From Dysgonomonas sp. ZJ279 (GTDB taxonomy: Bacteria > Bacteroidota > Bacteroidia > Bacteroidales > Dysgonomonadaceae): a stretch of 64,000 bases of DNA. A program made the translations under genes and the position numbers. Positions 1 to 64,000 of this stretch are shown here, piece by piece. Below the pieces are notes generated by a model. It did not search any database. It was not told where the DNA came from and saw nothing but the letters and a program-made list of their open reading frames with translations. The stretch spans positions 62,001 to 126,000 of the forward strand of contig NZ_JAAKEL010000006.1 in the NCBI RefSeq assembly GCF_011039205.1. Reading direction: 5' to 3'. The number at the start of each line of letters is the position of its first letter. Position 1 is the stretch's first letter.

Positions 1-821
1 GGACTGCGAAAAGGGCGTTGAGTCATCAGTGACGTCTCGGCTCCCATTCTGCCTGCTACACTGTGTATTTTCGTTGTTTCGAGGGCTTCATGCAATGTGA
101 ATTGTGGTAATATAGATGGAATACGTTTAGCCATCATAGATTTACCTGCTCCGGGAGGCCCTACCATTATAAGATTATGTCCTCCGGCTGCTGCAACCTC
201 TAATGCACGTTTCACATTCTCTTGTCCCTTTACATCTGAAAAATCAAATTCAAAAGTTTGTTGTGATTGTTCAAATTCAGCTCGTGTATCTACAATAGTA
301 GGCTCTAATGAGACCTTCTCATTGAAGAAATCGATCACTTCACATATATTTTCAACTGCGTAAACTTCCAAATTATTTACAACAGCTGCTTCTCTACCAT
401 TTTTCTTCGGAAGTATAATTCCCCTAAATCCTAATTCACGAGCTTTAATCGCAATCGGCAACACACCCTTGATAGGCAGTATAGTACCATCGAGCGACAA
501 CTCACCCATAATAAGATAATCCCCGAGTTTATCGGCTTTTATTTGCTCGCTCGTCGCCAGAATACCAATAGCCAATGGCAAATCATAAGCAGTACCTTCC
601 TTTCTGATATCAGCAGGAGACATATTTATTACAACTTGTTGACGAGGAACTTTATAATTATTAACCTGAAGTGCAGATATAATACGCTCATGGCTCTCTT
701 TTACTGAAGCATCAGGCAAGCCTACAAGCATAAACTTAATACCTTTAGAAGAGTTCACTTCTATAGTTATCAATGTTGCCTCTATGCCTTGCACTGCTGC
801 ACCAAAAACTTTTACTAACAT
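1..821 (-). CDS. YifB/ComM-family Mg-chelatase-like AAA ATPase (5' part only)
   Basis: The reading frame starts at the ATG complementary to 819-821 and runs off the left edge of the window, so only about the first 273 residues are seen. It begins MLVKVFGAAVQGIEA, followed by the N-terminal ChlI/Lon-protease-like subdomain with MSPADIRKEGTAYDLP and GELSLDG. A Walker A motif, GPPGAGKS, lies near residue 214, where the Mg-chelatase AAA domain begins. Family members are about 500 residues long; ComM, the characterised relative, is a helicase acting in branch migration during natural transformation. The role here is inferred from family only. A -7 promoter box lies at 853-860. The neighbouring thioredoxin-like gene is on the same strand downstream of an independent promoter of its own, so no operon is implied. 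Confidence 0.93.
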   Translation of the reverse strand, partial: MLVKVFGAAVQGIEATLITIEVNSSKGIKFMLVGLPDASVKESHERIISALQVNNYKVPRQQVVINMSPADIRKEGTAYDLPLAIGILATSEQIKADKLGDYLIMGELSLDGTILPIKGVLPIAIKARELGFRGIILPKKNGREAAVVNNLEVYAVENICEVIDFFNEKVSLEPTIVDTRAEFEQSQQTFEFDFSDVKGQENVKRALEVAAAGGHNLIMVGPPGAGKSMMAKRIPSILPQFTLHEALETTKIHSVAGRMGAETSLMTQRPFRS

Positions 822-852
822 TAGCTGTATTTATAGAATTAATCAGAAAAGG

Positions 853-860
853 CAAATATA
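853..860 (-). promoter_or_regulatory. Bacteroidota -7 box for the YifB gene
   Basis: The minus strand reads TATATTTG, a perfect match to the TAnnTTTG box of the Bacteroidota primary sigma factor. It lies 31 bases upstream of the start codon. No clear TTG is seen at the -33 position. Confidence 0.6.
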
Positions 861-898
861 GCAAAATACAGAAGGATTATCTCAATAACAGTCTACCT

Positions 899-2032
899 TT
901 ATTTCGATTTGCCTGATAAAATATCATCCAGCTTCTTTGGTAAGTCTAAAAAAGACACATCCCTTTCCAATATAATTCCCGTAGGAGATATTAATATACT
1001 GTAAGGAATTTCTCGTATGTAGTATTGCTCAACAGTCTTAGCAGACCATCCGCCGTGATCGGGCAACAGAGTCCACTTCACAGAATCAAGAGTGTTTTTC
1101 GAAATAGGCTCCAGCTCTGTATCCATAACTATTGTAGCAAAATCAATATTCTTTTTGTCTTTTTTCAACTGATTATAAACCTCTACGGCATTTTTCCGTT
1201 CGCGGTCGCACGCCTCGCATGTGGTAGATATAAATGATAATAAAAGATATTTACCTCTGTAATCGATAAGACTTACATCTTTTCCCTTCAGATCTTTTAA
1301 TGTGAAATTAAGGGCAGGTGTACCCACTGTCGATTGCTTTATTTTCGCACTATAACGTTTCAAATCGAGAGTCAGAGGAAATACGGCAGCTTCACCTCTC
1401 AACAATTCGAGATTTTCATCAAGACGAGGTATCGATGTCTCATCTTTAAAAAATGTATTGATGAGCATTACACTGGCTATCTTGTCAGGATTTGCTTTCA
1501 CATAGTTTGCAGCAATATTAGACAGGGTGAAATTTATATTCTTTAATTCGGCAAAACTTTTTCCGCTTACACTATCTTTTTCAACAGCCTCAGATAAAAC
1601 ATTCAAAATTTCGACGCGAGATTTCAGCATATCTTTATTTTGCTCTTTAAACGAAGTCAGATCATCATTTATAGATCCTCCTTTTACACTTATCAGATCA
1701 GGAAACAAAACATCCCCTTTCAGCTCTACTGTCCAACCTTTATCTACAAGTATATAAGTACTTTTTGTATTCTGATTGAAATATAAAGACATAAAAGTCA
1801 ACGTATCCACAGTTCCTGAAAAAGAGAATTCTCCTTTTGCATTAATCCTCACCGTATCAACTAAAAGCGAGTCTCCTATTTCGCGGGCAGCATAAAAATA
1901 TCCTTCTGTTACATTATCTAATTTGCCCTTCACCTCAAACTTGGAAGAATTACCCCCACAAGATATTAAAGCAAACACAAACAGAAGTAGAGACGTTAGA
2001 GTTATTATATTATTCTTATTCATTATGTTCAT
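899..2032 (-). CDS. Thioredoxin-like (AhpC/TSA) lipoprotein with DUF4369-like N-terminal domain
   Basis: A 377-residue protein with a lipoprotein signal peptide: hydrophobic stretch then LISC, so the mature protein would start at the cysteine near residue 25. Residues 30-120 resemble the beta-rich DUF4369 domain common in Bacteroidota thiol-redox lipoproteins. From about residue 240 there is a TlpA/AhpC-type thioredoxin fold with a CEAC redox motif in place of the more usual CxPC or CxxC forms. The likely role is envelope thiol-disulfide exchange; the partner is unknown. Two in-frame ATGs (2032 and 2023) are possible and both keep the signal peptide. A promoter box lies at 2090-2097, divergent from the peptidase gene on the other strand. 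Confidence 0.85.
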   Translation of the reverse strand: MNIMNKNNIITLTSLLLFVFALISCGGNSSKFEVKGKLDNVTEGYFYAAREIGDSLLVDTVRINAKGEFSFSGTVDTLTFMSLYFNQNTKSTYILVDKGWTVELKGDVLFPDLISVKGGSINDDLTSFKEQNKDMLKSRVEILNVLSEAVEKDSVSGKSFAELKNINFTLSNIAANYVKANPDKIASVMLINTFFKDETSIPRLDENLELLRGEAAVFPLTLDLKRYSAKIKQSTVGTPALNFTLKDLKGKDVSLIDYRGKYLLLSFISTTCEACDRERKNAVEVYNQLKKDKKNIDFATIVMDTELEPISKNTLDSVKWTLLPDHGGWSAKTVEQYYIREIPYSILISPTGIILERDVSFLDLPKKLDDILSGKSK

Positions 2033-2089
2033 TCTAAATTTTCAATACATTATCGCTATATACATCATAGCCTTTATTAGAATAACGTA

Positions 2090-2097
2090 CAAAGATA
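2090..2097 (-). promoter_or_regulatory. -7 box for the thioredoxin-like lipoprotein gene
   Basis: The minus strand reads TATCTTTG, matching TAnnTTTG, about 57 bases upstream of the start codon. It lies in the 262-bp divergent intergenic region shared with the peptidase gene. Confidence 0.55.
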
Positions 2098-2264
2098 GCT
2101 TTTATTTTCTAAAACGTTTAAAAACCTTAAATTGTTCTAAAAAAAGATTAATTTAAAGATTCTGATATCCAAAAACACTCTTTTGAGCCAAACAACAATC
2201 AGTTATGTTCTCTTGTTTTCACATTAATAACAGCTACCCAATAAGCTCTTACCATAGAAATCAC

Positions 2265-2272
2265 TATATTTG
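2265..2272 (+). promoter_or_regulatory. -7 box for the dipeptidyl peptidase gene
   Basis: TATATTTG matches TAnnTTTG exactly and lies 22 bases before the ATG at 2295. Its position inside the longest open frame argues against the upstream ATG at 2205 and for the start at 2295. Confidence 0.6.
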
Positions 2273-2294
2273 CACTTTCAAAAACAAACGTGAC

Positions 2295-4454
2295 ATGAGA
2301 ATCATAAATTTCATTATTTTTGCTTTGAGCATCATACTTCCAATGAAATCATACAGCCAAGACATTCCTCTTTCGTTAGAAGACCTCATTCCCGGCGGAA
2401 AATCATTCTACAAGTATCGTGCCGAAATGCCCCGTCAGCTAAATTGGTACGGAGATCAACTGACTTATGCTAAAGGCGACTCGATATTTATTGTACCTCA
2501 AAAGACAAATCAAAAGCCACAAGCATTAATCACTCTTGAGATTATTAATCAAAAGCTTGGCTTAGAAAAGAGTGCTGAACTAAAAAGCATCGGATATGTA
2601 ACATCTCTGTATGGCAAATCGAATGAAATACTCATTTCAACCGCGAGCAACAGCTACTTACTCAATATCCTTACAGGAGAAACGACAGGAAAATATGCCA
2701 TAACAAAAGAAATGCAGAATAAAGATTTCTCTATCGAAAAGAGAATATTTGCATACACAAAAGATAATAACCTATATATACAAACCAAAGAAGGTCGTGA
2801 GCTTCCCATAACAAAAGAAACCGACAAAGCTATTGTGAATGGACAATCCGCTCACCGCAACGAATTTGGGATACATAAAGGAACATTCTGGTCACCCAAA
2901 GGAAATGCTTTGGCTTTTTACCGAATGGATCAAACGATGGTTATAGATTATCCGCTGGTAGACATATCTACTCGTGTAGCAGAGCTGAAAGACCTGAAAT
3001 ATCCGATGGCAGGAATGAAAAGCCACCAAGTAACACTCGGTGTTTACGATCTGAAAACAGAAAAAACCGTTTATCTCAAAACAGGGACCCCCAAAGAAAA
3101 ATATCTGACTAATATAGCATGGAGTCCTGACGAAAAATCTATTTATATTGCAGAAATAAACAGAGGACAAGACACGTGTATTCTAAAAAGTTATGATGCA
3201 CTTACAGGAAACCTAAAATCGACATTATTCACAGAGATTCATCCGAAATATGTTGAACCCGAAAATCCTGTCATATTTTTGAAAAATGATTCCAACAAAT
3301 TCGTCTGGACAAGTAAACGTGATGGCTTCAACCATTTATATCTATATAATACAAGCGGCGCCCTGATCAAACAAATCACCTCCGGAAAGTGGGATGTAAC
3401 CTCAATAATCGGTTTTGACGAAAAAGGCGATAATCTTCTTTATAGCTCGACCGAAGCCAGCCCGATAGAAAAGCATATCTATAAGATAAATCTTAAAAAT
3501 GGGAAGAAAGAACAGCTATCGAAACAAGAAGGCGTTCATTCAGCCATGTTAAGCGCATCGGGCAAATACATCTGTGATATATACACATCGCAAAACAATG
3601 CGGGAAAAGTAGCTTTGACTGAAACAGGTAATAATAAAACCTCCATTTTCCACGAAGCTAAAAATCCTTATCGCAATATGCAGTTACCGGAAATAACTCT
3701 TAGCTCACTGAAAGCAAATGATGGGAAGACTGACCTCTATTACCGTCTGGTTAAACCGTTAAACTTCGATCCGCAAAAGAAATATCCTGTCATTGTATAT
3801 GTATATGGCGGCCCGCATTCTCAATTAGTCGATAATTCTTGGTTAGGACAAGCTCGTGGATGGGATATATACATGGCAGAAAAAGGCTACGTAGTTTTCA
3901 CGATAGATAACAGAGGAACATCAAACAGAGGTAACGACTTCGAAAATATAACACACCGCCAGCTTGGTATAATAGAAACTGAAGATCAGATGTCAGGCGT
4001 AGATTTTCTCAGATCGCAGCCCTATGTAGATACCGAACGTATAGGAGTGCATGGCTGGAGCTATGGTGGGTTTATGACTCTCAATCTGATGCTTCGCCAC
4101 CCCGAAACGTTCAAAGTTGGTGTTGCCGGAGGACCTGTCACCGACTGGAAGTATTACGAAATAATGTATGGCGAACGCTATATGGACTCTCCTAAAGAAA
4201 ATTCTGAAGGCTATAAGAATTCGAGCATGGTCGAAAAAGCAGGTGATCTGAAAGGCCGGCTTATGCTTATACACGGCGATGAAGACCCTGTTGTAGTAAT
4301 GCAGCACAGCATGCAATTTCTTAAGTCATCAATTAAAAACAGAACTCATCCTGACTTCTTTGTCTATCCCGGTCACGAGCATAATATGATGGGAGTCGAT
4401 AGAGTTCACTTACACGAACATATAACCCGTTACTTCGACGATTTTTTGAAGTAA
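2295..4454 (+). CDS. Dipeptidyl peptidase IV-type serine peptidase (S9B)
   Basis: A 719-residue exported peptidase expected to remove Xaa-Pro (or similar) dipeptides from the N-terminus of peptides in the periplasm. The start at 2295 was chosen because it gives a clean signal peptide (MRIINFIIFALSIILPMKSYSQ) and follows a promoter box at 2265-2272; an in-frame ATG at 2205 would lie upstream of that box. The N-terminal half is the beta-propeller, containing the Glu-bearing segment typical of DPP-IV. The C-terminal alpha/beta-hydrolase has the catalytic triad Ser589 in GWSYGG, Asp664 in HGDEDPV and His694 in GHEHN. Length fits the family (about 720). The closest functional alternative is another S9 prolyl peptidase. 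It is followed after 20 bases by queD, but a functional link is not obvious. Confidence 0.92.
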   Translation: MRIINFIIFALSIILPMKSYSQDIPLSLEDLIPGGKSFYKYRAEMPRQLNWYGDQLTYAKGDSIFIVPQKTNQKPQALITLEIINQKLGLEKSAELKSIGYVTSLYGKSNEILISTASNSYLLNILTGETTGKYAITKEMQNKDFSIEKRIFAYTKDNNLYIQTKEGRELPITKETDKAIVNGQSAHRNEFGIHKGTFWSPKGNALAFYRMDQTMVIDYPLVDISTRVAELKDLKYPMAGMKSHQVTLGVYDLKTEKTVYLKTGTPKEKYLTNIAWSPDEKSIYIAEINRGQDTCILKSYDALTGNLKSTLFTEIHPKYVEPENPVIFLKNDSNKFVWTSKRDGFNHLYLYNTSGALIKQITSGKWDVTSIIGFDEKGDNLLYSSTEASPIEKHIYKINLKNGKKEQLSKQEGVHSAMLSASGKYICDIYTSQNNAGKVALTETGNNKTSIFHEAKNPYRNMQLPEITLSSLKANDGKTDLYYRLVKPLNFDPQKKYPVIVYVYGGPHSQLVDNSWLGQARGWDIYMAEKGYVVFTIDNRGTSNRGNDFENITHRQLGIIETEDQMSGVDFLRSQPYVDTERIGVHGWSYGGFMTLNLMLRHPETFKVGVAGGPVTDWKYYEIMYGERYMDSPKENSEGYKNSSMVEKAGDLKGRLMLIHGDEDPVVVMQHSMQFLKSSIKNRTHPDFFVYPGHEHNMMGVDRVHLHEHITRYFDDFLK

Positions 4455-4474
4455 ATTTAGATTGATTATTCATT

Positions 4475-4834
4475 ATGTATAAAATAAGTAAACAATTCGC
4501 ATTCTCCGCATCACATATACTGGACGGTCTGTCAGCAGATCATCCTTGTTCGCGGTTGCATGGTCACAATTATATAATCACCGTACATCTGAAAGCCGAG
4601 CAGCTGGACAATACGGGCTTTATTAAGGATTATCGCGAACTAAGCACCGTAAAAGATTATCTTGATAATACGTTAGATCATCGACATCTGAACGATGTAT
4701 TTTCGTTCAATCCGACAGCCGAAAATATAGCAAAACATTTATACGATATTTTCAAGAAAAGTATCCCCGAACTGTATGCCGTAGAAGTGTGCGAAACCCC
4801 TAAAACATCTGCCATCTATGAAGCTGATTGTTAA
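4475..4834 (+). CDS. queD: 6-carboxy-tetrahydropterin synthase (QueD / PTPS family)
   Basis: A 119-residue cytoplasmic enzyme of the 6-pyruvoyl-tetrahydropterin synthase family, which converts dihydroneopterin triphosphate to 6-carboxy-5,6,7,8-tetrahydropterin in the pathway to queuosine. Zinc ligands are visible as His14 (FSASH) and His29/His31 (RLHGH), with the catalytic Cys25 just before them, and the late motif CETPKTSA is typical. The stop codon overlaps the start of the queE gene by 17 bases, which implies translational coupling and supports assignment to queuosine synthesis rather than biopterin synthesis. The queC and queF genes are not in this window. Confidence 0.92.
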   Translation: MYKISKQFAFSASHILDGLSADHPCSRLHGHNYIITVHLKAEQLDNTGFIKDYRELSTVKDYLDNTLDHRHLNDVFSFNPTAENIAKHLYDIFKKSIPELYAVEVCETPKTSAIYEADC

Positions 4835-5399
4835 CGAGATTTTCTACTCGCTTCAAGGTGAAGGCGGGCGCAATGGCGAACCCTCTATATTTATTCGTTT
4901 AACGAAATGCAATCTGGCTTGCAGTTTCTGCGATACGGATTTTGCAAATGGAGACGAAATGGGTATTGATGATATTCTAGATGAGATAAAACAATATCCA
5001 TGCAAGTGGATTATCTGGACAGGCGGCGAGCCAACTATACAACTAACAGATGAGCATCTTGCTAAATTTAGGGAACAAGGCTATAAGCAAGCCATCGAAA
5101 CAAATGGGACAAGACCTGTACCATCATTGATAGATTACATTACATGTAGCCCCAAAAAAGACTATGAGATTATCAAGTCACGTATTCCTTTTGCGCACGA
5201 AATAAGGATACCTGTTCAGAAAGGAGATAAACTTCCTGACATCTCTATCTTCCCGAAAGCCGATAACTATTTTCTCAGTCCAATATTCGATGGAGATAAA
5301 CTAAATATCGAAAATGCAAACTATTGTGTCGAACTGATCAAGGCAAATCCGCAATGGAGACTAAGCCTACAGATACATAAACTGATACATATCGAATAA
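4818..5399 (+). CDS. queE: 7-carboxy-7-deazaguanine synthase, radical SAM (QueE)
   Basis: A 193-residue radical SAM enzyme that rearranges 6-carboxy-tetrahydropterin into 7-carboxy-7-deazaguanine, the step after QueD. The iron-sulfur cysteines are Cys31, Cys35 and Cys38 in the CX3CX2C motif, preceded by the substrate-binding FYSLQGEG typical of QueE and followed by WTGGEPT. The gene overlaps queD by 17 bases and ends 6 bases before the RNase Z gene, so the three are probably co-transcribed. The family is short among radical SAM proteins and this length is normal. Confidence 0.94.
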   Translation: MKLIVNEIFYSLQGEGGRNGEPSIFIRLTKCNLACSFCDTDFANGDEMGIDDILDEIKQYPCKWIIWTGGEPTIQLTDEHLAKFREQGYKQAIETNGTRPVPSLIDYITCSPKKDYEIIKSRIPFAHEIRIPVQKGDKLPDISIFPKADNYFLSPIFDGDKLNIENANYCVELIKANPQWRLSLQIHKLIHIE

Positions 5400-5405
5400 G
5401 GAAAG

Positions 5406-6320
5406 ATGGAAAGATTTGATCTGAACATACTGGGATGTGGATCGGCAACTCCGACTCTACAGCACAACCCCACGTCACAAGTTTTGAATGTACGGGAGAA
5501 GCTTTTCATGATCGATTGTGGAGAAGGTACCCAGTTACAATTTCGCCACAGCCGATTGCGCTTTGGCCGTTTAAACCACATCTTCATTTCGCACCTGCAT
5601 GGCGATCATTGCTTTGGACTGATAGGATTAATATCGACACTGGCTTTACTTGGCCGAACAGGTGACATTACAATACATGCTCATGCCGACCTCGAAACTA
5701 TTCTACGACCTCAGCTGGATTATTTCTGCCGAGAAATTCCGTGTGACGTAAAAATAGAACCTTTTGATCCTCAGATAAGCGAATTGATATACGAAGACAG
5801 ATCAATAACTGTAAAGACAATTCCTCTTATACATCGAATACCCTGCGCAGGTTTTCTATTTCAGGAAAAGCCCAAAGAGGCTCATCTGATTACAGATAAA
5901 ATCAAATTCTACGATATACCGATCAAGGAATTAGCGAAAATTAAAAAAGGAGCCGATTTTATCAGAGAAGATGGAACTATCGTACCAAATGAAAGATTAA
6001 CCCGTCCCGCAGAGCCTTCTAAATCATATGCATATTGCTCTGATACGGCATATAATGAAAAAATAATCCCTATCATCGAGGGCGTGGATTTATTGTATCA
6101 TGAGGCGACATTTGCCGATGCAGAAGCATTTCGAGCCAAACAGACAGGACACTCTACAGCCAGGCAGGCAGGCAAAATAGCCAAAATGGCAGGTGTAAAA
6201 AAACTTATGCTGGGGCACTTCTCAGCCCGATACACAGACAACGGAATATTACTACAAGAAGCTAAAGAATTGTTTGATAATACAATACTCGCTAACGAGG
6301 GACTCTGTGAAAAATTGTGA
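5406..6320 (+). CDS. rnz: Ribonuclease Z (tRNA 3' endonuclease)
   Basis: A 304-residue metallo-beta-lactamase-fold endonuclease that trims the 3' trailer of tRNA precursors. The zinc-binding motif HxHxDH is at His63, His65, Asp67, His68, with further ligands in HRIPCAGF, SDTAYN and GHFSARY. The N-terminal LGCGSATPT is the classic start of the short-form RNase Z. It follows queE by 6 bases; grouping with a tRNA-modification pathway makes sense, since queuosine is a tRNA base. Confidence 0.95.
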   Translation: MERFDLNILGCGSATPTLQHNPTSQVLNVREKLFMIDCGEGTQLQFRHSRLRFGRLNHIFISHLHGDHCFGLIGLISTLALLGRTGDITIHAHADLETILRPQLDYFCREIPCDVKIEPFDPQISELIYEDRSITVKTIPLIHRIPCAGFLFQEKPKEAHLITDKIKFYDIPIKELAKIKKGADFIREDGTIVPNERLTRPAEPSKSYAYCSDTAYNEKIIPIIEGVDLLYHEATFADAEAFRAKQTGHSTARQAGKIAKMAGVKKLMLGHFSARYTDNGILLQEAKELFDNTILANEGLCEKL

Positions 6321-6370
6321 ACCAGCCTGATTTTTTTATTACTTTATACTTTTTATAATATTTGATTGTA

Positions 6371-6378
6371 TATATTTG
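6371..6378 (+). promoter_or_regulatory. -7 box for the small sorting-domain protein
   Basis: TATATTTG matches TAnnTTTG and lies 20 bases upstream of the ATG at 6399. It falls inside the longer open frame from 6366, so the start at 6399 is preferred. Confidence 0.6.
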
Positions 6379-6398
6379 CCAATATTAGACAAGTGATA

Positions 6399-6737
6399 AT
6401 GGTGCAATTTAACAAAATATTCTGCTTACTGCTATTTATAGGATGTTCGCTTTCGGTAGATGCCGAAGGTTCTGTCATCTCAATAGAGATAGAGGATGCT
6501 GTGGCAGTCGATAATAAAGAGATTACTATGAATCTCGATATTTTGATAAATAGTACTACCAGAACCCAATTGCAGAATGTACCAACAAAAGGCTATTTGG
6601 AAGTATATAGCATTTTAGGTTCGAAGGTCACAAGTAAAAATCTACAGAACTGTCTCGGTGGCTGTGAACTAGAATTACCTAAAGGCTTATATATATTAAA
6701 AGCAGGAAGGGTTACTCAAAAGATAATTGTCAGATAA
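6399..6737 (+). CDS. Small secreted protein with a type IX-like C-terminal sorting domain
   Basis: A 112-residue protein. Residues 1-22 form a signal peptide (hydrophobic FCLLLFIGCSL). A short acidic linker follows, and from about residue 60 the sequence matches the pattern of the type A C-terminal sorting domain of type IX secretion cargo: LEVYSILGSKV, then LPKGLYILKAG and a basic-hydrophobic end KIIVR. Such domains normally follow a large catalytic or adhesive module; here almost nothing precedes it. The gene has its own promoter box and a strong terminator, so it looks intact rather than a fragment. It could also be a stand-alone small secreted protein that only resembles cargo. Whether the cell has a type IX system cannot be told from this window. 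Confidence 0.7.
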   Translation: MVQFNKIFCLLLFIGCSLSVDAEGSVISIEIEDAVAVDNKEITMNLDILINSTTRTQLQNVPTKGYLEVYSILGSKVTSKNLQNCLGGCELELPKGLYILKAGRVTQKIIVR

Positions 6738-6755
6738 ACCGACATAAAATAATGA

Positions 6756-6788
6756 AAGCTTGCATTTACACAGATGCAGGCTTTTTTA
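6756..6788 (+). terminator. Intrinsic terminator
   Basis: AAGCTTGCAT at 6756-6765 pairs with ATGCAGGCTT at 6774-6783 with one mismatch, followed by a T run. It ends the small secreted-protein gene and lies against the end of the convergent HD gene. Confidence 0.8.
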
Positions 6789-6790
6789 TT

Positions 6791-7327
6791 TCATGAAAAC
6801 TTTTCGCACCATTCATTAAACTGTGCCAGAGAACGCTCCCCGTATTTCGCCAGACTATTTCTCACTTGTTCTATTGTTTTCTCCTCGCCCAAATGTGTTT
6901 TCGAAAAAAAACAGTCAGAAAAACAAATCACTTGCTCTTCTATACTTATCGGGATCATATCGCGATGAGGAAGTGGCAATTTATTATCGATTATCTCCTG
7001 CAAAGATAGCCCTGCGCCCGTATGGCGTTCACAAACCAAAGCATGTTCGGGATAACCTAGTTCATGTAACAACTCACTACCCATATAGCCATGAGCCATA
7101 TAAGGAGCTATTCCAAAGCATTTTACAGATGGGGCATAAGTGAAAAATATTCCAATATCGTGTAACATTGCAGCCTCTTTCACAAAGTCTGTATCAATAT
7201 TTAGCTCCGGGTGTTTTTCGGCAATTACAAGAGCTTTATTCATTACATCGGTACTGTGATTGATAAGTATGTTATGAAGTTCAGAATCCTTTTTATAGTA
7301 TCTTTCGATGATAGTTAGTGCATTCAT
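6791..7327 (-). CDS. HD-domain phosphohydrolase (HDIG type)
   Basis: A 178-residue cytoplasmic protein with an HD fold. The metal-binding motif is LHDIG near residues 55-59, with an upstream His in the INHSTDVMNKAL helix and later conserved Glu/His in ERHTGAGLS. It belongs to the group annotated as HDIG-domain or tRNA-nucleotidyltransferase-like phosphohydrolases; the substrate is unknown. The gene stands alone, convergent with the small secreted-protein gene. No clear TAnnTTTG box precedes the start. Confidence 0.85.
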   Translation of the reverse strand: MNALTIIERYYKKDSELHNILINHSTDVMNKALVIAEKHPELNIDTDFVKEAAMLHDIGIFFTYAPSVKCFGIAPYMAHGYMGSELLHELGYPEHALVCERHTGAGLSLQEIIDNKLPLPHRDMIPISIEEQVICFSDCFFSKTHLGEEKTIEQVRNSLAKYGERSLAQFNEWCEKFS

Positions 7328-7660
7328 TTTTATAGTAATATAATTTATTCTCAGAAAATATGTAAGTTTGTAGTATTGTGTATATTTAAAACGTCTGACC
7401 GAAAAAAAAGTTTGTCACATAAAAGCTTGTTTTTCTAGTTTAACATTGTGACATTCATGGTTATTCTGTCAGAAGTATTTATTTTTCGGTGTGTAAAAGT
7501 AATTAAATTATTTGCTTTTGAACATTGATTTAAAACAGATAAATACGAGACGAGAGAAATATAGTAAACAAATAGAGAACTTTAGACCAAACAATAGGTC
7601 GGATGCAAAACCATACGTAAGAAATAATTGTTATACCCCCATAAAGAATAGATGTTTAAG
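7328..7660. other. Intergenic region with no recognised gene
   Basis: A 333-bp AT-rich stretch between the divergent HD and zinc-ribbon genes, ending at the promoter box at 7661. Only very short open frames are present. No RNA gene or convincing hairpin was recognised. Confidence 0.4.
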
Positions 7661-7668
7661 TACATTTG
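7661..7668 (+). promoter_or_regulatory. -7 box for the zinc-ribbon protein gene
   Basis: TACATTTG matches TAnnTTTG and sits 17 bases before the ATG at 7686, implying a leader of only about ten bases. Confidence 0.55.
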
Positions 7669-7685
7669 TATAAACAACCCGAATT

Positions 7686-8867
7686 ATGACCGAGAATAAA
7701 TGCCCCCTTTGTGGTAAAGATGTAGTAGAAGATGAAGCATTTTGTCGCGATTGCCAAGAAATAGCACTGACCTCACATGCTTCGCAGTTTGCCGATGAAG
7801 AAAATGCGGAAGACATTGAAGTTGTTACTAATTTCTCAACAGTAAGCATAGAAATAGAAAATAATGCTATCTCAGAAACAACCTTCGCAAAAGAGGTGGA
7901 AGAGGATATAAAAGAAGAGGAATCTATAAAAGATGCAGAAGGGCCCTCGAGCCAAGAAGAATCTACGGATCCCATCCCACGTAAAAGCAATAAAAAATCA
8001 ATCATCTTTCTACTAATTGGCCTCATTCTCCTCATTTCTATTGGCGGGATAAGAGCCTATATGTATGTTCAAAACAAAGAGGCCGAAGCCAAAGAAGCTG
8101 CTTTCTGGAACGACTGCATCGATAAAAATACGCCTCTTGCCTATTCCAAATATCTGGTGCAATATCCCGAAGGGCAGTTTAGTACAATGGCACAAGCAAA
8201 AATACTAGAGCTTAGAGAACAAGAGCGTCAGGAGTGGGCAAAACTCAGAAAATCGACAGATATAAACGCTTTCTTCGCATTTCTTACAGACCACCCAAAG
8301 ACTCCGTATGAACGTGAGATACGGCATACAATGGATTCTCTCAGTTGGGCAACAACCAGTAATGAGAATACAGCAGCAGGCTATCTCGCATACATAGAAA
8401 ATGTAAAGTTAGGAAACTTTGCAGGTGAATACAGATCATTGGCACAAGAAAGGTATGACTACCTCAGCCAGATGAAAACAATTGAAGGAGAAGAATTAGC
8501 CAGCATCAAAAAGACACTGACTAATTTCTTCAAAACTTTATCTTCAAATAAATATAAAGATCTGCAAAAAGAGATGGCTCCTACTCTTACCAATTTCTTC
8601 GGAGCAAAAAACACGACGAAAGAGGCGATAACTAAATCAATAGAATCTGATTTAAAAACACGAAAAATAAAATCTATTGCATACACTGTAAATATGAATT
8701 CGCTGGAGGTAATACGAGACAATAAGAATATCTATTTCACGACTTTACCGATCGAACGTCAGATCACGTATACCGACAAAAAGAAGAAAAAAGAAACTAC
8801 AAAACTGATTGTAAATATAGAATTGAACAGCGAAAAAGAAATTCAGGCATTATATCAAAAAGAGTAG
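7686..8867 (+). CDS. Zinc-ribbon membrane protein of unknown function
   Basis: A 393-residue protein with a recognisable layout but no assigned function. Residues 5-21 form a zinc ribbon (CPLCG...CRDC, two CX2C knuckles). Residues 35-95 are strongly acidic and probably disordered. A single membrane helix spans about residues 103-125 (IIFLLIGLILLISIGGI). The rest is outside the membrane and largely helical, resembling tandem TPR-like or SPOR-adjacent repeats, then a beta-rich C-terminal domain rich in lysine. With no signal peptide, the zinc ribbon should face the cytoplasm and the C-terminal part the periplasm. Similar layouts occur in Bacteroidota and in YvbJ-like proteins of Firmicutes. It is a single-gene unit. 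Confidence 0.75.
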   Translation: MTENKCPLCGKDVVEDEAFCRDCQEIALTSHASQFADEENAEDIEVVTNFSTVSIEIENNAISETTFAKEVEEDIKEEESIKDAEGPSSQEESTDPIPRKSNKKSIIFLLIGLILLISIGGIRAYMYVQNKEAEAKEAAFWNDCIDKNTPLAYSKYLVQYPEGQFSTMAQAKILELREQERQEWAKLRKSTDINAFFAFLTDHPKTPYEREIRHTMDSLSWATTSNENTAAGYLAYIENVKLGNFAGEYRSLAQERYDYLSQMKTIEGEELASIKKTLTNFFKTLSSNKYKDLQKEMAPTLTNFFGAKNTTKEAITKSIESDLKTRKIKSIAYTVNMNSLEVIRDNKNIYFTTLPIERQITYTDKKKKKETTKLIVNIELNSEKEIQALYQKE

Positions 8868-8949
8868 TAAAGCATTGATTATTTAAGCTAAAGATATTAA
8901 ATAATTTTCATATCACATTGTATTTGAAACATATACATATGTTTATATG

Positions 8950-8980
8950 TTGACACATATGAAATAAAAGCGTATATTTA
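8950..8980 (+). promoter_or_regulatory. Promoter for the GH92 gene
   Basis: TTGAC at 8950-8954 and TATATTTA at 8973-8980, with 20 bases between the TTG and the TA, match the Bacteroidota -33/-7 layout with one change in the -7 box. The start codon is 41 bases downstream. Confidence 0.5.
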
Positions 8981-9020
8981 CAGACGCATTTAACCTTTTG
9001 CCTTATTTAATTTAATAGCT

Positions 9021-11159
9021 ATGAATAAAATCAACACAATTCTGATTGGCTTGCTCGTACTCATAACAAGCTGCTCATCTCCCGTCGAGAAACGACTCAC
9101 TGATTATGTTAATCCTTTTTTGGGTACTGCTACCCTATGGGACAGTATAGACCTTGGTTATAAACCTACACGCAGAGCATGGGGAGCCGAAGTATTCCCC
9201 GGATCATCACTTCCGAATGCGATGGTTCAGGTTAGTCCTGTCACACTATTCAGAAGTGGTTCGGGCTATCAATATGAGGATACGGTGATTTATGCTTTTA
9301 CTCACACCAATAAAGGGCATTGGAACCTGTGCCATATACCACTAATGCCGGCAACCGGAACTTTTGCACCGGACGATTATAAATCGGCATACAACCACAA
9401 AAATGAATCTGCTCATCCGGGATATTACCAAGTATTCCTCGAAAGATATGATATAAATGCAGAATTAACTTCAACATTACGATGTGCATATCACAAATAC
9501 ACATACAAAGAAGGACAACCTAAGAAGCTTATTGCAGACCTTTCCATATCTAACGAAGGAGTGAGAAACTGGAGTATCTCGCAAGAAAATGAAAACATAT
9601 TCAAAGGATTTCAGGAGACTGGCGAGAAAATGTATTTCTATGCAATCTCCAACCATAAAATAGAAAAAATAGATTCACTCCGAAACGATAAAAAAGTTAT
9701 CTCCATCGTTAATTTCATCGATAATGATAAACCAGAACCGCTAGAATTGAAAATTGGCTTCTCGTTTGTAAGCATAGAGAATGCGAAAGCAAATCTTGAA
9801 GCAGAGATTGCCGAAAAAAGCTTCACAGAGATAAGGGATGAAGCTACTGATACATGGGAAGATCTATTATCGAAAATAATAGTATCGGGTGGTACTGAAA
9901 AGCAACGCGGACTATTCTATTCTTCACTTTATCGTTCTTTCCTTTGGCCTGCTCTACGCAGTGATGTCAATGGCGATTTCACCGATGTAAAGGGTCAGGT
10001 TGTAAATAAAGGTTTCCAATATTATACCGATCCTTCATTTTGGGATGATTATAGAAATAAGTTAATTCTCCTTGGAATGATATCACCTACCGTAGCTGTC
10101 GATGTAATTAATTCAATAACGGATAAAGGCGAGAAAACAGGGTTTATGCCGACATTCTTCCATGGTGATCACGCCTCTGTTTTTGTGGCGGGATCTTATT
10201 TAAGGGGCCTAAGAGGATATGATATAAACAGTGCCTATAATCTGGTTTTAAAAAATGCGACAGTGCCGGGCAGCAGACCTCATCTGGCCGAGTATATCGA
10301 AAAAGGATGGATTTCGGAGATGGATCTCGAAAACCCTGTACTCGAAACTGTCGCAAAAGCTGCAGTAACAAAAACACAGGAATATTCGTACGATGATTAT
10401 GCGGTAGCTCTGTTAGCGAAGGAACTGAACGACAAGGATAATTATGAAATGCTGATGAAAAGGACAAGCAATTATAAAAACCTGTTCGATCCTTCTACTG
10501 AATTAATGAGAGGACGCCTCGAGAATGGAGAATGGATTAAAAAGTTCGATCCCGAATTTCCATACTACGAATATATGTATCGTGAGGCAAATGGATGGCA
10601 GTCAGCATTCTTTGCACCACACGATCCTGAAGGATTAATAGCTCTCTATAAAAGCAAAGATGACTTTGAGACCAAGCTGGATTCTCTTTTCACTATTCCG
10701 TGGAAAGGGTATGAAGCACATAATCTAACTGGTTTTATAGGACAATATTGTCATGGCAATCAGCCCGATCATAGCGCACCATATATGTACTATTTTGTAG
10801 ACAAGCAAGAAAAAGCACAAGCTATACTAGATAGTTGCATGAACCATTTTTATGGTATGGGCAAAGAAGGCTTAGCTTTATCGGGAATGGATGATGCAGG
10901 CGAAATGTCGGCATGGTATGTATTTAATGCGATTGGTCTTTATACTTTCTCTCCGGCCGACGCTGAATATATTATCTCTGTTCCGCTTTTCGACAAGATT
11001 GTTTTCACCTTAGATAAGGATACTAAATTTACAATTCTGAAAGAAGGAACAGGTAAGAAGATAACAAATATTACCTATGGAGGCGAGAAAATAGATGGTT
11101 ACTTTATAACTCACGATCAACTAAAACAAGGTAAAGAGTTGGTGATTACCACCAACTAG
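9021..11159 (+). CDS. GH92 family glycosidase lipoprotein (alpha-mannosidase-like)
   Basis: A 712-residue lipoprotein (signal peptide ending in LITSC, lipidated Cys near residue 18). GH92 enzymes are calcium-dependent exo-acting alpha-mannosidases that use inversion. Family signatures seen: the N-terminal beta-domain start DYVNPFLGT, the (alpha/alpha)6 barrel segment with YREANGWQ, which carries the expected acid Glu, and SGMDDAGEMSAWYVF near residue 620, which retains the paired Asp of the general base. The usual GNEP motif reads GNQP here. It is a stand-alone gene with its own promoter, next to but convergent with the glycan operon, so joint regulation is not shown. The substrate may be an alpha-mannoside, but the altered motif leaves this open. 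Confidence 0.85.
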   Translation: MNKINTILIGLLVLITSCSSPVEKRLTDYVNPFLGTATLWDSIDLGYKPTRRAWGAEVFPGSSLPNAMVQVSPVTLFRSGSGYQYEDTVIYAFTHTNKGHWNLCHIPLMPATGTFAPDDYKSAYNHKNESAHPGYYQVFLERYDINAELTSTLRCAYHKYTYKEGQPKKLIADLSISNEGVRNWSISQENENIFKGFQETGEKMYFYAISNHKIEKIDSLRNDKKVISIVNFIDNDKPEPLELKIGFSFVSIENAKANLEAEIAEKSFTEIRDEATDTWEDLLSKIIVSGGTEKQRGLFYSSLYRSFLWPALRSDVNGDFTDVKGQVVNKGFQYYTDPSFWDDYRNKLILLGMISPTVAVDVINSITDKGEKTGFMPTFFHGDHASVFVAGSYLRGLRGYDINSAYNLVLKNATVPGSRPHLAEYIEKGWISEMDLENPVLETVAKAAVTKTQEYSYDDYAVALLAKELNDKDNYEMLMKRTSNYKNLFDPSTELMRGRLENGEWIKKFDPEFPYYEYMYREANGWQSAFFAPHDPEGLIALYKSKDDFETKLDSLFTIPWKGYEAHNLTGFIGQYCHGNQPDHSAPYMYYFVDKQEKAQAILDSCMNHFYGMGKEGLALSGMDDAGEMSAWYVFNAIGLYTFSPADAEYIISVPLFDKIVFTLDKDTKFTILKEGTGKKITNITYGGEKIDGYFITHDQLKQGKELVITTN

Positions 11160-11183
11160 TCTGCTCTAAATAACGACTGAATA

Positions 11184-11344
11184 AAATAAGAGGGTGTGTC
11201 ACAAGTAATTTTTCGTATGATATTGTCATCCTGAACGAAGAGAAGGATCTCTTATGGAGAGTCAAGATTCTTCACTTCGTTCAGAATGACAAAAGAGAGT
11301 AACACTTTTACAGTACACATTACTTGTAACACACTCCCTTATTT
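11184..11344. repeat. Nested long inverted repeat between convergent genes
   Basis: Two pairs of 26-bp arms are nested. The outer arms are 11184-11209 and 11319-11344 (23/26 paired, ending in AAATAAG/CTTATTT). The inner arms are 11225-11250 and 11265-11290 (23/26 paired), containing CTGAACGAAG and CTTCGTTCAG. The inner arms resemble a GTCATTCTGAACGAAGTGAAGAATCT-like motif that I recall as dispersed in many bacterial genomes; that is memory, not a search. The element fills nearly the whole gap between the GH92 and GH95 genes. It could act as a bidirectional terminator or be a small non-autonomous mobile repeat. Confidence 0.8.
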
Positions 11345-11366
11345 CTACATATCAATTTCTTTAAAA

Positions 11367-13787
11367 TCAAATATACTTCAACTCCACCGTCTCTCCTTTC
11401 TTCAACTCGAAGCGGATAAAGCCATCATCTTTCTGTTTTAGCATGATTACCTTACCATTTTTCAGAAAACGTGGTATTGTTCCATCTACGGAAAGTTTTA
11501 TTGTGAAATTATTATCGGCAGAAGCTTTTATCAGAGCCTTTTCTACTTTACCATTCTTCCATGTTAAATCGGTTTCAGCCCCTCCTTCTACGCAAAGACC
11601 TTTATAATAACCAGTTTCCCATTGTACAGGAAGAGCAGGCAAGAACTGTATATACCCCTCGTGGCTTTGCACCAACATTTCTGCAATTCCGGCACCTCCT
11701 GCCTCATTTCCATCAAAAATAAATATATCGTAAGGAGCTCCTGCAATCCCTTTAGGCGATATTGTCAACAGATTTTCGCGGATGAACTCACGTTGTAGTT
11801 GCACCACACTTTCATATGCCTTCTGTGCATCGAATAAGCGGGCGTAAAGGCTAATCATATTCGCACGGCTCCATTCTACATCTTCCCAGTTTTCGGCAGA
11901 CAGACGATACTCTAGTGTCTTTCTGGCAGCAACAGCCAATTCGGGTGTTTTCACCGGTGAAATCTGAGAAAAAGGATATAATGCGAGTAGATGTGTCGTA
12001 TGACGATGATGAGGTTGAGCCTCTTCAAAATCTTTAAACCATTCCTGTACAGCACCATTCTTTCCAATCATAATAGGAGGCAATTTACTCAACGCTATAC
12101 TTAAGGAATCTCTAAATTCATTATCAGTATCTAATATCTCAGAAGCTTCGATACAGGATGTGAATGCTTCATACACAAGCTGGCGATCGCATGCCGGCAT
12201 CATAGAAATGGATAGTTCGTCGCCTTTATATTTGAATGAATTTTCGGGAGAAGTACTGGGACCTGTAAGTAAATAATCACTATTCGGATCCTGAACCATA
12301 TAGTCGAGCAAAAACTCTGCATTGCTTTTCAAAATGGGGTATGCCTTATCTCTCAAAAAATCCTGATCTAAAGTATAAGTATAGTGTGTCCATAAATGAG
12401 AAGCTATCCACGTTCCGGCAAGAGGAAACAATCCCCAATTGACACCTTGTCCCGAAGGAGTATATCCCCACACATTGGCAATTGTATTGGCTGCCCAGCC
12501 CCTTACTCCATAAATATCCTTTGCAGTCTTCTGCCCATAAACAGAGAGGTCTTTGATGTAACTGAACAATGGTGCATTACACTCGTGCATATTTCCTATA
12601 TTGGATAACCAATAGTTCTGCTGTGTATTAATATCGAGATGATAATCGTTAGTCCACCCCATATTACAAGCTAAATTGTCATTCCACAAGCCTTGAAGAT
12701 TAGCGGGTAACGGCGAGTTCTCACGCGATGCAGCTATCAATAAATATCTGGCATATTGGAAAAATAAAGCATCTAACCCGACATCCTCTTTTCCTGCCTT
12801 TACCTGCTCCCATCTTTTATCAGTAGGCAATTTATCCGCATCGCTTTCACCTAAAAACAGATCGACTCTACTATACAGATTAGAATAGTCTTTGATGTGG
12901 TTATTTTTCAACACATCATAGCTTTGAGATAGTGCCTTACCTACTGTCGACACACAATCCTGCCTGTACTGTTCGTTACTGTAATCAGTTCTTAAATCAA
13001 GAGCAATTACAACAGATGTAGCATTTTCTATATTTATTTTTTGATTTGCAACAGACACTTTACCATCTTTGGTTGTTACACCGATCTTTCCCATAAAGTT
13101 GACACCACCTGGACCCTGTTTAGGGAAAGAGACTTTGCCCGTGAATTCAAGGCTATTATTCGCAGCATTAATTACGGCCTCACGTAACATATCTAAAGAT
13201 AAATCTAAGTTCAGTATTTTAGGTTTACTTGCCGATAAGCGAATAATCAGAGCATCATCGGGATTACTACAAAAGTATTCTCTGGTATATAGTGTATTGC
13301 CAATCCTGAAAGTCACTGTATGTATTGCATTATTAAGATCCAATTCTCTTTTGTAATCTGAAACACCACCGGCAGGGTATTTAAAATTCATTTTGAGATC
13401 GCCTGCGGGTACATGAGAACCAAATGAGTGTGGTGTTCCTGCCATAAATTCTGTAACAATGCGATTTCCTTCTGCATATTCGCCGGCAAAGAATAGTTGA
13501 CGAATATCGTTTAGCAATTCGGGCCCTAGTGGGCGCTCCTGAAACTTATCTTTCTGTCCGGACCACATAGTTATTTCGTTCAGGGCTACAGTTTCTTTCT
13601 CAACATCACCGAACACCATTACGCCAATACGCCCGTTGCCTAGTGGCAGTGCTTTCATCCACTCATCTGCAGGCTGTCGATACCATAGCTTGTTCAAATA
13701 TTTGGTTTGAGACCATATCGGTTGAAGACTTCCTAAAGACAAAAAAATAACGAAGGAGAGTAATATCTTTTGTTTTTTGCTTTTCAT
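11367..13787 (-). CDS. GH95 exo-glycosidase (alpha-L-fucosidase or alpha-L-galactosidase)
   Basis: An 806-residue secreted enzyme with a signal peptide (cleavage near WSQ, residue 27). GH95 members remove terminal alpha-1,2-linked L-fucose, and some remove L-galactose, by inversion. The N-terminal beta-domain begins LWYRQPADEWMKALPLGNG. In the (alpha/alpha)6 barrel are DYHLDINTQQNYW with the Asn pair that activates water, TSPENSF with the probable acid Glu515, and FDGNEAGGAGIAEM with Asp692. All catalytic positions are kept. It is the last gene of the susC operon, 35 bases after the GH43 gene. Whether it acts on fucose or L-galactose cannot be decided by eye. Confidence 0.92.
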   Translation of the reverse strand: MKSKKQKILLSFVIFLSLGSLQPIWSQTKYLNKLWYRQPADEWMKALPLGNGRIGVMVFGDVEKETVALNEITMWSGQKDKFQERPLGPELLNDIRQLFFAGEYAEGNRIVTEFMAGTPHSFGSHVPAGDLKMNFKYPAGGVSDYKRELDLNNAIHTVTFRIGNTLYTREYFCSNPDDALIIRLSASKPKILNLDLSLDMLREAVINAANNSLEFTGKVSFPKQGPGGVNFMGKIGVTTKDGKVSVANQKINIENATSVVIALDLRTDYSNEQYRQDCVSTVGKALSQSYDVLKNNHIKDYSNLYSRVDLFLGESDADKLPTDKRWEQVKAGKEDVGLDALFFQYARYLLIAASRENSPLPANLQGLWNDNLACNMGWTNDYHLDINTQQNYWLSNIGNMHECNAPLFSYIKDLSVYGQKTAKDIYGVRGWAANTIANVWGYTPSGQGVNWGLFPLAGTWIASHLWTHYTYTLDQDFLRDKAYPILKSNAEFLLDYMVQDPNSDYLLTGPSTSPENSFKYKGDELSISMMPACDRQLVYEAFTSCIEASEILDTDNEFRDSLSIALSKLPPIMIGKNGAVQEWFKDFEEAQPHHRHTTHLLALYPFSQISPVKTPELAVAARKTLEYRLSAENWEDVEWSRANMISLYARLFDAQKAYESVVQLQREFIRENLLTISPKGIAGAPYDIFIFDGNEAGGAGIAEMLVQSHEGYIQFLPALPVQWETGYYKGLCVEGGAETDLTWKNGKVEKALIKASADNNFTIKLSVDGTIPRFLKNGKVIMLKQKDDGFIRFELKKGETVELKYI

Positions 13788-13822
13788 ATGATTCTATTTT
13801 AAACAACTAATTAGTTTGATTA

Positions 13823-15406
13823 TTATTTTTCAGCATGTAAACCCGGCCCATCAAATGCATACCTGAACCAATTGAAATAGGCTTCACCACCATCGCCAAG
13901 CGTGTTGTACGAAAATATACCGACCCGCACACCTTTCCAATCACTAGAATAAAGGGGATACGGTTCTCCACAAGCTATATATTTTATATTATCTAAGCTA
14001 TAATAAAGCTGATGCCGGTTCGTATTTGCATCTAGCGATACTTTAAAATATACTGTATTATCAGATATAGGAATTATCCGTTCGCTGTTTCCATTACTTT
14101 CGGTATAAACATAGTTCCCCCCATTTTCGCGAGCAACCCCTATAGCATTATAAAGATTTCCGACACAAAACAATCCGGCATGCTGACCATCGATCAGTCT
14201 TTCACAGTTAACTTCTGTTGCGGCTTCTCCTTCATATCCCATTATTTTTTGCGTGAACATATTCTTCGAATCACGCAAATTGTCTGCCCTCAGAGCTTTG
14301 ATGGTAAGATAACCTTTTCTATCGGCAAGCGACCAGTTGGTATTTACAGGATTATGATTTATCTGCCATTGTAATGAACGCTCCGTTGAAGAAAACTCAT
14401 CACAAGTTGCCGGAGCACTTATAGAAACCGACTTCCCTGTATGCGGCTTCTCCCATTCTTTCACAGGCTCACCTATTCCATTACCATTTGTATCAACACC
14501 AATAATTGGCCAGCCATCTTTCCAGACTACAGGCTGAAGGTGTACGATACGCCCCACAGGATCTTTCGATTGAAAATGATAGAACCACCATTCCCCTTCG
14601 GGTGTATCGACCAATGCCCCCTGATGCGGCCCATTGATACCCGAATTTCCTTCTTCCAATACAATTCTCTTTTCGTATGGACCATATATGTTTTTTGCCC
14701 GTAAGACCGTTTGCCAACCTGTAGCAACCCCACCTTCGGGAATACTCATATAATAATATCCATCCTTTTTATCAATCTTAGTTCCTTCAGCAACCGGACC
14801 TTCGTATATTGTCACTCCATCATCAAGTAATCTTGTGCCATCCGGACTCATTTTATGAAGTATGATGGGACCTCCTCCCAGCTGACTTCTACCCACATAG
14901 GCTTGCCCGTCTTCATCCCAGAAAGGGCAAGGATCTTCCCAACCACTAATATGTTTCACGTTCAGCAACGGAGACCATGGTCCTGCCGGATCGGTGGCTT
15001 TAGACATAAACAATCCCTCGTGAGGAGAACAAAAGAAAATCCAGTATTCGCCATTATGATAACGAAGGGCAGGAGCCCACGAGCCACCACCATAACGTTG
15101 ATTTTTGTCCCATTCGGGAAAATCGAACCGATCATAGACCTGACTTATAACTTTCCAGTTCACCATATCGTCCGACTCCAATACAGGCATCCCTATAAAA
15201 TGAAATTCGGAGCAAACCATATAATACTTATCGCCCACACGAATTACATCAGGATCGGAATAATCGGCATTTAATATGGGATTGACGTATCTTCCATTAC
15301 CTTGATCTCCCCAACGGTTATCTATATTCTGAGCAGAAGAACTAATGATTTGCATCGAAAGAGCAATGAATACCGCTATTCTTTTGAGGTAAATATTTGT
15401 TTTCAT
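13823..15406 (-). CDS. GH43 beta-xylosidase / alpha-L-arabinofuranosidase
   Basis: A 527-residue secreted enzyme. The ATG at 15406 is chosen over one eight codons upstream because it gives a normal signal peptide ending near ISSSAQ. The five-bladed propeller shows the GH43 triad: Asp51 (DYSDPD), Asp158 (WEDPCPF) and Glu207 (VAEGTK). The C-terminal 200 residues form the beta-sandwich (XynB C-terminal, concanavalin-like) found in GH43 subfamilies such as 12, whose members include arabinofuranosidases and xylosidases. The gene lies 111 bases after GH36 and 35 before GH95 in the same operon, suggesting removal of pentose side groups from the target glycan. The exact sugar is uncertain. Confidence 0.9.
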   Translation of the reverse strand: MKTNIYLKRIAVFIALSMQIISSSAQNIDNRWGDQGNGRYVNPILNADYSDPDVIRVGDKYYMVCSEFHFIGMPVLESDDMVNWKVISQVYDRFDFPEWDKNQRYGGGSWAPALRYHNGEYWIFFCSPHEGLFMSKATDPAGPWSPLLNVKHISGWEDPCPFWDEDGQAYVGRSQLGGGPIILHKMSPDGTRLLDDGVTIYEGPVAEGTKIDKKDGYYYMSIPEGGVATGWQTVLRAKNIYGPYEKRIVLEEGNSGINGPHQGALVDTPEGEWWFYHFQSKDPVGRIVHLQPVVWKDGWPIIGVDTNGNGIGEPVKEWEKPHTGKSVSISAPATCDEFSSTERSLQWQINHNPVNTNWSLADRKGYLTIKALRADNLRDSKNMFTQKIMGYEGEAATEVNCERLIDGQHAGLFCVGNLYNAIGVARENGGNYVYTESNGNSERIIPISDNTVYFKVSLDANTNRHQLYYSLDNIKYIACGEPYPLYSSDWKGVRVGIFSYNTLGDGGEAYFNWFRYAFDGPGLHAEK

Positions 15407-15517
15407 TGTATCTAATTTTAAGGTTAACAACAGTCGTTTGCAACTTAAGAAAAAACGATCCGGATAAAATGATAAGTCTTGTTCCCCTCTAAAGAAGATA
15501 ACAGGAACTTTTCAGAT

Positions 15518-17728
15518 TTATTCTTCGGTAAGAAGTAAAACACTACTATCGAAAGGGTTTCCTATATCAAGAGTTATACCGGCTTTCATAAGATAATCGC
15601 CCGAAAACACATGTCCGTTTCCATAGAACGAACCATTTCCCGATTTGATATTCAGTTCGGTTATCTTATAGTTCTTCTCCGGATCAAGCCCTTTCATTTT
15701 TGTTTCAAAATAAGTTGTACGCCCATGATATCGAAGGCTGTATGCAAATAAGACAGACTGTTTCTTATCCTTCGACACATACATATGTGATGTCCACCCG
15801 TTTTTATCATAGGGAGATATCAATCTGTATAAATCGCCAAGCTGTACAATGGGTCTTATGTCTTTATAGTTCTTAATGGCATTAATCGCAAAACCATACT
15901 CATCACTTGGTATGTCTTTGGGTTGAAGCTCCATTCCTAAACGCCCCGACATAGCCACATCGAACCTAAATTTAAGCGGAGTTATCATCTGGGTCTGATG
16001 GTTGGGACTCGTGGACACATGAGATGCTGTAGCTATAGCAGGAAAGAATATATTCGTTCCGTATTGGATAAATATACGATCCAAAGCATTCGTATTGTCA
16101 CTAGCCCAAAATTCATCGTGATATTTCAATGCACCGAATTCTACACGACCACCACCGGATGAACAGAGTTGTATCTGAATATCGGGATATTTCGCTCTGA
16201 TACGTTCGTAAACACTGTACAATCCTTTTACATACTCGTACCAGAAATGTGTCTGTTCATCGGCAGGCAGATAATCTGATCCGACATTATCGACGTGCCT
16301 GTTTGCATCCCATTTTATATAACTGATATTTGGTGACAGAGATACAACCTCGTCGAATGTATTGAATACGAAATCCTGAACCTTAGGATTACTCAAGTCT
16401 AATAGCCACTGATTGCGCATAGGCAATATATCCCGCTTCCCGCTTTTAACTATCCATTCGGGATGTTTCTTAGCCAATTCACTATCGGGATTTACCATTT
16501 CGGGCTCGATCCATATACCGAATTTCAACCCTTTGCTAACAGCATAATCAGCAAGATAACTGATACCTCTAGGCAATTTCTTCTTATTTGTTTGCCAATC
16601 GCCAAGTCCTGCATTATCACCATTGCGGGGATATTTATTGCCGAACCAGCCATCATCGAGTACAAACATTTCGACTCCAAACTTAGCTGCATTATCCATC
16701 ATGTCAGTGAGTGTTTTCTCATCGAAAGAAAAGTAAGCACCTTCCCAACTATTAAGAATTATAGGACGAAGCCTGTCTCCTTGATTAAGTGCATATTTCC
16801 GTGACCAATCATGATAATTCCTTGATATCTGTCCTTTTCCATTGGCACTATACGTCAAGACCATTTCGGGAGTTTCAAGTTTTTGATTCGGTTTCAGACA
16901 GAAAGTCGAAGCAAACGGATTCATTCCTGCTACAATACCAAGTTTACCGGTTTCATCGAGTTCGAAAGATAATTTGTAGTTACCCGACCATGCTAACGAA
17001 CCGCCATATACTTCACCTGAATCTTCATTGGCAGGACCATTCAGAGAGAGCAAAAACGAAGGGTTTTCGGCTTGAGTCGCCCTAACACCTTTTTTAGATT
17101 CTATAACTTTAATTCCATGCGTCAATTCTTCCTCTTCCATCTGCATCTCGTGGGCCCATGTACCATTAAAATGTGTGAGATAATACGATCCGGCATGGAT
17201 AGGAATATATGAAGATGCGAGATTCTCTACTTTTATATATTTATTCTCTTTGTTCAGAATTGTTACCGACTGACAAATAATATTCTCTTTTTTGTAAGCA
17301 ATGAAGCGGACATCTACAAAAACAGGGTATAACTTATCTTTCAGGCTAATCACGGTCTCAGTACGGTTTTCGTCCAACACCTTCGTTTCTGTAGCCACAT
17401 ATACCAGTTCTGTGGTAAGAACCCCATCATCGTGAGTTAGCTTCAATGCCGGATTCAGATAATAACGCCCACCATATGCCGGATACAATTGTGATGCAAA
17501 ATCGTCATTAGTATCAGGCTGACCCTTCGACTTCTTATCTAAAAAAGAGGATGTACCATTCAGTTTGTTACCCCAATACTGGAAAATAACTTTCCCGTTA
17601 GGAGTTGCTGTGAAAATCATAGACAAGTCTTTTGTTCCTACTTCTATAATTTTCTTTTCCTGACTAAATACATTTATCGCCGTCAGAAACACTAAGAGAA
17701 CACTTAATATTAAAGTTTTCATTTTCAA
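15518..17728 (-). CDS. GH36 alpha-galactosidase (susC operon copy)
   Basis: A 736-residue periplasmic enzyme with a signal peptide (cleavage near NVFSQ). GH36 removes terminal alpha-galactose with retention. The N-terminal beta-supersandwich is followed by the TIM barrel with LDDGWFG, the nucleophile Asp474 in KWDANRH, the CSSGGGR loop and the acid/base Asp544 in WASDNTN, then a C-terminal beta-domain ending in ITLDIGNPFDSSVLLL. It is a paralogue of the GH36 in the transporter operon. A 93-base gap before it contains a small hairpin that may modulate expression within the operon. An in-frame ATG two codons downstream is equally possible. Confidence 0.94.
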   Translation of the reverse strand: MKMKTLILSVLLVFLTAINVFSQEKKIIEVGTKDLSMIFTATPNGKVIFQYWGNKLNGTSSFLDKKSKGQPDTNDDFASQLYPAYGGRYYLNPALKLTHDDGVLTTELVYVATETKVLDENRTETVISLKDKLYPVFVDVRFIAYKKENIICQSVTILNKENKYIKVENLASSYIPIHAGSYYLTHFNGTWAHEMQMEEEELTHGIKVIESKKGVRATQAENPSFLLSLNGPANEDSGEVYGGSLAWSGNYKLSFELDETGKLGIVAGMNPFASTFCLKPNQKLETPEMVLTYSANGKGQISRNYHDWSRKYALNQGDRLRPIILNSWEGAYFSFDEKTLTDMMDNAAKFGVEMFVLDDGWFGNKYPRNGDNAGLGDWQTNKKKLPRGISYLADYAVSKGLKFGIWIEPEMVNPDSELAKKHPEWIVKSGKRDILPMRNQWLLDLSNPKVQDFVFNTFDEVVSLSPNISYIKWDANRHVDNVGSDYLPADEQTHFWYEYVKGLYSVYERIRAKYPDIQIQLCSSGGGRVEFGALKYHDEFWASDNTNALDRIFIQYGTNIFFPAIATASHVSTSPNHQTQMITPLKFRFDVAMSGRLGMELQPKDIPSDEYGFAINAIKNYKDIRPIVQLGDLYRLISPYDKNGWTSHMYVSKDKKQSVLFAYSLRYHGRTTYFETKMKGLDPEKNYKITELNIKSGNGSFYGNGHVFSGDYLMKAGITLDIGNPFDSSVLLLTEE

Positions 17729-17821
17729 TAATAGTTAATAAGAGAGTGATTCTCTTTTTATTTTCAATTTATAATTAATTACCGTAAAACCGGCTATTCC
17801 ATAAAAATAAAATATCGTAGC

Positions 17822-19933
17822 CTATTTACTGATTCTATATACTCTAACATCCTGAGGGGGAACGGAGTATTGAAGGGTATTATTATTTATAGAAACAGGA
17901 GATGAAGTCCATAGCTCTTTTACTTTCATCTTATTATTATGCTTCAAATTAACTCTGTCCAGATTTAAGCTTCTCTGCATATCTGCTGTTTTGTCAAAGT
18001 TAAAGATAGCTATATACACATATTCTTTTGTATCAAGTGTATATAATGTTTCAGCTTTTCCGGCACCGGCCGCCATATAACCTTCTATTGGGTAGAATGA
18101 TTTCCCTATACGTGCTATATCGTTTATATCAGCGTTAGTAGCAACCGATTTTGCCCTCTCTCTTGCGACACCATCTGACGGCACTTTTCCTTTTGTACTG
18201 AAATTGTCGCCTAACATATATAAACCTGTAATCACAGCAGATGTTATACGTGCCCTGTTCGCCCCTTCTTTATAGTCTTCTGCTTCCTGTGGTTTATAAA
18301 GTAATATGTGATCGGAATCGTTGAACGGATAAACACGGTCGAGCCACCATCCGAACGAAAGGCTGTTGAGCATATAGCCTGTTGTGCCCCATTCGCCTTC
18401 GGTCATAGCACCCCATGCATCGCAACTGATCCTTTTTGACGAGCCGTATTGAGAAGGGAATGTCGGAGCTATGGACAATGCCATAAACATATCCTCACCA
18501 CACAGATCGGAAAGGTATTTCATCCCCTCATTGTAGGCCTGTACACCCGTTGTAACATCGGGGTTGTAGAATGAATCCGCTTCAAGCGTTCCGTTATTTA
18601 TAAAATCGAGTTTTACATAGGTATATCCTAACTTTTTAAATTTGTTGATGTAATAATCCATACGCTGTTTTGTAGCGGGATGAGTAGGATCTACCCCCAG
18701 TGATTCCACTTTACGGGGTTTTCCGTTAGCATATAAGTAAATATCTTTATACTTGTAGGCTCCATTAGTACCTTCAACCTCTGCCTCCGCATTGCCGTGC
18801 CAGTCGGAGAAGGGACACCAATAAATCCCTGCCTTTTGCCCGTTGGCTTTACAGTGTTCTACAAAAAGGCCTAATTGTTCTTCTGTGAAATTATCCCAGA
18901 ATGAATCCAAACCAATATATGTCGTATTATCATTTTCGAAACTATGTGGTTGTAATTCTTTTTTTATGAAATCGGATACATCTATCGCTCCTTCATAATT
19001 TACTTTCTCGGCTAATGCAGCCCAGCTGTTCCAACCAAACGGAGTACCACTATTCCACTTGCGAGGTGCGGCAATCAGCGCATTCGCATCGCCAAACTCT
19101 TCCAAACCTTTGCGCCAGTCGCTAAAGATTCCGAATAGTATCTTAGGTGATTTGAGGCTTTTACCTTTTATGCTACCATGTTCTTTCGATGGTCTGTCGG
19201 GTTTCTCGCTGATATCTCTTGTCAGTTCGTGTACCACTCCACCAAAACATTCTAGTTTAGTAATATATTTATTGTCTTCGCCTTTATAGCGGACACCTGT
19301 TTTCCATGTGTCGTGTTCTACTGATCCTACGATCAAACCTTTGCGTTCTTTTCCATTAAAAATGGCTGTAACTTCGAATGATATGTCCTCACCTGTCAGA
19401 GGTGACGACAAGTAGTGTACAAAATTGTCGTTATCGAACGGAACACGTAGCATACGGTTGCTATCTTCCGCCGGAAGAAATGAATTTTTAGTTGTGGTAT
19501 ATATCGGAGCTATATAATTACTCGAAATAGCTGTTGCCGATTTCAAAAAAACTTCCGTCAAAAAATAATCTCTGCCCGAATAGAAATAATAAACTTGCTC
19601 TATATCTGGTTTTCCTTCCAGACCTGTATAGCTGATAGTGTACTTCTTGCCAGACCCAAAGACATCGGAAACAGATTCTTGCTTGATGGCTACATTATTA
19701 TAATCGGTGCTTTGTATATAATCATCCTGATTTTTAGCTTTTGCATATACTCCCGCCAATACGGTTTCTCCATTATAGATATAGTCTATCATTTTGCTTG
19801 CATCGTTGTAAACTATTTTCCATTTACCGTAACTGATCTCTTTACCATTAGCTACAGGAGCGGCCCATGCCGAAAGGCACAGGCAACTCATGTAAGTAAA
19901 TATGATCAGATGTTTAAATCTGTTTTTCATCAT
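17822..19933 (-). CDS. Clan GH-D glycosidase, alpha-galactosidase-like (GH27/GH36-related)
   Basis: A 703-residue secreted enzyme with a signal peptide ending near AWAA. The first 290 residues form a beta-domain. The TIM barrel then starts with FGWNSWAAL, followed by IGLDSFWDNF and GIYWCPFSDW, and has a probable nucleophile Asp in YVKLDFI, the pattern of clan GH-D (melibiase) enzymes. The acid/base is probably in ISCDAWG but is less certain. It is not a standard GH36: it lacks the SSGGGR loop. It is probably an alpha-galactosidase, though beta-L-arabinopyranosidase or isomaltodextranase-type activity in the same clan is possible. It is the first enzyme gene after susD, 28 bases downstream. 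Confidence 0.82.
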   Translation of the reverse strand: MMKNRFKHLIIFTYMSCLCLSAWAAPVANGKEISYGKWKIVYNDASKMIDYIYNGETVLAGVYAKAKNQDDYIQSTDYNNVAIKQESVSDVFGSGKKYTISYTGLEGKPDIEQVYYFYSGRDYFLTEVFLKSATAISSNYIAPIYTTTKNSFLPAEDSNRMLRVPFDNDNFVHYLSSPLTGEDISFEVTAIFNGKERKGLIVGSVEHDTWKTGVRYKGEDNKYITKLECFGGVVHELTRDISEKPDRPSKEHGSIKGKSLKSPKILFGIFSDWRKGLEEFGDANALIAAPRKWNSGTPFGWNSWAALAEKVNYEGAIDVSDFIKKELQPHSFENDNTTYIGLDSFWDNFTEEQLGLFVEHCKANGQKAGIYWCPFSDWHGNAEAEVEGTNGAYKYKDIYLYANGKPRKVESLGVDPTHPATKQRMDYYINKFKKLGYTYVKLDFINNGTLEADSFYNPDVTTGVQAYNEGMKYLSDLCGEDMFMALSIAPTFPSQYGSSKRISCDAWGAMTEGEWGTTGYMLNSLSFGWWLDRVYPFNDSDHILLYKPQEAEDYKEGANRARITSAVITGLYMLGDNFSTKGKVPSDGVARERAKSVATNADINDIARIGKSFYPIEGYMAAGAGKAETLYTLDTKEYVYIAIFNFDKTADMQRSLNLDRVNLKHNNKMKVKELWTSSPVSINNNTLQYSVPPQDVRVYRISK

Positions 19934-19961
19934 TGGTTCTTTTTATTTTTATTGAAGACGA

Positions 19962-21533
19962 TTATTTTGTGTATCCGGGGTTTTGATGCTCAGGACCTAT
20001 ATCGTCATTATTTTTAATTTCAGTATCAGGTATAGGGTAACGCATATTGTATTCTTGAATAGTCCCTTCTTGTTTTGCCCAACGGTTACGTTCTTTCACC
20101 AAATTTACAAATGTTCCGGTACGAATCAAATCCATACGACGCCAGCCTTCGAAACAAAGTTCGCGAAAACGCTCATCCATAATTTTCTCACGGAATTGTG
20201 CCTGCGACATACTCCCCCATCTCTTGTCGGCAGGAAGAGAACCGCCCCATGCACGGGTACGTATTCTATTATTTACAAGCGATATGGCATCCGCTGTATT
20301 CCCCAATTCATTTAAACATTCGGCTTGTAACAGAAGAATATCTGCTAAGCGAATAACTGCGAAATTTTTGCCTGAGTTCCACATATTTCCTATTGTTCCA
20401 TTATCCTGATCGGTACGAGGGTCTTCAAATTTCTTTATATGAGGTTCAAGTTCATCGGTAGTGCCGGTCCATTCCGTTTTCGATAAATCCGGGGTTACTC
20501 CATGATACGTAAAATCGTAACGGATACTGGCTTCTTTTCTAAGATCGCCATCTTCCCAAATACCACCTTGCGCTACAGTGCGGTAAGCAAATGGGGTAGG
20601 CACAAGAAAGTCGTATCCTGAAAAATGACACCTTTGTGAAAACCAAGCATCTACGGCTCTCGATCCGCAATCGAATTGCCAGTAATTACAATCGGGCCAG
20701 ATATTGTTAAATTGCAATTCGAATATAGATTCTACAGAATTAGGTTTATCATAAGCATAAAGGTCTTCAAAATTAGCTACCAAATCGTAACGACCTATCA
20801 TTTTGTCAAAGCACTCTTTTGCTAAAGAGAAATCACGAAGACCTGTTTCAACGGGAGCATACATATATGCTTTACCTAGCATCGCCAATGCTGCGCCTGA
20901 TGTAGCACGCTTAGGGTCATCCCATTTGTCGGGAAGATTGTTAGATGCTATTTTAAAATCGTTGATAATAAATGCCCATACATCTTTCAATGGCTGGCGT
21001 GCAAGACCAAGTTCTTTTTCCCGGTTTTTATCTTTAATAGGAATCTCACCCCAATACATACTTAATTCCAACATCAGCATACCTCGGATAAAACTCGCTT
21101 CACCTAATAGTTGAGTCGCTTTCTCGGACTTATCTCCTAATTGCTCAAGACCATAAACAGCCAATGCTGCCGAACTTGCAGCCGGCCATCGGTTTTCCCA
21201 AATTGCAGCCACCTGAGTAGATGTAGCATCCAACAATCCGTTGTATTTATCCATTCCGGCCTGTGAACCCGAAGATATTAATTGAAAATTACCTTGCTGG
21301 CTCTCGTCTAAACCTAAATTGACCATCAGTCCATTACGTCCTTCTTTGCACCCACGGTATTTGGTATATAAGCCCTGTATGAGTAATTCTATGTTTTCGA
21401 GACTTGAAACAACTTCTTCTTCCGACAAACTGCTTTTGGACTCTTGGTCCAAGAAGTCTGAACAGGAGGTCGTATTTATTGCAAAAGCAAATACTAATGC
21501 ATATATTATAAATTTGAATTTTATACTTCTCAT
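19962..21533 (-). CDS. SusD/RagB-family glycan-binding lipoprotein
   Basis: A 523-residue outer-membrane lipoprotein that forms the lid over its SusC partner and binds the glycan at the cell surface. The ATG at 21533 is chosen because it gives a lipoprotein signal peptide with lipobox NTTSCSD near residue 22; a longer frame upstream would run into the susC gene. The N-terminal SusD-like domain with TPR helices is followed by the RagB/SusD C-terminal region, with RLADILLLQAECLNELG, FRELCFEGWRRMDLIRTG and a final YPIPDTEIKNN that are hallmarks of the family. It follows susC by 38 bases. Confidence 0.95.
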   Translation of the reverse strand: MRSIKFKFIIYALVFAFAINTTSCSDFLDQESKSSLSEEEVVSSLENIELLIQGLYTKYRGCKEGRNGLMVNLGLDESQQGNFQLISSGSQAGMDKYNGLLDATSTQVAAIWENRWPAASSAALAVYGLEQLGDKSEKATQLLGEASFIRGMLMLELSMYWGEIPIKDKNREKELGLARQPLKDVWAFIINDFKIASNNLPDKWDDPKRATSGAALAMLGKAYMYAPVETGLRDFSLAKECFDKMIGRYDLVANFEDLYAYDKPNSVESIFELQFNNIWPDCNYWQFDCGSRAVDAWFSQRCHFSGYDFLVPTPFAYRTVAQGGIWEDGDLRKEASIRYDFTYHGVTPDLSKTEWTGTTDELEPHIKKFEDPRTDQDNGTIGNMWNSGKNFAVIRLADILLLQAECLNELGNTADAISLVNNRIRTRAWGGSLPADKRWGSMSQAQFREKIMDERFRELCFEGWRRMDLIRTGTFVNLVKERNRWAKQEGTIQEYNMRYPIPDTEIKNNDDIGPEHQNPGYTK

Positions 21534-21571
21534 TGTTAATCGTATTAAATAATTAAATAATTCTGAATAGC

Positions 21572-24500
21572 TTAGAAACTTACATTGAGACCAAATACAT
21601 ACATTTTTGTAGGAGGATACCAATCACCTGTTTCAGGGTCATAACCGTTATAATTAGTTATACAGAATAGATTCGAACCTGTTGTGTATACGCGCAGATT
21701 ACTTAATTTCAATTTGCTCACTATATTAGCAGGCAGAGTATATGCTAAAGTTAAGGCCGACATTCTCAAGAAAGATGCCTTCTGAACACTAAAATCCATC
21801 TGGCTTGCATTATAATGGTTATAATCAAAACCAGTCAATACGCGAGGGAATTTAGCATCTTTATTCTCAGGACTCCATCTGTCGAGTAAATCAAGAGAAG
21901 CTGCACTGCTGCCAACACTGGTAATTAAAGATTCGTAATAAGGACTTAGTTTTCTAGCACCCTGAGAATAGTTAAAAACAGCATTCAAGGCAATGCCTTT
22001 CCACTCGAAGTCAGTAGCAAAACCGCCATAAAATTTCGGGTCGGTAGAGCCTATTACCACACGGTCATTTTGATCTATCGAATTGTCTCCATTCGTATCC
22101 ACCGGATATAAATCTCCTGCACCTACGTTGTAGCCATTGAAATTTATCTTACTTAATCCATCTAAGTCGACAGCCTGAGCAATGCCACCTGTCTGCCAGA
22201 CATAGATCGTATTTCTGGATTCGCCTAAAAATAGGTTACCTTCTTTTTCAATATTACGATTACCATCTACTTTATAAATTACATTATTCTCACCATATAA
22301 TTGTGTGATCTTGTTCTTATCGGCAGATAGGTTAGCAGACAAATTCCATTTAAAATCTTTTGAATCGATAACACTTGCACTCACTGTGAATTCAACGCCC
22401 TTGTTTTCGATTGCTCCTATATTTACAAAAGCTTTCTTAAACCCTGATGTAACAGGCAAGGTACGCTCCATTAACAAGTCTTTATTCTTGATAAAAAATG
22501 CGTCCGCAGTAAAATGGATGCGATTCTTTAAGAATGCCAGATCGATACCAATATTTAATTGTTTTTGTTTCTCCCACGTAATATCTTCGGTTCCTCTACG
22601 GTCATTAGAAACAAAAGAAACCTGATTATTACTCACATTCGGACTATAGAGGCTACGAAATGCAAAATCATCTATATTCTGATTACCCACTATTCCATAA
22701 CCAACCCTCAATTTTAATTGATCGAGAGCTGTCTGATCTTTCATAAATGATTCTTCAGCAATATTCCATGCTCCCGAGAATGAAGGGAAAACACCCCACT
22801 GATGTCCTTCAGCAAATTTGGAAGAACCATCATATCTGGCAGTCGCAGTCAAATAATACCTATTATCATAGCTATAGTTAGCTCGTATAAGATACGACAT
22901 CAAAGTAGCAGTTGTGAAATTAGAACCGATCTCTCTTTCTGCTTTTTTATAAGAACTGCCTAAGTTGTGATAATTTATATAATCTGTTCCGAAACCCTTT
23001 CCATTCGCTTCGGTATAATCATAGTCAGTGCGGGTACTACTTGTACCTAGTATACCGTTAAATTTATGTTTTCCGATAGAAGTATCGTAAGAAACTGTAT
23101 TATCCCATTGCCACATAGTACGCGATTCACGTTTATGCTTTGCTTCTCCATCCAATGAGTAACGAATAGATTCATATATGTTTTTAGGTGTATATTTAAA
23201 TTCTTTATGTTCAGAATAATCCAAAGAGAATGAAGTTCTGATATTCAATCCCTGTATCGGGTTTATATTCACGTAATTTGCTGTAAGAATACGATTTCTG
23301 ACACGATCGTTATCAACTGTCAAAGAGCGGATAGGATTGAAATTATTCTGATCGAATATACCTTGATAGTTCAATGTTTCTATGTTTTCGTCGATAGCCA
23401 ACATCGGATTGGCATTACGTGCCCTATTCATCACTCCATCATCTACCAATTGATCTTTTGTACGTGAAAATGAAGTATTAGTACCCACCTTCAGCCAAGG
23501 CTTAATATTTTGCTCTGCATTAATACGGCCGGTATATTTACTTTGACCCGATTTTTTCATCAAACCTTTCTGATCTGAATAACCGAAACTCAAATAATAT
23601 GTTCCTTTGTCGGAACCACCGGAAAAACTTAAAGCATGATTCTGGTAAGTACCTGTACGGGTTACCTGATCGAGCCAGTCATAATTATCATTATTTTTAT
23701 ATGCTTCAAATTCATAATCGGCAAATACCCTGTTAGAACCCATCACTACATCATTGATATATTGATTTACATTTCCATTAGGATTGGTTACCGAATATCC
23801 ATTCACATAAGCATCTTTTCTTAACTCGAATAATTGTCGTGTATCCATCGTCTTGGGAACTTTGGCAAAATTCTGAACGCCAAACCATGTGTCATAATTT
23901 ACTCTACCCTCACCATTTCTTCCTCTTTTGGTAGTAATCAAAACCACGCCATTAGCTCCACGAGAACCATACAGTGCAGTAGCAGAAGCATCTTTCAATA
24001 TTTCGACAGAAGCTACATCATCCACATTCACTGCATTAAATCCCGAAGCATAATTATCCACCACCAAACCATCTACTACATAAATAGGGTCTGTTGATGT
24101 ATTTATAGTATTTATACCACGAATTTTGATAGATGCATCATCTCCCGGACGAGTACCATTTGAAATCAATACTCCGGCTACACGTCCCTGAAGTGCCTGA
24201 TTAATTGTAGTAACCGGCTTCTCGGTCAGTACAGCGGAATTTACACTACTGACTGCCCCTGTCAGATCGCTCTTTTTCATCACGGCACCGACTATAACCA
24301 CATCGTCCATCTCAAAATTATGAGGTGTAAGACTAATATTGAGTACAGGCCCCACTGCTCTTACTTCTCTGGTTTCGTAACCTAGGAATGAAACTGTCAA
24401 TGTTTGATTTTGTGAAACTGAAATAGAATATTTACCATCGACATCAGACAGTGTACCTGTGGTTGTACCTTTTACCACAACAGATGCTCCTATTATCGAT

Positions 24501-24634
24501 TCTTTTGTCTCTCCATCGGTTATAAGCCCTGTAATAGTTACATTCTGGGCAAAAGCAATGGCTCCCGACAAGCAGAACAGCATCAATATAAATGCCGCCC
24601 TCAGTTTGAAATTAATGTTCATACACTTTTTCAT
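21572..24634 (-). CDS. SusC/RagA-family TonB-dependent outer-membrane transporter
   Basis: A 1020-residue TonB-linked barrel that imports oligosaccharides with its SusD partner. A signal peptide (ends near AIAFAQ) is followed by the carboxypeptidase-regulatory-like beta-sandwich domain (about residues 32-110, ITGLITDGETKESIIGASV), the plug domain with GRVAGVLIS and DDASIKIRGI, and ALYGSRGANGVVLITTKRG, all typical. The C-terminal barrel ends VFGLNVSF with the terminal Phe expected for outer-membrane insertion. No extra N-terminal signalling domain is present, so control is expected through the neighbouring HTCS rather than an anti-sigma route. It is first in a six-gene operon. Confidence 0.96.
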   Translation of the reverse strand: MKKCMNINFKLRAAFILMLFCLSGAIAFAQNVTITGLITDGETKESIIGASVVVKGTTTGTLSDVDGKYSISVSQNQTLTVSFLGYETREVRAVGPVLNISLTPHNFEMDDVVIVGAVMKKSDLTGAVSSVNSAVLTEKPVTTINQALQGRVAGVLISNGTRPGDDASIKIRGINTINTSTDPIYVVDGLVVDNYASGFNAVNVDDVASVEILKDASATALYGSRGANGVVLITTKRGRNGEGRVNYDTWFGVQNFAKVPKTMDTRQLFELRKDAYVNGYSVTNPNGNVNQYINDVVMGSNRVFADYEFEAYKNNDNYDWLDQVTRTGTYQNHALSFSGGSDKGTYYLSFGYSDQKGLMKKSGQSKYTGRINAEQNIKPWLKVGTNTSFSRTKDQLVDDGVMNRARNANPMLAIDENIETLNYQGIFDQNNFNPIRSLTVDNDRVRNRILTANYVNINPIQGLNIRTSFSLDYSEHKEFKYTPKNIYESIRYSLDGEAKHKRESRTMWQWDNTVSYDTSIGKHKFNGILGTSSTRTDYDYTEANGKGFGTDYINYHNLGSSYKKAEREIGSNFTTATLMSYLIRANYSYDNRYYLTATARYDGSSKFAEGHQWGVFPSFSGAWNIAEESFMKDQTALDQLKLRVGYGIVGNQNIDDFAFRSLYSPNVSNNQVSFVSNDRRGTEDITWEKQKQLNIGIDLAFLKNRIHFTADAFFIKNKDLLMERTLPVTSGFKKAFVNIGAIENKGVEFTVSASVIDSKDFKWNLSANLSADKNKITQLYGENNVIYKVDGNRNIEKEGNLFLGESRNTIYVWQTGGIAQAVDLDGLSKINFNGYNVGAGDLYPVDTNGDNSIDQNDRVVIGSTDPKFYGGFATDFEWKGIALNAVFNYSQGARKLSPYYESLITSVGSSAASLDLLDRWSPENKDAKFPRVLTGFDYNHYNASQMDFSVQKASFLRMSALTLAYTLPANIVSKLKLSNLRVYTTGSNLFCITNYNGYDPETGDWYPPTKMYVFGLNVSF

Positions 24635-24810
24635 AAATTAGTCGTTTGAGGTTTATAGATTTAGGGTGTTAATACTAACCTGCTACTCAGCAACAGGTTA
24701 ATTCAATTCAAGGTTTAATGCTATTTTCAAGGGGTCTTAAAACGTATTTTTCATGGGTTTTCCATTCGTACCAGATTCTTTTACTCCAATCTTTATTATT
24801 AAATGAGACC
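24635..24810 (-). promoter_or_regulatory. Long susC leader with a hairpin
   Basis: If transcription starts about seven bases after the -7-like box at 24817-24824, the susC messenger has a leader of about 175 bases. It contains a 7-bp perfect stem (24676-24682 with 24694-24700) around an 11-base loop. No open frame of note is present. Long leaders on susC genes are known targets of post-transcriptional control in Bacteroides; a role here is inference. Confidence 0.4.
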
Positions 24811-24816
24811 AGAGCG

Positions 24817-24824
24817 TAAATTTA
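24817..24824 (-). promoter_or_regulatory. -7-like box of the susC operon
   Basis: TAAATTTA on the minus strand differs from TAnnTTTG by the last base. It lies 14 bases from the 41-bp operator, the same distance as the equivalent box in front of the MFS gene, and the bases around it (AAATCTAAwTTTAC) are shared by the two promoters. A weak box next to an operator fits an activator-dependent promoter. Confidence 0.55.
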
Positions 24825-24838
24825 GATTTTATATATCC

Positions 24839-24879
24839 ATTAAAAATGTAAGTACTTTCTGAAAACATGTAAAATTTTA
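24839..24879 (-). promoter_or_regulatory. Putative HTCS operator upstream of susC
   Basis: A 41-bp segment that is 37/41 identical to 37150-37190 upstream of the MFS operon. On the plus strand it holds two ATGTAA half-sites at 24846 and 24867, exactly 21 bp apart and in direct orientation, the arrangement bound by AraC-type domains. It lies 205-245 bases upstream of susC and 14 bases from a -7-like box. Binding by the adjacent hybrid two-component regulator is inferred, not shown. Confidence 0.7.
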
Positions 24880-25059
24880 TTATTTTTCCTATTTTACTTC
24901 AATGGCATTAAAAGGTTATGCGACAAATATAATTTTAAGATTCAGTAACAAGAATTACCATCTTTTCAAAAAATAACAAATTTGTCGCAACACTATATTT
25001 TAACTTCAAAATGCGACCTTTGTATTATTTATTACGACATGTGTGATTTATATATTATG

Positions 25060-25067
25060 TATATTTG
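25060..25067 (+). promoter_or_regulatory. -7 box for the HTCS gene
   Basis: TATATTTG matches TAnnTTTG, 31 bases before the ATG at 25099. Its presence inside the longer TTG-initiated frame supports the start at 25099. Confidence 0.55.
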
Positions 25068-25098
25068 TTACTCTACTACCTATAAAGTCGCCTTATCT

Positions 25099-28000
25099 AT
25101 GAATCGTATTTTTTTTCTATTCATTTTCTTATTTCTATTCTCTACTTGTACCCTTGCTTCTGATTATTACTTCTCGATAATCGATGGAAAGGCCGGATTA
25201 TCTCAGAACAACGTTAAATCGATCTGTCAGGACAGCTATGGATTCATGTGGTTTGGTACGCGCAACCGATTAAATCGTTATGATGGAATATCCTTTAAAG
25301 TATTCGATTGCTACGATCAGATAACCAAAAAGGGAAATAACAACATCGGTGCAATATGTGAAGATTCTGATAAGAAACTCTGGCTAGGAACAGATAAAGG
25401 TGTCTTTATATTCGATCCGATTACCGAGCGATTTAAGTCGTTCGACATAACTACTGCAAACAAAATAATCATAGACGAATGGGTTGCAGACATTAAGCAG
25501 GATCAGAATAATAATATATGGATAGTTGTACCTAATCAAGGTGTATTCAAATATGAAATGTTATCCGGAGAACTCGTGTTGTACTCTGTAGTAGAAGAAC
25601 TCAAACCGAGTGTGAGTAATCCCCAATGTATTGCAATAGAAAACAATGGCAGAGTGTGGATCGGCTCCAACGGATCAGGCGTATTCTTGTACGATAATTT
25701 GAAAGATACATTTACACAGTATTTAGGTAATGAAAATGGCAGATTGACTTTAGCCGGAAAAAACATTTATACTATCTGTCATAATAATGATAATATAATA
25801 ATCGGTATACACGAAGAGAAATTGTTGAAACTCGACAAACGAAGAAATATACTGCAAGAGGTAAATGCACCTGAAATCAACAATAAAATAATCAGGCATA
25901 TCGCAATTTTCAACGATGACGAGATATGGGTCGGAACTCAATCCGGTTTATATATTGTAAACGAAAAATTGCAGAGAGTAGACCATATAATGGAAGATCC
26001 GCTTAACAGCCATTCTCTGTCTGACAACTTCGTAGAAAAAATATATAAGGACAGGGAAGGAGGAATATGGCTGGGCACAAACTTTGCCGGTGTCAATTAC
26101 CTTCCCAACAGGAATAATAAGTTTGAAAAGTATTTTCCTGTTAGCGAGAAAGGTTCTATTAATTCGAAACGAATCCGGGAAATGAAAGAGGATAAAGACG
26201 GAAATATCTGGATTGGCACCGAAGACGCTGGCCTATCTATATTCGATCCACAGAAAAAAACATTTAACCCGATAACTAATTTATTTTACAATAGAATACT
26301 AGCTCTTTTAGTTCAGGATTCAAAAGTTTGGGTCGGTTTTTTCAAAAACGGATTAGATATAGTTAATCTCCCACAAGATAAAGTGCAGCATTATTCTCTT
26401 TCGGATATGGGGCTTAATGAAGAAAGTATATATGCATTGTGTGAAGACCGATATGGGAAAATATGGTTAGGTAATGCCTGGGGAGTTTTTGTCGCCGACA
26501 AGAATGACATGAAATTTAAGCATATGGATGCTTTTGGGTTGTGCTACACTTATGATTTAATGGAAGATTCCGAAGGTTATATCTGGGTTGCTACGATGGG
26601 CAGCGGAGTTTTTCAATATGATCAGAAACAAGGAGTTCTTATTCATCATACGGCAAAAGGCGAAAATCATCTGAGTTCCAATTCTGTAAGCGGCATTACA
26701 GAAGACCATCTGGGACAAATATGGTTTTCGACCGACAGAGGTGGAATATGTGTATATAATAAAAAAAGCAAGAGTTTTAAAAGCTACTCGATAAAAGACG
26801 GGCTGCCTGATGATGTAGCCTACAAAATTCTGGAGGATAAAAATTATGATTTATGGTTTGGTACAAATCTCGGATTAGTACGATTTAATCCTGAGACCGA
26901 GCAAGTAAAAGTTTTTACTCAAAACGAAGGTCTATTGTCTAATCAATTCAATTATAAATCCAGTTTAGTAAGCAGCTCCGGCAAATTGTATTTTGGCTGC
27001 ATGGAGGGTTTGATCGCTTTCAAACCGGAAGAATTTAAGCAAAATGAATTCATTCCACCAGTATATATAACCAAGTTATCGATATTCAACAAAGAAATAG
27101 TCCCTAATGCCGATGGATCTCCTCTGCAGAAAAGTATTATTCATACAGACCGAATAGAACTACCATTCAATCAAGCCAATATCATCCTCGATTTCGTATC
27201 GTTGAGCTATACTGCACCTCAAGCAAATATGTATGCGTATAAAATGGAAAATATAGATGCTGACTGGATATACACTAATAATAATCATAGTGCCTCTTAT
27301 GCCAAATTACCTCCCGGGAAATATATATTTAAAGTGAAAGGGACTAATAACGACGGACTATGGAGTGGCGGAGAAACATTGCTCGAGATAGAAATACTAC
27401 CCCCATGGTGGGCATCTAATATTGCATATTTTGTATATCTTGTTTTGTTTATCAGCATATGTTATTTTGGCTTAAAGATATCGCTGAAAAAATACAGAAA
27501 GAGAAGTAATGAGAAACAAAAATTATTTGAGATAGAAAAAGAAAGAGAACTCTATGAGGCAAAAGTAGACTTCTTTACCGATATAGCTCATGAAATAAGA
27601 ACTCCTGTGACGCTCATCAATGGTCCGTTAGAATCCATCATGGAAATGGATATCACAGACCCTAATATTAAGCGCAACCTAAAAATCATAGAGCAAAATA
27701 CGAACCATTTACTTCATCTCATCAATCAGCTCCTGGATTTCAGAAAAGTAGATAGTCGAAAATTTTCGTTGAACCTGAGAAGTACAGATATAAACGAACT
27801 ATTGAAAACTGTTATTTCACGGTTTCAGCAGCAATCGGTTTCTTCTAAGAAAACAATTAAAGTACATCCGTTTCCCGAGGAACACATTTCAGCTATCGCT
27901 GACAGGGATTGCTTAGACAAAGTATTAAACAATTTGCTGTCTAACGCCATAAAATATTCTGAGCATCTCATTGAGATATTCCTATCTGAAGACGAAACCT

Positions 28001-29076
28001 ATTTTACAGTAGAAGTTTCGAATGACGGGATTTTAATACCGGAAGAGCTGAAGGAGAAAATATTTGAACCTTTCTTTCAGGTAAAATCAGATCGTCGCGA
28101 AACATCAGGTTCAGGTATTGGTCTTTCTCTGGCTCGTTCTTTAACAGAACTTCATAATGGCTATCTATTCTATACATCACAATCAGGGCTAAATACCTTT
28201 ATGCTCAAAGTCCCTCTTCAGCAGGAATTGGCAACAAATGGAACAGATACTATAAATATAGACAGGGCATCCGATTATATTGTAGAAAATGAAACTAACT
28301 CTGCAAAGAAGAAACATTTAGAATCAATATTGGTAGTTGAAGACAATACGGATATGTTACAATTTATTGCAGACAAGTTGAAAGAAAATTACGTTGTAGA
28401 ATGTGCGTCTAATGGACTTAAAGCTCAGGAAATACTGAAACAGAAAAGTATCGACATTGTTATAAGTGATGTTATGATGCCCGAAATGAATGGCTTCGAG
28501 TTATGCAATTTTATCAAATCAAATATGGAGTACAGCCATATTATTGTAATACTATTAACTGCAAAAAATGACTTGAACAGTAAAATTAAAGGATTGGAAA
28601 TCGGTGCTGATGCTTATGTAGAAAAACCTTTCTCGTTCCAGTATTTGCAAACATTGCTCGTATCTCTCATGAATAATAGAAAGCGCGAAATAGAGTTGTT
28701 CCTGAAAAAGCCTTTTCTACCTATGCAGCAATCGGGAATCAACAAAGCCGATGAAGAATTTCTGACAAAAATCATATCAATTATAAACGAAAACATTACC
28801 GATTCTAATTTCAATGTGGAGAGCCTAGCCGATTTAGTTTATATGAGTCGCTCCAGCCTTCATCGCAAATTGAAAGTAATGATCGACTCTACACCAACTG
28901 ATTTCATAAGATTAGTGCGTCTACAAAAAGCAGCACAATTGATACAGGAAGGAAAATACAGGATAAATGAGATTTGTTATTTAGTAGGAATTAATTCATC
29001 CTCTTATTTTATTAAATTATTCCAAAGCCAGTACGGAATGACTCCAAAAGAATTCGAGAAACAGAATAAAGAATAA
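25099..29076 (+). CDS. Hybrid two-component system regulator (HTCS)
   Basis: A 1325-residue one-protein two-component system of the type that controls polysaccharide-utilisation loci in Bacteroidota. The start at 25099 gives a signal/anchor sequence and follows a promoter box. Order: periplasmic two-bladed-propeller sensor with repeated Reg_prop motifs (for example IWLGT and LWFGT, residues about 25-660), Y_Y_Y domain, membrane helix at about 775-797, HisKA with phospho-acceptor His about 830 in AHEIRTP, HATPase with NLLSNAIKYS about 947, receiver domain with Asp about 1124 in VISDVMMPEMNG, and an AraC-type helix-turn-helix from about 1215 to the end. All phospho-transfer residues are kept. 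It lies between the two operons carrying the shared 41-bp site and probably activates both on binding an oligosaccharide. Confidence 0.96.
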   Translation: MNRIFFLFIFLFLFSTCTLASDYYFSIIDGKAGLSQNNVKSICQDSYGFMWFGTRNRLNRYDGISFKVFDCYDQITKKGNNNIGAICEDSDKKLWLGTDKGVFIFDPITERFKSFDITTANKIIIDEWVADIKQDQNNNIWIVVPNQGVFKYEMLSGELVLYSVVEELKPSVSNPQCIAIENNGRVWIGSNGSGVFLYDNLKDTFTQYLGNENGRLTLAGKNIYTICHNNDNIIIGIHEEKLLKLDKRRNILQEVNAPEINNKIIRHIAIFNDDEIWVGTQSGLYIVNEKLQRVDHIMEDPLNSHSLSDNFVEKIYKDREGGIWLGTNFAGVNYLPNRNNKFEKYFPVSEKGSINSKRIREMKEDKDGNIWIGTEDAGLSIFDPQKKTFNPITNLFYNRILALLVQDSKVWVGFFKNGLDIVNLPQDKVQHYSLSDMGLNEESIYALCEDRYGKIWLGNAWGVFVADKNDMKFKHMDAFGLCYTYDLMEDSEGYIWVATMGSGVFQYDQKQGVLIHHTAKGENHLSSNSVSGITEDHLGQIWFSTDRGGICVYNKKSKSFKSYSIKDGLPDDVAYKILEDKNYDLWFGTNLGLVRFNPETEQVKVFTQNEGLLSNQFNYKSSLVSSSGKLYFGCMEGLIAFKPEEFKQNEFIPPVYITKLSIFNKEIVPNADGSPLQKSIIHTDRIELPFNQANIILDFVSLSYTAPQANMYAYKMENIDADWIYTNNNHSASYAKLPPGKYIFKVKGTNNDGLWSGGETLLEIEILPPWWASNIAYFVYLVLFISICYFGLKISLKKYRKRSNEKQKLFEIEKERELYEAKVDFFTDIAHEIRTPVTLINGPLESIMEMDITDPNIKRNLKIIEQNTNHLLHLINQLLDFRKVDSRKFSLNLRSTDINELLKTVISRFQQQSVSSKKTIKVHPFPEEHISAIADRDCLDKVLNNLLSNAIKYSEHLIEIFLSEDETYFTVEVSNDGILIPEELKEKIFEPFFQVKSDRRETSGSGIGLSLARSLTELHNGYLFYTSQSGLNTFMLKVPLQQELATNGTDTINIDRASDYIVENETNSAKKKHLESILVVEDNTDMLQFIADKLKENYVVECASNGLKAQEILKQKSIDIVISDVMMPEMNGFELCNFIKSNMEYSHIIVILLTAKNDLNSKIKGLEIGADAYVEKPFSFQYLQTLLVSLMNNRKREIELFLKKPFLPMQQSGINKADEEFLTKIISIINENITDSNFNVESLADLVYMSRSSLHRKLKVMIDSTPTDFIRLVRLQKAAQLIQEGKYRINEICYLVGINSSSYFIKLFQSQYGMTPKEFEKQNKE

Positions 29077-29078
29077 TC

Positions 29079-30092
29079 TTATTTTGAGGGCTTACAACTA
29101 AATTTGAATCTTATAAAATCTGATTTTTCCTCATTTGCAGTAAGAATATTTGTTTCAAAACAAGGATGATTTACACCATCAGGATGATATTGAGCCTCGA
29201 GGCATATTCCACCAAAAGGCACAAAATTCCCCTCTAAAAAATCGCCTGTATAAATTTGAATACCGGGCATGGATGTATATACATCAACAATCCGCCCGGA
29301 TACTTTTTCCCTGAGCGATGCTATTGGAGTAGCTGTGTCGGGGTCTTTTATGAAATATGCGTTATACCCTTTTAGATTGTCTTTTTTAAGTTGAGCCATT
29401 TTACCGATGGGCTTATATTCTCTGAAGTCAAAAGCTGAATTCGTTACCGAACAAATCTTGCCGATGGGTAGAAACTCATCATTCATCTCAAGATATTGCG
29501 TTGCATTCACTTGAAGTTCATGATCCAGAATATCATTATTTTGAATGTTAAGGTTGAAGTAGCTGTGATTGGTGAAATTCACAGGTGTTGCTTTATCCGA
29601 CAAGGCTTTATATTCGATACTCAATTCATTATTGTCAGAGAAAAAATAAGTAACTGATAATTTCAGATTACCGGAAAATCCGCCCTCTCCATCAGGACTT
29701 TCGATATAGAATATTACATTATTCTCATTGATTCTATAATCAAATATCTTTGTATTGAAACCATTATATCCTCCGTGGTTGGAATTTTGTCCGTCATTTC
29801 TATCTGTCTGATATGTCTGTCCATTCAGTGTAAATCGTCCGTTAGATATTCGATTGGCATAACGACCGATAGTAGAACCTAAATAGAACATATCACAAAA
29901 GTAATCTTCCAGATTATTATAGCTTAGAATAACATTCTTTCCTACCCCTTCTTTATTCGGAACGACGATGGAAACGATAGATGCACCATAATTACTTATT
30001 TCTATATATGAACCGGAAGTATTTGTCAAGCGTAGCAAGATTACCTCCTTTTGCTTATAGGTAACAGACTGTTGTATAGAAATTTTAGTCAT
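29079..30092 (-). CDS. galM: Aldose 1-epimerase (galactose mutarotase)
   Basis: A 337-residue enzyme that interconverts alpha and beta anomers of galactose and other aldoses before the Leloir pathway. No signal peptide, so cytoplasmic. Motifs: STIGRYANRIS near residue 75, the catalytic His in FTNHSYFNL near 174, and the catalytic Glu in GGICLEAQYHPDGVNH near 305. It is the last gene of the MFS operon, 41 bases after GH36. Its stop codon is only 2 bases from that of the convergent HTCS gene. Its presence supports galactose as the released sugar. Confidence 0.93.
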   Translation of the reverse strand: MTKISIQQSVTYKQKEVILLRLTNTSGSYIEISNYGASIVSIVVPNKEGVGKNVILSYNNLEDYFCDMFYLGSTIGRYANRISNGRFTLNGQTYQTDRNDGQNSNHGGYNGFNTKIFDYRINENNVIFYIESPDGEGGFSGNLKLSVTYFFSDNNELSIEYKALSDKATPVNFTNHSYFNLNIQNNDILDHELQVNATQYLEMNDEFLPIGKICSVTNSAFDFREYKPIGKMAQLKKDNLKGYNAYFIKDPDTATPIASLREKVSGRIVDVYTSMPGIQIYTGDFLEGNFVPFGGICLEAQYHPDGVNHPCFETNILTANEEKSDFIRFKFSCKPSK

Positions 30093-30133
30093 AGTGCATC
30101 TATTTGTGTTTGTTTTCAGTCAGAATAAATTTG

Positions 30134-32314
30134 CTATTTTATACTATTAAGTTGAAGAAGAACGCTCTCATATTCATTATATATAGGGAATGTAAGACCT
30201 ACAGTCATCAGATAATCACCACTGAATGGCTTATTCTCGTAAGCAGCCGCTCTCGACCAATTAGGAGATACCTTATTAATTTCTTTCAGTGTGTATGTCT
30301 TGTTGGGATCGAGACCTTTCAAATAGATTGTTTGCTTATCTGATTTCAATTCTTTTCTTACAAGAAAATTGAAAACAATAGCTTCGTCTTTATTTTCATT
30401 AACATACATGAAGACAGTACGATTGTTTTTGTATGGTGAGAGGATTCTATACAGATCGCCATGAAGAACAGTTTTACGTATTTGCTTATATGTCTCTATT
30501 GCATTTTTCGAGAATATTTTTTCTTCATCCGTCATTTGTACAGGCTGTAAATCCATGCCTAATTTGCCTGCCATAGCAATGTCGAAACGATATTTAAGTG
30601 GGGTACTGCGTCCCGAAATATGATTGGGTGATACCGAAACATGACTTGCAAGACCAATAGTAGGGAAGAAATACTGCGCACCCCATTGAGTAAATATGCG
30701 TTGTAATGGATCGTTATTGTCACTGATCCAATATTCATCGAAATGTTTCATTGTGCCATAGTCGATGCGACCGCCACCGCCCGAGCAAGCCATAAAGGTT
30801 ACATCTGGGTATTTTGCACTTACTTTATCCATTACTTCCAGTAAGGCTAAACTATAATCTATCCAAAGGTGCGATTGCTTATCAGCCGGCAAGTAAGATG
30901 ATCCCGAATTTTGAACAAAACGGTTACAATCCCATTTCACATAGTCGATACCCGGATTCTTTTGTAATATTTCGTCAATTGTATTATAAACAAACTCTTT
31001 TACTTTCGGATTACTCATATCCAAAATCAACTGATTACGTTGAGGAGTCCTTTCTCTGTGAGGTTGAGCGATAACCCAATCGGGATGTTTTTCGTATAAT
31101 TCACTCTTCGGATTTACCATTTCGGGTTCTACCCAGATTCCGAATTTCAGACCTCTTTTTTTACACTCTTCTATCAGATAAGGGATACCTCTTGGTAATT
31201 TCTTGGTGTTGGTTTGCCAATCGCCTAATCCGGCTGTATCTCCATTTCTCGGATATTTATTACCGAACCAGCCATCATCGAGTAAGAATAGTTCGAATCC
31301 CATTTTAGACGCATCGTCAATGATTTGGGTTAGTTTCGGTTCGTCAAAATCGAAGTATGTCGCTTCCCAGTTATTCAGTAAAATACTTCTCTCTTTATCT
31401 CCGTTTTTTATACCGTATTTTCTAGCCCAACGGTGAAAGTTACGGGTAATCTTTCCTGTACCTTCATTACTATATGTGTAGAGCAGAGCAGGAGTTTTGA
31501 AAATTTTGTCTTTATCGAGTGTATAGGTTGAGGCATAAGGATTTATTCCTGACAAAACACGTAGTTTCTGATCGTTATCCACTTCGAAACAGAATTGGAA
31601 GTTACCAGGCCACGCTAATGTGCCACCAATCACTTCGCCATTCGATTCCTCCACAGGATTACCTAACGAGAGCAGAAAACAAGGATGGGTATATTGGTTA
31701 GATCTTACCCCTAATTTGGTATCTATGATTTTAATACCGGAAGTTAGCTCTTGCTCTGCGATATTCATCTCTTCCGACCAGTCACCATAAAATTGGCTTA
31801 CATAGTATTTCTTTGCATAAAAAGACAGATCGGCAGACGCAAAATTATTAAGAATAACAGGTTTGTTTTCGCCGTTTCTTATTTCTGTCCATTGTTCTAT
31901 AATGTCTTCTTTTTGGTAAGCATTGTAATGCAGATCGACATACAAACCATAATATTCATCTTTCAAAGAGATTACAGTATGAAAAATATTAGTGTCTTTA
32001 CGATCTGTTTTAGTCGATACGTATCCTAATTCGGTCGATGTGTTCCCATCGGCATGGGTCATTCTTAATGCAGCTTCGAACACATGGGTTGTTCCGAATG
32101 TGGAATAGGCACTAAAACTCTTCAAAGGAACTGCCTCTAATTCGTTGAGCTGTTTTATCTTTTTACCGAAATAAACTTGTTCGAGCCTGTTTTGGTCGTT
32201 AACCTGTAACAGCAAGCATGTATTATCCGTTGTTATCGGAATGTAATTTGCGGCAAGCAGACTCGTAGAGGCTACCAGAAACAGAGCGATCAATAAATAC
32301 TTTTGTAATTGCAT
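30134..32314 (-). CDS. GH36 alpha-galactosidase (transporter operon copy)
   Basis: A 726-residue enzyme with a signal peptide (LIALFLVASTSLLAA) and the same layout as the GH36 in the susC operon. The TIM barrel has LLDDGWFG, the nucleophile Asp near residue 462 in KWDCNRF, the CSGGGGR loop and the acid/base Asp in WISDNND. The two copies share long aligned stretches but differ enough to be old paralogues. The signal peptide places it in the periplasm although it is encoded with an inner-membrane porter and a cytoplasmic epimerase. It probably finishes alpha-galactoside hydrolysis just before uptake. It lies 24 bases after the DUF5107 gene. Confidence 0.94.
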   Translation of the reverse strand: MQLQKYLLIALFLVASTSLLAANYIPITTDNTCLLLQVNDQNRLEQVYFGKKIKQLNELEAVPLKSFSAYSTFGTTHVFEAALRMTHADGNTSTELGYVSTKTDRKDTNIFHTVISLKDEYYGLYVDLHYNAYQKEDIIEQWTEIRNGENKPVILNNFASADLSFYAKKYYVSQFYGDWSEEMNIAEQELTSGIKIIDTKLGVRSNQYTHPCFLLSLGNPVEESNGEVIGGTLAWPGNFQFCFEVDNDQKLRVLSGINPYASTYTLDKDKIFKTPALLYTYSNEGTGKITRNFHRWARKYGIKNGDKERSILLNNWEATYFDFDEPKLTQIIDDASKMGFELFLLDDGWFGNKYPRNGDTAGLGDWQTNTKKLPRGIPYLIEECKKRGLKFGIWVEPEMVNPKSELYEKHPDWVIAQPHRERTPQRNQLILDMSNPKVKEFVYNTIDEILQKNPGIDYVKWDCNRFVQNSGSSYLPADKQSHLWIDYSLALLEVMDKVSAKYPDVTFMACSGGGGRIDYGTMKHFDEYWISDNNDPLQRIFTQWGAQYFFPTIGLASHVSVSPNHISGRSTPLKYRFDIAMAGKLGMDLQPVQMTDEEKIFSKNAIETYKQIRKTVLHGDLYRILSPYKNNRTVFMYVNENKDEAIVFNFLVRKELKSDKQTIYLKGLDPNKTYTLKEINKVSPNWSRAAAYENKPFSGDYLMTVGLTFPIYNEYESVLLQLNSIK

Positions 32315-32338
32315 GGTATTATGATTTTTGTTTTAATA

Positions 32339-35300
32339 TTAAATGCTATTCAGTATCAAGTGGCTATCCAAATGGTTTATATCCAATTGTTTCACTTTTA
32401 TAAGATATTCCTTGGCTTCATTCAGATTTCCTAATCCCAGATTCCCCAATCCCATAACATAGTAGCAATGTATCTGATTGCGAATATTCAGATCGTCTTC
32501 CCAAATGGCAAGATCGGGTAATGATACAGCAAAATAATCGATACGGCAGTTGTCGAAAAGATGCTTCTTTCCGTGATCTATCAACTTGTTGTAACGGCTC
32601 TTTGCTTTATCTGTATTGCCTAATGCAGCCCAAGCCAATCCTTGATAATATATTTTGTCGGGTTGCTGGTCATTATAGAAAAATGCCTGTTGAGGTTCGG
32701 GCGAACCGATAGTTGCTTTTTGTAAATGGAACATTGCTTTTTGCTCGTTTCCAACGCCTTTGTAAGCTAATCCTTTGTAATAATCAATATCGTTTTCTTC
32801 CGCATTAGATAGCTTACCTTCGCCTAGATTGTGAGGATAATAATCTGTCTCGTGAAGTAGCCTGAGTGCTTCTTGAAATTCATTACCTTTCATAGCTTGT
32901 TTGGCTAATTCGATGCGGCAGACAGTATATTGCTTTGCTATTTTACCTTCGCCACCTTCCCACGGATGGAACTTGTAGTCAGTAATCAGATTCATAGCCT
33001 CTTTGTATCGTCCTAGCTGATTGTATAATGTGATCCGTTCTATACAAAGATCATCACGTTCTTCGACTAATGACGCATATTTTTCGAGAAAAGCTAAACG
33101 TTCATCAGGCGAGACACCTCTTTTTTTATACAACTGATCCAATTCCATTAATATACGTGAATCAGTCATATCCAGAGCAAATGCCTTTTCCAATAATTCT
33201 TTAGCCTCTTCTTTGCGATTGTATTTATTGTAATAGGCTAATGCCAGATTGCGAAGCACTGTAGGATATTTATTGTTTAATTGCTGCGATCTTTCCCAAC
33301 ATATCACAGCGTCATCGTATTGACGTGCCGCATACCAGAAGTTACCCAGATAGTATGGAGCTAAGGAGTCTTCGGGGTTTAGCCTCATGGCTTCTTGTAG
33401 TATATTTACTTCTTCTATCCGATTGGGGAAGCATCTGTCGGGCGACATTTTAGAAGCTTTTATGTAATATTCTTTAGCTTCGGTAGCTTTACCCATTTTA
33501 GAAGAGAAATAACCCAGTATATAATATACCATCGGATACACCTTGTTTTCGTCGGTGATGCAGCATGATAATAATCGAGTTGCCTCTTCATATAGTCCTG
33601 CACCTGCAAAATCGAGCGCGTATTCTATATATGGATGAGTGGAGCCGTGCATCAGGTTTTTTAATATTTCTATATCTCTAATATCATTCGTTAGAAGATA
33701 TTTTTCGAATCGGCATCCGATATTGAACTTATCGATTTTCAAAGAATCTTCGATTAAATCCATCGCGTCGTCTTTTCTTCCCAGCTTTCTTAGTATAGAA
33801 GCCTTTAGCTGGCGTGCTTTATGATTGTGCCAATTCCGTATCAAACTGCGATCTATTCTCTCTAAAGCCTCTTCCCACAATCCTCTTTCGGCATCTATTT
33901 GTGCCAAAGCATAATATCCCGAATCTTGCCATGCGGCATTCCATGTCGCTTTAAAGAATGCACCGTAAGCATCATCCTTACGACCTTGCATATTTAGACA
34001 CCATCCCAGATTATAATTTGGTTCACCATCGTAAGGATTCGGATTGCGCTCTGTTTGCGTTTCTACTGCTTTGCGGAAAAAGGGTTCGGCTTTAGCGAAT
34101 TGCCCCCGACGCATTAAAATAAGTCCCATTGCATTATTACAGCGGATATCTTTCGGCTCACGGCTAAGAGCTTCTGTATAAAAATCTATCGGGTTATAGG
34201 TCGCATGACGATATTGTTCCAAATGCTGACCCGTAAGGAACAGTTGCTCTATGGATGCAATTTCTTTCGGTTCTTTAGCCGCTTTGGCAGGATCAGGAGT
34301 CGGCTTTATTTCGGGTTTGTCTGCCTTATATGTCAATAGCTCGTTTCCATCGGATGTATAGAGATTGAATATTAAATTTTCGGGAGTTATATTTCCTACC
34401 TCTACCGTGTTGAAGTAAGAATGCAAAGGTGAGGTATTTGCATAACTATCTAAATAAACTTTTCCATCGGTGTTCTTTAATACAATGTGTAGATTCTGAA
34501 ACTCGGAAGTTGTGTAAAGAATAATACTTGCCTGTCCCTCTTTTACATCTATATTTACGATTGCATCTTTATTCGCATTTTTCACATAGCCTACCTCTGC
34601 ATAGGGCATAAAGTATTGCACCCACGATTTTTCTTCATTGGGTTGCAGCCATGTAAAATCAGGTTGATTGTCGGTATATACTCCTGTCATTAATTCTATG
34701 TATGGCCCGTCTTCATCGGTTAGATTCCGATCCCAGGCAATACCGAAGTCACCATTGCCCCATGTCCACTGTTTTTTACCGGGAGATATATGGTGATTGG
34801 CAACGTGCAATAAACCACCTTTCACATCTTCTTCATATCCTCCTACAAAATTGAATTTGGACTGTATAGCCATATAAGAGGTCGGTACAGGAACATTTTT
34901 ATACTTCGAAATATCTACTCCTGCCGAATAATCCTGTTTGTAATATGTGCCTGTTGCTATCGGAAAATTTGATACATCACGCTTACCGTGATCAAACACA
35001 GCATGGACATCGGGCGGAAACACCGAGTGATAATGATCGTTTACCACAACAGCAGGGTTAGCCCACCATAGGAATGTCTGAGGAAAGGCAGTACGGTTAT
35101 ACACTTTTACAGTTATTTCGACATATGCTTTTCCGGGACGAAGCGTAAATCCCTGCATGCCTTTTGTTCGGAACATGCGTTCCACCTCGTTGCACCAGAC
35201 AGTCATACTGCCATCTGCATTTTTTTCGATATAATAATCCGTAGGCAGAAAGGTACTCGGGCGATGATGCTGAGGCCAGTTGAACTCTATACCTCCCGAA

Positions 35301-35677
35301 ATCCACGGACCGGTAAGACCTACCAATGCGGGCTTAATCACCTGATTATAATATACAAAGTGGCGTTGCTTAACCTTATCGTAAGCCATTTGAATGCGTC
35401 CGCCCAATTCGGGAAGGATCATTACTTTTAGATATTCGTTTTCGATAAATAAAGCCTTGTATTGCTTGTCTTTCTTCTCATCAGAAACCTTTTCTACCAC
35501 AGGATAGGGATATACGGCTCCCGAACTTCCCTGATAAACTCTTTTCTCGAGGAATATCGGGTTTTTCTCTTCTTCTCCTATTTCGTATGTAGGGAGCATG
35601 ATGTTTTCTTCCCATGCTTTTACTACATTTTTTTCATTCACAGTGGATCGAATCAGATAATCAGTTATCTCTTCCAT
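32339..35677 (-). CDS. DUF5107 and tetratricopeptide-repeat protein
   Basis: A protein of 1112 residues from the ATG at 35677; a longer frame to 35830 would overlap the MFS gene and has a basic, low-quality N-terminus. The first 350 residues match DUF5107 in character: a mutarotase/beta-sandwich-like fold with ILPELGGRIQMAYD, GPWISGGIEFNWPQHH and WTWGNGDFGIAWDRN. The remainder is a long series of TPR helix pairs (for example GLILMRRGQFAKAEPFFRKA). No signal peptide, so cytoplasmic. Such proteins recur beside sugar porters and glycosidases in Bacteroidota, but I know of no established activity. The fold, with carbohydrate-enzyme-like GGIEFNWP, makes a sugar-binding or catalytic role on imported oligosaccharides plausible; the TPR tail could bind partners. 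Confidence 0.88.
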   Translation of the reverse strand: MEEITDYLIRSTVNEKNVVKAWEENIMLPTYEIGEEEKNPIFLEKRVYQGSSGAVYPYPVVEKVSDEKKDKQYKALFIENEYLKVMILPELGGRIQMAYDKVKQRHFVYYNQVIKPALVGLTGPWISGGIEFNWPQHHRPSTFLPTDYYIEKNADGSMTVWCNEVERMFRTKGMQGFTLRPGKAYVEITVKVYNRTAFPQTFLWWANPAVVVNDHYHSVFPPDVHAVFDHGKRDVSNFPIATGTYYKQDYSAGVDISKYKNVPVPTSYMAIQSKFNFVGGYEEDVKGGLLHVANHHISPGKKQWTWGNGDFGIAWDRNLTDEDGPYIELMTGVYTDNQPDFTWLQPNEEKSWVQYFMPYAEVGYVKNANKDAIVNIDVKEGQASIILYTTSEFQNLHIVLKNTDGKVYLDSYANTSPLHSYFNTVEVGNITPENLIFNLYTSDGNELLTYKADKPEIKPTPDPAKAAKEPKEIASIEQLFLTGQHLEQYRHATYNPIDFYTEALSREPKDIRCNNAMGLILMRRGQFAKAEPFFRKAVETQTERNPNPYDGEPNYNLGWCLNMQGRKDDAYGAFFKATWNAAWQDSGYYALAQIDAERGLWEEALERIDRSLIRNWHNHKARQLKASILRKLGRKDDAMDLIEDSLKIDKFNIGCRFEKYLLTNDIRDIEILKNLMHGSTHPYIEYALDFAGAGLYEEATRLLSCCITDENKVYPMVYYILGYFSSKMGKATEAKEYYIKASKMSPDRCFPNRIEEVNILQEAMRLNPEDSLAPYYLGNFWYAARQYDDAVICWERSQQLNNKYPTVLRNLALAYYNKYNRKEEAKELLEKAFALDMTDSRILMELDQLYKKRGVSPDERLAFLEKYASLVEERDDLCIERITLYNQLGRYKEAMNLITDYKFHPWEGGEGKIAKQYTVCRIELAKQAMKGNEFQEALRLLHETDYYPHNLGEGKLSNAEENDIDYYKGLAYKGVGNEQKAMFHLQKATIGSPEPQQAFFYNDQQPDKIYYQGLAWAALGNTDKAKSRYNKLIDHGKKHLFDNCRIDYFAVSLPDLAIWEDDLNIRNQIHCYYVMGLGNLGLGNLNEAKEYLIKVKQLDINHLDSHLILNSI

Positions 35678-35729
35678 TACGTTTTTACCTTTTGAGTTAA
35701 ATATTATACGATTTAAGGTTGCACCTTTA

Positions 35730-37100
35730 TTATTTAGTAAGTTCTTTTTCAATTTCTTCGAGTGATTTACCTTTTGTTTCGGGTAAATTCTTTTTGACAA
35801 ATACAAATCCCAAGAGACAGATAATGCCATATAGCCAGAATGTGCCGTAAGAACCTAGTCTGCTGTTTAATAATGGAAATGTATATGTCAGTATAAAACA
35901 TGCCGTCCATAACGAGAATGTGGCAATTGCCATCGCCATCCCTCTTATGCGTGTAGGGAATATTTCGGAAATAACTACCCATGTGATAGGCGCCAGAGTC
36001 ATCGCGTAGCAGCCAATAGCAAGCATCACTAAAACCAGAACAGATAAGCCCGACACCTCTAAATAGTAGCAAGTGCCTAATGCCGCATAAATACAGGCTA
36101 AGCCTATTGCCCCGAAAAGCAACAAAGAGCGTCGTCCTAATCTGTCTACGGTGTACATTCCTACGATAGTGAAAACAACATTTGTTACACCTGTTATAAC
36201 GATATTGAAAAGAATATCGGAAACACCATATCCTGCAGCCATAAATATTTCCTGTGCATAATTAAATATTACATTAATTCCGCACCATTGCTGGAAGGCT
36301 GCGATAACGATTCCGATGAGTAATATTTTAGGCATTTTCCCTTTAAAGAGTAATTTATAGTTCACCTTTTCTTTACTATTATCAGCAATCTCTTTCATAG
36401 AACTCATTTCGGTTCTGGCATAGTCACCTCCTCCGATACGGGTAAGTATTATCTGTGATTTTTCTATCTTCATTTTGGTATAGAGCCAACGTGGACTCTC
36501 GGGTATAATAAATATCAATATAAAGAAAAAGATTGCGGGAACCCCTCCTGCCCAAAACATCCATCTCCATCCCATCTGTCCGTTCCACGAATTGAGGATA
36601 TCTTCTCCGGGAGCGACAGAATCGGCAATAAGCCAGTTTACAAGTTGTGCCGCAAGTATTCCAATAACAACTGTCAATTGGTTAAGTGCTACGAATTTGC
36701 CCCTGACATTCGTTGGCGCAACTTCGGCGATGTACATGGGCGACAGGTTGGATGCCATACCGATGCCAATTCCTCCAAATATACGATAGATAATAAACCA
36801 GGTGAGCGTATCGCTGACACCTGTGCCTACGGCTGCGATGATAAATACCAACGAGGCTATTATCATTAGCGGCTTTCTTCCGTAGCGATCCGAAAGGCTA
36901 CCCGAAACCATAACTCCCAACAAGCAACCTAATATGGCACTCCCCATAACCCAACCTTGTATATAAGGTGAGTCTGCAATATTGAAATATAATTCATAAA
37001 ATGGCTTTGCTCCTCCGATTACAACCCAGTCGTAACCAAATAATAAGCCTCCCATTGCTGAGACAAAAGTGATAAGTAATAAATAGCGGCTATTTTTCAT
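35730..37100 (-). CDS. MFS sugar porter (XylE/GalP-type, sugar:H+ symporter family)
   Basis: A 456-residue inner-membrane protein with 12 predicted helices. Sugar-porter signatures: GGLLFGYDWVVIGG in helix 1, SDRYGRKP between helices 2 and 3, PESPRWLY after helix 6, DRLGRRS between 8 and 9, and PETKGKSLEEIE at the end. The helix 1 motif normally reads GYDxxVIxGA and is kept in outline. It probably brings galactose or another hexose or pentose into the cytoplasm. It is first in a four-gene operon with DUF5107/TPR, GH36 and aldose epimerase. Its promoter carries the 41-bp site shared with susC. Confidence 0.94.
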   Translation of the reverse strand: MKNSRYLLLITFVSAMGGLLFGYDWVVIGGAKPFYELYFNIADSPYIQGWVMGSAILGCLLGVMVSGSLSDRYGRKPLMIIASLVFIIAAVGTGVSDTLTWFIIYRIFGGIGIGMASNLSPMYIAEVAPTNVRGKFVALNQLTVVIGILAAQLVNWLIADSVAPGEDILNSWNGQMGWRWMFWAGGVPAIFFFILIFIIPESPRWLYTKMKIEKSQIILTRIGGGDYARTEMSSMKEIADNSKEKVNYKLLFKGKMPKILLIGIVIAAFQQWCGINVIFNYAQEIFMAAGYGVSDILFNIVITGVTNVVFTIVGMYTVDRLGRRSLLLFGAIGLACIYAALGTCYYLEVSGLSVLVLVMLAIGCYAMTLAPITWVVISEIFPTRIRGMAMAIATFSLWTACFILTYTFPLLNSRLGSYGTFWLYGIICLLGFVFVKKNLPETKGKSLEEIEKELTK

Positions 37101-37127
37101 ATTAGATTTTTATAGGTTATCTGAATG

Positions 37128-37135
37128 TAAAATTA
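37128..37135 (-). promoter_or_regulatory. -7-like box of the MFS operon
   Basis: TAATTTTA on the minus strand, 14 bases from the 41-bp operator and about 28 bases from the MFS start codon. Context AAATCTAATTTTAC matches the susC promoter context. Confidence 0.55.
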
Positions 37136-37149
37136 GATTTAAAGTATTT

Positions 37150-37190
37150 ATTAAAAATGTATGTTCTTTTTGAAAACATGTAAAATATTA
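37150..37190 (-). promoter_or_regulatory. Putative HTCS operator upstream of the MFS operon
   Basis: 37/41 identical to 24839-24879, same orientation relative to its gene and same distance to the -7-like box. Half-sites ATGTAT at 37157 and ATGTAA at 37178 are 21 bp apart. Identity continues at a lower level (20 of 30) through the promoter toward the gene. Bound regulator inferred to be the HTCS; the divergent AraC protein is an alternative. Confidence 0.7.
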
Positions 37191-37533
37191 CGATTTACTC
37201 TACTTGTCGTTTCAATCAGAAGCATTCCCTCTCAATTCGTAGTATAATGATGTGTCTTTTCTTTAAAACCAGAGCGAAATAGCATAAATATTAAGTAAAT
37301 ATTTTTTATAAACTTCCGGTTTGGTCTTTTGTAAGAATTGATTTTTTATCTGCATTTATCTATATCAAAAATATTCTATTATTCGCTAATAAACAGGTAC
37401 ATAAAAAGCAATAAATATAATACATGTCCTAATTTCATAAGGAATAGGCATGCATGCGACATTTGTACTACTTTTTGATACACATATTTTCTAAAATATA
37501 ATTCATCTATAGGGCTATATTTCAGATCAATTG
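37191..37533. other. Rest of the MFS/AraC divergent intergenic region
   Basis: About 340 AT-rich bases between the operator and the AraC promoter box. No open frame, RNA gene or strong hairpin recognised. A copy of ACCAGAGCG (37268) also occurs next to the susC promoter but in a different relative position. Confidence 0.4.
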
Positions 37534-37541
37534 TATCTTTG
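37534..37541 (+). promoter_or_regulatory. -7 box for the AraC regulator gene
   Basis: TATCTTTG matches TAnnTTTG, 29 bases before the ATG at 37571. Confidence 0.55.
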
Positions 37542-37570
37542 TTTAATCCGTTAACCTACACCTTCACATC

Positions 37571-38458
37571 ATGGAAAACACAGAAACAATTGCCAATGGG
37601 TTCAAAGGAGAAAAAGCCATTGTAACACCCTACAACACAAGAGAGTATCAAGAGGCAAACCCAATAACAGAACCTCTATATCTGACTCACATAGGCTATT
37701 ATCCCAATGCGAAGTTTCATTTCAGACAACGAATATCGGGAGCCAACGAAAACATCCTTATATATTGCGAGAAAGGAAAAGGGTGGATAGAACACGGTGG
37801 GGAAAGATTTTACTTATCGAATAATCAGGTATATATTATCCCTGCAAATGAACCCCATACCTACGGAGCAGACATACGCAATCCGTGGAGTATATATTGG
37901 CTGCATTTTCAAGGAAAAAACGTACCGATGTTTAATTCGATCATAGGTAAGGTCCTTTCAATAAAAGAATCGGACAATAGCAGATATAAAGACCGTATGC
38001 TACTTTTTGAGGATATGTATCAGAATCTGGAGATGGGGTACAATCCTGAAAATCTGGAATACATAAGCTTTTGCCTGAGATATTTCTTAGCGTCGCTAAA
38101 ATATTTGACACAGTATAGAGTAATAAAAAATATAAGGGTTGACGATGTAGTGCAGCAAAGCATTCACTTCATGAAAGACAATCTCGAAAATAAAATAACA
38201 CTGAATGATATAGCCAATGCCGTAGGCTATTCAAGCTCACATCTGATTACTCTTTTTACTCAGAAAACATCCTATCCTCCTATGATATACTATAATCAAT
38301 TGAGAATACAACGCGCATGTTCGTACCTGCAGTTTTCTGAATTGAAGATAAAAGAGATTGCTTTCAGATTATGTTTCTATGATCCTTTTCATTTCTCTAA
38401 AGCTTTTTTAAAAGAGATGCGTATTACACCGAAAGAATATAGAAAACGGTATCAATAA
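37571..38458 (+). CDS. AraC-family transcriptional regulator with cupin sensor domain
   Basis: A 295-residue cytoplasmic regulator. The N-terminal half is the cupin-like AraC sugar-sensing domain (ILIYCEKGKGWIEHGG, then VYIIPANEPHTYGAD, about residues 60-105). The C-terminal 100 residues hold two helix-turn-helix motifs: ITLNDIANAVGYSSSHLITLF and the signature IKEIAFRLCFYDPFHFSKAFLKEMRITPKEYRK. It is divergently transcribed from the MFS operon, so it may regulate that operon together with the HTCS, responding to a free sugar in the cytoplasm. It ends at a strong terminator. Confidence 0.93.
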   Translation: MENTETIANGFKGEKAIVTPYNTREYQEANPITEPLYLTHIGYYPNAKFHFRQRISGANENILIYCEKGKGWIEHGGERFYLSNNQVYIIPANEPHTYGADIRNPWSIYWLHFQGKNVPMFNSIIGKVLSIKESDNSRYKDRMLLFEDMYQNLEMGYNPENLEYISFCLRYFLASLKYLTQYRVIKNIRVDDVVQQSIHFMKDNLENKITLNDIANAVGYSSSHLITLFTQKTSYPPMIYYNQLRIQRACSYLQFSELKIKEIAFRLCFYDPFHFSKAFLKEMRITPKEYRKRYQ

Positions 38459-38485
38459 AAACTGTCAGCCTGTTAACGAAAAACT

Positions 38486-38525
38486 AAGGCTGTTTATTCA
38501 ATATGAATAAACAGCCTTTATATTT
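38486..38525. terminator. Bidirectional terminator
   Basis: A perfect 14-bp stem, 38486-38499 with 38505-38518 around a 5-base loop, with T-rich flanks on both strands. It separates the convergent AraC and endonuclease/phosphatase genes. Confidence 0.85.
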
Positions 38526-38542
38526 AGATGAGATTACATTTA

Positions 38543-39463
38543 TTATTCTAATGTAAAAGTACTAAGAACGGCTCTGTGATCTGATGGATAGTTATCGAAC
38601 CCGATATCGCTTTTTACACTTTTTTCTCCGACAACCTGTGAGTTTATAAGTTTTATTTTATCTCCTCTGAACATAACAAAATCGATACGATCTAAAACCT
38701 CAGTATAAGTTTCAACTTCCGGAAGTGTTGTCCACGTGTGACCCGGTTTACTCACCTCATCCGGATAGGACAGCCTATAAGAATCCTGCATGCCACCCTT
38801 ATCTATGAAAGCCTTTGTAGATGGCCATACAACAGGTATCTTACATAGTCCGGCTTCTACAGCCTTAGCTGTCCAGTCTAAACAAGATGGTTCATTAAAA
38901 TCGCCTGTAAGAAAAATAGGATAACCCTCTTTCTGAACTTCTAATATATCTGCGATAACAGAATTTACGGCTTCGCTCCTACTCTTTATTGCAGATTCAA
39001 CAGCTTCTTCCGCGGTCTGCAATATAGGTCCACCACAATACTCTATCCCATTCAGTTGGTATGGTTCGTAAGGGCAATACATCAAGTGAACATTGAACAT
39101 CCATACAGAATGAGACTCATCTATTTTTATCTTCACCCCGTTTTTGTTAGCAGAAGTATCTACTATAGGATATCTGCTAACGATTGTCGGACTTCCACCC
39201 GATGAGTATGAATACCAACCAATGCTGTCAGCCAAATAAACAGCTATATCTTTCCCATCCCGGTTTGCTTCTTGTATTCCGACTATATCGGCTTTACTTT
39301 CAATTAAAACCTGTGCAGTAGCAGGAATTGATTTTTTAGCACCTAGCCAGATATTAAAACTCATTACTTTTAATTCGATAGGCTGGGAAGCCGTCTTATT
39401 ACTACAGGAATATACCGGAAGAATAAGGATAATAGCTAATATACATTTACAAATAATACGCAT
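38543..39463 (-). CDS. Endonuclease/exonuclease/phosphatase-family lipoprotein
   Basis: A 306-residue lipoprotein (lipobox VYSCSN, Cys near residue 20) with a DNase I-like metal-dependent fold. Motifs: MSFNIWLG near residue 35, DIVGIQEAN with the metal-binding Glu, LTGDFNEPS with Asp-Asn, DRIDFVMFRG, and YPSDHRAVL with the catalytic Asp-His. Relatives include nucleases, sphingomyelinases and inositol-phosphate phosphatases. An exported member near a glycan locus could be a phosphodiesterase or phosphatase, but the substrate is not visible. It is a single gene with a promoter box at 39506-39513. Confidence 0.87.
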   Translation of the reverse strand: MRIICKCILAIILILPVYSCSNKTASQPIELKVMSFNIWLGAKKSIPATAQVLIESKADIVGIQEANRDGKDIAVYLADSIGWYSYSSGGSPTIVSRYPIVDTSANKNGVKIKIDESHSVWMFNVHLMYCPYEPYQLNGIEYCGGPILQTAEEAVESAIKSRSEAVNSVIADILEVQKEGYPIFLTGDFNEPSCLDWTAKAVEAGLCKIPVVWPSTKAFIDKGGMQDSYRLSYPDEVSKPGHTWTTLPEVETYTEVLDRIDFVMFRGDKIKLINSQVVGEKSVKSDIGFDNYPSDHRAVLSTFTLE

Positions 39464-39505
39464 AGATTATAGATTTAAGGGATTAAATTATTTAAGGCTT
39501 CAAGA

Positions 39506-39513
39506 CAAAGGTA
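39506..39513 (-). promoter_or_regulatory. -7 box for the endonuclease/phosphatase lipoprotein gene
   Basis: The minus strand reads TACCTTTG, matching TAnnTTTG, 42 bases before the start codon. Confidence 0.5.
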
Positions 39514-39558
39514 TAAATAATATAACAAGTTACTTCTTAATAATTAGTGTTATAGATA

Positions 39559-39660
39559 ATCAAGGCGCAGGGAGAACCAGCGTCCGTTGAGCCCATTCCT
39601 GATATTTGGCTTTCATATCATCTACTTTCTGCGGATAATCTGCCGCAATATTTTGGGCTC
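39559..39660 (-). pseudogene. Remnant of a sulfatase C-terminus
   Basis: The minus strand encodes 33 residues ending in a stop at 39559-39561, reading AQNIAADYPQKVDDMKAKY, then QEWAQRTLVLP and two more residues. This matches the usual C-terminal pattern of arylsulfatases (NLA...P.KV..L...W..WA.R..V.P). Just upstream in the same frame there is a TAA and no start codon, so only a fragment remains. It lies in a 409-bp gap with no intact gene; the rest of the gap shows only the promoter box at 39506 and the terminator at 39817. Confidence 0.65.
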
Positions 39661-39816
39661 TATATTAGATTCAGATTTAATGATCAGTTATCAAAAAAGA
39701 CTCATCATCAAACGACCTCGGGTTAACTACTTCACAAACAAAAATACAAAACTATTTAATGTTTTAACTAAATAGTTCTACAAAATTAGCAGCCTATTTA
39801 TCTTACCTTCATCCCT

Positions 39817-39852
39817 AAAAAAGAGAAGGCGAAAGATAATCTTCCGCCTTCT
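39817..39852 (-). terminator. Terminator of the ECF sigma operon
   Basis: AGAAGGCGAAAG at 39824-39835 pairs with CTTCCGCCTTCT at 39841-39852 with one mismatch, followed on the minus strand by a T run at 39817-39822. Confidence 0.8.
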
Positions 39853-39872
39853 ACTCTATTTATAATTATATA

Positions 39873-40514
39873 TTATTTGCTCACAGAACCTCCGCTAGAG
39901 GTATGAGAATCTATAGTTTCGTAAGCCAAGTTTTTTATATTTACTACTGCTCCACTACTGCAATTGAGTGTGATATTATTAGTTTTGCCATCCAACTTGA
40001 AGCTGGCTCCACTACTCACATTTATATTCACATCAGATACAGCTATTTTGGCATGACCACTCGAACCGGATGAAGACGATTGATAATAACTTTTAGCCGT
40101 AAGTTTACCTATTCCCACAGAAGCTCCACTGGATAAGTCAATTCTGATCGATTCAGGATTGCTTATTTCATTGGTAATAAAGCTAGAGCCACTTGATAAA
40201 TTTATTCGATCGAGAGTTGGAGCCGAAATATAGACCTCTATTTTCCCTTTGATTCTGTAATTATCTTTATTATCGATATATATCTTCAAAACTCCATTTT
40301 TCACTTCAGTTTTTATTCTACTCAATACGTCGTCTTGGGCTTCTACCTTAAGGCTAAAAGTATTGCTTGCCGAATAAATCACATTTATACCATTAGAGCC
40401 CTCGACCTGTTGAAATGGACTAACCGGTCTTGTCTCGGAAGCAGAGTAAGCTACCAGAGTAAAAGAACTCAACACAAAGATTAATGTTGTAAGAACGATG
40501 TTTTTTGTTTTCAT
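39873..40514 (-). CDS. Secreted DUF2807 (head GIN-like) beta-helix protein
   Basis: A 213-residue exported protein with a signal peptide ending near VAYSA. Matches the DUF2807 pattern: FQQVEGSNGINVIYS, then LSRIKTEVKNGVLKIYID. From residue 110 there is a ladder of SSG-type repeats (LSSGSSF, LSSGASV, SSSGSSG, VSSGASF, CSSGAVV, TSSGGSV), spaced as expected for stacked coils of a right-handed beta-helix. Function of the family is unknown. It is the last gene in the sigma operon, 12 bases after the DUF4097-like gene, so it is probably an envelope product or sensor linked to that ECF pathway. Confidence 0.85.
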   Translation of the reverse strand: MKTKNIVLTTLIFVLSSFTLVAYSASETRPVSPFQQVEGSNGINVIYSASNTFSLKVEAQDDVLSRIKTEVKNGVLKIYIDNKDNYRIKGKIEVYISAPTLDRINLSSGSSFITNEISNPESIRIDLSSGASVGIGKLTAKSYYQSSSSGSSGHAKIAVSDVNINVSSGASFKLDGKTNNITLNCSSGAVVNIKNLAYETIDSHTSSGGSVSK

Positions 40515-40526
40515 ACTATTTATAAT

Positions 40527-41570
40527 TTATTTGATTTTCAAATCTCCGTAATTACTTATTACTGTTATTTTTCCTGTTGGTGATTTAGAGCCAATCTTTC
40601 CTATTTTTACTATTTTGGTATCGCTTTCGCTCTGTTGCGTATAAGTTACATTGTGTGTTTTTGAAATATCAACATCTCCATAATTCATATTCAGATCGAA
40701 TGAAACTGAAATATCTTGTGGCAAACTGATTGTCATATCAGAATAACTCCCTTTCATCATCACGTTGCTAATTTTAGGAGACACATTATTAATTTTAATA
40801 TCACTATATAGACACACAGCATCCAGATTCGACACGAGGTTACCTATTTTAACATCGCCATATTGAATATTCAAATTCATATTTGTAACAGTAGTCACCT
40901 TTATATCGCCATAGTTTAAAGACTTATTTGACGTGATAGAATGTGCATTATTAAAAACATAATTATTATAGTCTCCTGATATATTTACGTTATTCGCTTT
41001 ATCGATTTTTATATCCGAGTAAGCAGCATTTACCAAGATGTCAGGTGCATTCTCAATAGACATATTCCCGTACTTAATTTTAACAGATGGGGTTGACCCT
41101 GTTAACGATTTAGCAGACAAATCGCTGTAAGACAAATCAGCCATAAAAGGCCCATGGAAAGGATTCATTTTGATATTCCCATATTTGAGATCTATACTCA
41201 ATCCTGTATTACGCGGAATACTGATAATGTAATTAATGGACGGTCTATTGTTATTATTCGCACCCCCTTTATAATTAGTCTGTATCGATAAGATATTATT
41301 CGACGTCGAAGTTTCACAGCTTACCTGCTCTCCGGCTTTTTGATCTAAATACTGAATCTCTAACTCTACTTGTTTTGTCGCTGATTCCCGAACAAAGATA
41401 TCGCCATAAAGATGCTTTATCTCAATCTTGGAGATATTCGAAAAACTTTTTTTCTCAATCTGAACCGGGGTTCTCGATTGGTCTATCTCAAAATGATCTT
41501 CTGCTTGCATTTCGGGAGAAATGATGAGACAGAATAAAATGACTGCTGTATAAAATAAATTCTTTTTCAT
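40527..41570 (-). CDS. Secreted DUF4097-like repeat protein
   Basis: A 347-residue exported protein; the ATG at 41570 is preferred because it begins a clean signal peptide (KKNLFYTAVILFCLIIS), though an ATG at 41582 overlapping the previous stop is also possible. The mature protein has about twelve copies of a Y-(G/S)-(D/N)-hydrophobic-x-hydrophobic unit (for example LYGDIFV, LSYSDLSA, AAYSDIKI, LNYGDIKV, GSYSDMTI, SNYGDLKI), spaced about 20-25 residues. This predicts a beta-helix of stacked turns like DUF4097 putative adhesins. It belongs to an operon with an ECF sigma factor and a membrane regulator. Function unknown. Confidence 0.83.
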   Translation of the reverse strand: MKKNLFYTAVILFCLIISPEMQAEDHFEIDQSRTPVQIEKKSFSNISKIEIKHLYGDIFVRESATKQVELEIQYLDQKAGEQVSCETSTSNNILSIQTNYKGGANNNNRPSINYIISIPRNTGLSIDLKYGNIKMNPFHGPFMADLSYSDLSAKSLTGSTPSVKIKYGNMSIENAPDILVNAAYSDIKIDKANNVNISGDYNNYVFNNAHSITSNKSLNYGDIKVTTVTNMNLNIQYGDVKIGNLVSNLDAVCLYSDIKINNVSPKISNVMMKGSYSDMTISLPQDISVSFDLNMNYGDVDISKTHNVTYTQQSESDTKIVKIGKIGSKSPTGKITVISNYGDLKIK

Positions 41571-41575
41571 TGCTG

Positions 41576-42115
41576 TTAGCATTTAGTGTATTTACCTAAT
41601 TTTTCATTTATATTTTCGAGCGCTTGAATATTTGCCTTATAATGCTTTACTAAATAGTGAATAGCCATTTCTTCATCATCTGCATTTGCCATATCATTCA
41701 CGAAAGCGGCATTGCCATCTATTATTTTTTGCAAGTCCCTATTCAATAAAGCTTGATTTTCGCTATCGGTATTCGCCAGTTTACACATAATATCAGCTAT
41801 CTGCTCCTGCATTTGTCGGTTATAAAAGTCATTCGTAGCTCTAAACTCGTCCGATACCTCCATCGTATTTTCAATTACAGGCAGATCATTCGGGATATGT
41901 TGTGGCGAATAGAACTGAATCGCAACAACCATAAGTACTACTATAGATGCTGCAATTGATATTATACCCATAAGCTGCATCCTCTTAATTGGCTTTCTCT
42001 TTTCCTTCTCTTGCTTATCGAGAAGGGCTTCGAATCGTTCAAAATGCCCTTCCATAGGCTCTTGATCATCGAAAATATCTTTATTATCTTTTATTTGTTT
42101 CCTTAAATTTTTCAT
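41576..42115 (-). CDS. Membrane anti-sigma-like protein
   Basis: A 179-residue protein with one membrane helix at about residues 49-68 (IISIAASIVVLMVVAIQF). The cytoplasmic N-terminus has HFERFEALLDKQEKEK, a short helical segment of the kind seen in Bacteroidota anti-sigma proteins; no zinc-binding HxxxCxxC is present. The periplasmic part is helical. It lies 9 bases after the ECF sigma gene, the normal place for its antagonist. The role is inferred mostly from position and topology. Confidence 0.72.
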   Translation of the reverse strand: MKNLRKQIKDNKDIFDDQEPMEGHFERFEALLDKQEKEKRKPIKRMQLMGIISIAASIVVLMVVAIQFYSPQHIPNDLPVIENTMEVSDEFRATNDFYNRQMQEQIADIMCKLANTDSENQALLNRDLQKIIDGNAAFVNDMANADDEEMAIHYLVKHYKANIQALENINEKLGKYTKC

Positions 42116-42124
42116 CTCTTCTCC

Positions 42125-42652
42125 TTACATTAGTTTTATAAGTCGTTGTTTTGCTCTCATATACTGTATTCGGGAAGTACCCGGTGCTATATTTAATATT
42201 TCAGCTATCTCTTCATGATCGTAGCCTTCGATCAAATACAAATTAATTATTAAGCGGCTCGAGTCAGGCAATTTACCGATAGCAGCCTTCACCTGCTCGA
42301 CCTTTGCCAATATTTCATCCCAGTCATCATCATCCGCATCAATTATATCAGAATGTATATTCTCATTCAGGTCTGTCAATTCCAAATCCTTTTTCCGCAA
42401 CTTATCAATAGAGGTGTTGATTGCAATTCTTAGTATCCATGCTTCAAAAGGTGTTGACCTATCATAAGAATCTAAGCCCGAGAATGCTTTCAGAAAAGAC
42501 TCCTGCATAGCGTCTTCCGATTCGGGGACACTTCGCAGGATGCGTAAACAGCTATTATAAACCCGCTTGTAAAAAGCAGTATATAGTTGCATCTGTGCCC
42601 TGCGTTCACCCGTCTTGCATCTTTCTACTATCTCGATATCGAAATCAACCAT
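42125..42652 (-). CDS. ECF-family RNA polymerase sigma factor
   Basis: A 175-residue sigma-70 factor with region 2 (YKRVYNSCLRILRS, AMQESFLKAFSGL, then EAWILRIAINTSIDKLRK) and region 4 (LPDSSRLIINLYLIEGYDHEEIAEIL, then GTSRIQYMRAKQRL). It probably directs expression of its own operon, given an ECF-like promoter at 42681-42707. The operon adds a membrane regulator and two beta-helix-like secreted proteins, so the signal is probably in the envelope. Confidence 0.93.
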   Translation of the reverse strand: MVDFDIEIVERCKTGERRAQMQLYTAFYKRVYNSCLRILRSVPESEDAMQESFLKAFSGLDSYDRSTPFEAWILRIAINTSIDKLRKKDLELTDLNENIHSDIIDADDDDWDEILAKVEQVKAAIGKLPDSSRLIINLYLIEGYDHEEIAEILNIAPGTSRIQYMRAKQRLIKLM

Positions 42653-42680
42653 TGTTCTTCATTACTCTATATATATACTA

Positions 42681-42707
42681 ATACGAATCAAAAAGGAAAG
42701 TGTTACA
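42681..42707 (-). promoter_or_regulatory. Candidate ECF-type promoter of the sigma operon
   Basis: On the minus strand TGTAAC (42702-42707) is followed after 16 bases by CGTAT (42681-42685), about 29 bases from the start codon. This is the GTAAC/CGTAT style and spacing of many ECF promoters and differs from the TAnnTTTG boxes elsewhere in the window. Autoregulation is inferred. Confidence 0.5.
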
Positions 42708-42874
42708 AATGAAGATATATTTTTTCAAGAAAAAGTAAAGACTTGATAAATTATGGATGGATAATAAATGTGACACATATTGCATAGTGAAGAATTTGGC
42801 TTCACTATGAAAACATTTTCGCCTCATGACATTCAACCAGAGGTATTCCTGTTAGTTATTTCACAAAAAATAAT

Positions 42875-42882
42875 TAGCTTTG
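42875..42882 (+). promoter_or_regulatory. -7 box for the DUF4831-like gene
   Basis: TAGCTTTG matches TAnnTTTG, 31 bases before the ATG at 42914. Confidence 0.55.
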
Positions 42883-42913
42883 TAATTACAACATTCTAAT
42901 AAACAAACTGATT

Positions 42914-43993
42914 ATGAAATATTATATAGGTGTATTATTATTCTTTTTCGCAGGCAGTCAATTATTTGCACAAAACACGGTAAAGATGAGTGCTGTAAAA
43001 GCCAGCGATTATGGCGTAGCCTATTCTTTGCCTAAAACCTCAATAGAAGTCCAGGCATACTATACAAAAACAACACGCAAAGCAGGTGAGTTCTATCAAT
43101 ACGCCGAACGTTATTTGAGTATATCGAATCCAATAACAAAAGATGACATTACTTATACTTTAGACAAAATAGAAGCTGTAACAAATGGGATAATAGACAA
43201 AGACAAGTCATATCTTGTTGAATTCAGAGCAAACTCAACAGCGCCTTTTGTGACATTAACCAGAGACGGTTTGATTTGTGCAATCAACGATGATTACTCC
43301 TTTCCACAAGAAAACGTATCAAATAATGTCACCCCATCAAACCAAGCTCCATTATTAAACCCACGTACATTCTTATCAGAAGAAATATTGAGAGCCGGCT
43401 CAACTGCTAAACAAGCCGAGCTAATAGCCAAACAAATATATCGCCTACGCGAAAGCCGTACTAACATCCTCACCGGCGAAGCTGACAATATGCCCCCTGA
43501 CGGTAATGCTTATAAAATAGTAATGGGACAACTAGACGATCAGGAGAAAGCATTAGTAGCTATGTTTGCCGGAACGGAAACGACTGAAACAGGCATGCAA
43601 AATTTCGTAATTATTCCCGATGAAAAGGACATAGACAGTAGAATTGTCTTCCGATTCTCGTCAAAATTAGGTGTAGTGGGTGAGAGCGATCTGGCCGGAG
43701 CCCCGATTTATTTATCGCTTAAAAATAAGGAACCAAAGCAAGCACAGATATTAACGCCTAAAGAAGAAAAAGCGTTGGCTGACAAATTCGCGAAAGGAAT
43801 TATCTACAATATACCGGGAAAAGCAAACCTAAAAATCACATTTAACAGCAAAGACTTAATACAAAAAGAATGCGATGTGGTACAATATGGTACACAAGAG
43901 GTTCTCGTACCGAAAATGTTCGACAACAACAAGCAACCGATCAAGGTGATTTTCTATCCTTATTTGGGTGCAGTAAAACAGATTATTCAATAA
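42914..43993 (+). CDS. Exported DUF4831-like protein
   Basis: A 359-residue protein with a signal peptide ending near LFAQ. The sequence has the features of DUF4831, a Bacteroidota-only family: GVAYSLPKTSIEVQAYYTKT near residue 35, AGEFYQYAERYL, and IYRLRESRTNILTGEADNMP near residue 178. The function of the family is not known to me. It is probably periplasmic. It is a single-gene unit ending at a strong terminator before the CYTH gene. Confidence 0.85.
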   Translation: MKYYIGVLLFFFAGSQLFAQNTVKMSAVKASDYGVAYSLPKTSIEVQAYYTKTTRKAGEFYQYAERYLSISNPITKDDITYTLDKIEAVTNGIIDKDKSYLVEFRANSTAPFVTLTRDGLICAINDDYSFPQENVSNNVTPSNQAPLLNPRTFLSEEILRAGSTAKQAELIAKQIYRLRESRTNILTGEADNMPPDGNAYKIVMGQLDDQEKALVAMFAGTETTETGMQNFVIIPDEKDIDSRIVFRFSSKLGVVGESDLAGAPIYLSLKNKEPKQAQILTPKEEKALADKFAKGIIYNIPGKANLKITFNSKDLIQKECDVVQYGTQEVLVPKMFDNNKQPIKVIFYPYLGAVKQIIQ

Positions 43994-44011
43994 AATAAAA
44001 AAAGATAAACG

Positions 44012-44068
44012 AATGAGTAAATCAGCAAAATGAGATATATCAAAAGATTTGCCGATTTACTCATTTTT
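44012..44068 (+). terminator. Intrinsic terminator
   Basis: An 18-bp stem, 44012-44029 with 44048-44065 (17/18 paired), followed by a T-rich tail. It ends only 12 bases before the CYTH start codon, so the CYTH gene either depends on read-through or has a promoter within this hairpin. Confidence 0.8.
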
Positions 44069-44079
44069 CAATTTGATAT

Positions 44080-44547
44080 ATGGCATTAGAAATAGAGCGG
44101 AAGTTTTTAGTCAGCGGAGATTTTAAATCTCACGCCTATCATCATGAACAGATAACACAAGGATACTTATCATCAGCTCCCGATCGTTCCGTTCGTGTTC
44201 GCATAAAGGGTGACAAGGCATATTTGACTATAAAGGGTATCAGCAATGCCTCCGGTATTTCGCGCTATGAATGGGAAAAAGAAATTGCGATAGAAGAAGC
44301 TAAAGAATTAATGCATCTATGCGAACCCGGAGCCATAGATAAGATTCGTTATTACATCGAATGTGGAAAGCATACATTTGAAGTCGATGAATTCCGTGGA
44401 GAGAATCAAGGATTAGTAGTAGCCGAAATAGAACTGGAGGACGAAAAAGAATCCTTTATACATCCGGATTGGTTAGGTAAAGAAGTGACGGGAGATAATC
44501 GTTACTATAATGCATCGCTGGTAAAATGTCCATTTACAAAATGGTAA
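44080..44547 (+). CDS. CYTH-domain protein (triphosphate tunnel metalloenzyme)
   Basis: A 155-residue cytoplasmic protein with the ExExK signature EIERKFLV at residues 4-11 and the paired basic and acidic strands of a CYTH tunnel (RVRIKG, YLTIKG, YEWEKEI, KIRYYIE, FEVDEF, VVAEIELEDE). Bacterial relatives hydrolyse inorganic triphosphate or nucleoside triphosphates, or make cAMP. It lies 4 bases before a gene for an uncharacterised membrane protein, a pairing that suggests a shared task. Confidence 0.92.
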   Translation: MALEIERKFLVSGDFKSHAYHHEQITQGYLSSAPDRSVRVRIKGDKAYLTIKGISNASGISRYEWEKEIAIEEAKELMHLCEPGAIDKIRYYIECGKHTFEVDEFRGENQGLVVAEIELEDEKESFIHPDWLGKEVTGDNRYYNASLVKCPFTKW

Positions 44548-44551
44548 AAAC

Positions 44552-46015
44552 ATGATTGAAACTCAAGTTAAAATACACGATAATTTTTCAGTAGAATTCA
44601 AAACGGGTTTTATTACCAACAATAAGACAAAAGATATCAATGAGTTCAAGATTAATACATGGATATTTATTCCCAATGGTCTTGATATCAATCGTGCGAC
44701 TTATTCCAAAGAGCAGTTTTATAGGGATGTAAAAAGCAACATTCGTCTAATTACTCCCATCTATTCTTTAGACGATATACTAAAGGCCGGCAGAGGCCCT
44801 TTGCCACGATTACAAAAAGCGTTGGCTGCCTTGTCCGTAGACCCTACTAATGACATAAAAAAAGAAGATTATCTCTATCAGGTAAAGATGCTACTCTGCA
44901 TTATGAAAAGTGCCCTACGGCGCGAAGCTCAGATTATAGCGAATACAGCTGATGACGAAGAGCTGGTTCATCTAGTTAACAGATATGTATCGCAAGTAGA
45001 AGCCATTGCATTAGAATACCGTGAAAAATGGGAGATGCTAACCAGACCGGAGATTAGTCAGGAACAGCGCAATTATTATTTGTTTGGAGACAATTTTCTG
45101 GGAAATATTATTGAACAGCACACGTTCGACATAATGAGAAAGCTCAATAGTCGATCTGTAATTCAATCAATTAACCCCATTCTCAACAAGCTACTTATCG
45201 GAGAAATAGATCATAAGAAAAAACGAGGTTTCTCCACTCTCGAAGAAGGTAATGAGGAACACAACAGCCTTATTATTACACAACGCAATATACTAAAGAA
45301 GTTTGTAGAGAGTGACTTGTTCTTGCAGATTGTCAAGAAGAAAGACGGTGCTTTTGCCGAACAGATGTATTATAGCATTGCAGCGGGAGTCGCTATGATC
45401 TTCGCTACCGTAATATCTTTTTTCGCTACACAACGCTATGGCAACTTCACAACAGACCTCTTCGTTGTATTAGTTATCAGTTATATGCTGAAAGACCGTA
45501 TTAAAGATTTAATGCGATACTATTTTTCATCCGAACTCAGCAAAAAATACTTTGACACAAAGCTCAAACTAAGCATTCGTAAACAAGAAATAGGCTGGCT
45601 CAAAGAATCTTTCGACTTTGTAGAAGAAAGCAAAGTATCGAGTGAAGTTCTTAATATGCGGAATCGTTCCCCATTGGTAGAGGCGGAAAATCAAACCTAC
45701 AACGAGCAGATAATTTTATATCGCAAATGGGTCAATTTATCAAAAGATGAGATAGAAAAATATAAAGAATATCGCTTGTCGGGTATCAATGATATAACCC
45801 GGTTCAATCTTTTTCACTTTGTGCAGAAAATGGATAATCCATCTATCCCCCTTTATGTTGTAGATAAGGATAAAGGTTTTTCCAGCTTTGAAGGAACTCG
45901 CATCTATCCACTATACTTCGTAGTACAGTGCGAATCAGATACCGATAAGTACTATAAAACCTATCGCCTCCTATTCAATCGTAACGGAATAACCAGTGTC
46001 AGTGAGCTGGATTAA
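44552..46015 (+). CDS. Uncharacterised membrane protein paired with CYTH
   Basis: A 487-residue protein I do not recognise. Residues 1-270 are soluble and rich in charged helices. Two closely spaced membrane helices follow at about 273-290 (YSIAAGVAMIFATVISFF) and 298-315 (FTTDLFVVLVISYML), then KDRIKDLMRYYFSSEL and a soluble C-terminal half with beta character. No signal peptide: both large domains should be cytoplasmic, with a membrane hairpin between them. The gene follows the CYTH gene by 4 bases, so the two are surely co-transcribed. It could be a membrane partner that controls or localises the triphosphate-handling enzyme; this is inference. Confidence 0.8.
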   Translation: MIETQVKIHDNFSVEFKTGFITNNKTKDINEFKINTWIFIPNGLDINRATYSKEQFYRDVKSNIRLITPIYSLDDILKAGRGPLPRLQKALAALSVDPTNDIKKEDYLYQVKMLLCIMKSALRREAQIIANTADDEELVHLVNRYVSQVEAIALEYREKWEMLTRPEISQEQRNYYLFGDNFLGNIIEQHTFDIMRKLNSRSVIQSINPILNKLLIGEIDHKKKRGFSTLEEGNEEHNSLIITQRNILKKFVESDLFLQIVKKKDGAFAEQMYYSIAAGVAMIFATVISFFATQRYGNFTTDLFVVLVISYMLKDRIKDLMRYYFSSELSKKYFDTKLKLSIRKQEIGWLKESFDFVEESKVSSEVLNMRNRSPLVEAENQTYNEQIILYRKWVNLSKDEIEKYKEYRLSGINDITRFNLFHFVQKMDNPSIPLYVVDKDKGFSSFEGTRIYPLYFVVQCESDTDKYYKTYRLLFNRNGITSVSELD

Positions 46016-46131
46016 ATAAAATTTATGGGTACATTCTTACGTTTAGCCTTTTTCTTGTTTTGCATATAAATATACACAGCAACACTGCTTGCCGCAGCTA
46101 ATAAAGACACTGCTAATATTTTCTTTGTCAT
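46012..46131 (-). CDS. Small membrane protein (39 residues)
   Basis: A short frame reading MTKKILAVSLLAAASSVAVY, then IYMQNKKKAKRK and a short tail. It has one membrane helix and a basic tail, the profile of real small membrane proteins. Its stop codon overlaps the stop of the convergent membrane-protein gene (46013-46015). A -7-like box TAACTTTA lies at 46170-46177 on the minus strand. The product is plausible but unproved. Confidence 0.55.
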   Translation of the reverse strand: MTKKILAVSLLAAASSVAVYIYMQNKKKAKRKNVPINFI

Positions 46132-46218
46132 GGCTTTTATAGTTAGGATGTTAATATGTTTTAGTGAAGTAAAGTTAGTAACAAAAGTTGAGAAAAAATT
46201 TAATTCCCTATAAAAAAG

Positions 46219-46258
46219 AAATAAGGAATCAACTGAAAAATTGACTCCTTATTTTTTA
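46219..46258. terminator. Terminator after the coiled-coil protein gene
   Basis: AAATAAGGAATCAA at 46219-46232 pairs with TTGACTCCTTATTT at 46241-46254 (13/14), with A/T runs on both sides, so it could act in both directions. Confidence 0.75.
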
Positions 46259-46263
46259 TAATT

Positions 46264-46581
46264 TTACAAGGCTATACCTTCTTTTTGTTTAAGCCTTAAA
46301 ATATCTTCAGCAGCTTTTTGCTCTGTTTTGAACTTCCGCTCTTGAGCCTTTTTCCAAGCTTTCTCCGTTGCTTTTATTAGGTCTTTCTCTGCCTGCCTCT
46401 TAGCTTCTATAATTTCTTTTTCAGCTCTTAATTCGGCGTCTTTTGATTCCTTTTCAGCATTCATTTTAATTTTTGCAATCTGATCTGCCGTTTTAGCAGT
46501 TACAACAATTTCTCTTGCATATACTCCAGAAGACATAGATAGTGTTGCTAAAAAAAATAATCCTAATAATACTTTTTTCAT
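46264..46581 (-). CDS. Small exported coiled-coil protein
   Basis: A 105-residue protein with a signal peptide ending near GVYA. The mature 80 residues are almost entirely charged helix (Glu, Lys, Ala, with heptad-like spacing, for example AEKEIIEAKRQAEKDLIKA), typical of a coiled coil. No family recognised. Its promoter box lies at 46670-46677 and gives a leader of about 80 bases. Confidence 0.72.
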   Translation of the reverse strand: MKKVLLGLFFLATLSMSSGVYAREIVVTAKTADQIAKIKMNAEKESKDAELRAEKEIIEAKRQAEKDLIKATEKAWKKAQERKFKTEQKAAEDILRLKQKEGIAL

Positions 46582-46669
46582 AATTTCAAGTTTCTGTTAA
46601 GTGTAGTTATTGCTAATAATGTAGTTTTCAACCATCCCAATCGCTCTTGGTTTGCATCCTAATACGTCA

Positions 46670-46677
46670 CAAAGATA
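46670..46677 (-). promoter_or_regulatory. -7 box for the coiled-coil protein gene
   Basis: The minus strand reads TATCTTTG, matching TAnnTTTG, 88 bases upstream of the start codon. Confidence 0.45.
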
Positions 46678-46826
46678 CAATAAAGATTTCTTATGTATTG
46701 AGATGAGTATTATATAAAAAATATCTATTATTTATTCTTAAATATTTATATACTATATGTCTTGTATAAATATTTAATCTTTCCCAAAAAAAGTAATGTT
46801 TGCGATAGGTATTATGCAAAAAACAA

Positions 46827-46857
46827 CAAAAGGCTATCCGAAACGAATAGCCTTTTG
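46827..46857 (-). terminator. Terminator of the gltX-waaA operon
   Basis: CAAAAGGCTATCCG (46827-46840) pairs with CGAATAGCCTTTTG (46844-46857) with one mismatch around a 3-base loop. It lies 22 bases past the waaA stop codon. Confidence 0.8.
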
Positions 46858-46879
46858 TTTATATTGAATTATGTTATTC

Positions 46880-48118
46880 TTATAATTCGAGGATATTTAG
46901 AACCCTTTTCACAACACCTGTATTAGACTTTACATAATCTCCTGCATGAGCACCTGCAGCTTCGAGTGTATTACTGTATTGAAGGAATTCATCCATCAGC
47001 CCCCTAAAATCTTCCGCATTGGCAATCGAATATCCCCCACCCTGCTCTATAAGCTGGTGAGCTTCACGAAACTTCTTGAAATTAGGACCAAATATTACCG
47101 GTATATCATATACTGCCGCCTCCAACAAATTATGTATTCCTACTCCAAATCCACCACCAATATAGGCAACCTGCCCATAACGATAAATAGATGATAATAG
47201 GCCAAAGCTATCGATTATCAAACAATCATAATCACCTACATTTTCGGGAATTGCCTGAGAATATCGAATATATGGGCGACGAAGGATGCTCTCTATATAC
47301 TTCAAATGAGCTTCATCAATTTCGTGAGGTGCAACAATCAGTTTCAGATCGGCTGTCATATTAAAGTAAGAGATAAATACATCTTCATCTTTAGGCCATG
47401 AACTTCCGGCAATCAATATTGTTTCGTTCTCTTCTTTTGCCTTACGTGCAAATCTCTCTACTACAGGTAATTGCTTGGCTTGCTTTTGAATATCCATTAC
47501 CCGATCGAAACGAGTATCTCCGCATACTTCTACATTTATAATTCCTATTTTAGCCAACATTACCGCAGAGTTCTCATCCTGAAGACAAATACGACTATAC
47601 AACTTTAGCATATTACGCATAGGTTTTCCATACCATCTGAAAAATATTTGCGTCGGACGAAATATTGCAGATACCATATAAGTCGGAATACCCAATTTAT
47701 GTAACTGATTAATATAGTTGTACCAAAATTCGTACTTGATAAAGATTGCCATCTTAGGTTTTGCCAGTTTGAGAAACTTTTTAACCTTATGTTTTTTATC
47801 GAAAGGTAGATAACAAACAATATCAGCCAACGGATAATCTTTTCGGATTTCGTATCCCGATGGAGAAAAGAATGTAAGGAGAATTTTATAATGAGGATGG
47901 CTCTTCTTTACCTCTTCCATTATAGGTCTGCCTTGTTCAAACTCGCCTAATGAGGCAGCATGAAACCAAATATACTCGGCATTGCAGTCTATTTCATTTT
48001 TCAGTTTAGTATAGACCTCCTTATGTCCCTCAAGCATCTTACGCGCTTTTGTATTAAAAGGCGATACAAGACGAACAATAAATGCGTAGAGGTATATAGC
48101 TATGTTATAGAGTAGCAT
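46880..48118 (-). CDS. waaA: 3-deoxy-D-manno-octulosonic acid transferase (KdtA/WaaA)
   Basis: A 412-residue inner-membrane-anchored glycosyltransferase that adds Kdo to lipid A precursor. The N-terminal membrane anchor (LYNIAIYLYAFIVRLVS) is followed by WFHAASLGEFEQGRP, FFSPSGYEI and IKYEFWYNY, all classic of WaaA, and the C-terminal GT-B domain has IGGGFGVGIHNLLEAA and PVIFGPNFKKFREA. Length matches the family. It lies 9 bases after gltX in the same direction. Its presence confirms a Gram-negative outer membrane with lipopolysaccharide. Confidence 0.95.
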   Translation of the reverse strand: MLLYNIAIYLYAFIVRLVSPFNTKARKMLEGHKEVYTKLKNEIDCNAEYIWFHAASLGEFEQGRPIMEEVKKSHPHYKILLTFFSPSGYEIRKDYPLADIVCYLPFDKKHKVKKFLKLAKPKMAIFIKYEFWYNYINQLHKLGIPTYMVSAIFRPTQIFFRWYGKPMRNMLKLYSRICLQDENSAVMLAKIGIINVEVCGDTRFDRVMDIQKQAKQLPVVERFARKAKEENETILIAGSSWPKDEDVFISYFNMTADLKLIVAPHEIDEAHLKYIESILRRPYIRYSQAIPENVGDYDCLIIDSFGLLSSIYRYGQVAYIGGGFGVGIHNLLEAAVYDIPVIFGPNFKKFREAHQLIEQGGGYSIANAEDFRGLMDEFLQYSNTLEAAGAHAGDYVKSNTGVVKRVLNILEL

Positions 48119-48127
48119 TACAAAATA

Positions 48128-49642
48128 TTATTTAATATCGTGAACGGCCTTTTCAAGTCGTTTTATTGTTTCTTCTTTCCCGATTACGGCTGTTATATCA
48201 AACATATGTGGTCCTTTCGATTCACCAACAATGGCTAAACGGAAAGCATTCATTATATTACCCAAATGATATTCTTTCAACTCTATCCAGTCTTTAACTA
48301 TTATCTCTTGATTATGAGCCGAGAAATCGCTTATGTTATTTAAAACAACAATCAGCTCATTTAGTTGAGCAGCAGAATCTTCTTTCCAGCGTTTTTTTAC
48401 AACTTTTTCGTCATACGATGTAGGAGCCTCAAAGAAAAAGAAAGATTGATCCCAAAGTTCTTTTACAAAATTGACACGCTCCTTCACAAGTCCAACAACT
48501 GTCTCGATGTAATCAAGCGGAAAATCTACTTCTTTTTCCTTTAGGTAAGGTAAGTATAATTTTGCAATCTCTGCATCTGATTTCTTCTGAATGTACTGAT
48601 GGTTGAACCATTTACCCTTTTCGTAATCAAATTTAGCACCACTTTTACTACATCTTTCGAGTGAAAATAATTCTATCAGCTCATCTAACGACATTATCTC
48701 CAAGTCATTTCCCGGATTCCATCCAAGAAGTGCCAAGAAATTAACGACAGCTTCGGGCAAATATCCACTTTCGCGATATCCTGATGATATTTCGCCTGTT
48801 TTAGGATCTTTCCATTCTAATGGAAAAACAGGAAAGCCAAGACGATCTCCGTCACGCTTGCTCAGTTTTCCATTTCCTTCGGGTTTAAGCAATAGCGGAA
48901 GATGTGCAAACTGAGGCATTGTTTCTTCCCAACCGAAAGCGCGGTATAGCAATACATGTAATGGTGCAGATGGTAGCCATTCTTCACCACGTATCACATG
49001 CGTAATTTCCATCAAATGATCATCCACTATATTTGCAAGATGATATGTCGGCAGGTTGTCAGCCGATTTATATAGTACTTTATCATCCAGTACAGATGAG
49101 TTTATCTTTACCTCTCCACGAATAATATCGTTTACAAGTACATCTTCATTAGGCTCTATCTTGAAGCGAACAACATACTGATTTCCTGCATCTATGAGAT
49201 TCTGAACCTCATCTTTAGACAAAGTCAATGAATTCCGCATCTCGCCACGAGTAGAAGCATCATATTGAAAGTTTGCTATCGCAGCACGTTTAGCATCCAA
49301 TTCTTCAGGAGTATCGAAAGCAATGTAAGCTGCGCCTTTCTCTAATAGGCTATCAACATATTTTTTATAAATCTCTTTTCTGTCAGACTGGCGATAAGGG
49401 GCGTAACCTCCACCGATATGAGTACCTTCGTCAAATTTTAAGCCTAGCCATGTAAGGGCTTCGATAATATATTCCTCTGCTCCGGGAACAAAGCGCTGTG
49501 AATCGGTATCTTCAATACGAAGGATGAAATCTCCTCCATGCTTTTTTGCGAAAAGGTAATTGTATAATGCTGTGCGTACACCACCTATATGCAAAGCTCC
49601 TGTTGGGCTGGGTGCAAAACGCACTCTGACTTTTTGAGACAT
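48128..49642 (-). CDS. gltX: Glutamate--tRNA ligase
   Basis: A 504-residue class I aminoacyl-tRNA synthetase charging tRNA-Glu. The HIGH motif is PTGALHIGG near residue 13, and the KMSKS equivalent is KLSKRDGDR near residue 255. Other family blocks seen: [23 protein letters not shown] and FNHQYIQ. The C-terminal anticodon-binding helices are present and the length is normal for this lineage. A perfect -7 box at 49668-49675 lies 26 bases upstream of the start. Confidence 0.97.
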
Positions 49643-49667
49643 AATAATTATTGTTTATAAGAGACTG

Positions 49668-49675
49668 CAAAAATA
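49668..49675 (-). promoter_or_regulatory. -7 box for the gltX-waaA operon
   Basis: The minus strand reads TATTTTTG, matching TAnnTTTG, 25 bases before the gltX start. Confidence 0.5.
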
Positions 49676-49837
49676 TATAAAATATTCTAAAGAGACTGCG
49701 AGGCTTCAATTTAATGTAACAATATGTTGATTAATAAAATATTTTAGTTTCCATATTCATAAATACACTGATTATTATATCATCATACAATAGACATCAT
49801 GTTTGCCACTTTCGAGAAATTATTCATCAAAAAATAG

Positions 49838-49845
49838 TAGCTTTG
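49838..49845 (+). promoter_or_regulatory. -7 box for the flippase gene
   Basis: TAGCTTTG, identical to the box before the DUF4831-like gene. It lies inside the longest open frame (TTG at 49803), so translation more likely starts downstream, at GTG 49869 or TTG 49875. Confidence 0.5.
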
Positions 49846-49868
49846 TAATTCATAAACCGTTCAATCAG

Positions 49869-51350
49869 GTGACTTTGAATAAGAAAGATTCTTCATACAA
49901 TCAGATTGTTAAAGCAACTAGCATATACAGTGGTTCGCAAGCCATCAACATTGCCTTGGGGCTTATCCGAACCAAGGTAATAGCTATTTTGCTTGGTCCT
50001 GCAGGAGTCGGGCTTATAGGCGTGTATCAGTCGATGATCGAAATGATTCGTTCTCTGGGCACCCTCGGTATGGAACCGGGAACTATAAGAGAAATAGCAA
50101 AGGCGGCAAATGAAGAGGATAAACATCTATTAGGTAAATCTATCTTTGTTTTCGACCGTTGGTTTGTGTTTGCTGCCTGCATAGGTATGTTTATATGCAT
50201 TCTTTTTTCGTACCCCCTTAGCTATTGGATATTTGATGATAAAGAACATGCGCTACCTATTGCATTGCTTTCCATAGCTGTATTTTTTGCAATTATTACT
50301 ATCGGCAGGTCGGTTATCTTACAAGGAATGCGTAAAATATCCTATCTGGCGAAAGCCACAATAGGCGAAAGTATGCTTGGTTTACTGATCATTATCCCTA
50401 TCTATTATTTCTTCGGTATAGCGGGGGTTATCCCAGCTCTCATAATAAATAGCCTGATTGTTTATTTTTGCATCCACTACTATTATAAGAAGTTGGAAGT
50501 TCGCTCTGTATCTGTTCCTTTTTCGGAAGTTGTCAATACAGGTAAAAGAATACTTAAGCTTGGGCTATTTGTTCTTGTGGCTGGAGTTGTTAATGCAGCA
50601 AGTATGTTTATTGTCCGCACTTACCTTGCACATGAATTGGATTTGAGTACTGTCGGTTTATTTCAATCGGCATGGACCATCACAAGTGTTTATGTTGCAC
50701 TCATATTAGGCTCTACCCGAACCGATTATTTCTCACGCTTATGCTCTATCATCGATAACAAAGCTGAAACAAAGAAACTGGTTAATGAACAATCGTATAT
50801 CGTACTTGTTATTGCTGCGCCTGTAGTTATCGGACTTCTGCTATTTTCCCATCTAGCACTTTTCTTACTCTATTCTTCTAGATTTACCGGCGCAGGAGAG
50901 ATATTACAGTGGATGGTAATAGGGACATACCTGAAAATATTAGCGACACCTATTGCGACCATATTATTAGCAAAAAGCAAAGGCAGATTATATCTATTCT
51001 CGGAAGTGCTGTTCTTTGCAACCTATCTCCTATCTTGTTATCTACTATTCCCCCAGATGGGAGTAGCAGCAACAGGTTTTGGTTATCTCATTGCTTATGT
51101 AGTCTATTTATTTGCAATATTTATTATTTGCAATAATATATCGGGGTTCGCATGGAGCATCGATGTATTGAAAATGATAGCCGTTAATGCATTATTCATC
51201 ACCATCGCACTATGTATAACACATATTCAGTCCGAATATATACTTATATTTGGATGTGTATTATTTTTTCTATCACTCATATATGCCTTTCTGAAGTTGA
51301 AAAGGGTATTCTCTCTAAATGAATTAAAAGACTGGTTTAGAAAAAAATAA
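49869..51350 (+). CDS. O-antigen/polysaccharide flippase (Wzx-type, MATE-like fold)
   Basis: A protein of about 493 residues with 12 or more membrane helices, of the polysaccharide transporter family that flips lipid-linked O-antigen or similar units across the inner membrane. The N-terminal core ATSIYSGSQAINIALGLIRTK, then AILLGPAGVGLIGVYQS is typical of Bacteroidota O-antigen translocases. The start is uncertain: no ATG precedes the core, and a promoter box at 49838 argues for GTG at 49869 rather than TTG at 49803. The gene stands alone rather than in a glycan-synthesis cluster, so its substrate (O-antigen, enterobacterial-common-antigen-like glycan or other) is unknown. Confidence 0.87.
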   Translation: MTLNKKDSSYNQIVKATSIYSGSQAINIALGLIRTKVIAILLGPAGVGLIGVYQSMIEMIRSLGTLGMEPGTIREIAKAANEEDKHLLGKSIFVFDRWFVFAACIGMFICILFSYPLSYWIFDDKEHALPIALLSIAVFFAIITIGRSVILQGMRKISYLAKATIGESMLGLLIIIPIYYFFGIAGVIPALIINSLIVYFCIHYYYKKLEVRSVSVPFSEVVNTGKRILKLGLFVLVAGVVNAASMFIVRTYLAHELDLSTVGLFQSAWTITSVYVALILGSTRTDYFSRLCSIIDNKAETKKLVNEQSYIVLVIAAPVVIGLLLFSHLALFLLYSSRFTGAGEILQWMVIGTYLKILATPIATILLAKSKGRLYLFSEVLFFATYLLSCYLLFPQMGVAATGFGYLIAYVVYLFAIFIICNNISGFAWSIDVLKMIAVNALFITIALCITHIQSEYILIFGCVLFFLSLIYAFLKLKRVFSLNELKDWFRKK

Positions 51351-51438
51351 ATAGATGGATTAGGGCTTATCCGTTGTATTATATGTTATTATCTTTGATA
51401 TTAAGGCCTAAAAAATATTCCGGTAAAAAATAAACTTG

Positions 51439-51446
51439 TAAATTTG
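51439..51446 (+). promoter_or_regulatory. -7 box for the 7TM-HD gene
   Basis: TAAATTTG matches TAnnTTTG, 19 bases before the ATG at 51466. Confidence 0.55.
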
Positions 51447-51465
51447 TGCTTAAAACCATATCATT

Positions 51466-53529
51466 ATGGATCTGATAAATAAAATAAAAGGGAAGATAAA
51501 TATAAATATACCTACCCCGGGACTTTTCATTATAGCGATTTTAGTCATTATGTATTTCTTACCTCGCGAGGGTAAATACAAATACTCCTATGCTGAAAAC
51601 AGACCGTGGCAATATGGACTGCTTACAGCTCCTTTCAACTTTAATATCCACAAATCGGAGAGTCAGGTACAAGGCGAGAAAGATAGCATAATGGAATCTT
51701 ATCAGCCTTACTACTCTATGGATCCGGATGTTATGAAAAAGACAATATCGCTATTCGATCAGGATGCCAGAGCTAAAAGCGTTTCGAGCGAATATATAAA
51801 CTATATAAACAGAAAACTACAAGAAGTATATAAGGCAGGTATTATATCAGCAGAAGATTATGATAAGGTACAGCTTCTTAACAAAAAACAATTGCTCATC
51901 AGCAATGAAAATCATATTTATGCGGCACGGCATATCGCATCATTTTATACGCCCAAATTAGCTTATGAGAAAATATTCAGTGATGCTCCATCTTTCATAA
52001 ATCCGACAAATCTCAAATCGCTGAACCTAAACGACTATCTGGCAGTAAATGTAATATATGACGAGAACACGTCAACAAAAGTAAAACAGGAACTGCTCAA
52101 GCAAATCGCTCTATATGAAGGTGAGGTGCAGCTAGGCGAAAAAATTATAGACAGAGGAGAAATAGTAGATTCCCGTCTCAAAGATATTCTTGACTCGTAC
52201 AGCCGTGAAGTGGAAAGTAAGGTCGGCACTAAAGCGAAACCCGGATGGCTCATCGTTGGCGAACTTATTATGATTTCGCTTCTGATGATGACGTTGATGG
52301 TCTATCTCAAATTCTACAGAATAGCAGAGTACAATAAGCGTAAAAGTATAATTTTCATCCTTTTGATGGTAATTATATTTCCAATCATAACGGGATTTAT
52401 GGTCGATCATAAAATGTCGAGCCTGCTTTACATCATTCCGTTTGCCATACCAACGATCTTGCTTCGTACATTTATAGATTCACGAACGGCAATGACAGCT
52501 CATGTAATAACAGTGCTTATCTGCGCCTTGATGATGCCTATTGCTCAAATCGCCCAGTTTGTATTCTTGCAACTACTAGTGGGCTATATGTGTATATTCA
52601 GTTTAAGAAACCTTTCAGAACGTTCTCAGTTGGTATATTGTTCTTTATTTATACTCTTGACCTACATGGTTTCTTATACCGGATGGATTTTAGCTACAGA
52701 AGGCGACTTCACTCTGATTAAAGAAAATAAGTGGATATATGTTTATTTCTGTATCAACTTCGTATTTGTTTCGTTTGCCTACTTATTAGTTTATGTTTTC
52801 GAGAGGACATTCGGATTCATCTCTGAGGTGAGCATGATAGAACTTTCCAATACAAACAGGCCATTACTTCAAGAACTATCTGAAGTGGCACCAGGGACGT
52901 TCCAGCACTCCATGCAAGTCTCTAACCTTGTGGTGTCGGCAGCTCATCGTATTGGAGCCAATGCAGCATTGGTTCGCACAGGAGCTTTATACCATGATAT
53001 AGGTAAAATGACTAATGCAGCATTCTTCACAGAAAACCAATCGCAGGGTATGGATCCTCATGCCGGGTTAACCGAGAAGGAAAGTGCACATATCATTATC
53101 GGACATGTTGAAGAAGGTGTTCGTATAGCGAAAAAACATAACTTACCTCAGCAAATAATCGATTTCATACAAACTCATCATGGTAAAGGGAAAGCTAAGT
53201 TCTTCTATAACTCATATGTGAACAGTCATCCTGACCAAATAGTAGACATAGCCGATTTTACATATCCGGGACCAAACCCTTTCACTAGAGAGACTGCTTT
53301 GCTAATGATGGCGGACACAATAGAGGCCGCATCCCGAAGTTTAAAAGAGTACAGTCCCGAATCAATTACCGACCTAGTAAATCGATTAATAGATATGCAA
53401 GTAAGTGATGGCCTGTTTAAGAATGCTCCTATTACATTCAAAGATATAGAGGATGCAAAAGAAGTCTTTTGCGAAAAACTGATAACAATATACCACACCC
53501 GTATTAGTTATCCCGAATTGAAAAAATAA
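51466..53529 (+). CDS. 7TM-HD domain membrane phosphohydrolase (PgpH-like)
   Basis: A 687-residue protein. One N-terminal membrane helix (about residues 18-36) anchors an extracytoplasmic 7TMR-HDED domain (to about 250). Seven membrane helices follow (about 258-450), then a cytoplasmic HD domain with HSMQVSNLV, TGALYHDIGKM near residue 510 and the later THHGKGKAKFFY. PgpH of Listeria, the characterised relative, hydrolyses cyclic di-AMP, so this is a good candidate for a c-di-AMP phosphodiesterase; that activity is inferred. It lies 35 bases upstream of the C1 peptidase gene, with no terminator between. Confidence 0.92.
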   Translation: MDLINKIKGKININIPTPGLFIIAILVIMYFLPREGKYKYSYAENRPWQYGLLTAPFNFNIHKSESQVQGEKDSIMESYQPYYSMDPDVMKKTISLFDQDARAKSVSSEYINYINRKLQEVYKAGIISAEDYDKVQLLNKKQLLISNENHIYAARHIASFYTPKLAYEKIFSDAPSFINPTNLKSLNLNDYLAVNVIYDENTSTKVKQELLKQIALYEGEVQLGEKIIDRGEIVDSRLKDILDSYSREVESKVGTKAKPGWLIVGELIMISLLMMTLMVYLKFYRIAEYNKRKSIIFILLMVIIFPIITGFMVDHKMSSLLYIIPFAIPTILLRTFIDSRTAMTAHVITVLICALMMPIAQIAQFVFLQLLVGYMCIFSLRNLSERSQLVYCSLFILLTYMVSYTGWILATEGDFTLIKENKWIYVYFCINFVFVSFAYLLVYVFERTFGFISEVSMIELSNTNRPLLQELSEVAPGTFQHSMQVSNLVVSAAHRIGANAALVRTGALYHDIGKMTNAAFFTENQSQGMDPHAGLTEKESAHIIIGHVEEGVRIAKKHNLPQQIIDFIQTHHGKGKAKFFYNSYVNSHPDQIVDIADFTYPGPNPFTRETALLMMADTIEAASRSLKEYSPESITDLVNRLIDMQVSDGLFKNAPITFKDIEDAKEVFCEKLITIYHTRISYPELKK

Positions 53530-53564
53530 TAACTATTTATATAACACTTTAAGAGAAAAAAACT

Positions 53565-54752
53565 ATGAAAAAATTGTTTGTGCTGTCCCTATCTCTATTG
53601 ATGGCATGGAGTGCATGGGCACAGGAAACTGCCTCAGGGTATCAATTTTCGATTGTAAAAGAGAACCCGATTACTTCAATCAAAAATCAAGGTAGCAGTG
53701 GTACTTGCTGGTGTTTTTCCGCACTAGGTTTCATCGAATCTGAACTTATCCGTAAAGGCAAAGGAGAGCACGATTTGTCGGAAATGTATATCGTAAGACG
53801 CAATTATGCAGATAAAGCACAGAAATATGTGCGCCTGAACGGTTCACTTAATTTCGCTCAAGGTGGTGCATTTTCGGATGCAATAGAAACTATCAACGAG
53901 TACGGAGTTATGCCTAACGATGTTTACAAAGGGCTTAACTATGGTGAAGACAGTCACAAACACAGCGAGGTAGAGGCGATATTAACAGGATATGTGAAAG
54001 CAGTAACAGCAAATAAGAATAAAAAATTATCAACAGCTTGGTTTGCCGGATTTAATGGTGTGCTGGATGCTTACTTCGGGGTAGTTCCTACCCAGTTCGA
54101 TTACAGTGGAAAAACGTACACTCCACAGTCTTTTGCTAAATCCCTAGATTTAGATTCTAACGATTACATATCACTTACATCATTTACTCATCATCCTTTC
54201 TACACTTCATTCCCAATAGAAGTTCCTGACAACTGGCGCTGGTCTTTATCTTACAACCTACCGATAGATGAATTGATGCAGGTTTTTGATAATGCGCTAG
54301 AAAATGGTTACACCGTGGCTTGGGCGTCGGATGTAAGCGAAATAGGATTCACCCGTAATGGTATTGCTGTAATCCCGGACGAGGCTGCTACAGAAAATGC
54401 AGGTTCGGATCAAGCACATTGGTTAGGACTATCGGTTGGTGAAAGAACCAATCAATTAAAAGCTAAAGTCGACCTTTCTCCGCTGAAAGAGAAAGTAATC
54501 ACACAAGAAATGCGCCAAATTGCATACGATAACTATGAAACAACCGATGACCACGGCATGCAAATATACGGTATTGCCAAAGATCAAAATGGAACAAAAT
54601 ATTATATGGTGAAGAACTCATGGGGTGACGCCGGAAAATACAAGGGAATCTGGTATGCTTCTGATGCTTTTGTAAAATATAAAACTATAAGCATGGTAAT
54701 TCACAAAGATGCTTTACCAAAAGATATAGCAAAGAAATTAGGCTTTAAATAA
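53565..54752 (+). CDS. Exported C1-family (bleomycin hydrolase/PepC-like) cysteine peptidase
   Basis: A 395-residue peptidase with a signal peptide ending near AWAQ. The papain-type triad is Cys48 in GTCWCFS, His330 in DDHGMQIYG and Asn351 in VKNSWGD, preceded by the oxyanion Gln42 in KNQG. Overall it resembles bleomycin hydrolase and PepC aminopeptidases, which are normally cytoplasmic; export places this one in the periplasm or outside, where it could trim peptides. It follows the 7TM-HD gene by 35 bases and may share its transcript. It ends at a strong terminator. Confidence 0.92.
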   Translation: MKKLFVLSLSLLMAWSAWAQETASGYQFSIVKENPITSIKNQGSSGTCWCFSALGFIESELIRKGKGEHDLSEMYIVRRNYADKAQKYVRLNGSLNFAQGGAFSDAIETINEYGVMPNDVYKGLNYGEDSHKHSEVEAILTGYVKAVTANKNKKLSTAWFAGFNGVLDAYFGVVPTQFDYSGKTYTPQSFAKSLDLDSNDYISLTSFTHHPFYTSFPIEVPDNWRWSLSYNLPIDELMQVFDNALENGYTVAWASDVSEIGFTRNGIAVIPDEAATENAGSDQAHWLGLSVGERTNQLKAKVDLSPLKEKVITQEMRQIAYDNYETTDDHGMQIYGIAKDQNGTKYYMVKNSWGDAGKYKGIWYASDAFVKYKTISMVIHKDALPKDIAKKLGFK

Positions 54753-54774
54753 GCTATACTATTCAGAATAAACG

Positions 54775-54812
54775 AAAGCACAAGCCTATTAGACTTGTGC
54801 TTTTATTTTTTT
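54775..54812 (+). terminator. Intrinsic terminator
   Basis: AAAGCACAAG (54775-54784) pairs perfectly with CTTGTGCTTT (54794-54803), followed by a T run. Confidence 0.85.
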
Positions 54813-54832
54813 CCAATACTATGAAGATAAAG

Positions 54833-55054
54833 TTAATACTCGTCTTCGTTAAAGAAGAAGTCCTCTTTACTTGGATAGTCAGGCCAGATATCTTCGATTG
54901 TATCGAAAATCTCATCCTCATCTTCTATCTCTTGCAGATTTTCTATTACTTCCATAGGCGCTCCCGAGCGCTGTGCGTAATCAATCAGCTCTTCTTTGGT
55001 TGCAGGCCATGGAGCATCTTCTAGTTTTGAAGCTAATTCAAGGGTCCAGTACAT
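54833..55054 (-). CDS. DUF2795 small protein
   Basis: A 73-residue acidic protein matching the DUF2795 pattern: LASKLEDAPWPATKEELIDYAQRSGAP followed by IENLQEIEDEDEIFDTIEDIWPDYP. Such proteins are widely conserved in Bacteroidota and thought to be small helical proteins of unknown function. It is a single gene convergent with the peptidase. A promoter box TATTTTTG lies at 55103-55110. Confidence 0.9.
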   Translation of the reverse strand: MYWTLELASKLEDAPWPATKEELIDYAQRSGAPMEVIENLQEIEDEDEIFDTIEDIWPDYPSKEDFFFNEDEY

Positions 55055-55102
55055 AGTTTGTTATTTTATTGATTATTATTTTATTAATTATTTTACTTTT
55101 CG

Positions 55103-55110
55103 CAAAAATA
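55103..55110 (-). promoter_or_regulatory. -7 box for the DUF2795 gene
   Basis: The minus strand reads TATTTTTG, matching TAnnTTTG, 48 bases before the start codon. Confidence 0.5.
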
Positions 55111-55148
55111 AAATATTATTTGATATATGTAGCATTAAAATGGATTAA

Positions 55149-55712
55149 TTATTGGATAATTTCCTGATTCCAGAATATCTCCTTACCATTCTTGTTACAT
55201 TCCTTTCTTGATAAGAGAAAAAAGTAATCGGAAAGCCTGTTAACAAATGTCATAATATTGTCATCTACAGGAAATTCCTCTTTCACTCTATAAATACAGC
55301 GTTCGGCTCTTCGGCATACAGTACGACAGATATGTGCTCGAGCAGCAGCTTCACTTCCACCCGGCAAAACGAACTGACGGAGGGGAGGTAACTCACTATC
55401 CATTCTATCCATTTCATTTTCAAGCAAAGCAATATCTTTATCGATTATGATGCTTGCAGCCTTCGGCGAAATTGCTTCCGTTTCGGTAGCAAGATAAGAA
55501 CCTACTGTGAATAATTTATGTTGGATATAAGAAAGTATTTTTAAGTCTCCTTCATCCTCTATCTGACAGATAAGAGAACCCGTAAAAGAATTCAACTCAT
55601 CGATAGTACCATAAGCCTCCAATCTTATATGGGCTTTGGCTACACGCTTGCCACCCACAAGAGACGTCTTGCCCTTATCTCCTGTTTTAGTGTATACTAG
55701 GCTTTTTTTCAT
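55149..55712 (-). CDS. Cob(I)alamin adenosyltransferase, PduO type
   Basis: A 187-residue cytoplasmic enzyme that transfers adenosyl from ATP to cob(I)alamin to make adenosylcobalamin. PduO-type signatures: YTKTGDKGKTSLVGGKRV at residues 7-24 (ATP binding), LEAYGTIDELNSF, PGGSEAAARAHICRTVCRRAER near residue 118 and NRLSDYFFLLSR near residue 158. Bacteroidota use adenosylcobalamin in methylmalonyl-CoA mutase for propionate production. It follows the methyltransferase gene in the same direction with a gap of 102 bases. Confidence 0.94.
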   Translation of the reverse strand: MKKSLVYTKTGDKGKTSLVGGKRVAKAHIRLEAYGTIDELNSFTGSLICQIEDEGDLKILSYIQHKLFTVGSYLATETEAISPKAASIIIDKDIALLENEMDRMDSELPPLRQFVLPGGSEAAARAHICRTVCRRAERCIYRVKEEFPVDDNIMTFVNRLSDYFFLLSRKECNKNGKEIFWNQEIIQ

Positions 55713-55814
55713 TGTTGATTATTAATTAAGTAAAGTTGGAATGTCAACACTGCATTCTTTTCTAATACCTCTCAGATCGCATTATCAAAATATAGAAAAG
55801 TATTATATATTACC

Positions 55815-56498
55815 TTAAAAACTAATCTGATAATTCCAGCGATAAAGTTTACGGTCGAAGAATACAATTCCTATATTGAATAGATCTAGTACAGCAGTCC
55901 GCGATTCCATATCCATAATACTCTTCCATAACATTTGATGGCGCTTATTTGTTCGGATATCTTTCACAATAATAAACGTTCCTTCATGAATGAGTGGTAA
56001 AATATAATTTACCAGATTACTATTCAATTTATTATAATTATTCAGATCGATAAAAATACAATCTTGCTTTTTATCTAAGACCGGCAACCCATGGGTATTC
56101 AAATTGATCTTTCGACCCCATTCTTTATATATTCTTTGCGCCCTCGCTATTTTTTTCACCGACAACTCAGCGCAATTGCAATCTATTTTGCTGGATGGTG
56201 CAGTTAAGTATATCGTATTGACACCTGTCCCCGACCCTATTTCGAGTATTTGCTTTGCCTCAAAATAATTGACTAATCTAAAAGATAATAGATTGTATTT
56301 CCTTTGAGAATAATCAATATTCGGAACACTATCCAAATAAGCCTGTATATCTTCGTAAGCATGATAAGGTGTTTTCTCTTCTATAACCTTATTTATGAGA
56401 TTAAATACAAATGGCGAATGAATACCATGTCCTCGATGATGGCGTATTTTATATAATAACTTTAACCCTGTTCGGGATAGTCGGTATATACGGGGCAT
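55815..56498 (-). CDS. Class I SAM-dependent methyltransferase (O-methyltransferase-like)
   Basis: A 227-residue protein with a Rossmann-fold SAM-binding motif ILEIGSGTGVNTIYL near residues 86-100. The N-terminal segment RHHRGHGIHSPFVFNLINKVIEE is a Bacteroidota family signature. The acidic end of strand 4, IFIDLNNYN, also fits. The substrate is unknown. It lies 4 bases after the barrel gene, which overlaps the LysM gene, so it is probably the third gene of that operon and may act in the envelope or on its precursors. Confidence 0.87.
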   Translation of the reverse strand: MPRIYRLSRTGLKLLYKIRHHRGHGIHSPFVFNLINKVIEEKTPYHAYEDIQAYLDSVPNIDYSQRKYNLLSFRLVNYFEAKQILEIGSGTGVNTIYLTAPSSKIDCNCAELSVKKIARAQRIYKEWGRKINLNTHGLPVLDKKQDCIFIDLNNYNKLNSNLVNYILPLIHEGTFIIVKDIRTNKRHQMLWKSIMDMESRTAVLDLFNIGIVFFDRKLYRWNYQISF

Positions 56499-56502
56499 AG
56501 GA

Positions 56503-57183
56503 TTAGAATAGTTTAACGTAGTAGGTTAACTTGGCTGAAATAACTCTATTTGCCGAACGATTAAAATAATCTGATTTTCTATTGTTATAAATATCTCCAA
56601 ATCCGAAGCTATATCTGCCTTCTAAACTGAAATTGCCTATACCGGTTCTGAACTCAAGTCCCATACCAGCCATAAGTCCATAGTCCAGCTTTTTCTCTGC
56701 CTTACGAAAATACTGATATGTAGGGCTAGTCGCACTGACTTCACCACTAGCCAGATAGTCGGCAAAAGCATCATTCATTTTCTCACTATCACTGATCAAG
56801 TAAGCTATTTTAGGTCCCAGATTAATAAAATATCGAATCTTGTTTCCAAAATATATATGAGTAAGGAGTGGTAATTCGATATAATTCAATTGATGCGAAT
56901 GAGAAAATTCAGGTTGCTCTTTAAAACTTTCAGCCCATCCTTGTTGTATGTAATTTAACTCGGCAATTACCCCCAGATGATTTTCGGTAATATATCTTAC
57001 TGAAACTCCACCGTGAAATTGATTGAGATTTTTAGTACTGACAGAAGGATCGAAATCAACAGCCGAAAATGTAGGACCAAATCCTATACCCACATTCCAT
57101 TCGGGTTTAAACTTCTCTTGTCCACTAATATTCAGCGTATACAGGCAAGCCAAAATTAAACTTAGTACTATTTTTCTCATCAT
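56503..57183 (-). CDS. Outer-membrane beta-barrel protein (PorT-like family)
   Basis: A 226-residue exported protein with a signal peptide ending near NISGQ. Alternating amphipathic strands (WNVGIGFGPTFS, FHGGVSVRYITENHLGVIAELNYIQQGW) and a C-terminal LTYYVKLF with terminal Phe indicate an 8- to 10-stranded barrel of the PorT/outer-membrane beta-barrel family. True PorT is a type IX secretion component, but the family name is used broadly and this one cannot be assigned to that role by eye. Its start overlaps the LysM gene stop by 4 bases (ATGA). Confidence 0.82.
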   Translation of the reverse strand: MMRKIVLSLILACLYTLNISGQEKFKPEWNVGIGFGPTFSAVDFDPSVSTKNLNQFHGGVSVRYITENHLGVIAELNYIQQGWAESFKEQPEFSHSHQLNYIELPLLTHIYFGNKIRYFINLGPKIAYLISDSEKMNDAFADYLASGEVSATSPTYQYFRKAEKKLDYGLMAGMGLEFRTGIGNFSLEGRYSFGFGDIYNNRKSDYFNRSANRVISAKLTYYVKLF

Positions 57184-58934
57184 TTATTACTGCAATCAAT
57201 TTTTTCGATACTCGAGTCCGTTTTATAATGAACGAAGTATAAACCATTATTGATATATCCGCCACGAGCATTTACTTTGCTAAAATGCATCGCCAACTGA
57301 AGTGTTGGCACCCTTAGAGACGATATTCCAGATTCAAAATTATTCCCATACCTGTTTAGTGCCGTAAGGAAGTAAAGCCCCGAATCGTATCCTAGGTAAC
57401 CGTATTTAGGATAAGAGTTTATAAGACTCTTTGTATACCATTTCTTGTATTGCTCTATAAAATTTTGCGCTGATTCCTGCTGCTCATTAAGATAGAATAT
57501 ACTGTAAATATATGCATTGTAATTATGAAAATTTTCCGTATACGAAGAGTAAGTTTGCCATTCAGGATATCCGAAAAGAGTCATTGATGTTCCCTCCGGA
57601 ATAGATTTGAGAGCAGGCATTAACCTCCTTAGAGTCATTTCTGACGATGAGGTCGGGATCAGTATATTCTTCTTCGAAACGGCCAATACTTTTTCCAGAT
57701 CAGTGATTAAACTGGCTGAACTAGCTGTTGTTTCATACGATATATTTGCTTTTGCCAATTCCTTCTTCAGTACACTTACAAAATCTGATTTATTATTATC
57801 CGATCCTGCCTCCGACACAAAGATGACATTGTAGTCTCTAAATCGGCTAATGAAAGCCTCTGAAATATCCGAATATAGATTTGAATGAGAGTTAGTAGCC
57901 TGATATAAAAATGGGTTTGAATCAACTTCTGAGCCGGCAGAACCAAAAGGTATTATATATTTAATCTCTTTCTTTTTAGCAAATTTAGACAGAACCTCTA
58001 TTTGCTGTTTTGATATTCCGCCGATAATTAAGCTTAAACTATTTGCTTCGGTAGTACCAAGTATACTTTCCAAGCGCTTTGTGTTCTTTTCGGAACCGAT
58101 ATCAAATGTATATATTTCAGCATTCAGTCCTTTTTCCTTTAGCTCTTTTACTGCTAAAAGAAATCCCTCATAATATTCTATTATTTTCTCTTTCTGAATA
58201 CTTCCGCCTTCTTCAAGAAATGGGAGTAAGATCCCTATGCGCACCACATTATCTTTATGGTTGACTATTGTACTTGTAGCGGCAACATCCTTAACAGCAA
58301 CAGGAAGAGGTGTTACTTGTTTTCTGGGAATAGAAAGCATCGATCCCTCTTTCAATCCTTTATCACTCAATGACGGATTGCTATTGAACAAGGTTTCTAT
58401 AGATACATCATAAGCCTTACTAATACTGTACAATGTCTCGCCTTTCTCAACCTTGTGTTCAATATTTGGATTAGCGAATCCCGATTTTACCAATTTATCA
58501 TAAAGTGGTATCAGTATTGTTTTACCTGCTTTAAATGTACTCTCATTCAAGCCAGGATTGGCTGCAACGAGATCTTCAATGGTTATTGTATATTGACGAG
58601 AGATACCATAAAGTGTTTCTTGCGATTGTATAGTATGGTTCTTATAACCACTTACTACTTCTTTAGCTTTAGGTATCAAAAGTTTATCTCCTGCTTTTAT
58701 ACCCTTTTCAGCCTTCGGATTCAGGCGATATATCTCCTGCACGGTCGTATTGTATGCCGAAGCTATGGAATATGCAGTCTCGCCTTTAGCTACGATATGA
58801 GTTTGATAATCTTGCTGAATACCAGTTATAGAATGATCTATAAGACTGGGTTCTGTGTATGTAAGCTTCGCCGATAGTCCATTTGTTACGCCGGCTATAA
58901 ATATCAGAGATAAAAATATGCTTCTTAATTTCAT
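57180..58934 (-). CDS. LysM-repeat and type 1 periplasmic-binding-fold fusion protein
   Basis: A 584-residue exported protein with a signal peptide ending near NGLSA. Three LysM peptidoglycan-binding repeats lie at about residues 44-90 (HIVAKGETAYSIASAYNTT), 97-143 (HTIQSQETLYGISRQYTIT) and 159-205 (HKVEKGETLYSISKAYDVS). The second half, from about residue 232 (VVRIGILLPF), has the layout of a type 1 periplasmic-binding fold, as in amino-acid ABC-transporter binding proteins or LpoA, with EYYEGFLLAV and SLIIGGISKQQ. A cell-wall-bound ligand or protein-interaction sensor is plausible. It is the first gene of an operon with a barrel and a methyltransferase. Confidence 0.88.
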   Translation of the reverse strand: MKLRSIFLSLIFIAGVTNGLSAKLTYTEPSLIDHSITGIQQDYQTHIVAKGETAYSIASAYNTTVQEIYRLNPKAEKGIKAGDKLLIPKAKEVVSGYKNHTIQSQETLYGISRQYTITIEDLVAANPGLNESTFKAGKTILIPLYDKLVKSGFANPNIEHKVEKGETLYSISKAYDVSIETLFNSNPSLSDKGLKEGSMLSIPRKQVTPLPVAVKDVAATSTIVNHKDNVVRIGILLPFLEEGGSIQKEKIIEYYEGFLLAVKELKEKGLNAEIYTFDIGSEKNTKRLESILGTTEANSLSLIIGGISKQQIEVLSKFAKKKEIKYIIPFGSAGSEVDSNPFLYQATNSHSNLYSDISEAFISRFRDYNVIFVSEAGSDNNKSDFVSVLKKELAKANISYETTASSASLITDLEKVLAVSKKNILIPTSSSEMTLRRLMPALKSIPEGTSMTLFGYPEWQTYSSYTENFHNYNAYIYSIFYLNEQQESAQNFIEQYKKWYTKSLINSYPKYGYLGYDSGLYFLTALNRYGNNFESGISSLRVPTLQLAMHFSKVNARGGYINNGLYFVHYKTDSSIEKIDCSNK

Positions 58935-58959
58935 GCTAAAAATTTGTTAGTACGAAACA

Positions 58960-58967
58960 CAAAAGTA
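58960..58967 (-). promoter_or_regulatory. -7 box for the LysM operon
   Basis: The minus strand reads TACTTTTG, matching TAnnTTTG, 25 bases before the start codon and between the PlsC stop and LysM start. Confidence 0.55.
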
Positions 58968-58998
58968 CTAAAAAAAATAGACTGTTTCTTAGTATTTA

Positions 58999-59730
58999 TT
59001 ATTTATACTTATCCCAAAGAGCAGAGTGTACTATTTCACGGCTTCTGTTCACTAACTCAGGGATACCCTCATCTGTCAGGCCTACAGTCCGAATCGGCTC
59101 GTGGATTATTAATTCAAGCCTACCCGGGTTAAATAGGTAAGTATGTATCTTCATTACATCAAAAGGACCATTAACAGTAACAGGAACTACAGGCAATTTC
59201 ATTTCTTTGGCAATTACAAACGCCCCACGTTTAAAACGTCCCATGTGCCCCGTATATGTCCTTGCACCCTCTGGAAATATAGTCATTGAAACATCTTCTC
59301 CTAATTGAACCTGAGCATTAATAATTGTTTCTTTCATCGACACCAGACTCGACTGATCTACAAAAACATGTCCCGCAATCTCTGAAGCCTTCCCTACAAA
59401 AGGAATTTTACGAAGTTCTTTCTTTTGCACCCATTTTATATCCTTTCCTATATATCCATAGATAAGAAAAATATCGAATGCACTTTGATGATTAGGTACA
59501 AATACATACGATTGATTTTTATCCAGTTTTTCAAGACCAGTCACCTTTATCCGACAAAGGGCCAGCCTGCAAGCAAGTTTCGACCAATAGCGCGGAGGAT
59601 GATTACCCCAGAATTTAGGATCACCTAGCATACAACCCAGCATTACTGTAACTGCGGTAACAATAGTCGCCAACAGAAAAATAGGCGCAAAAATAAATAA
59701 TTGATATAAAAAGATAATTATCTTCCTCAT
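58999..59730 (-). CDS. plsC: 1-acyl-sn-glycerol-3-phosphate acyltransferase (PlsC)
   Basis: A 243-residue inner-membrane enzyme that adds the second acyl chain to lysophosphatidic acid. The ATG at 59730 is chosen because a promoter box (59755-59762) lies just upstream and inside the longer open frame. The N-terminal membrane helix is followed by the acyltransferase motifs NHQSAFDIF (HX4D), FVDQSS, FPEGART and PVVPVTVNGP. All expected blocks are in the right order. Confidence 0.93.
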   Translation of the reverse strand: MRKIIIFLYQLFIFAPIFLLATIVTAVTVMLGCMLGDPKFWGNHPPRYWSKLACRLALCRIKVTGLEKLDKNQSYVFVPNHQSAFDIFLIYGYIGKDIKWVQKKELRKIPFVGKASEIAGHVFVDQSSLVSMKETIINAQVQLGEDVSMTIFPEGARTYTGHMGRFKRGAFVIAKEMKLPVVPVTVNGPFDVMKIHTYLFNPGRLELIIHEPIRTVGLTDEGIPELVNRSREIVHSALWDKYK

Positions 59731-59754
59731 GCTAGAAACATTCAGTTTGTTATA

Positions 59755-59762
59755 CAAAAATA
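59755..59762 (-). promoter_or_regulatory. -7 box for the plsC gene
   Basis: The minus strand reads TATTTTTG, matching TAnnTTTG, 24 bases before the ATG at 59730. It decides the start codon against upstream in-frame ATGs. Confidence 0.5.
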
Positions 59763-59985
59763 CATCTTTTATCAAAATGTTTAGACTATGAGGCATTATT
59801 TTCAGAAATAGACGGAATATATAGCCCACAATGTGTTAAATTCACTCAAAGAAATATCTCATATATTATTATCCAAAAAAACACTACTATCTTTATACTT
59901 AAAACTAGTTTAACCATAGATTGTTATAAAAGAATAACAAAATATTTTATTTAACTCTAGGTACAACTAAGGCTCTTATTCTTAC

Positions 59986-59993
59986 TATCTTTG
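59986..59993 (+). promoter_or_regulatory. -7 box for uvrB
   Basis: TATCTTTG matches TAnnTTTG, 24 bases before the ATG at 60018. Confidence 0.6.
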
Positions 59994-60017
59994 TACATAT
60001 AGAAAGCAATTACAAAA

Positions 60018-62033
60018 ATGGACTTTAAATTAATATCTGATTACAAGCCAACCGGTGATCAACCCACAGCAATATCGGCCCTTGTAGAAGGACTTGAACA
60101 GGGCATATCAGCACAAACACTTCTAGGTGTAACCGGTTCGGGCAAAACCTTCACCGTAGCAAATGTAATTAAAGAAGTAAAACGACCTACTCTCGTTCTG
60201 TGTCACAACAAAACTTTAGCAGCTCAACTATATAGTGAATTTAAAACATTTTTTCCCGAAAATGCAGTAGAATATTTCGTGTCTTACTATGATTATTATC
60301 AGCCCGAGGCATACATTCCTTCTACTAATACATATATAGAAAAAGACTTATCGGTAAACGATGAAATAGAGAAGTTACGTCTTGCAACGACCACATCTCT
60401 TCTCTCGGGAAGACGCGACATAATAGTTGTATCGTCAGTATCATGCCTTTATGGAATGGGTAACCCTGAAGACTTCGAGAATTCGACCATACAGATAAGT
60501 GTCGGTAAGAAAATCGGACGCGATAATTTTCTGCGTTCGTTAGTCGATGCCCTTTACTCAAGAAACGAGCATCAACCCGAAGCAGGAAATTTTAGGGTCA
60601 AAGGCGATACTGTCGACATCTTTCTGGCTTATGGTACAGCAATGGTTCGTGTTGTATTTTGGGGAGACGAAATAGAGAGTATCGAGAGTTTCGATCCCGA
60701 CAATGGAGCACGTATAGAACGCTTCGACGAGTATATATTCTATCCTGCAAACTTATTTATAACTACCAAAGAACGCATACACAGAGCTATAGACGAGATT
60801 GCTATAGACCTTGGTCATCAGGTCGAATACTTCAATTCAATAGGTCAGCCCTTAGAAGCTAAACGCCTGTATGAACGAGTAACCTATGACTTAGAAATGA
60901 TTCGTGAAATGGGGCATTGTTCAGGCATAGAAAACTACTCACGCTATTTTGATAACCGTAAAGCCGGAACACGACCTTTCTGTTTGCTTGATTTCTTTCC
61001 TAAAGATTTTTTATTGGTGATCGACGAAAGTCATGTAACGATACCTCAAGTGCGCGCCATGTACGGAGGAGACCACTCCCGTAAAGAAAATCTTGTAGAA
61101 TATGGCTTTCGGCTGCCATCGGCGCTGGATAACCGTCCACTGAAATTTGAAGAGTTCGACGCCCTCGTTCCTCAAACGATATATGTAAGTGCAACTCCTG
61201 CCGATTATGAACTTATAAAAAGTGAAGGTGTAGTTGTAGAACAGCTAATACGCCCGACAGGACTGCTTGACCCTCCTATCGACGTTCGTCCGAGCCTAAA
61301 TCAGATTGACGATTTGATGGAAGAAATACAGCTAAGAATAGAAAGGAATGAACGAACTCTGGTTACAACCCTGACCAAAAGAATGGCCGAAGAATTGACC
61401 AACTTCCTAAATGATAGTAGTATAAAATGCAGCTATATACATTCCGATGTTGATACCCTCGATAGGGTTACGATTATGGACGGACTACGTGCCGGAGAGT
61501 TTGATGTATTGGTAGGAGTCAACCTGCTACGAGAAGGTCTCGATTTGCCCGAAGTATCACTGGTTGCTATTCTGGATGCAGATAAAGAAGGATTCCTGCG
61601 TTCGCACCGCTCACTAACTCAGACTGTCGGGCGTGCTGCACGTAATGTCAACGGACGTGTTATATTTTATGCAGATAGAATAACCGATAGTATGCAAAAA
61701 ACTATTGACGAAACAAATCGACGACGCGAAGTTCAGATGGCATATAATGAAGAACATGGTATAACACCCCAACAGATTACACGATCAAGGGTATCAGCAT
61801 TTGCCAAAAGAGATGGAAAAGAGGGCGAAGTAAGACCATACGCCGAAGTTCAAACACTGACAATAGCTGCTGAAGACAAAGTACAATATCTGGATGCGAG
61901 CGATCTGAAGAAGTTGATTACCCAATTGAAAAACCAGATGAAGCTTGCAGCAAAAAAACTCGAATTCTTAGAAGCTGCTCAATATCGTGACCAGATAATC
62001 CGTTTGGAAGATTTATTGAAGAGCAAAAAATAA
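60018..62033 (+). CDS. uvrB: UvrABC system protein B
   Basis: A 671-residue DNA-repair helicase-like subunit that verifies damage handed over by UvrA and recruits UvrC. Walker A is GVTGSGKT near residue 39; the beta-hairpin region has YFVSYYDYYQPEAYIP; the Walker B box is LLVIDESHVTIPQ near residue 336; helicase motifs VLVGVNLLREGLDLPEV and QTVGRAARN follow. The C-terminal UVR domain (LITQLKNQMKLAAKKLEFLEAAQYRDQI) is present. Length and order are typical. Confidence 0.98.
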   Translation: MDFKLISDYKPTGDQPTAISALVEGLEQGISAQTLLGVTGSGKTFTVANVIKEVKRPTLVLCHNKTLAAQLYSEFKTFFPENAVEYFVSYYDYYQPEAYIPSTNTYIEKDLSVNDEIEKLRLATTTSLLSGRRDIIVVSSVSCLYGMGNPEDFENSTIQISVGKKIGRDNFLRSLVDALYSRNEHQPEAGNFRVKGDTVDIFLAYGTAMVRVVFWGDEIESIESFDPDNGARIERFDEYIFYPANLFITTKERIHRAIDEIAIDLGHQVEYFNSIGQPLEAKRLYERVTYDLEMIREMGHCSGIENYSRYFDNRKAGTRPFCLLDFFPKDFLLVIDESHVTIPQVRAMYGGDHSRKENLVEYGFRLPSALDNRPLKFEEFDALVPQTIYVSATPADYELIKSEGVVVEQLIRPTGLLDPPIDVRPSLNQIDDLMEEIQLRIERNERTLVTTLTKRMAEELTNFLNDSSIKCSYIHSDVDTLDRVTIMDGLRAGEFDVLVGVNLLREGLDLPEVSLVAILDADKEGFLRSHRSLTQTVGRAARNVNGRVIFYADRITDSMQKTIDETNRRREVQMAYNEEHGITPQQITRSRVSAFAKRDGKEGEVRPYAEVQTLTIAAEDKVQYLDASDLKKLITQLKNQMKLAAKKLEFLEAAQYRDQIIRLEDLLKSKK

Positions 62034-62084
62034 TATTCTAAAAAAACTTTCAAAAATCTGTAACCAAATAGAACTGAGTATAGT

Positions 62085-62092
62085 CATATTTG
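62085..62092 (+). promoter_or_regulatory. Near-consensus -7 box for the second sigma locus
   Basis: CATATTTG has seven of eight bases of TAnnTTTG (first T replaced by C), 35 bases before the ATG at 62128. Confidence 0.4.
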
Positions 62093-62127
62093 CAGAAACA
62101 GATTATTAACAATAAAATTGAAACATT

Positions 62128-62514
62128 ATGGCAGATATTTTAGGAGAATTAGTTCCTATCATTGCAATCATATGTGCAGTTGGACTACCAGTTAGCCTCG
62201 GCATGTATTTAGGATTGATAAGTATTCGAGCAAGATACAGGGAACGCATGGAATTAATAAAACAAGGTATTGTTCCACAAAATGCGCCTAAGCCGACACC
62301 CAACAAATACAGAGCGCTCCGTAATGGATTTTTATGTATTGGGGTTGCTCTAGGTTTGATCATCGGATTTGTAGTTACACAATGTGCGACTTATACCGAA
62401 GAAGCTGAAGCTTTAATTATCGGATCGTCAGTATTATTTTTCCTTGGAATAGCCTACGTACTTTTTTACTTTGCTACCAAGAATAACAAAGAAATCGACT
62501 CTGATATTGAATGA
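62128..62514 (+). CDS. Small membrane protein (DUF6249-like)
   Basis: A 128-residue protein with three membrane helices (about residues 9-30, 70-90 and 97-114) around a basic loop RARYRERMELIKQGI. The pattern fits DUF6249-type membrane proteins found next to ECF sigma genes in Bacteroidota. Its stop overlaps the sigma gene start by 4 bases (ATGA), so the two are translationally coupled. Function unknown; a link to sigma factor control is inferred from position. Confidence 0.82.
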   Translation: MADILGELVPIIAIICAVGLPVSLGMYLGLISIRARYRERMELIKQGIVPQNAPKPTPNKYRALRNGFLCIGVALGLIIGFVVTQCATYTEEAEALIIGSSVLFFLGIAYVLFYFATKNNKEIDSDIE

Positions 62515-63071
62515 TAAACGAAAAGCTACAAATACAAAGAATACTGAAGGGGGATACGTCCGCCTTCGGTCATTTTGTAGATACCTATCAGGATATGGCT
62601 ATAACCATTGCTTATCGTGTCTGTGGAAACAAACAGGATGCAGAAGATATAGTGCAAAATGCCTTTGTTAAAGCTTTTCATAATTTACATACATTCCGTT
62701 CCGACAGCAAATTCTCTACATGGTTCTACCGTATCGTCTACAATACAGCAATCAGCGAGATAAAGGGCACGAATTTCAATACCGAATTTGTCGATTACAT
62801 GCAAATGGAAACTGACAATTCATATTCTGATTGGGATACAATTGAGCAAATTGAAGAAAAAGAACGGAAAGCCAGTTTGAGTAAAGCAATGGATACACTG
62901 CCCAATGATGAGAGCCTCCTCCTTACTCTGTATTATCTTGATGAAAATTCGGTGAAAGATATTGTAAAGATAACAGGTCTGACCGAAGCAAATGTAAAAG
63001 TAAAACTCCATCGGGCACGAAAACGGCTTGGGGAAACAATAAATCAAATGGTACGGCAAGGAGAAATATAG
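62511..63071 (+). CDS. ECF-family RNA polymerase sigma factor (RpoE-like)
   Basis: A 186-residue sigma-70 factor with region 2 (YQDMAITIAYRVCGNKQDAEDIVQNAFVKAF, then STWFYRIVYNTAISEIKG) and region 4 (LPNDESLLLTLYYLDENSVKDIVKITGLTEANVKVKLHRARKRL). It is probably controlled by the membrane protein encoded next (63194-63562). It is the second ECF sigma gene in the window; they are not close copies. Confidence 0.93.
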   Translation: MINEKLQIQRILKGDTSAFGHFVDTYQDMAITIAYRVCGNKQDAEDIVQNAFVKAFHNLHTFRSDSKFSTWFYRIVYNTAISEIKGTNFNTEFVDYMQMETDNSYSDWDTIEQIEEKERKASLSKAMDTLPNDESLLLTLYYLDENSVKDIVKITGLTEANVKVKLHRARKRLGETINQMVRQGEI

Positions 63072-63193
63072 TTGAATAAAACTTTTAAACAACGTACTTA
63101 TTTATTACTTTAGCAATCACAATACTCAAAGGATGTTACAATTAGCAAGAAGTATAGCATTTTAAACATCTCACGATATTCAATACAACGGAC

Positions 63194-63562
63194 ATGAATG
63201 AAAACAATATAAACATGCAAGACGATAAATTAAAAGCACTTTTATCCGGAACAAAGATAAAAGCCAGCGACAATTTGAAGTTTAGGATCATGCAGCAAAT
63301 CAATACAGAAAAAGCATTGTCGAGAAAGAAAGCAACTCAATCTCGACCTGTACTAAGCAATATGTTCACTGTATTCGGCATCATGTATGCAATCATTGCT
63401 GTTATTGGTTTTGGAATATACTCTTCTGCCGGAATGGAGGGTCTGTCATCCACGTCTTTTTATATACCCGTAATACTGGTATCTTCCATCTGCGCAATGT
63501 ATTGGACAATAACCAGCATCGACGACCGACGACAATCCAAGAAACACATAAAAGAAAATTAA
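63194..63562 (+). CDS. Putative membrane regulator of the second ECF sigma factor
   Basis: A 122-residue protein with a soluble N-terminus (LKALLSGTKIKASDNLKFRIMQQI, an anti-sigma-like helical segment) and two membrane helices at about residues 58-76 and 86-104. It follows the sigma gene by 122 bases, an unusual gap in which nothing else is seen, and overlaps the next gene by one base (TAATG). Anti-sigma function is inferred from context. Confidence 0.7.
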   Translation: MNENNINMQDDKLKALLSGTKIKASDNLKFRIMQQINTEKALSRKKATQSRPVLSNMFTVFGIMYAIIAVIGFGIYSSAGMEGLSSTSFYIPVILVSSICAMYWTITSIDDRRQSKKHIKEN

Positions 63563-64000
63563 TGAAACAGACCTTACTACTTATTTTACTACTACCTTTC
63601 ATTTATTCGTGTAATCAAAAGCCAAAAACCGTTGCTGAAATCGGAGGAACAATTATAGATTGCAGGTTCAGCGACATGGCTCTCAACAACGAAACGCCTC
63701 AACAGATCACGTCGATATTGCAAGAGCGACTTCGCCACCTGGATGGTGCAATCACGCCCACTGTCAGTTACAACGAGTCAGATTCGGTATTCCATATTGA
63801 AATACCGGGACTTCCTTATTTAAGTGCTGAAATGCTCCTTGCTCATGGGCGAATGAATATTAGTGAGATATGCCAACTAGAAGATCTGATTAGATTGCAG
63901 AATGCAGCCAATTCGAAATGTATCGATTCATTGTTAAGTTATTACAATTACACTCGTGTTGATTTCAGACTCGGCTATATGCACACAGCTATATTGACCG
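63562..64000 (+). CDS. Lipoprotein with SecD P1-head-like sequence (3' end missing)
   Basis: A lipoprotein (lipobox FIYSCNQ, Cys near residue 17) that runs off the right edge after about 146 residues. The segment ITSILQERLRHLDGAITPTV, then FHIEIPGLPYLSAEMLL resembles the P1-head subdomain of SecD (pattern ILRNRI..LG...P.V.......I.VE.PG......A..LL). It starts one base inside the upstream membrane-protein stop, so it is part of the sigma operon. The relationship is a visual resemblance only; the rest of the protein is not in the window. Confidence 0.7.
   Translation, partial: MKQTLLLILLLPFIYSCNQKPKTVAEIGGTIIDCRFSDMALNNETPQQITSILQERLRHLDGAITPTVSYNESDSVFHIEIPGLPYLSAEMLLAHGRMNISEICQLEDLIRLQNAANSKCIDSLLSYYNYTRVDFRLGYMHTAILT

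Follow-up and report, generated by a model that had tools for sequence, protein, structure and literature searches.

A candidate operator of an AraC-type regulator shared by a SusC/SusD locus and a sugar-uptake operon in Dysgonomonas

Which regulator acts on a sequence that stands in front of two carbohydrate operons, when two regulator genes lie nearby? The question is raised by a window of 64,000 nucleotides from Dysgonomonas sp. ZJ279 (the window being the whole stretch analysed). Operon A begins with a SusC-like TonB-dependent transporter gene (21572-24634, minus strand, Pfam), followed on the same strand by a SusD-like protein (19962-21623 as ORF limits, start probably internal, Pfam) and, 3′ of susD, by hydrolases (11367-19933: a Melibiase_C protein, GH36, GH43 and GH95). 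Operon B, also on the minus strand, begins with an MFS sugar porter of the TIGR00879 subfamily (35730-37100, Pfam and NCBIfam) and continues with a DUF5107 and TPR protein (32339-35830), a GH36 (Melibiase) protein (30134-32314) and an aldose 1-epimerase (29079-30092), these three recognised by Pfam. Orthologs of the DUF5107-TPR protein align only from about residues 37-51, and its true start is therefore probably internal.

Both regulator genes are on the plus strand. The first, between the two operons, encodes a hybrid two-component system, or HTCS (25099-29076; Reg_prop, Y_Y_Y, HisKA, HATPase_c, Response_reg and HTH_18 domains), in which one ORF (24982-29076) unites a periplasmic sensor, a kinase, a receiver and a DNA-binding domain of AraC type; judged by eye, its start is probably Met 25099 rather than the TTG at 24982. 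The second (37571-38458) encodes a soluble AraC-family protein, in which Pfam finds a cupin ligand domain (AraC_binding, PF02311), HTH_18 (PF12833) and two stretches of HTH_AraC (PF00165). Against the E. coli AraC equivalog NF007860 it scores 86.3 bits, below the curated cut-off of 208. No solved structure was matched by phmmer at E≤1e-10, and a plasmid search with the protein gave only matches below 60% identity.

The shared sequence, called M1 here, consists of two half-sites in direct repeat, 21 bp apart, AAANATGTA-N12-AAANATGTA. Operator A (24839-24885, core 24842-24871, minus strand) is upstream of susC, and operator B (37150-37196, core 37153-37182, minus strand) stands in the gap that separates the araC-type gene from the MFS operon; their orientation relative to the downstream gene is the same. 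The identity of 37/41 between 24839-24879 and 37150-37190, with 20/30 in the flank, had been described in the initial annotation and was reproduced exactly, as were the common orientation and the 14 bases that separate each 41-mer from a -7-like box (24825-24838 and 37136-37149). This 37 is the best ungapped 41-base match between the two intergenic regions, whereas 300 first-order Markov resamplings gave a best match of 31 at most (mean 25.7). When the window was searched from exact 10-mer seeds, just two further direct pairs reached 33/41 or more, both within the coding regions of the GH36 paralogs; inverted pairs at that level did not occur. A genome-wide scan, which the initial annotation had proposed, returned operators A and B as sole matches to the 37-base pattern with up to 3 mismatches over 4.10 Mb. 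An M1 model trained without the window sites recovered both, with scores of 67.3 and 66.2, the next-best window position scoring 2.8.

The -7-like boxes of the presumed susC promoter (TAAATTTAC, 24816-24824, minus strand) and of the presumed MFS operon promoter (TAATTTTAC, 37127-37135, minus strand) are each 17 nt from the proximal half-site; the transcription starts predicted from them fall near 24810 and 37121. The promoter consensus of Bacteroidota sigma-ABfr is TTTG near -33 and TAnnTTTG at -7 (PMC7366714, sections available). The window boxes, TAAATTTA and TAATTTTA, have 5 of the 6 fixed letters of TAnnTTTG, the final G missing; TATCTTTG, in genome G303, matches it completely, and a clear TTTG near -33 could not be recognised at these promoters. 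Over 15 listed sites, the distance between half-site and -7-like box was 17 nt in 12 and 18 nt in 3 (G012, G196, G378); it was 17 nt at a site of G003 in front of a GH36 gene and 18 nt at the G303 site. A regulator of the AraC family is expected to use tandem half-sites that lie near the promoter and keep one orientation towards the target gene, as these sites do.

Half-sites by themselves are poor guides. With one mismatch allowed, the bare pattern gave 67 matches in 25 Dysgonomonas genomes, against 55 with a reversed control, and because of this lack of specificity a 72-column M1 model was used. With no mismatch, 9 matches remained, 7 of them in loci of the proposed regulon (2 each in G000 and G006, one each in G012, G017 and G019). 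The other two fall outside it: one in G002 (contig C6, L159), with only a 36% susC segment nearby, and one in G011 (C4), where the translations show the end of a GDSL-like gene. Specificity resides in the full-length motif only. Genomes of the genus were scanned for M1, and for the element M2 described below, by scoring the best 150 first-look candidates per genome, so absence of either is not absolute. A strong M1 match was defined as E≤1e-7, and 12 of the 13 such matches are training sites of the model itself. The sole strong match beyond them, in G003 (C5), is the site upstream of a GH36 alpha-galactosidase gene; it deviates from the bare half-site pattern at 3 positions, and the MFS site of the same genome at 2. 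Of the sub-threshold matches, which are numerous between E 0.01 and 1, four with E of 0.006 or less, each in a different genome, were judged individually. Those upstream of greA in G024 (E 2.2e-4), among dnaA-like, RNA-binding and riboflavin-kinase-like genes in G004 (C7, E 0.003) and within a methylthiotransferase-like reading frame in G415/HGC4 (E 0.006) were rejected, the last two from translations. The weak match in G303 (E 0.005) was retained because it is directly upstream of an MFS ortholog.

Does M1 follow the HTCS or the AraC gene? The 13 strong sites are distributed over 7 of the 25 Dysgonomonas genomes. Scoring the best 150 candidates per genome, M1 was found in 7 of the 8 genomes having an AraC ortholog (66-80% identity, or the window's own) and in none of the 17 others (Fisher p 1.7e-5, relatedness ignored). 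Grouped by HTCS ortholog instead (54-76% identity, or the window's own), M1 was found in 5 of 9 genomes with one and in 2 of 16 without (p 0.058). The association with DUF5107 equals that with AraC (7/8), since the AraC gene is linked to its presumed targets. G019 and G012 have M1 and an AraC ortholog (78% and 69%), yet their top HTCS is at 38% and 32%. In the window and in G003, G006, G007, G012, G017 and G019, M1 occupies the intergenic DNA between the AraC gene and MFS or DUF5107, so that operator and regulator gene adjoin and co-occur, with G011 and G303 as exceptions. In G011, whose genome is 51% complete, an AraC ortholog of 79% is preceded by a different sequence, and no M1 match was found among the best 150 candidates. 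G010 has kept the MFS-DUF5107 operon (84% and 81%) and has no AraC ortholog (best 38%); no M1 was seen in the 140-odd bases upstream of its MFS gene, where the contig ends.

The same arrangement is met in other families. In G359, G196, G289 and G378, with AraC proteins of 53-68% identity, the gap between the AraC gene and MFS or DUF5107 holds an M1; the site is beside the AraC gene in 4 of the 5 genomes outside the genus. The fifth, G303 (AraC 65%), has its weak M1 about 11.5 kb from the AraC gene, with no site adjoining the latter. The top HTCS of these five genomes is at 29-41%. Model R1 missed the sites of G196, G289 and G378 at E≤0.01, and these rest on the pattern scan. At the level of sequence, sites, geometry and AraC co-occurrence are thus established in 25 Dysgonomonas genomes and 4 other genera, G303 contributing a weak case only.

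The converse situation is found at susC genes paired with an HTCS. Comparison of 6 such loci showed an intact M1 before susC in 2 of them (the window and L033) and a decayed one in L034, while L037, L038 and L060 have none. M1 is absent at the susC-adjacent HTCS orthologs of Dysgonomonas macrotermitis, Dysgonomonas sp. HGC4 and D. capnocytophagoides, three genomes which have no AraC ortholog and no M1 at E≤0.005 among the best 150 candidates; the HTH segments of the HTCSs at these loci are almost identical. In G006, the HTCS gene on the susC side has apparently been deleted, and M1 upstream of susC is intact. M1 is therefore found without the HTCS and missing with it, and the proposal of the initial annotation that the HTCS is the regulator of M1 is not supported; comparison across genomes favours action of the divergent AraC protein, an outcome which that annotation had itself listed as refuting. 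The direct repeat of about 21 bp, the layout expected of an HTCS target, does not discriminate, because tandem sites of AraC-type proteins are similarly arranged. The first half of that proposal stands: one operator is common to the SusC/SusD and MFS operons, which therefore probably form a single regulon.

The HTCS promoter carries a 21-bp direct repeat of its own, M2 (ACCTTTGT-N13-ACATGTGT, 25016-25044, plus strand), which differs from M1 and is followed, upstream of the HTCS gene, by a -7 box (TATATTTG, 25060-25067, plus strand). At E≤1.5e-4 among the best 150 candidates per genome, 7 of the 9 HTCS genomes had M2 at the HTCS promoter, against 0 of the 16 others, and each of the 8 matches belonged to an HTCS promoter or to its remnant. 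It accompanies the HTCS even beside an unrelated gene (G006, C39), and is weak in G011 (2 mismatches) and G003 (3). Before more distant HTCSs (L036, 53%; L040-L043) it was not found, the best candidates having 3 to 5 mismatches. M2 may be an element of HTCS autoregulation, or merely a conserved part of the HTCS promoter. A role as HTCS operator for susC is unsupported, strong matches being confined to HTCS promoters or the remnant.

We consider it highly probable, judging from domains, orthologs and co-occurrence, that M1 is the operator from which the AraC-family protein of 37571-38458 activates transcription; binding, activation, operon extent, ligand and the lack of HTCS binding to M1 are inferred. 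A dimer of the AraC type would use its cupin domains to sense a sugar in the cytoplasm, probably galactose or a related compound released from alpha-galactosides, and would occupy both half-sites on the same helix face. The promoter-proximal half-site, 17 nt from a TAnnTTTR -7-like box, would replace a weak -33 element, and the bound protein would recruit RNA polymerase. The regulon here would comprise two operons, SusC/SusD with the trailing glycosidases, and MFS, DUF5107-TPR, GH36 and aldose epimerase. Were the HTCS to bind M1 and control both operons instead, the position of its gene between them, adjoining operator A, would be accounted for, as would its presence in 5 of the 7 M1 genomes and the likeness to predicted HTCS motifs, direct repeats with a mean distance of 21 bp (PMC3878776, sections available). 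This is quite improbable, considering that M1 occurs without an HTCS ortholog in G019, G012, G359, G196, G289 and G378 (top HTCS 29-38%), and is missing beside orthologs with near-equal HTH segments, and that the HTCS promoter carries a different repeat, M2, with the distribution given above. A third, unlinked regulator happening to share these genomes is unlikely: co-occurrence in related genomes may reflect shared ancestry, but M1 sits in the AraC-MFS or AraC-DUF5107 gap in the window, 6 Dysgonomonas and 4 genomes of other families, an AraC-adjacent position usual for a local AraC regulator. Chance, or a functionless recent duplication of intergenic DNA, deserves hardly any credence. Duplication could account for the window pair taken alone, but motif, orientation and gap to the -7-like box are conserved at different target genes while flanks diverge, and resampled sequences peak at 31/41.

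Divergence of a susC operon from an HTCS gene is a common arrangement in PULs. It is seen in the window, and the susC-HTCS pairing is retained in the M1-less loci L037, L038 and L060, so that dual control, by AraC through M1 on both operons and by the HTCS on the susC operon through M2 or another site, is a serious possibility to which we give somewhat less than even weight. It is an extension of the AraC explanation and brings in no rival binder of M1. M2 does lie in the same intergenic region as the susC M1, but it is directed at the HTCS promoter and, in G006, has remained with the HTCS next to an unrelated gene; no strong copy was seen at other targets among the best 150 candidates per genome, and no HTCS site for susC was found.

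The E. coli proteins AraC, MelR and RhaS are sugar activators combining a cupin with a double HTH and using tandem half-sites. The proposed regulator resembles them in domains and in a direct-repeat operator of about two helical turns, upstream near the promoter. In Pseudomonas MtlR, 15-bp blocks are placed at -72 to -58 and -50 to -36 (PMC4514859, sections available). Unlike in all four systems, the M1 half-site is TACATNTTT, the promoter element is a Bacteroidota-type -7, and M1 serves a SusC/SusD PUL together with an MFS operon. In B. thetaiotaomicron, according to the available sections of PMC3878776, motifs are predicted for 16 of 36 HTCSs, all direct repeats at an average distance of 21 bp; the layout is thus not new, and the earlier remark that an HTCS operator is rarely available was too strong. 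The same sections report inner-membrane transporters and cytoplasmic kinases only for the HTCS_Hep and HTCS_Fru regulons. M1 is like those Bacteroides regulons in its 21-bp direct repeat and in its presumed control of a susCD operon, and unlike them in following a soluble AraC-type gene. PUL24 (BT1871) of B. thetaiotaomicron, which handles raffinose-family oligosaccharides, likewise combines an alpha-galactosidase with a SusC-like transporter. It is controlled by BT4338 and an ECF sigma/anti-sigma pair, and AraC is not mentioned in the main text of that article as available (PMC11501099). No description of the regulator or of M1 was found in the literature searched, including the accessible parts of PMC3878776, PMC11501099 and PMC11300592.

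The assignment by proximity is hereby corrected: the nearest sensor is probably not what binds M1, and the probable binder is another regulator, whose DNA-binding domain is of the same type and compatible with the 21-bp geometry. A candidate operator and -7-like box become available for this soluble regulator, which has relatives in several families of Bacteroidales and appears to unite SusC/SusD capture, inner-membrane import and alpha-galactosidases for the use of alpha-galactosides or related sugars; M2 is a separate candidate element for the HTCS. A further possibility, rated slightly below dual control, is that a PUL which began under its own HTCS came into a second regulon when its susC promoter acquired an AraC-type operator. 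If true, one outer-membrane transporter would be under an AND/OR gate of two sensors, one for oligosaccharides in the periplasm and one for monosaccharides in the cytoplasm. Stages of such a capture can be seen among related species: no site in L037, L038 and L060, an intact site in the window and G017, a site kept after HTCS loss in G006 and a decayed M1 in Dysgonomonas sp. 521.

The shared operator M1, with its two half-sites 21 bp apart, is present at two places in the window. Site A lies between susC (21572-24634, minus strand) and the hybrid two-component system gene (HTCS, 25099-29076, plus strand), and site B between the MFS gene (35730-37100, minus strand) and a divergent AraC-family gene (37571-38458, plus strand). 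Judging from strand and spacing, operon A would encode SusC, SusD, a Melibiase_C protein, GH36, GH43 and GH95, and operon B the MFS protein, a DUF5107/TPR protein, GH36 and an aldose epimerase. The reading frame of the HTCS extends back to 24982, with a signal-peptide-like start, as judged by eye, at the Met at 25099.

A recount confirmed the shared operator described in the initial annotation: the stretches 24839-24879 and 37150-37190 agree at 37 of their 41 bases, as do 20 of the 30 bases beyond them on the gene side. When both intergenic regions were resampled 300 times under a first-order Markov model, the highest 41-base match reached 31 (mean 25.7). Searching the window with 10-mer seeds yielded just two further direct pairs of at least 33/41, both within the two GH36 coding regions, and a genome-wide scan with a 37-base pattern and up to 3 mismatches returned sites A and B only. 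Read in promoter sense, both sites are laid out as TACATNTTT-N12-TACATTTTT, followed after 17 nt by TAAATTTAC or TAATTTTAC, the latter resembling the -7 consensus TAnnTTTG given in PMC7366714, with A in place of the last G. The distal M1 flank (24872-24887 and 37183-37198; Dysgonomonas consensus AAATATTACTATTTT) is also conserved despite facing away from the target gene, and may represent either a divergent promoter or an additional HTH contact.

Twenty-five Dysgonomonas genomes were then compared. HTCS orthologs (54-76% identity, or own) were found in nine (G000, G003, G006, G007, G010, G011, G014, G017, G021; best match in the next genome, 40%), and AraC orthologs (66-80%, or own) in eight (G000, G003, G006, G007, G011, G012, G017, G019; next best match, 41%). 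The M1 pattern had been exposed by an initial scan that used no gene context, and the sequence-only M1 model R1 was derived from 12 sites in Dysgonomonas; when trained without the window's two sites, the model scores these at 67.3 and 66.2, and the next place in the window at 2.8. With the 150 best first-look candidates scored per genome, R1 gave 13 matches at E≤1e-7, 12 of them training sites: G000 (2), G003 (2), G006 (2), G007 (1), G012 (1), G017 (2) and G019 (3). All of these genomes carry the AraC gene, and among the same scored candidates no such match was obtained in the 17 genomes lacking it (Fisher p 1.7e-5, relatedness ignored). For the HTCS, strong matches were present in 5 of 9 genomes having it versus 2 of 16 others (p 0.058, relatedness ignored).

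The initial annotation had proposed that the HTCS regulates both operons through M1. The comparison does not support this, as the two are dissociated in several genomes. G019 and G012 contain AraC and M1 and lack a close HTCS. An HTCS adjoins susC in D. macrotermitis (72%), Dysgonomonas sp. HGC4 (71%) and D. capnocytophagoides (59%), where M1 is absent beside the susC-HTCS pair, the 150 best first-look candidates per genome included no match at E≤0.005, and AraC orthologs are lacking. Coprobacter sp. L036 (HTCS 53%), scanned with the same candidate limit, likewise gave no M1 match at E≤0.01, its best AraC match being 39%. The HTH segments of the HTCS proteins are near-identical, MSRSSLHRKLK in the window and locus L038 versus MSRSSLHRKIK in L060. 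In Dysgonomonas sp. 521, whose contig coordinates coincide with those of G007, M1 is decayed before susC (spacer 2 bases shorter, E 1.5e-4) and intact at AraC/MFS. In G006, the susC-side intergenic region (contig C44; L149 8680-9230) retains M1, the HTCS promoter and M2, a different 21-bp direct repeat at that promoter; only ~150 bases, with a 13-residue remnant-like HTCS match (E 0.055), separate it from the epimerase gene, so that the HTCS gene beside susC appears, on sequence grounds, to have been deleted. The full HTCS lies on a different contig, adjoining an unrelated gene. G010 keeps the MFS-DUF5107 operon while lacking both an AraC ortholog and an M1 site in front of MFS. The contig breaks off ~140 bases ahead of the MFS gene, and the missing AraC at that spot may reflect an assembly gap, the expected M1 position itself being present. 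In G003, a second, broken HTCS copy (C9:247347-250093, 58-60% identity, with a stop) is found on the contig carrying the AraC ortholog, the intact HTCS being on C4.

AraC relatives were also searched in 393 genomes of the order, scoring no more than 6 candidates in each; 7 had one at E≤1e-95, 5 of them outside Dysgonomonas. In four of these five (G359, G196, G289, G378), M1 adjoins AraC with 0-1 mismatch to the half-site pattern. Of the two sites in G359, R1 recovers one (E 2.4e-5); at E≤0.01 it misses those of G196, G289 and G378, which come from the pattern scan. In G303, M1 was not found next to AraC, but the contig carrying AraC has a weak model match (18.8 bits, E 0.005) immediately in front of the MFS ortholog; its half-sites are spaced at 21 bp, and 18 nt separate it from TATCTTTG. 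Best HTCS identity in the five genomes is 29-41%. A second perfect half-site pair in G359 (L178 2381-2410) overlaps the araC-type gene start, and might be a negative autoregulation site.

We conclude that M1 is probably bound by the AraC-type protein encoded at 37571-38458. The single regulon predicted for the susC and MFS operons is supported by the sequence comparisons, and susC may be under dual control of the AraC-type protein and the HTCS. The architecture of M1 has precedents for both regulator types: 16 predicted HTCS motifs reported in PMC3878776 are likewise direct repeats whose distance averages 21 bp, and for MtlR, an AraC-type activator, PMC4514859 describes direct repeats arranged in tandem ahead of the promoter. 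For two promoters, EMSAs with the response-regulator portions of HTCS proteins have been published (PMC11253607). Our literature search found no description of this AraC-type regulator or of the M1 motif.

M2, ACANNTGT-N13-ACANNTGT with 0-1 mismatch, is common to all six susC-HTCS intergenic regions compared; in the window it occupies 25016-25044 (plus strand), and downstream of it stands a -7 box, TATATTTG, oriented toward the HTCS. At E≤1.5e-4, a model built from 10 sites gave 8 matches in 7 genomes, each with an HTCS ortholog. All 8 precede the HTCS gene or, on G006 C44, what remains of it, and one (G003, E 1.5e-4) is outside the training set. At this threshold, and among the 150 best first-look candidates per genome, no match was found in the 16 genomes without HTCS (best E 4.5e-4, G016), nor in two with it, G011 and G014; in G014 the HTCS starts at a contig edge. 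Since M2 tracks HTCS promoters, it could be an autoregulatory site of the HTCS or no more than its conserved promoter; by itself it gives no account of HTCS control over susC.

Seven of the 13 strong Dysgonomonas M1 sites lie between MFS and AraC, three before susC (G000, G017, G006), and one each before GH97-SusC-SusD (G019), DUF5107 (G019) and a GH36 gene (G003, outside the training set). The targets are a coherent alpha-galactoside gene set, and our proposed ligand of the AraC-type protein is therefore galactose or a sugar related to it. An L-arabinose-type ligand is possible, AraC itself being the top-scoring NCBIfam model for the protein, though with a score far under that model's cut-off. 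The DUF5107/TPR protein (32339-35830) was found in 7 of the 8 genomes having the AraC gene, and shows 69-84% identity in the seven other Dysgonomonas genomes carrying it. Finally, the receiver of the HTCS (frame 24982-29076) has SHII where, by eye, the S/CHIP motif falls, described in PMC11253607 as a conserved motif for inhibitory contact between receiver and DNA-binding domain.
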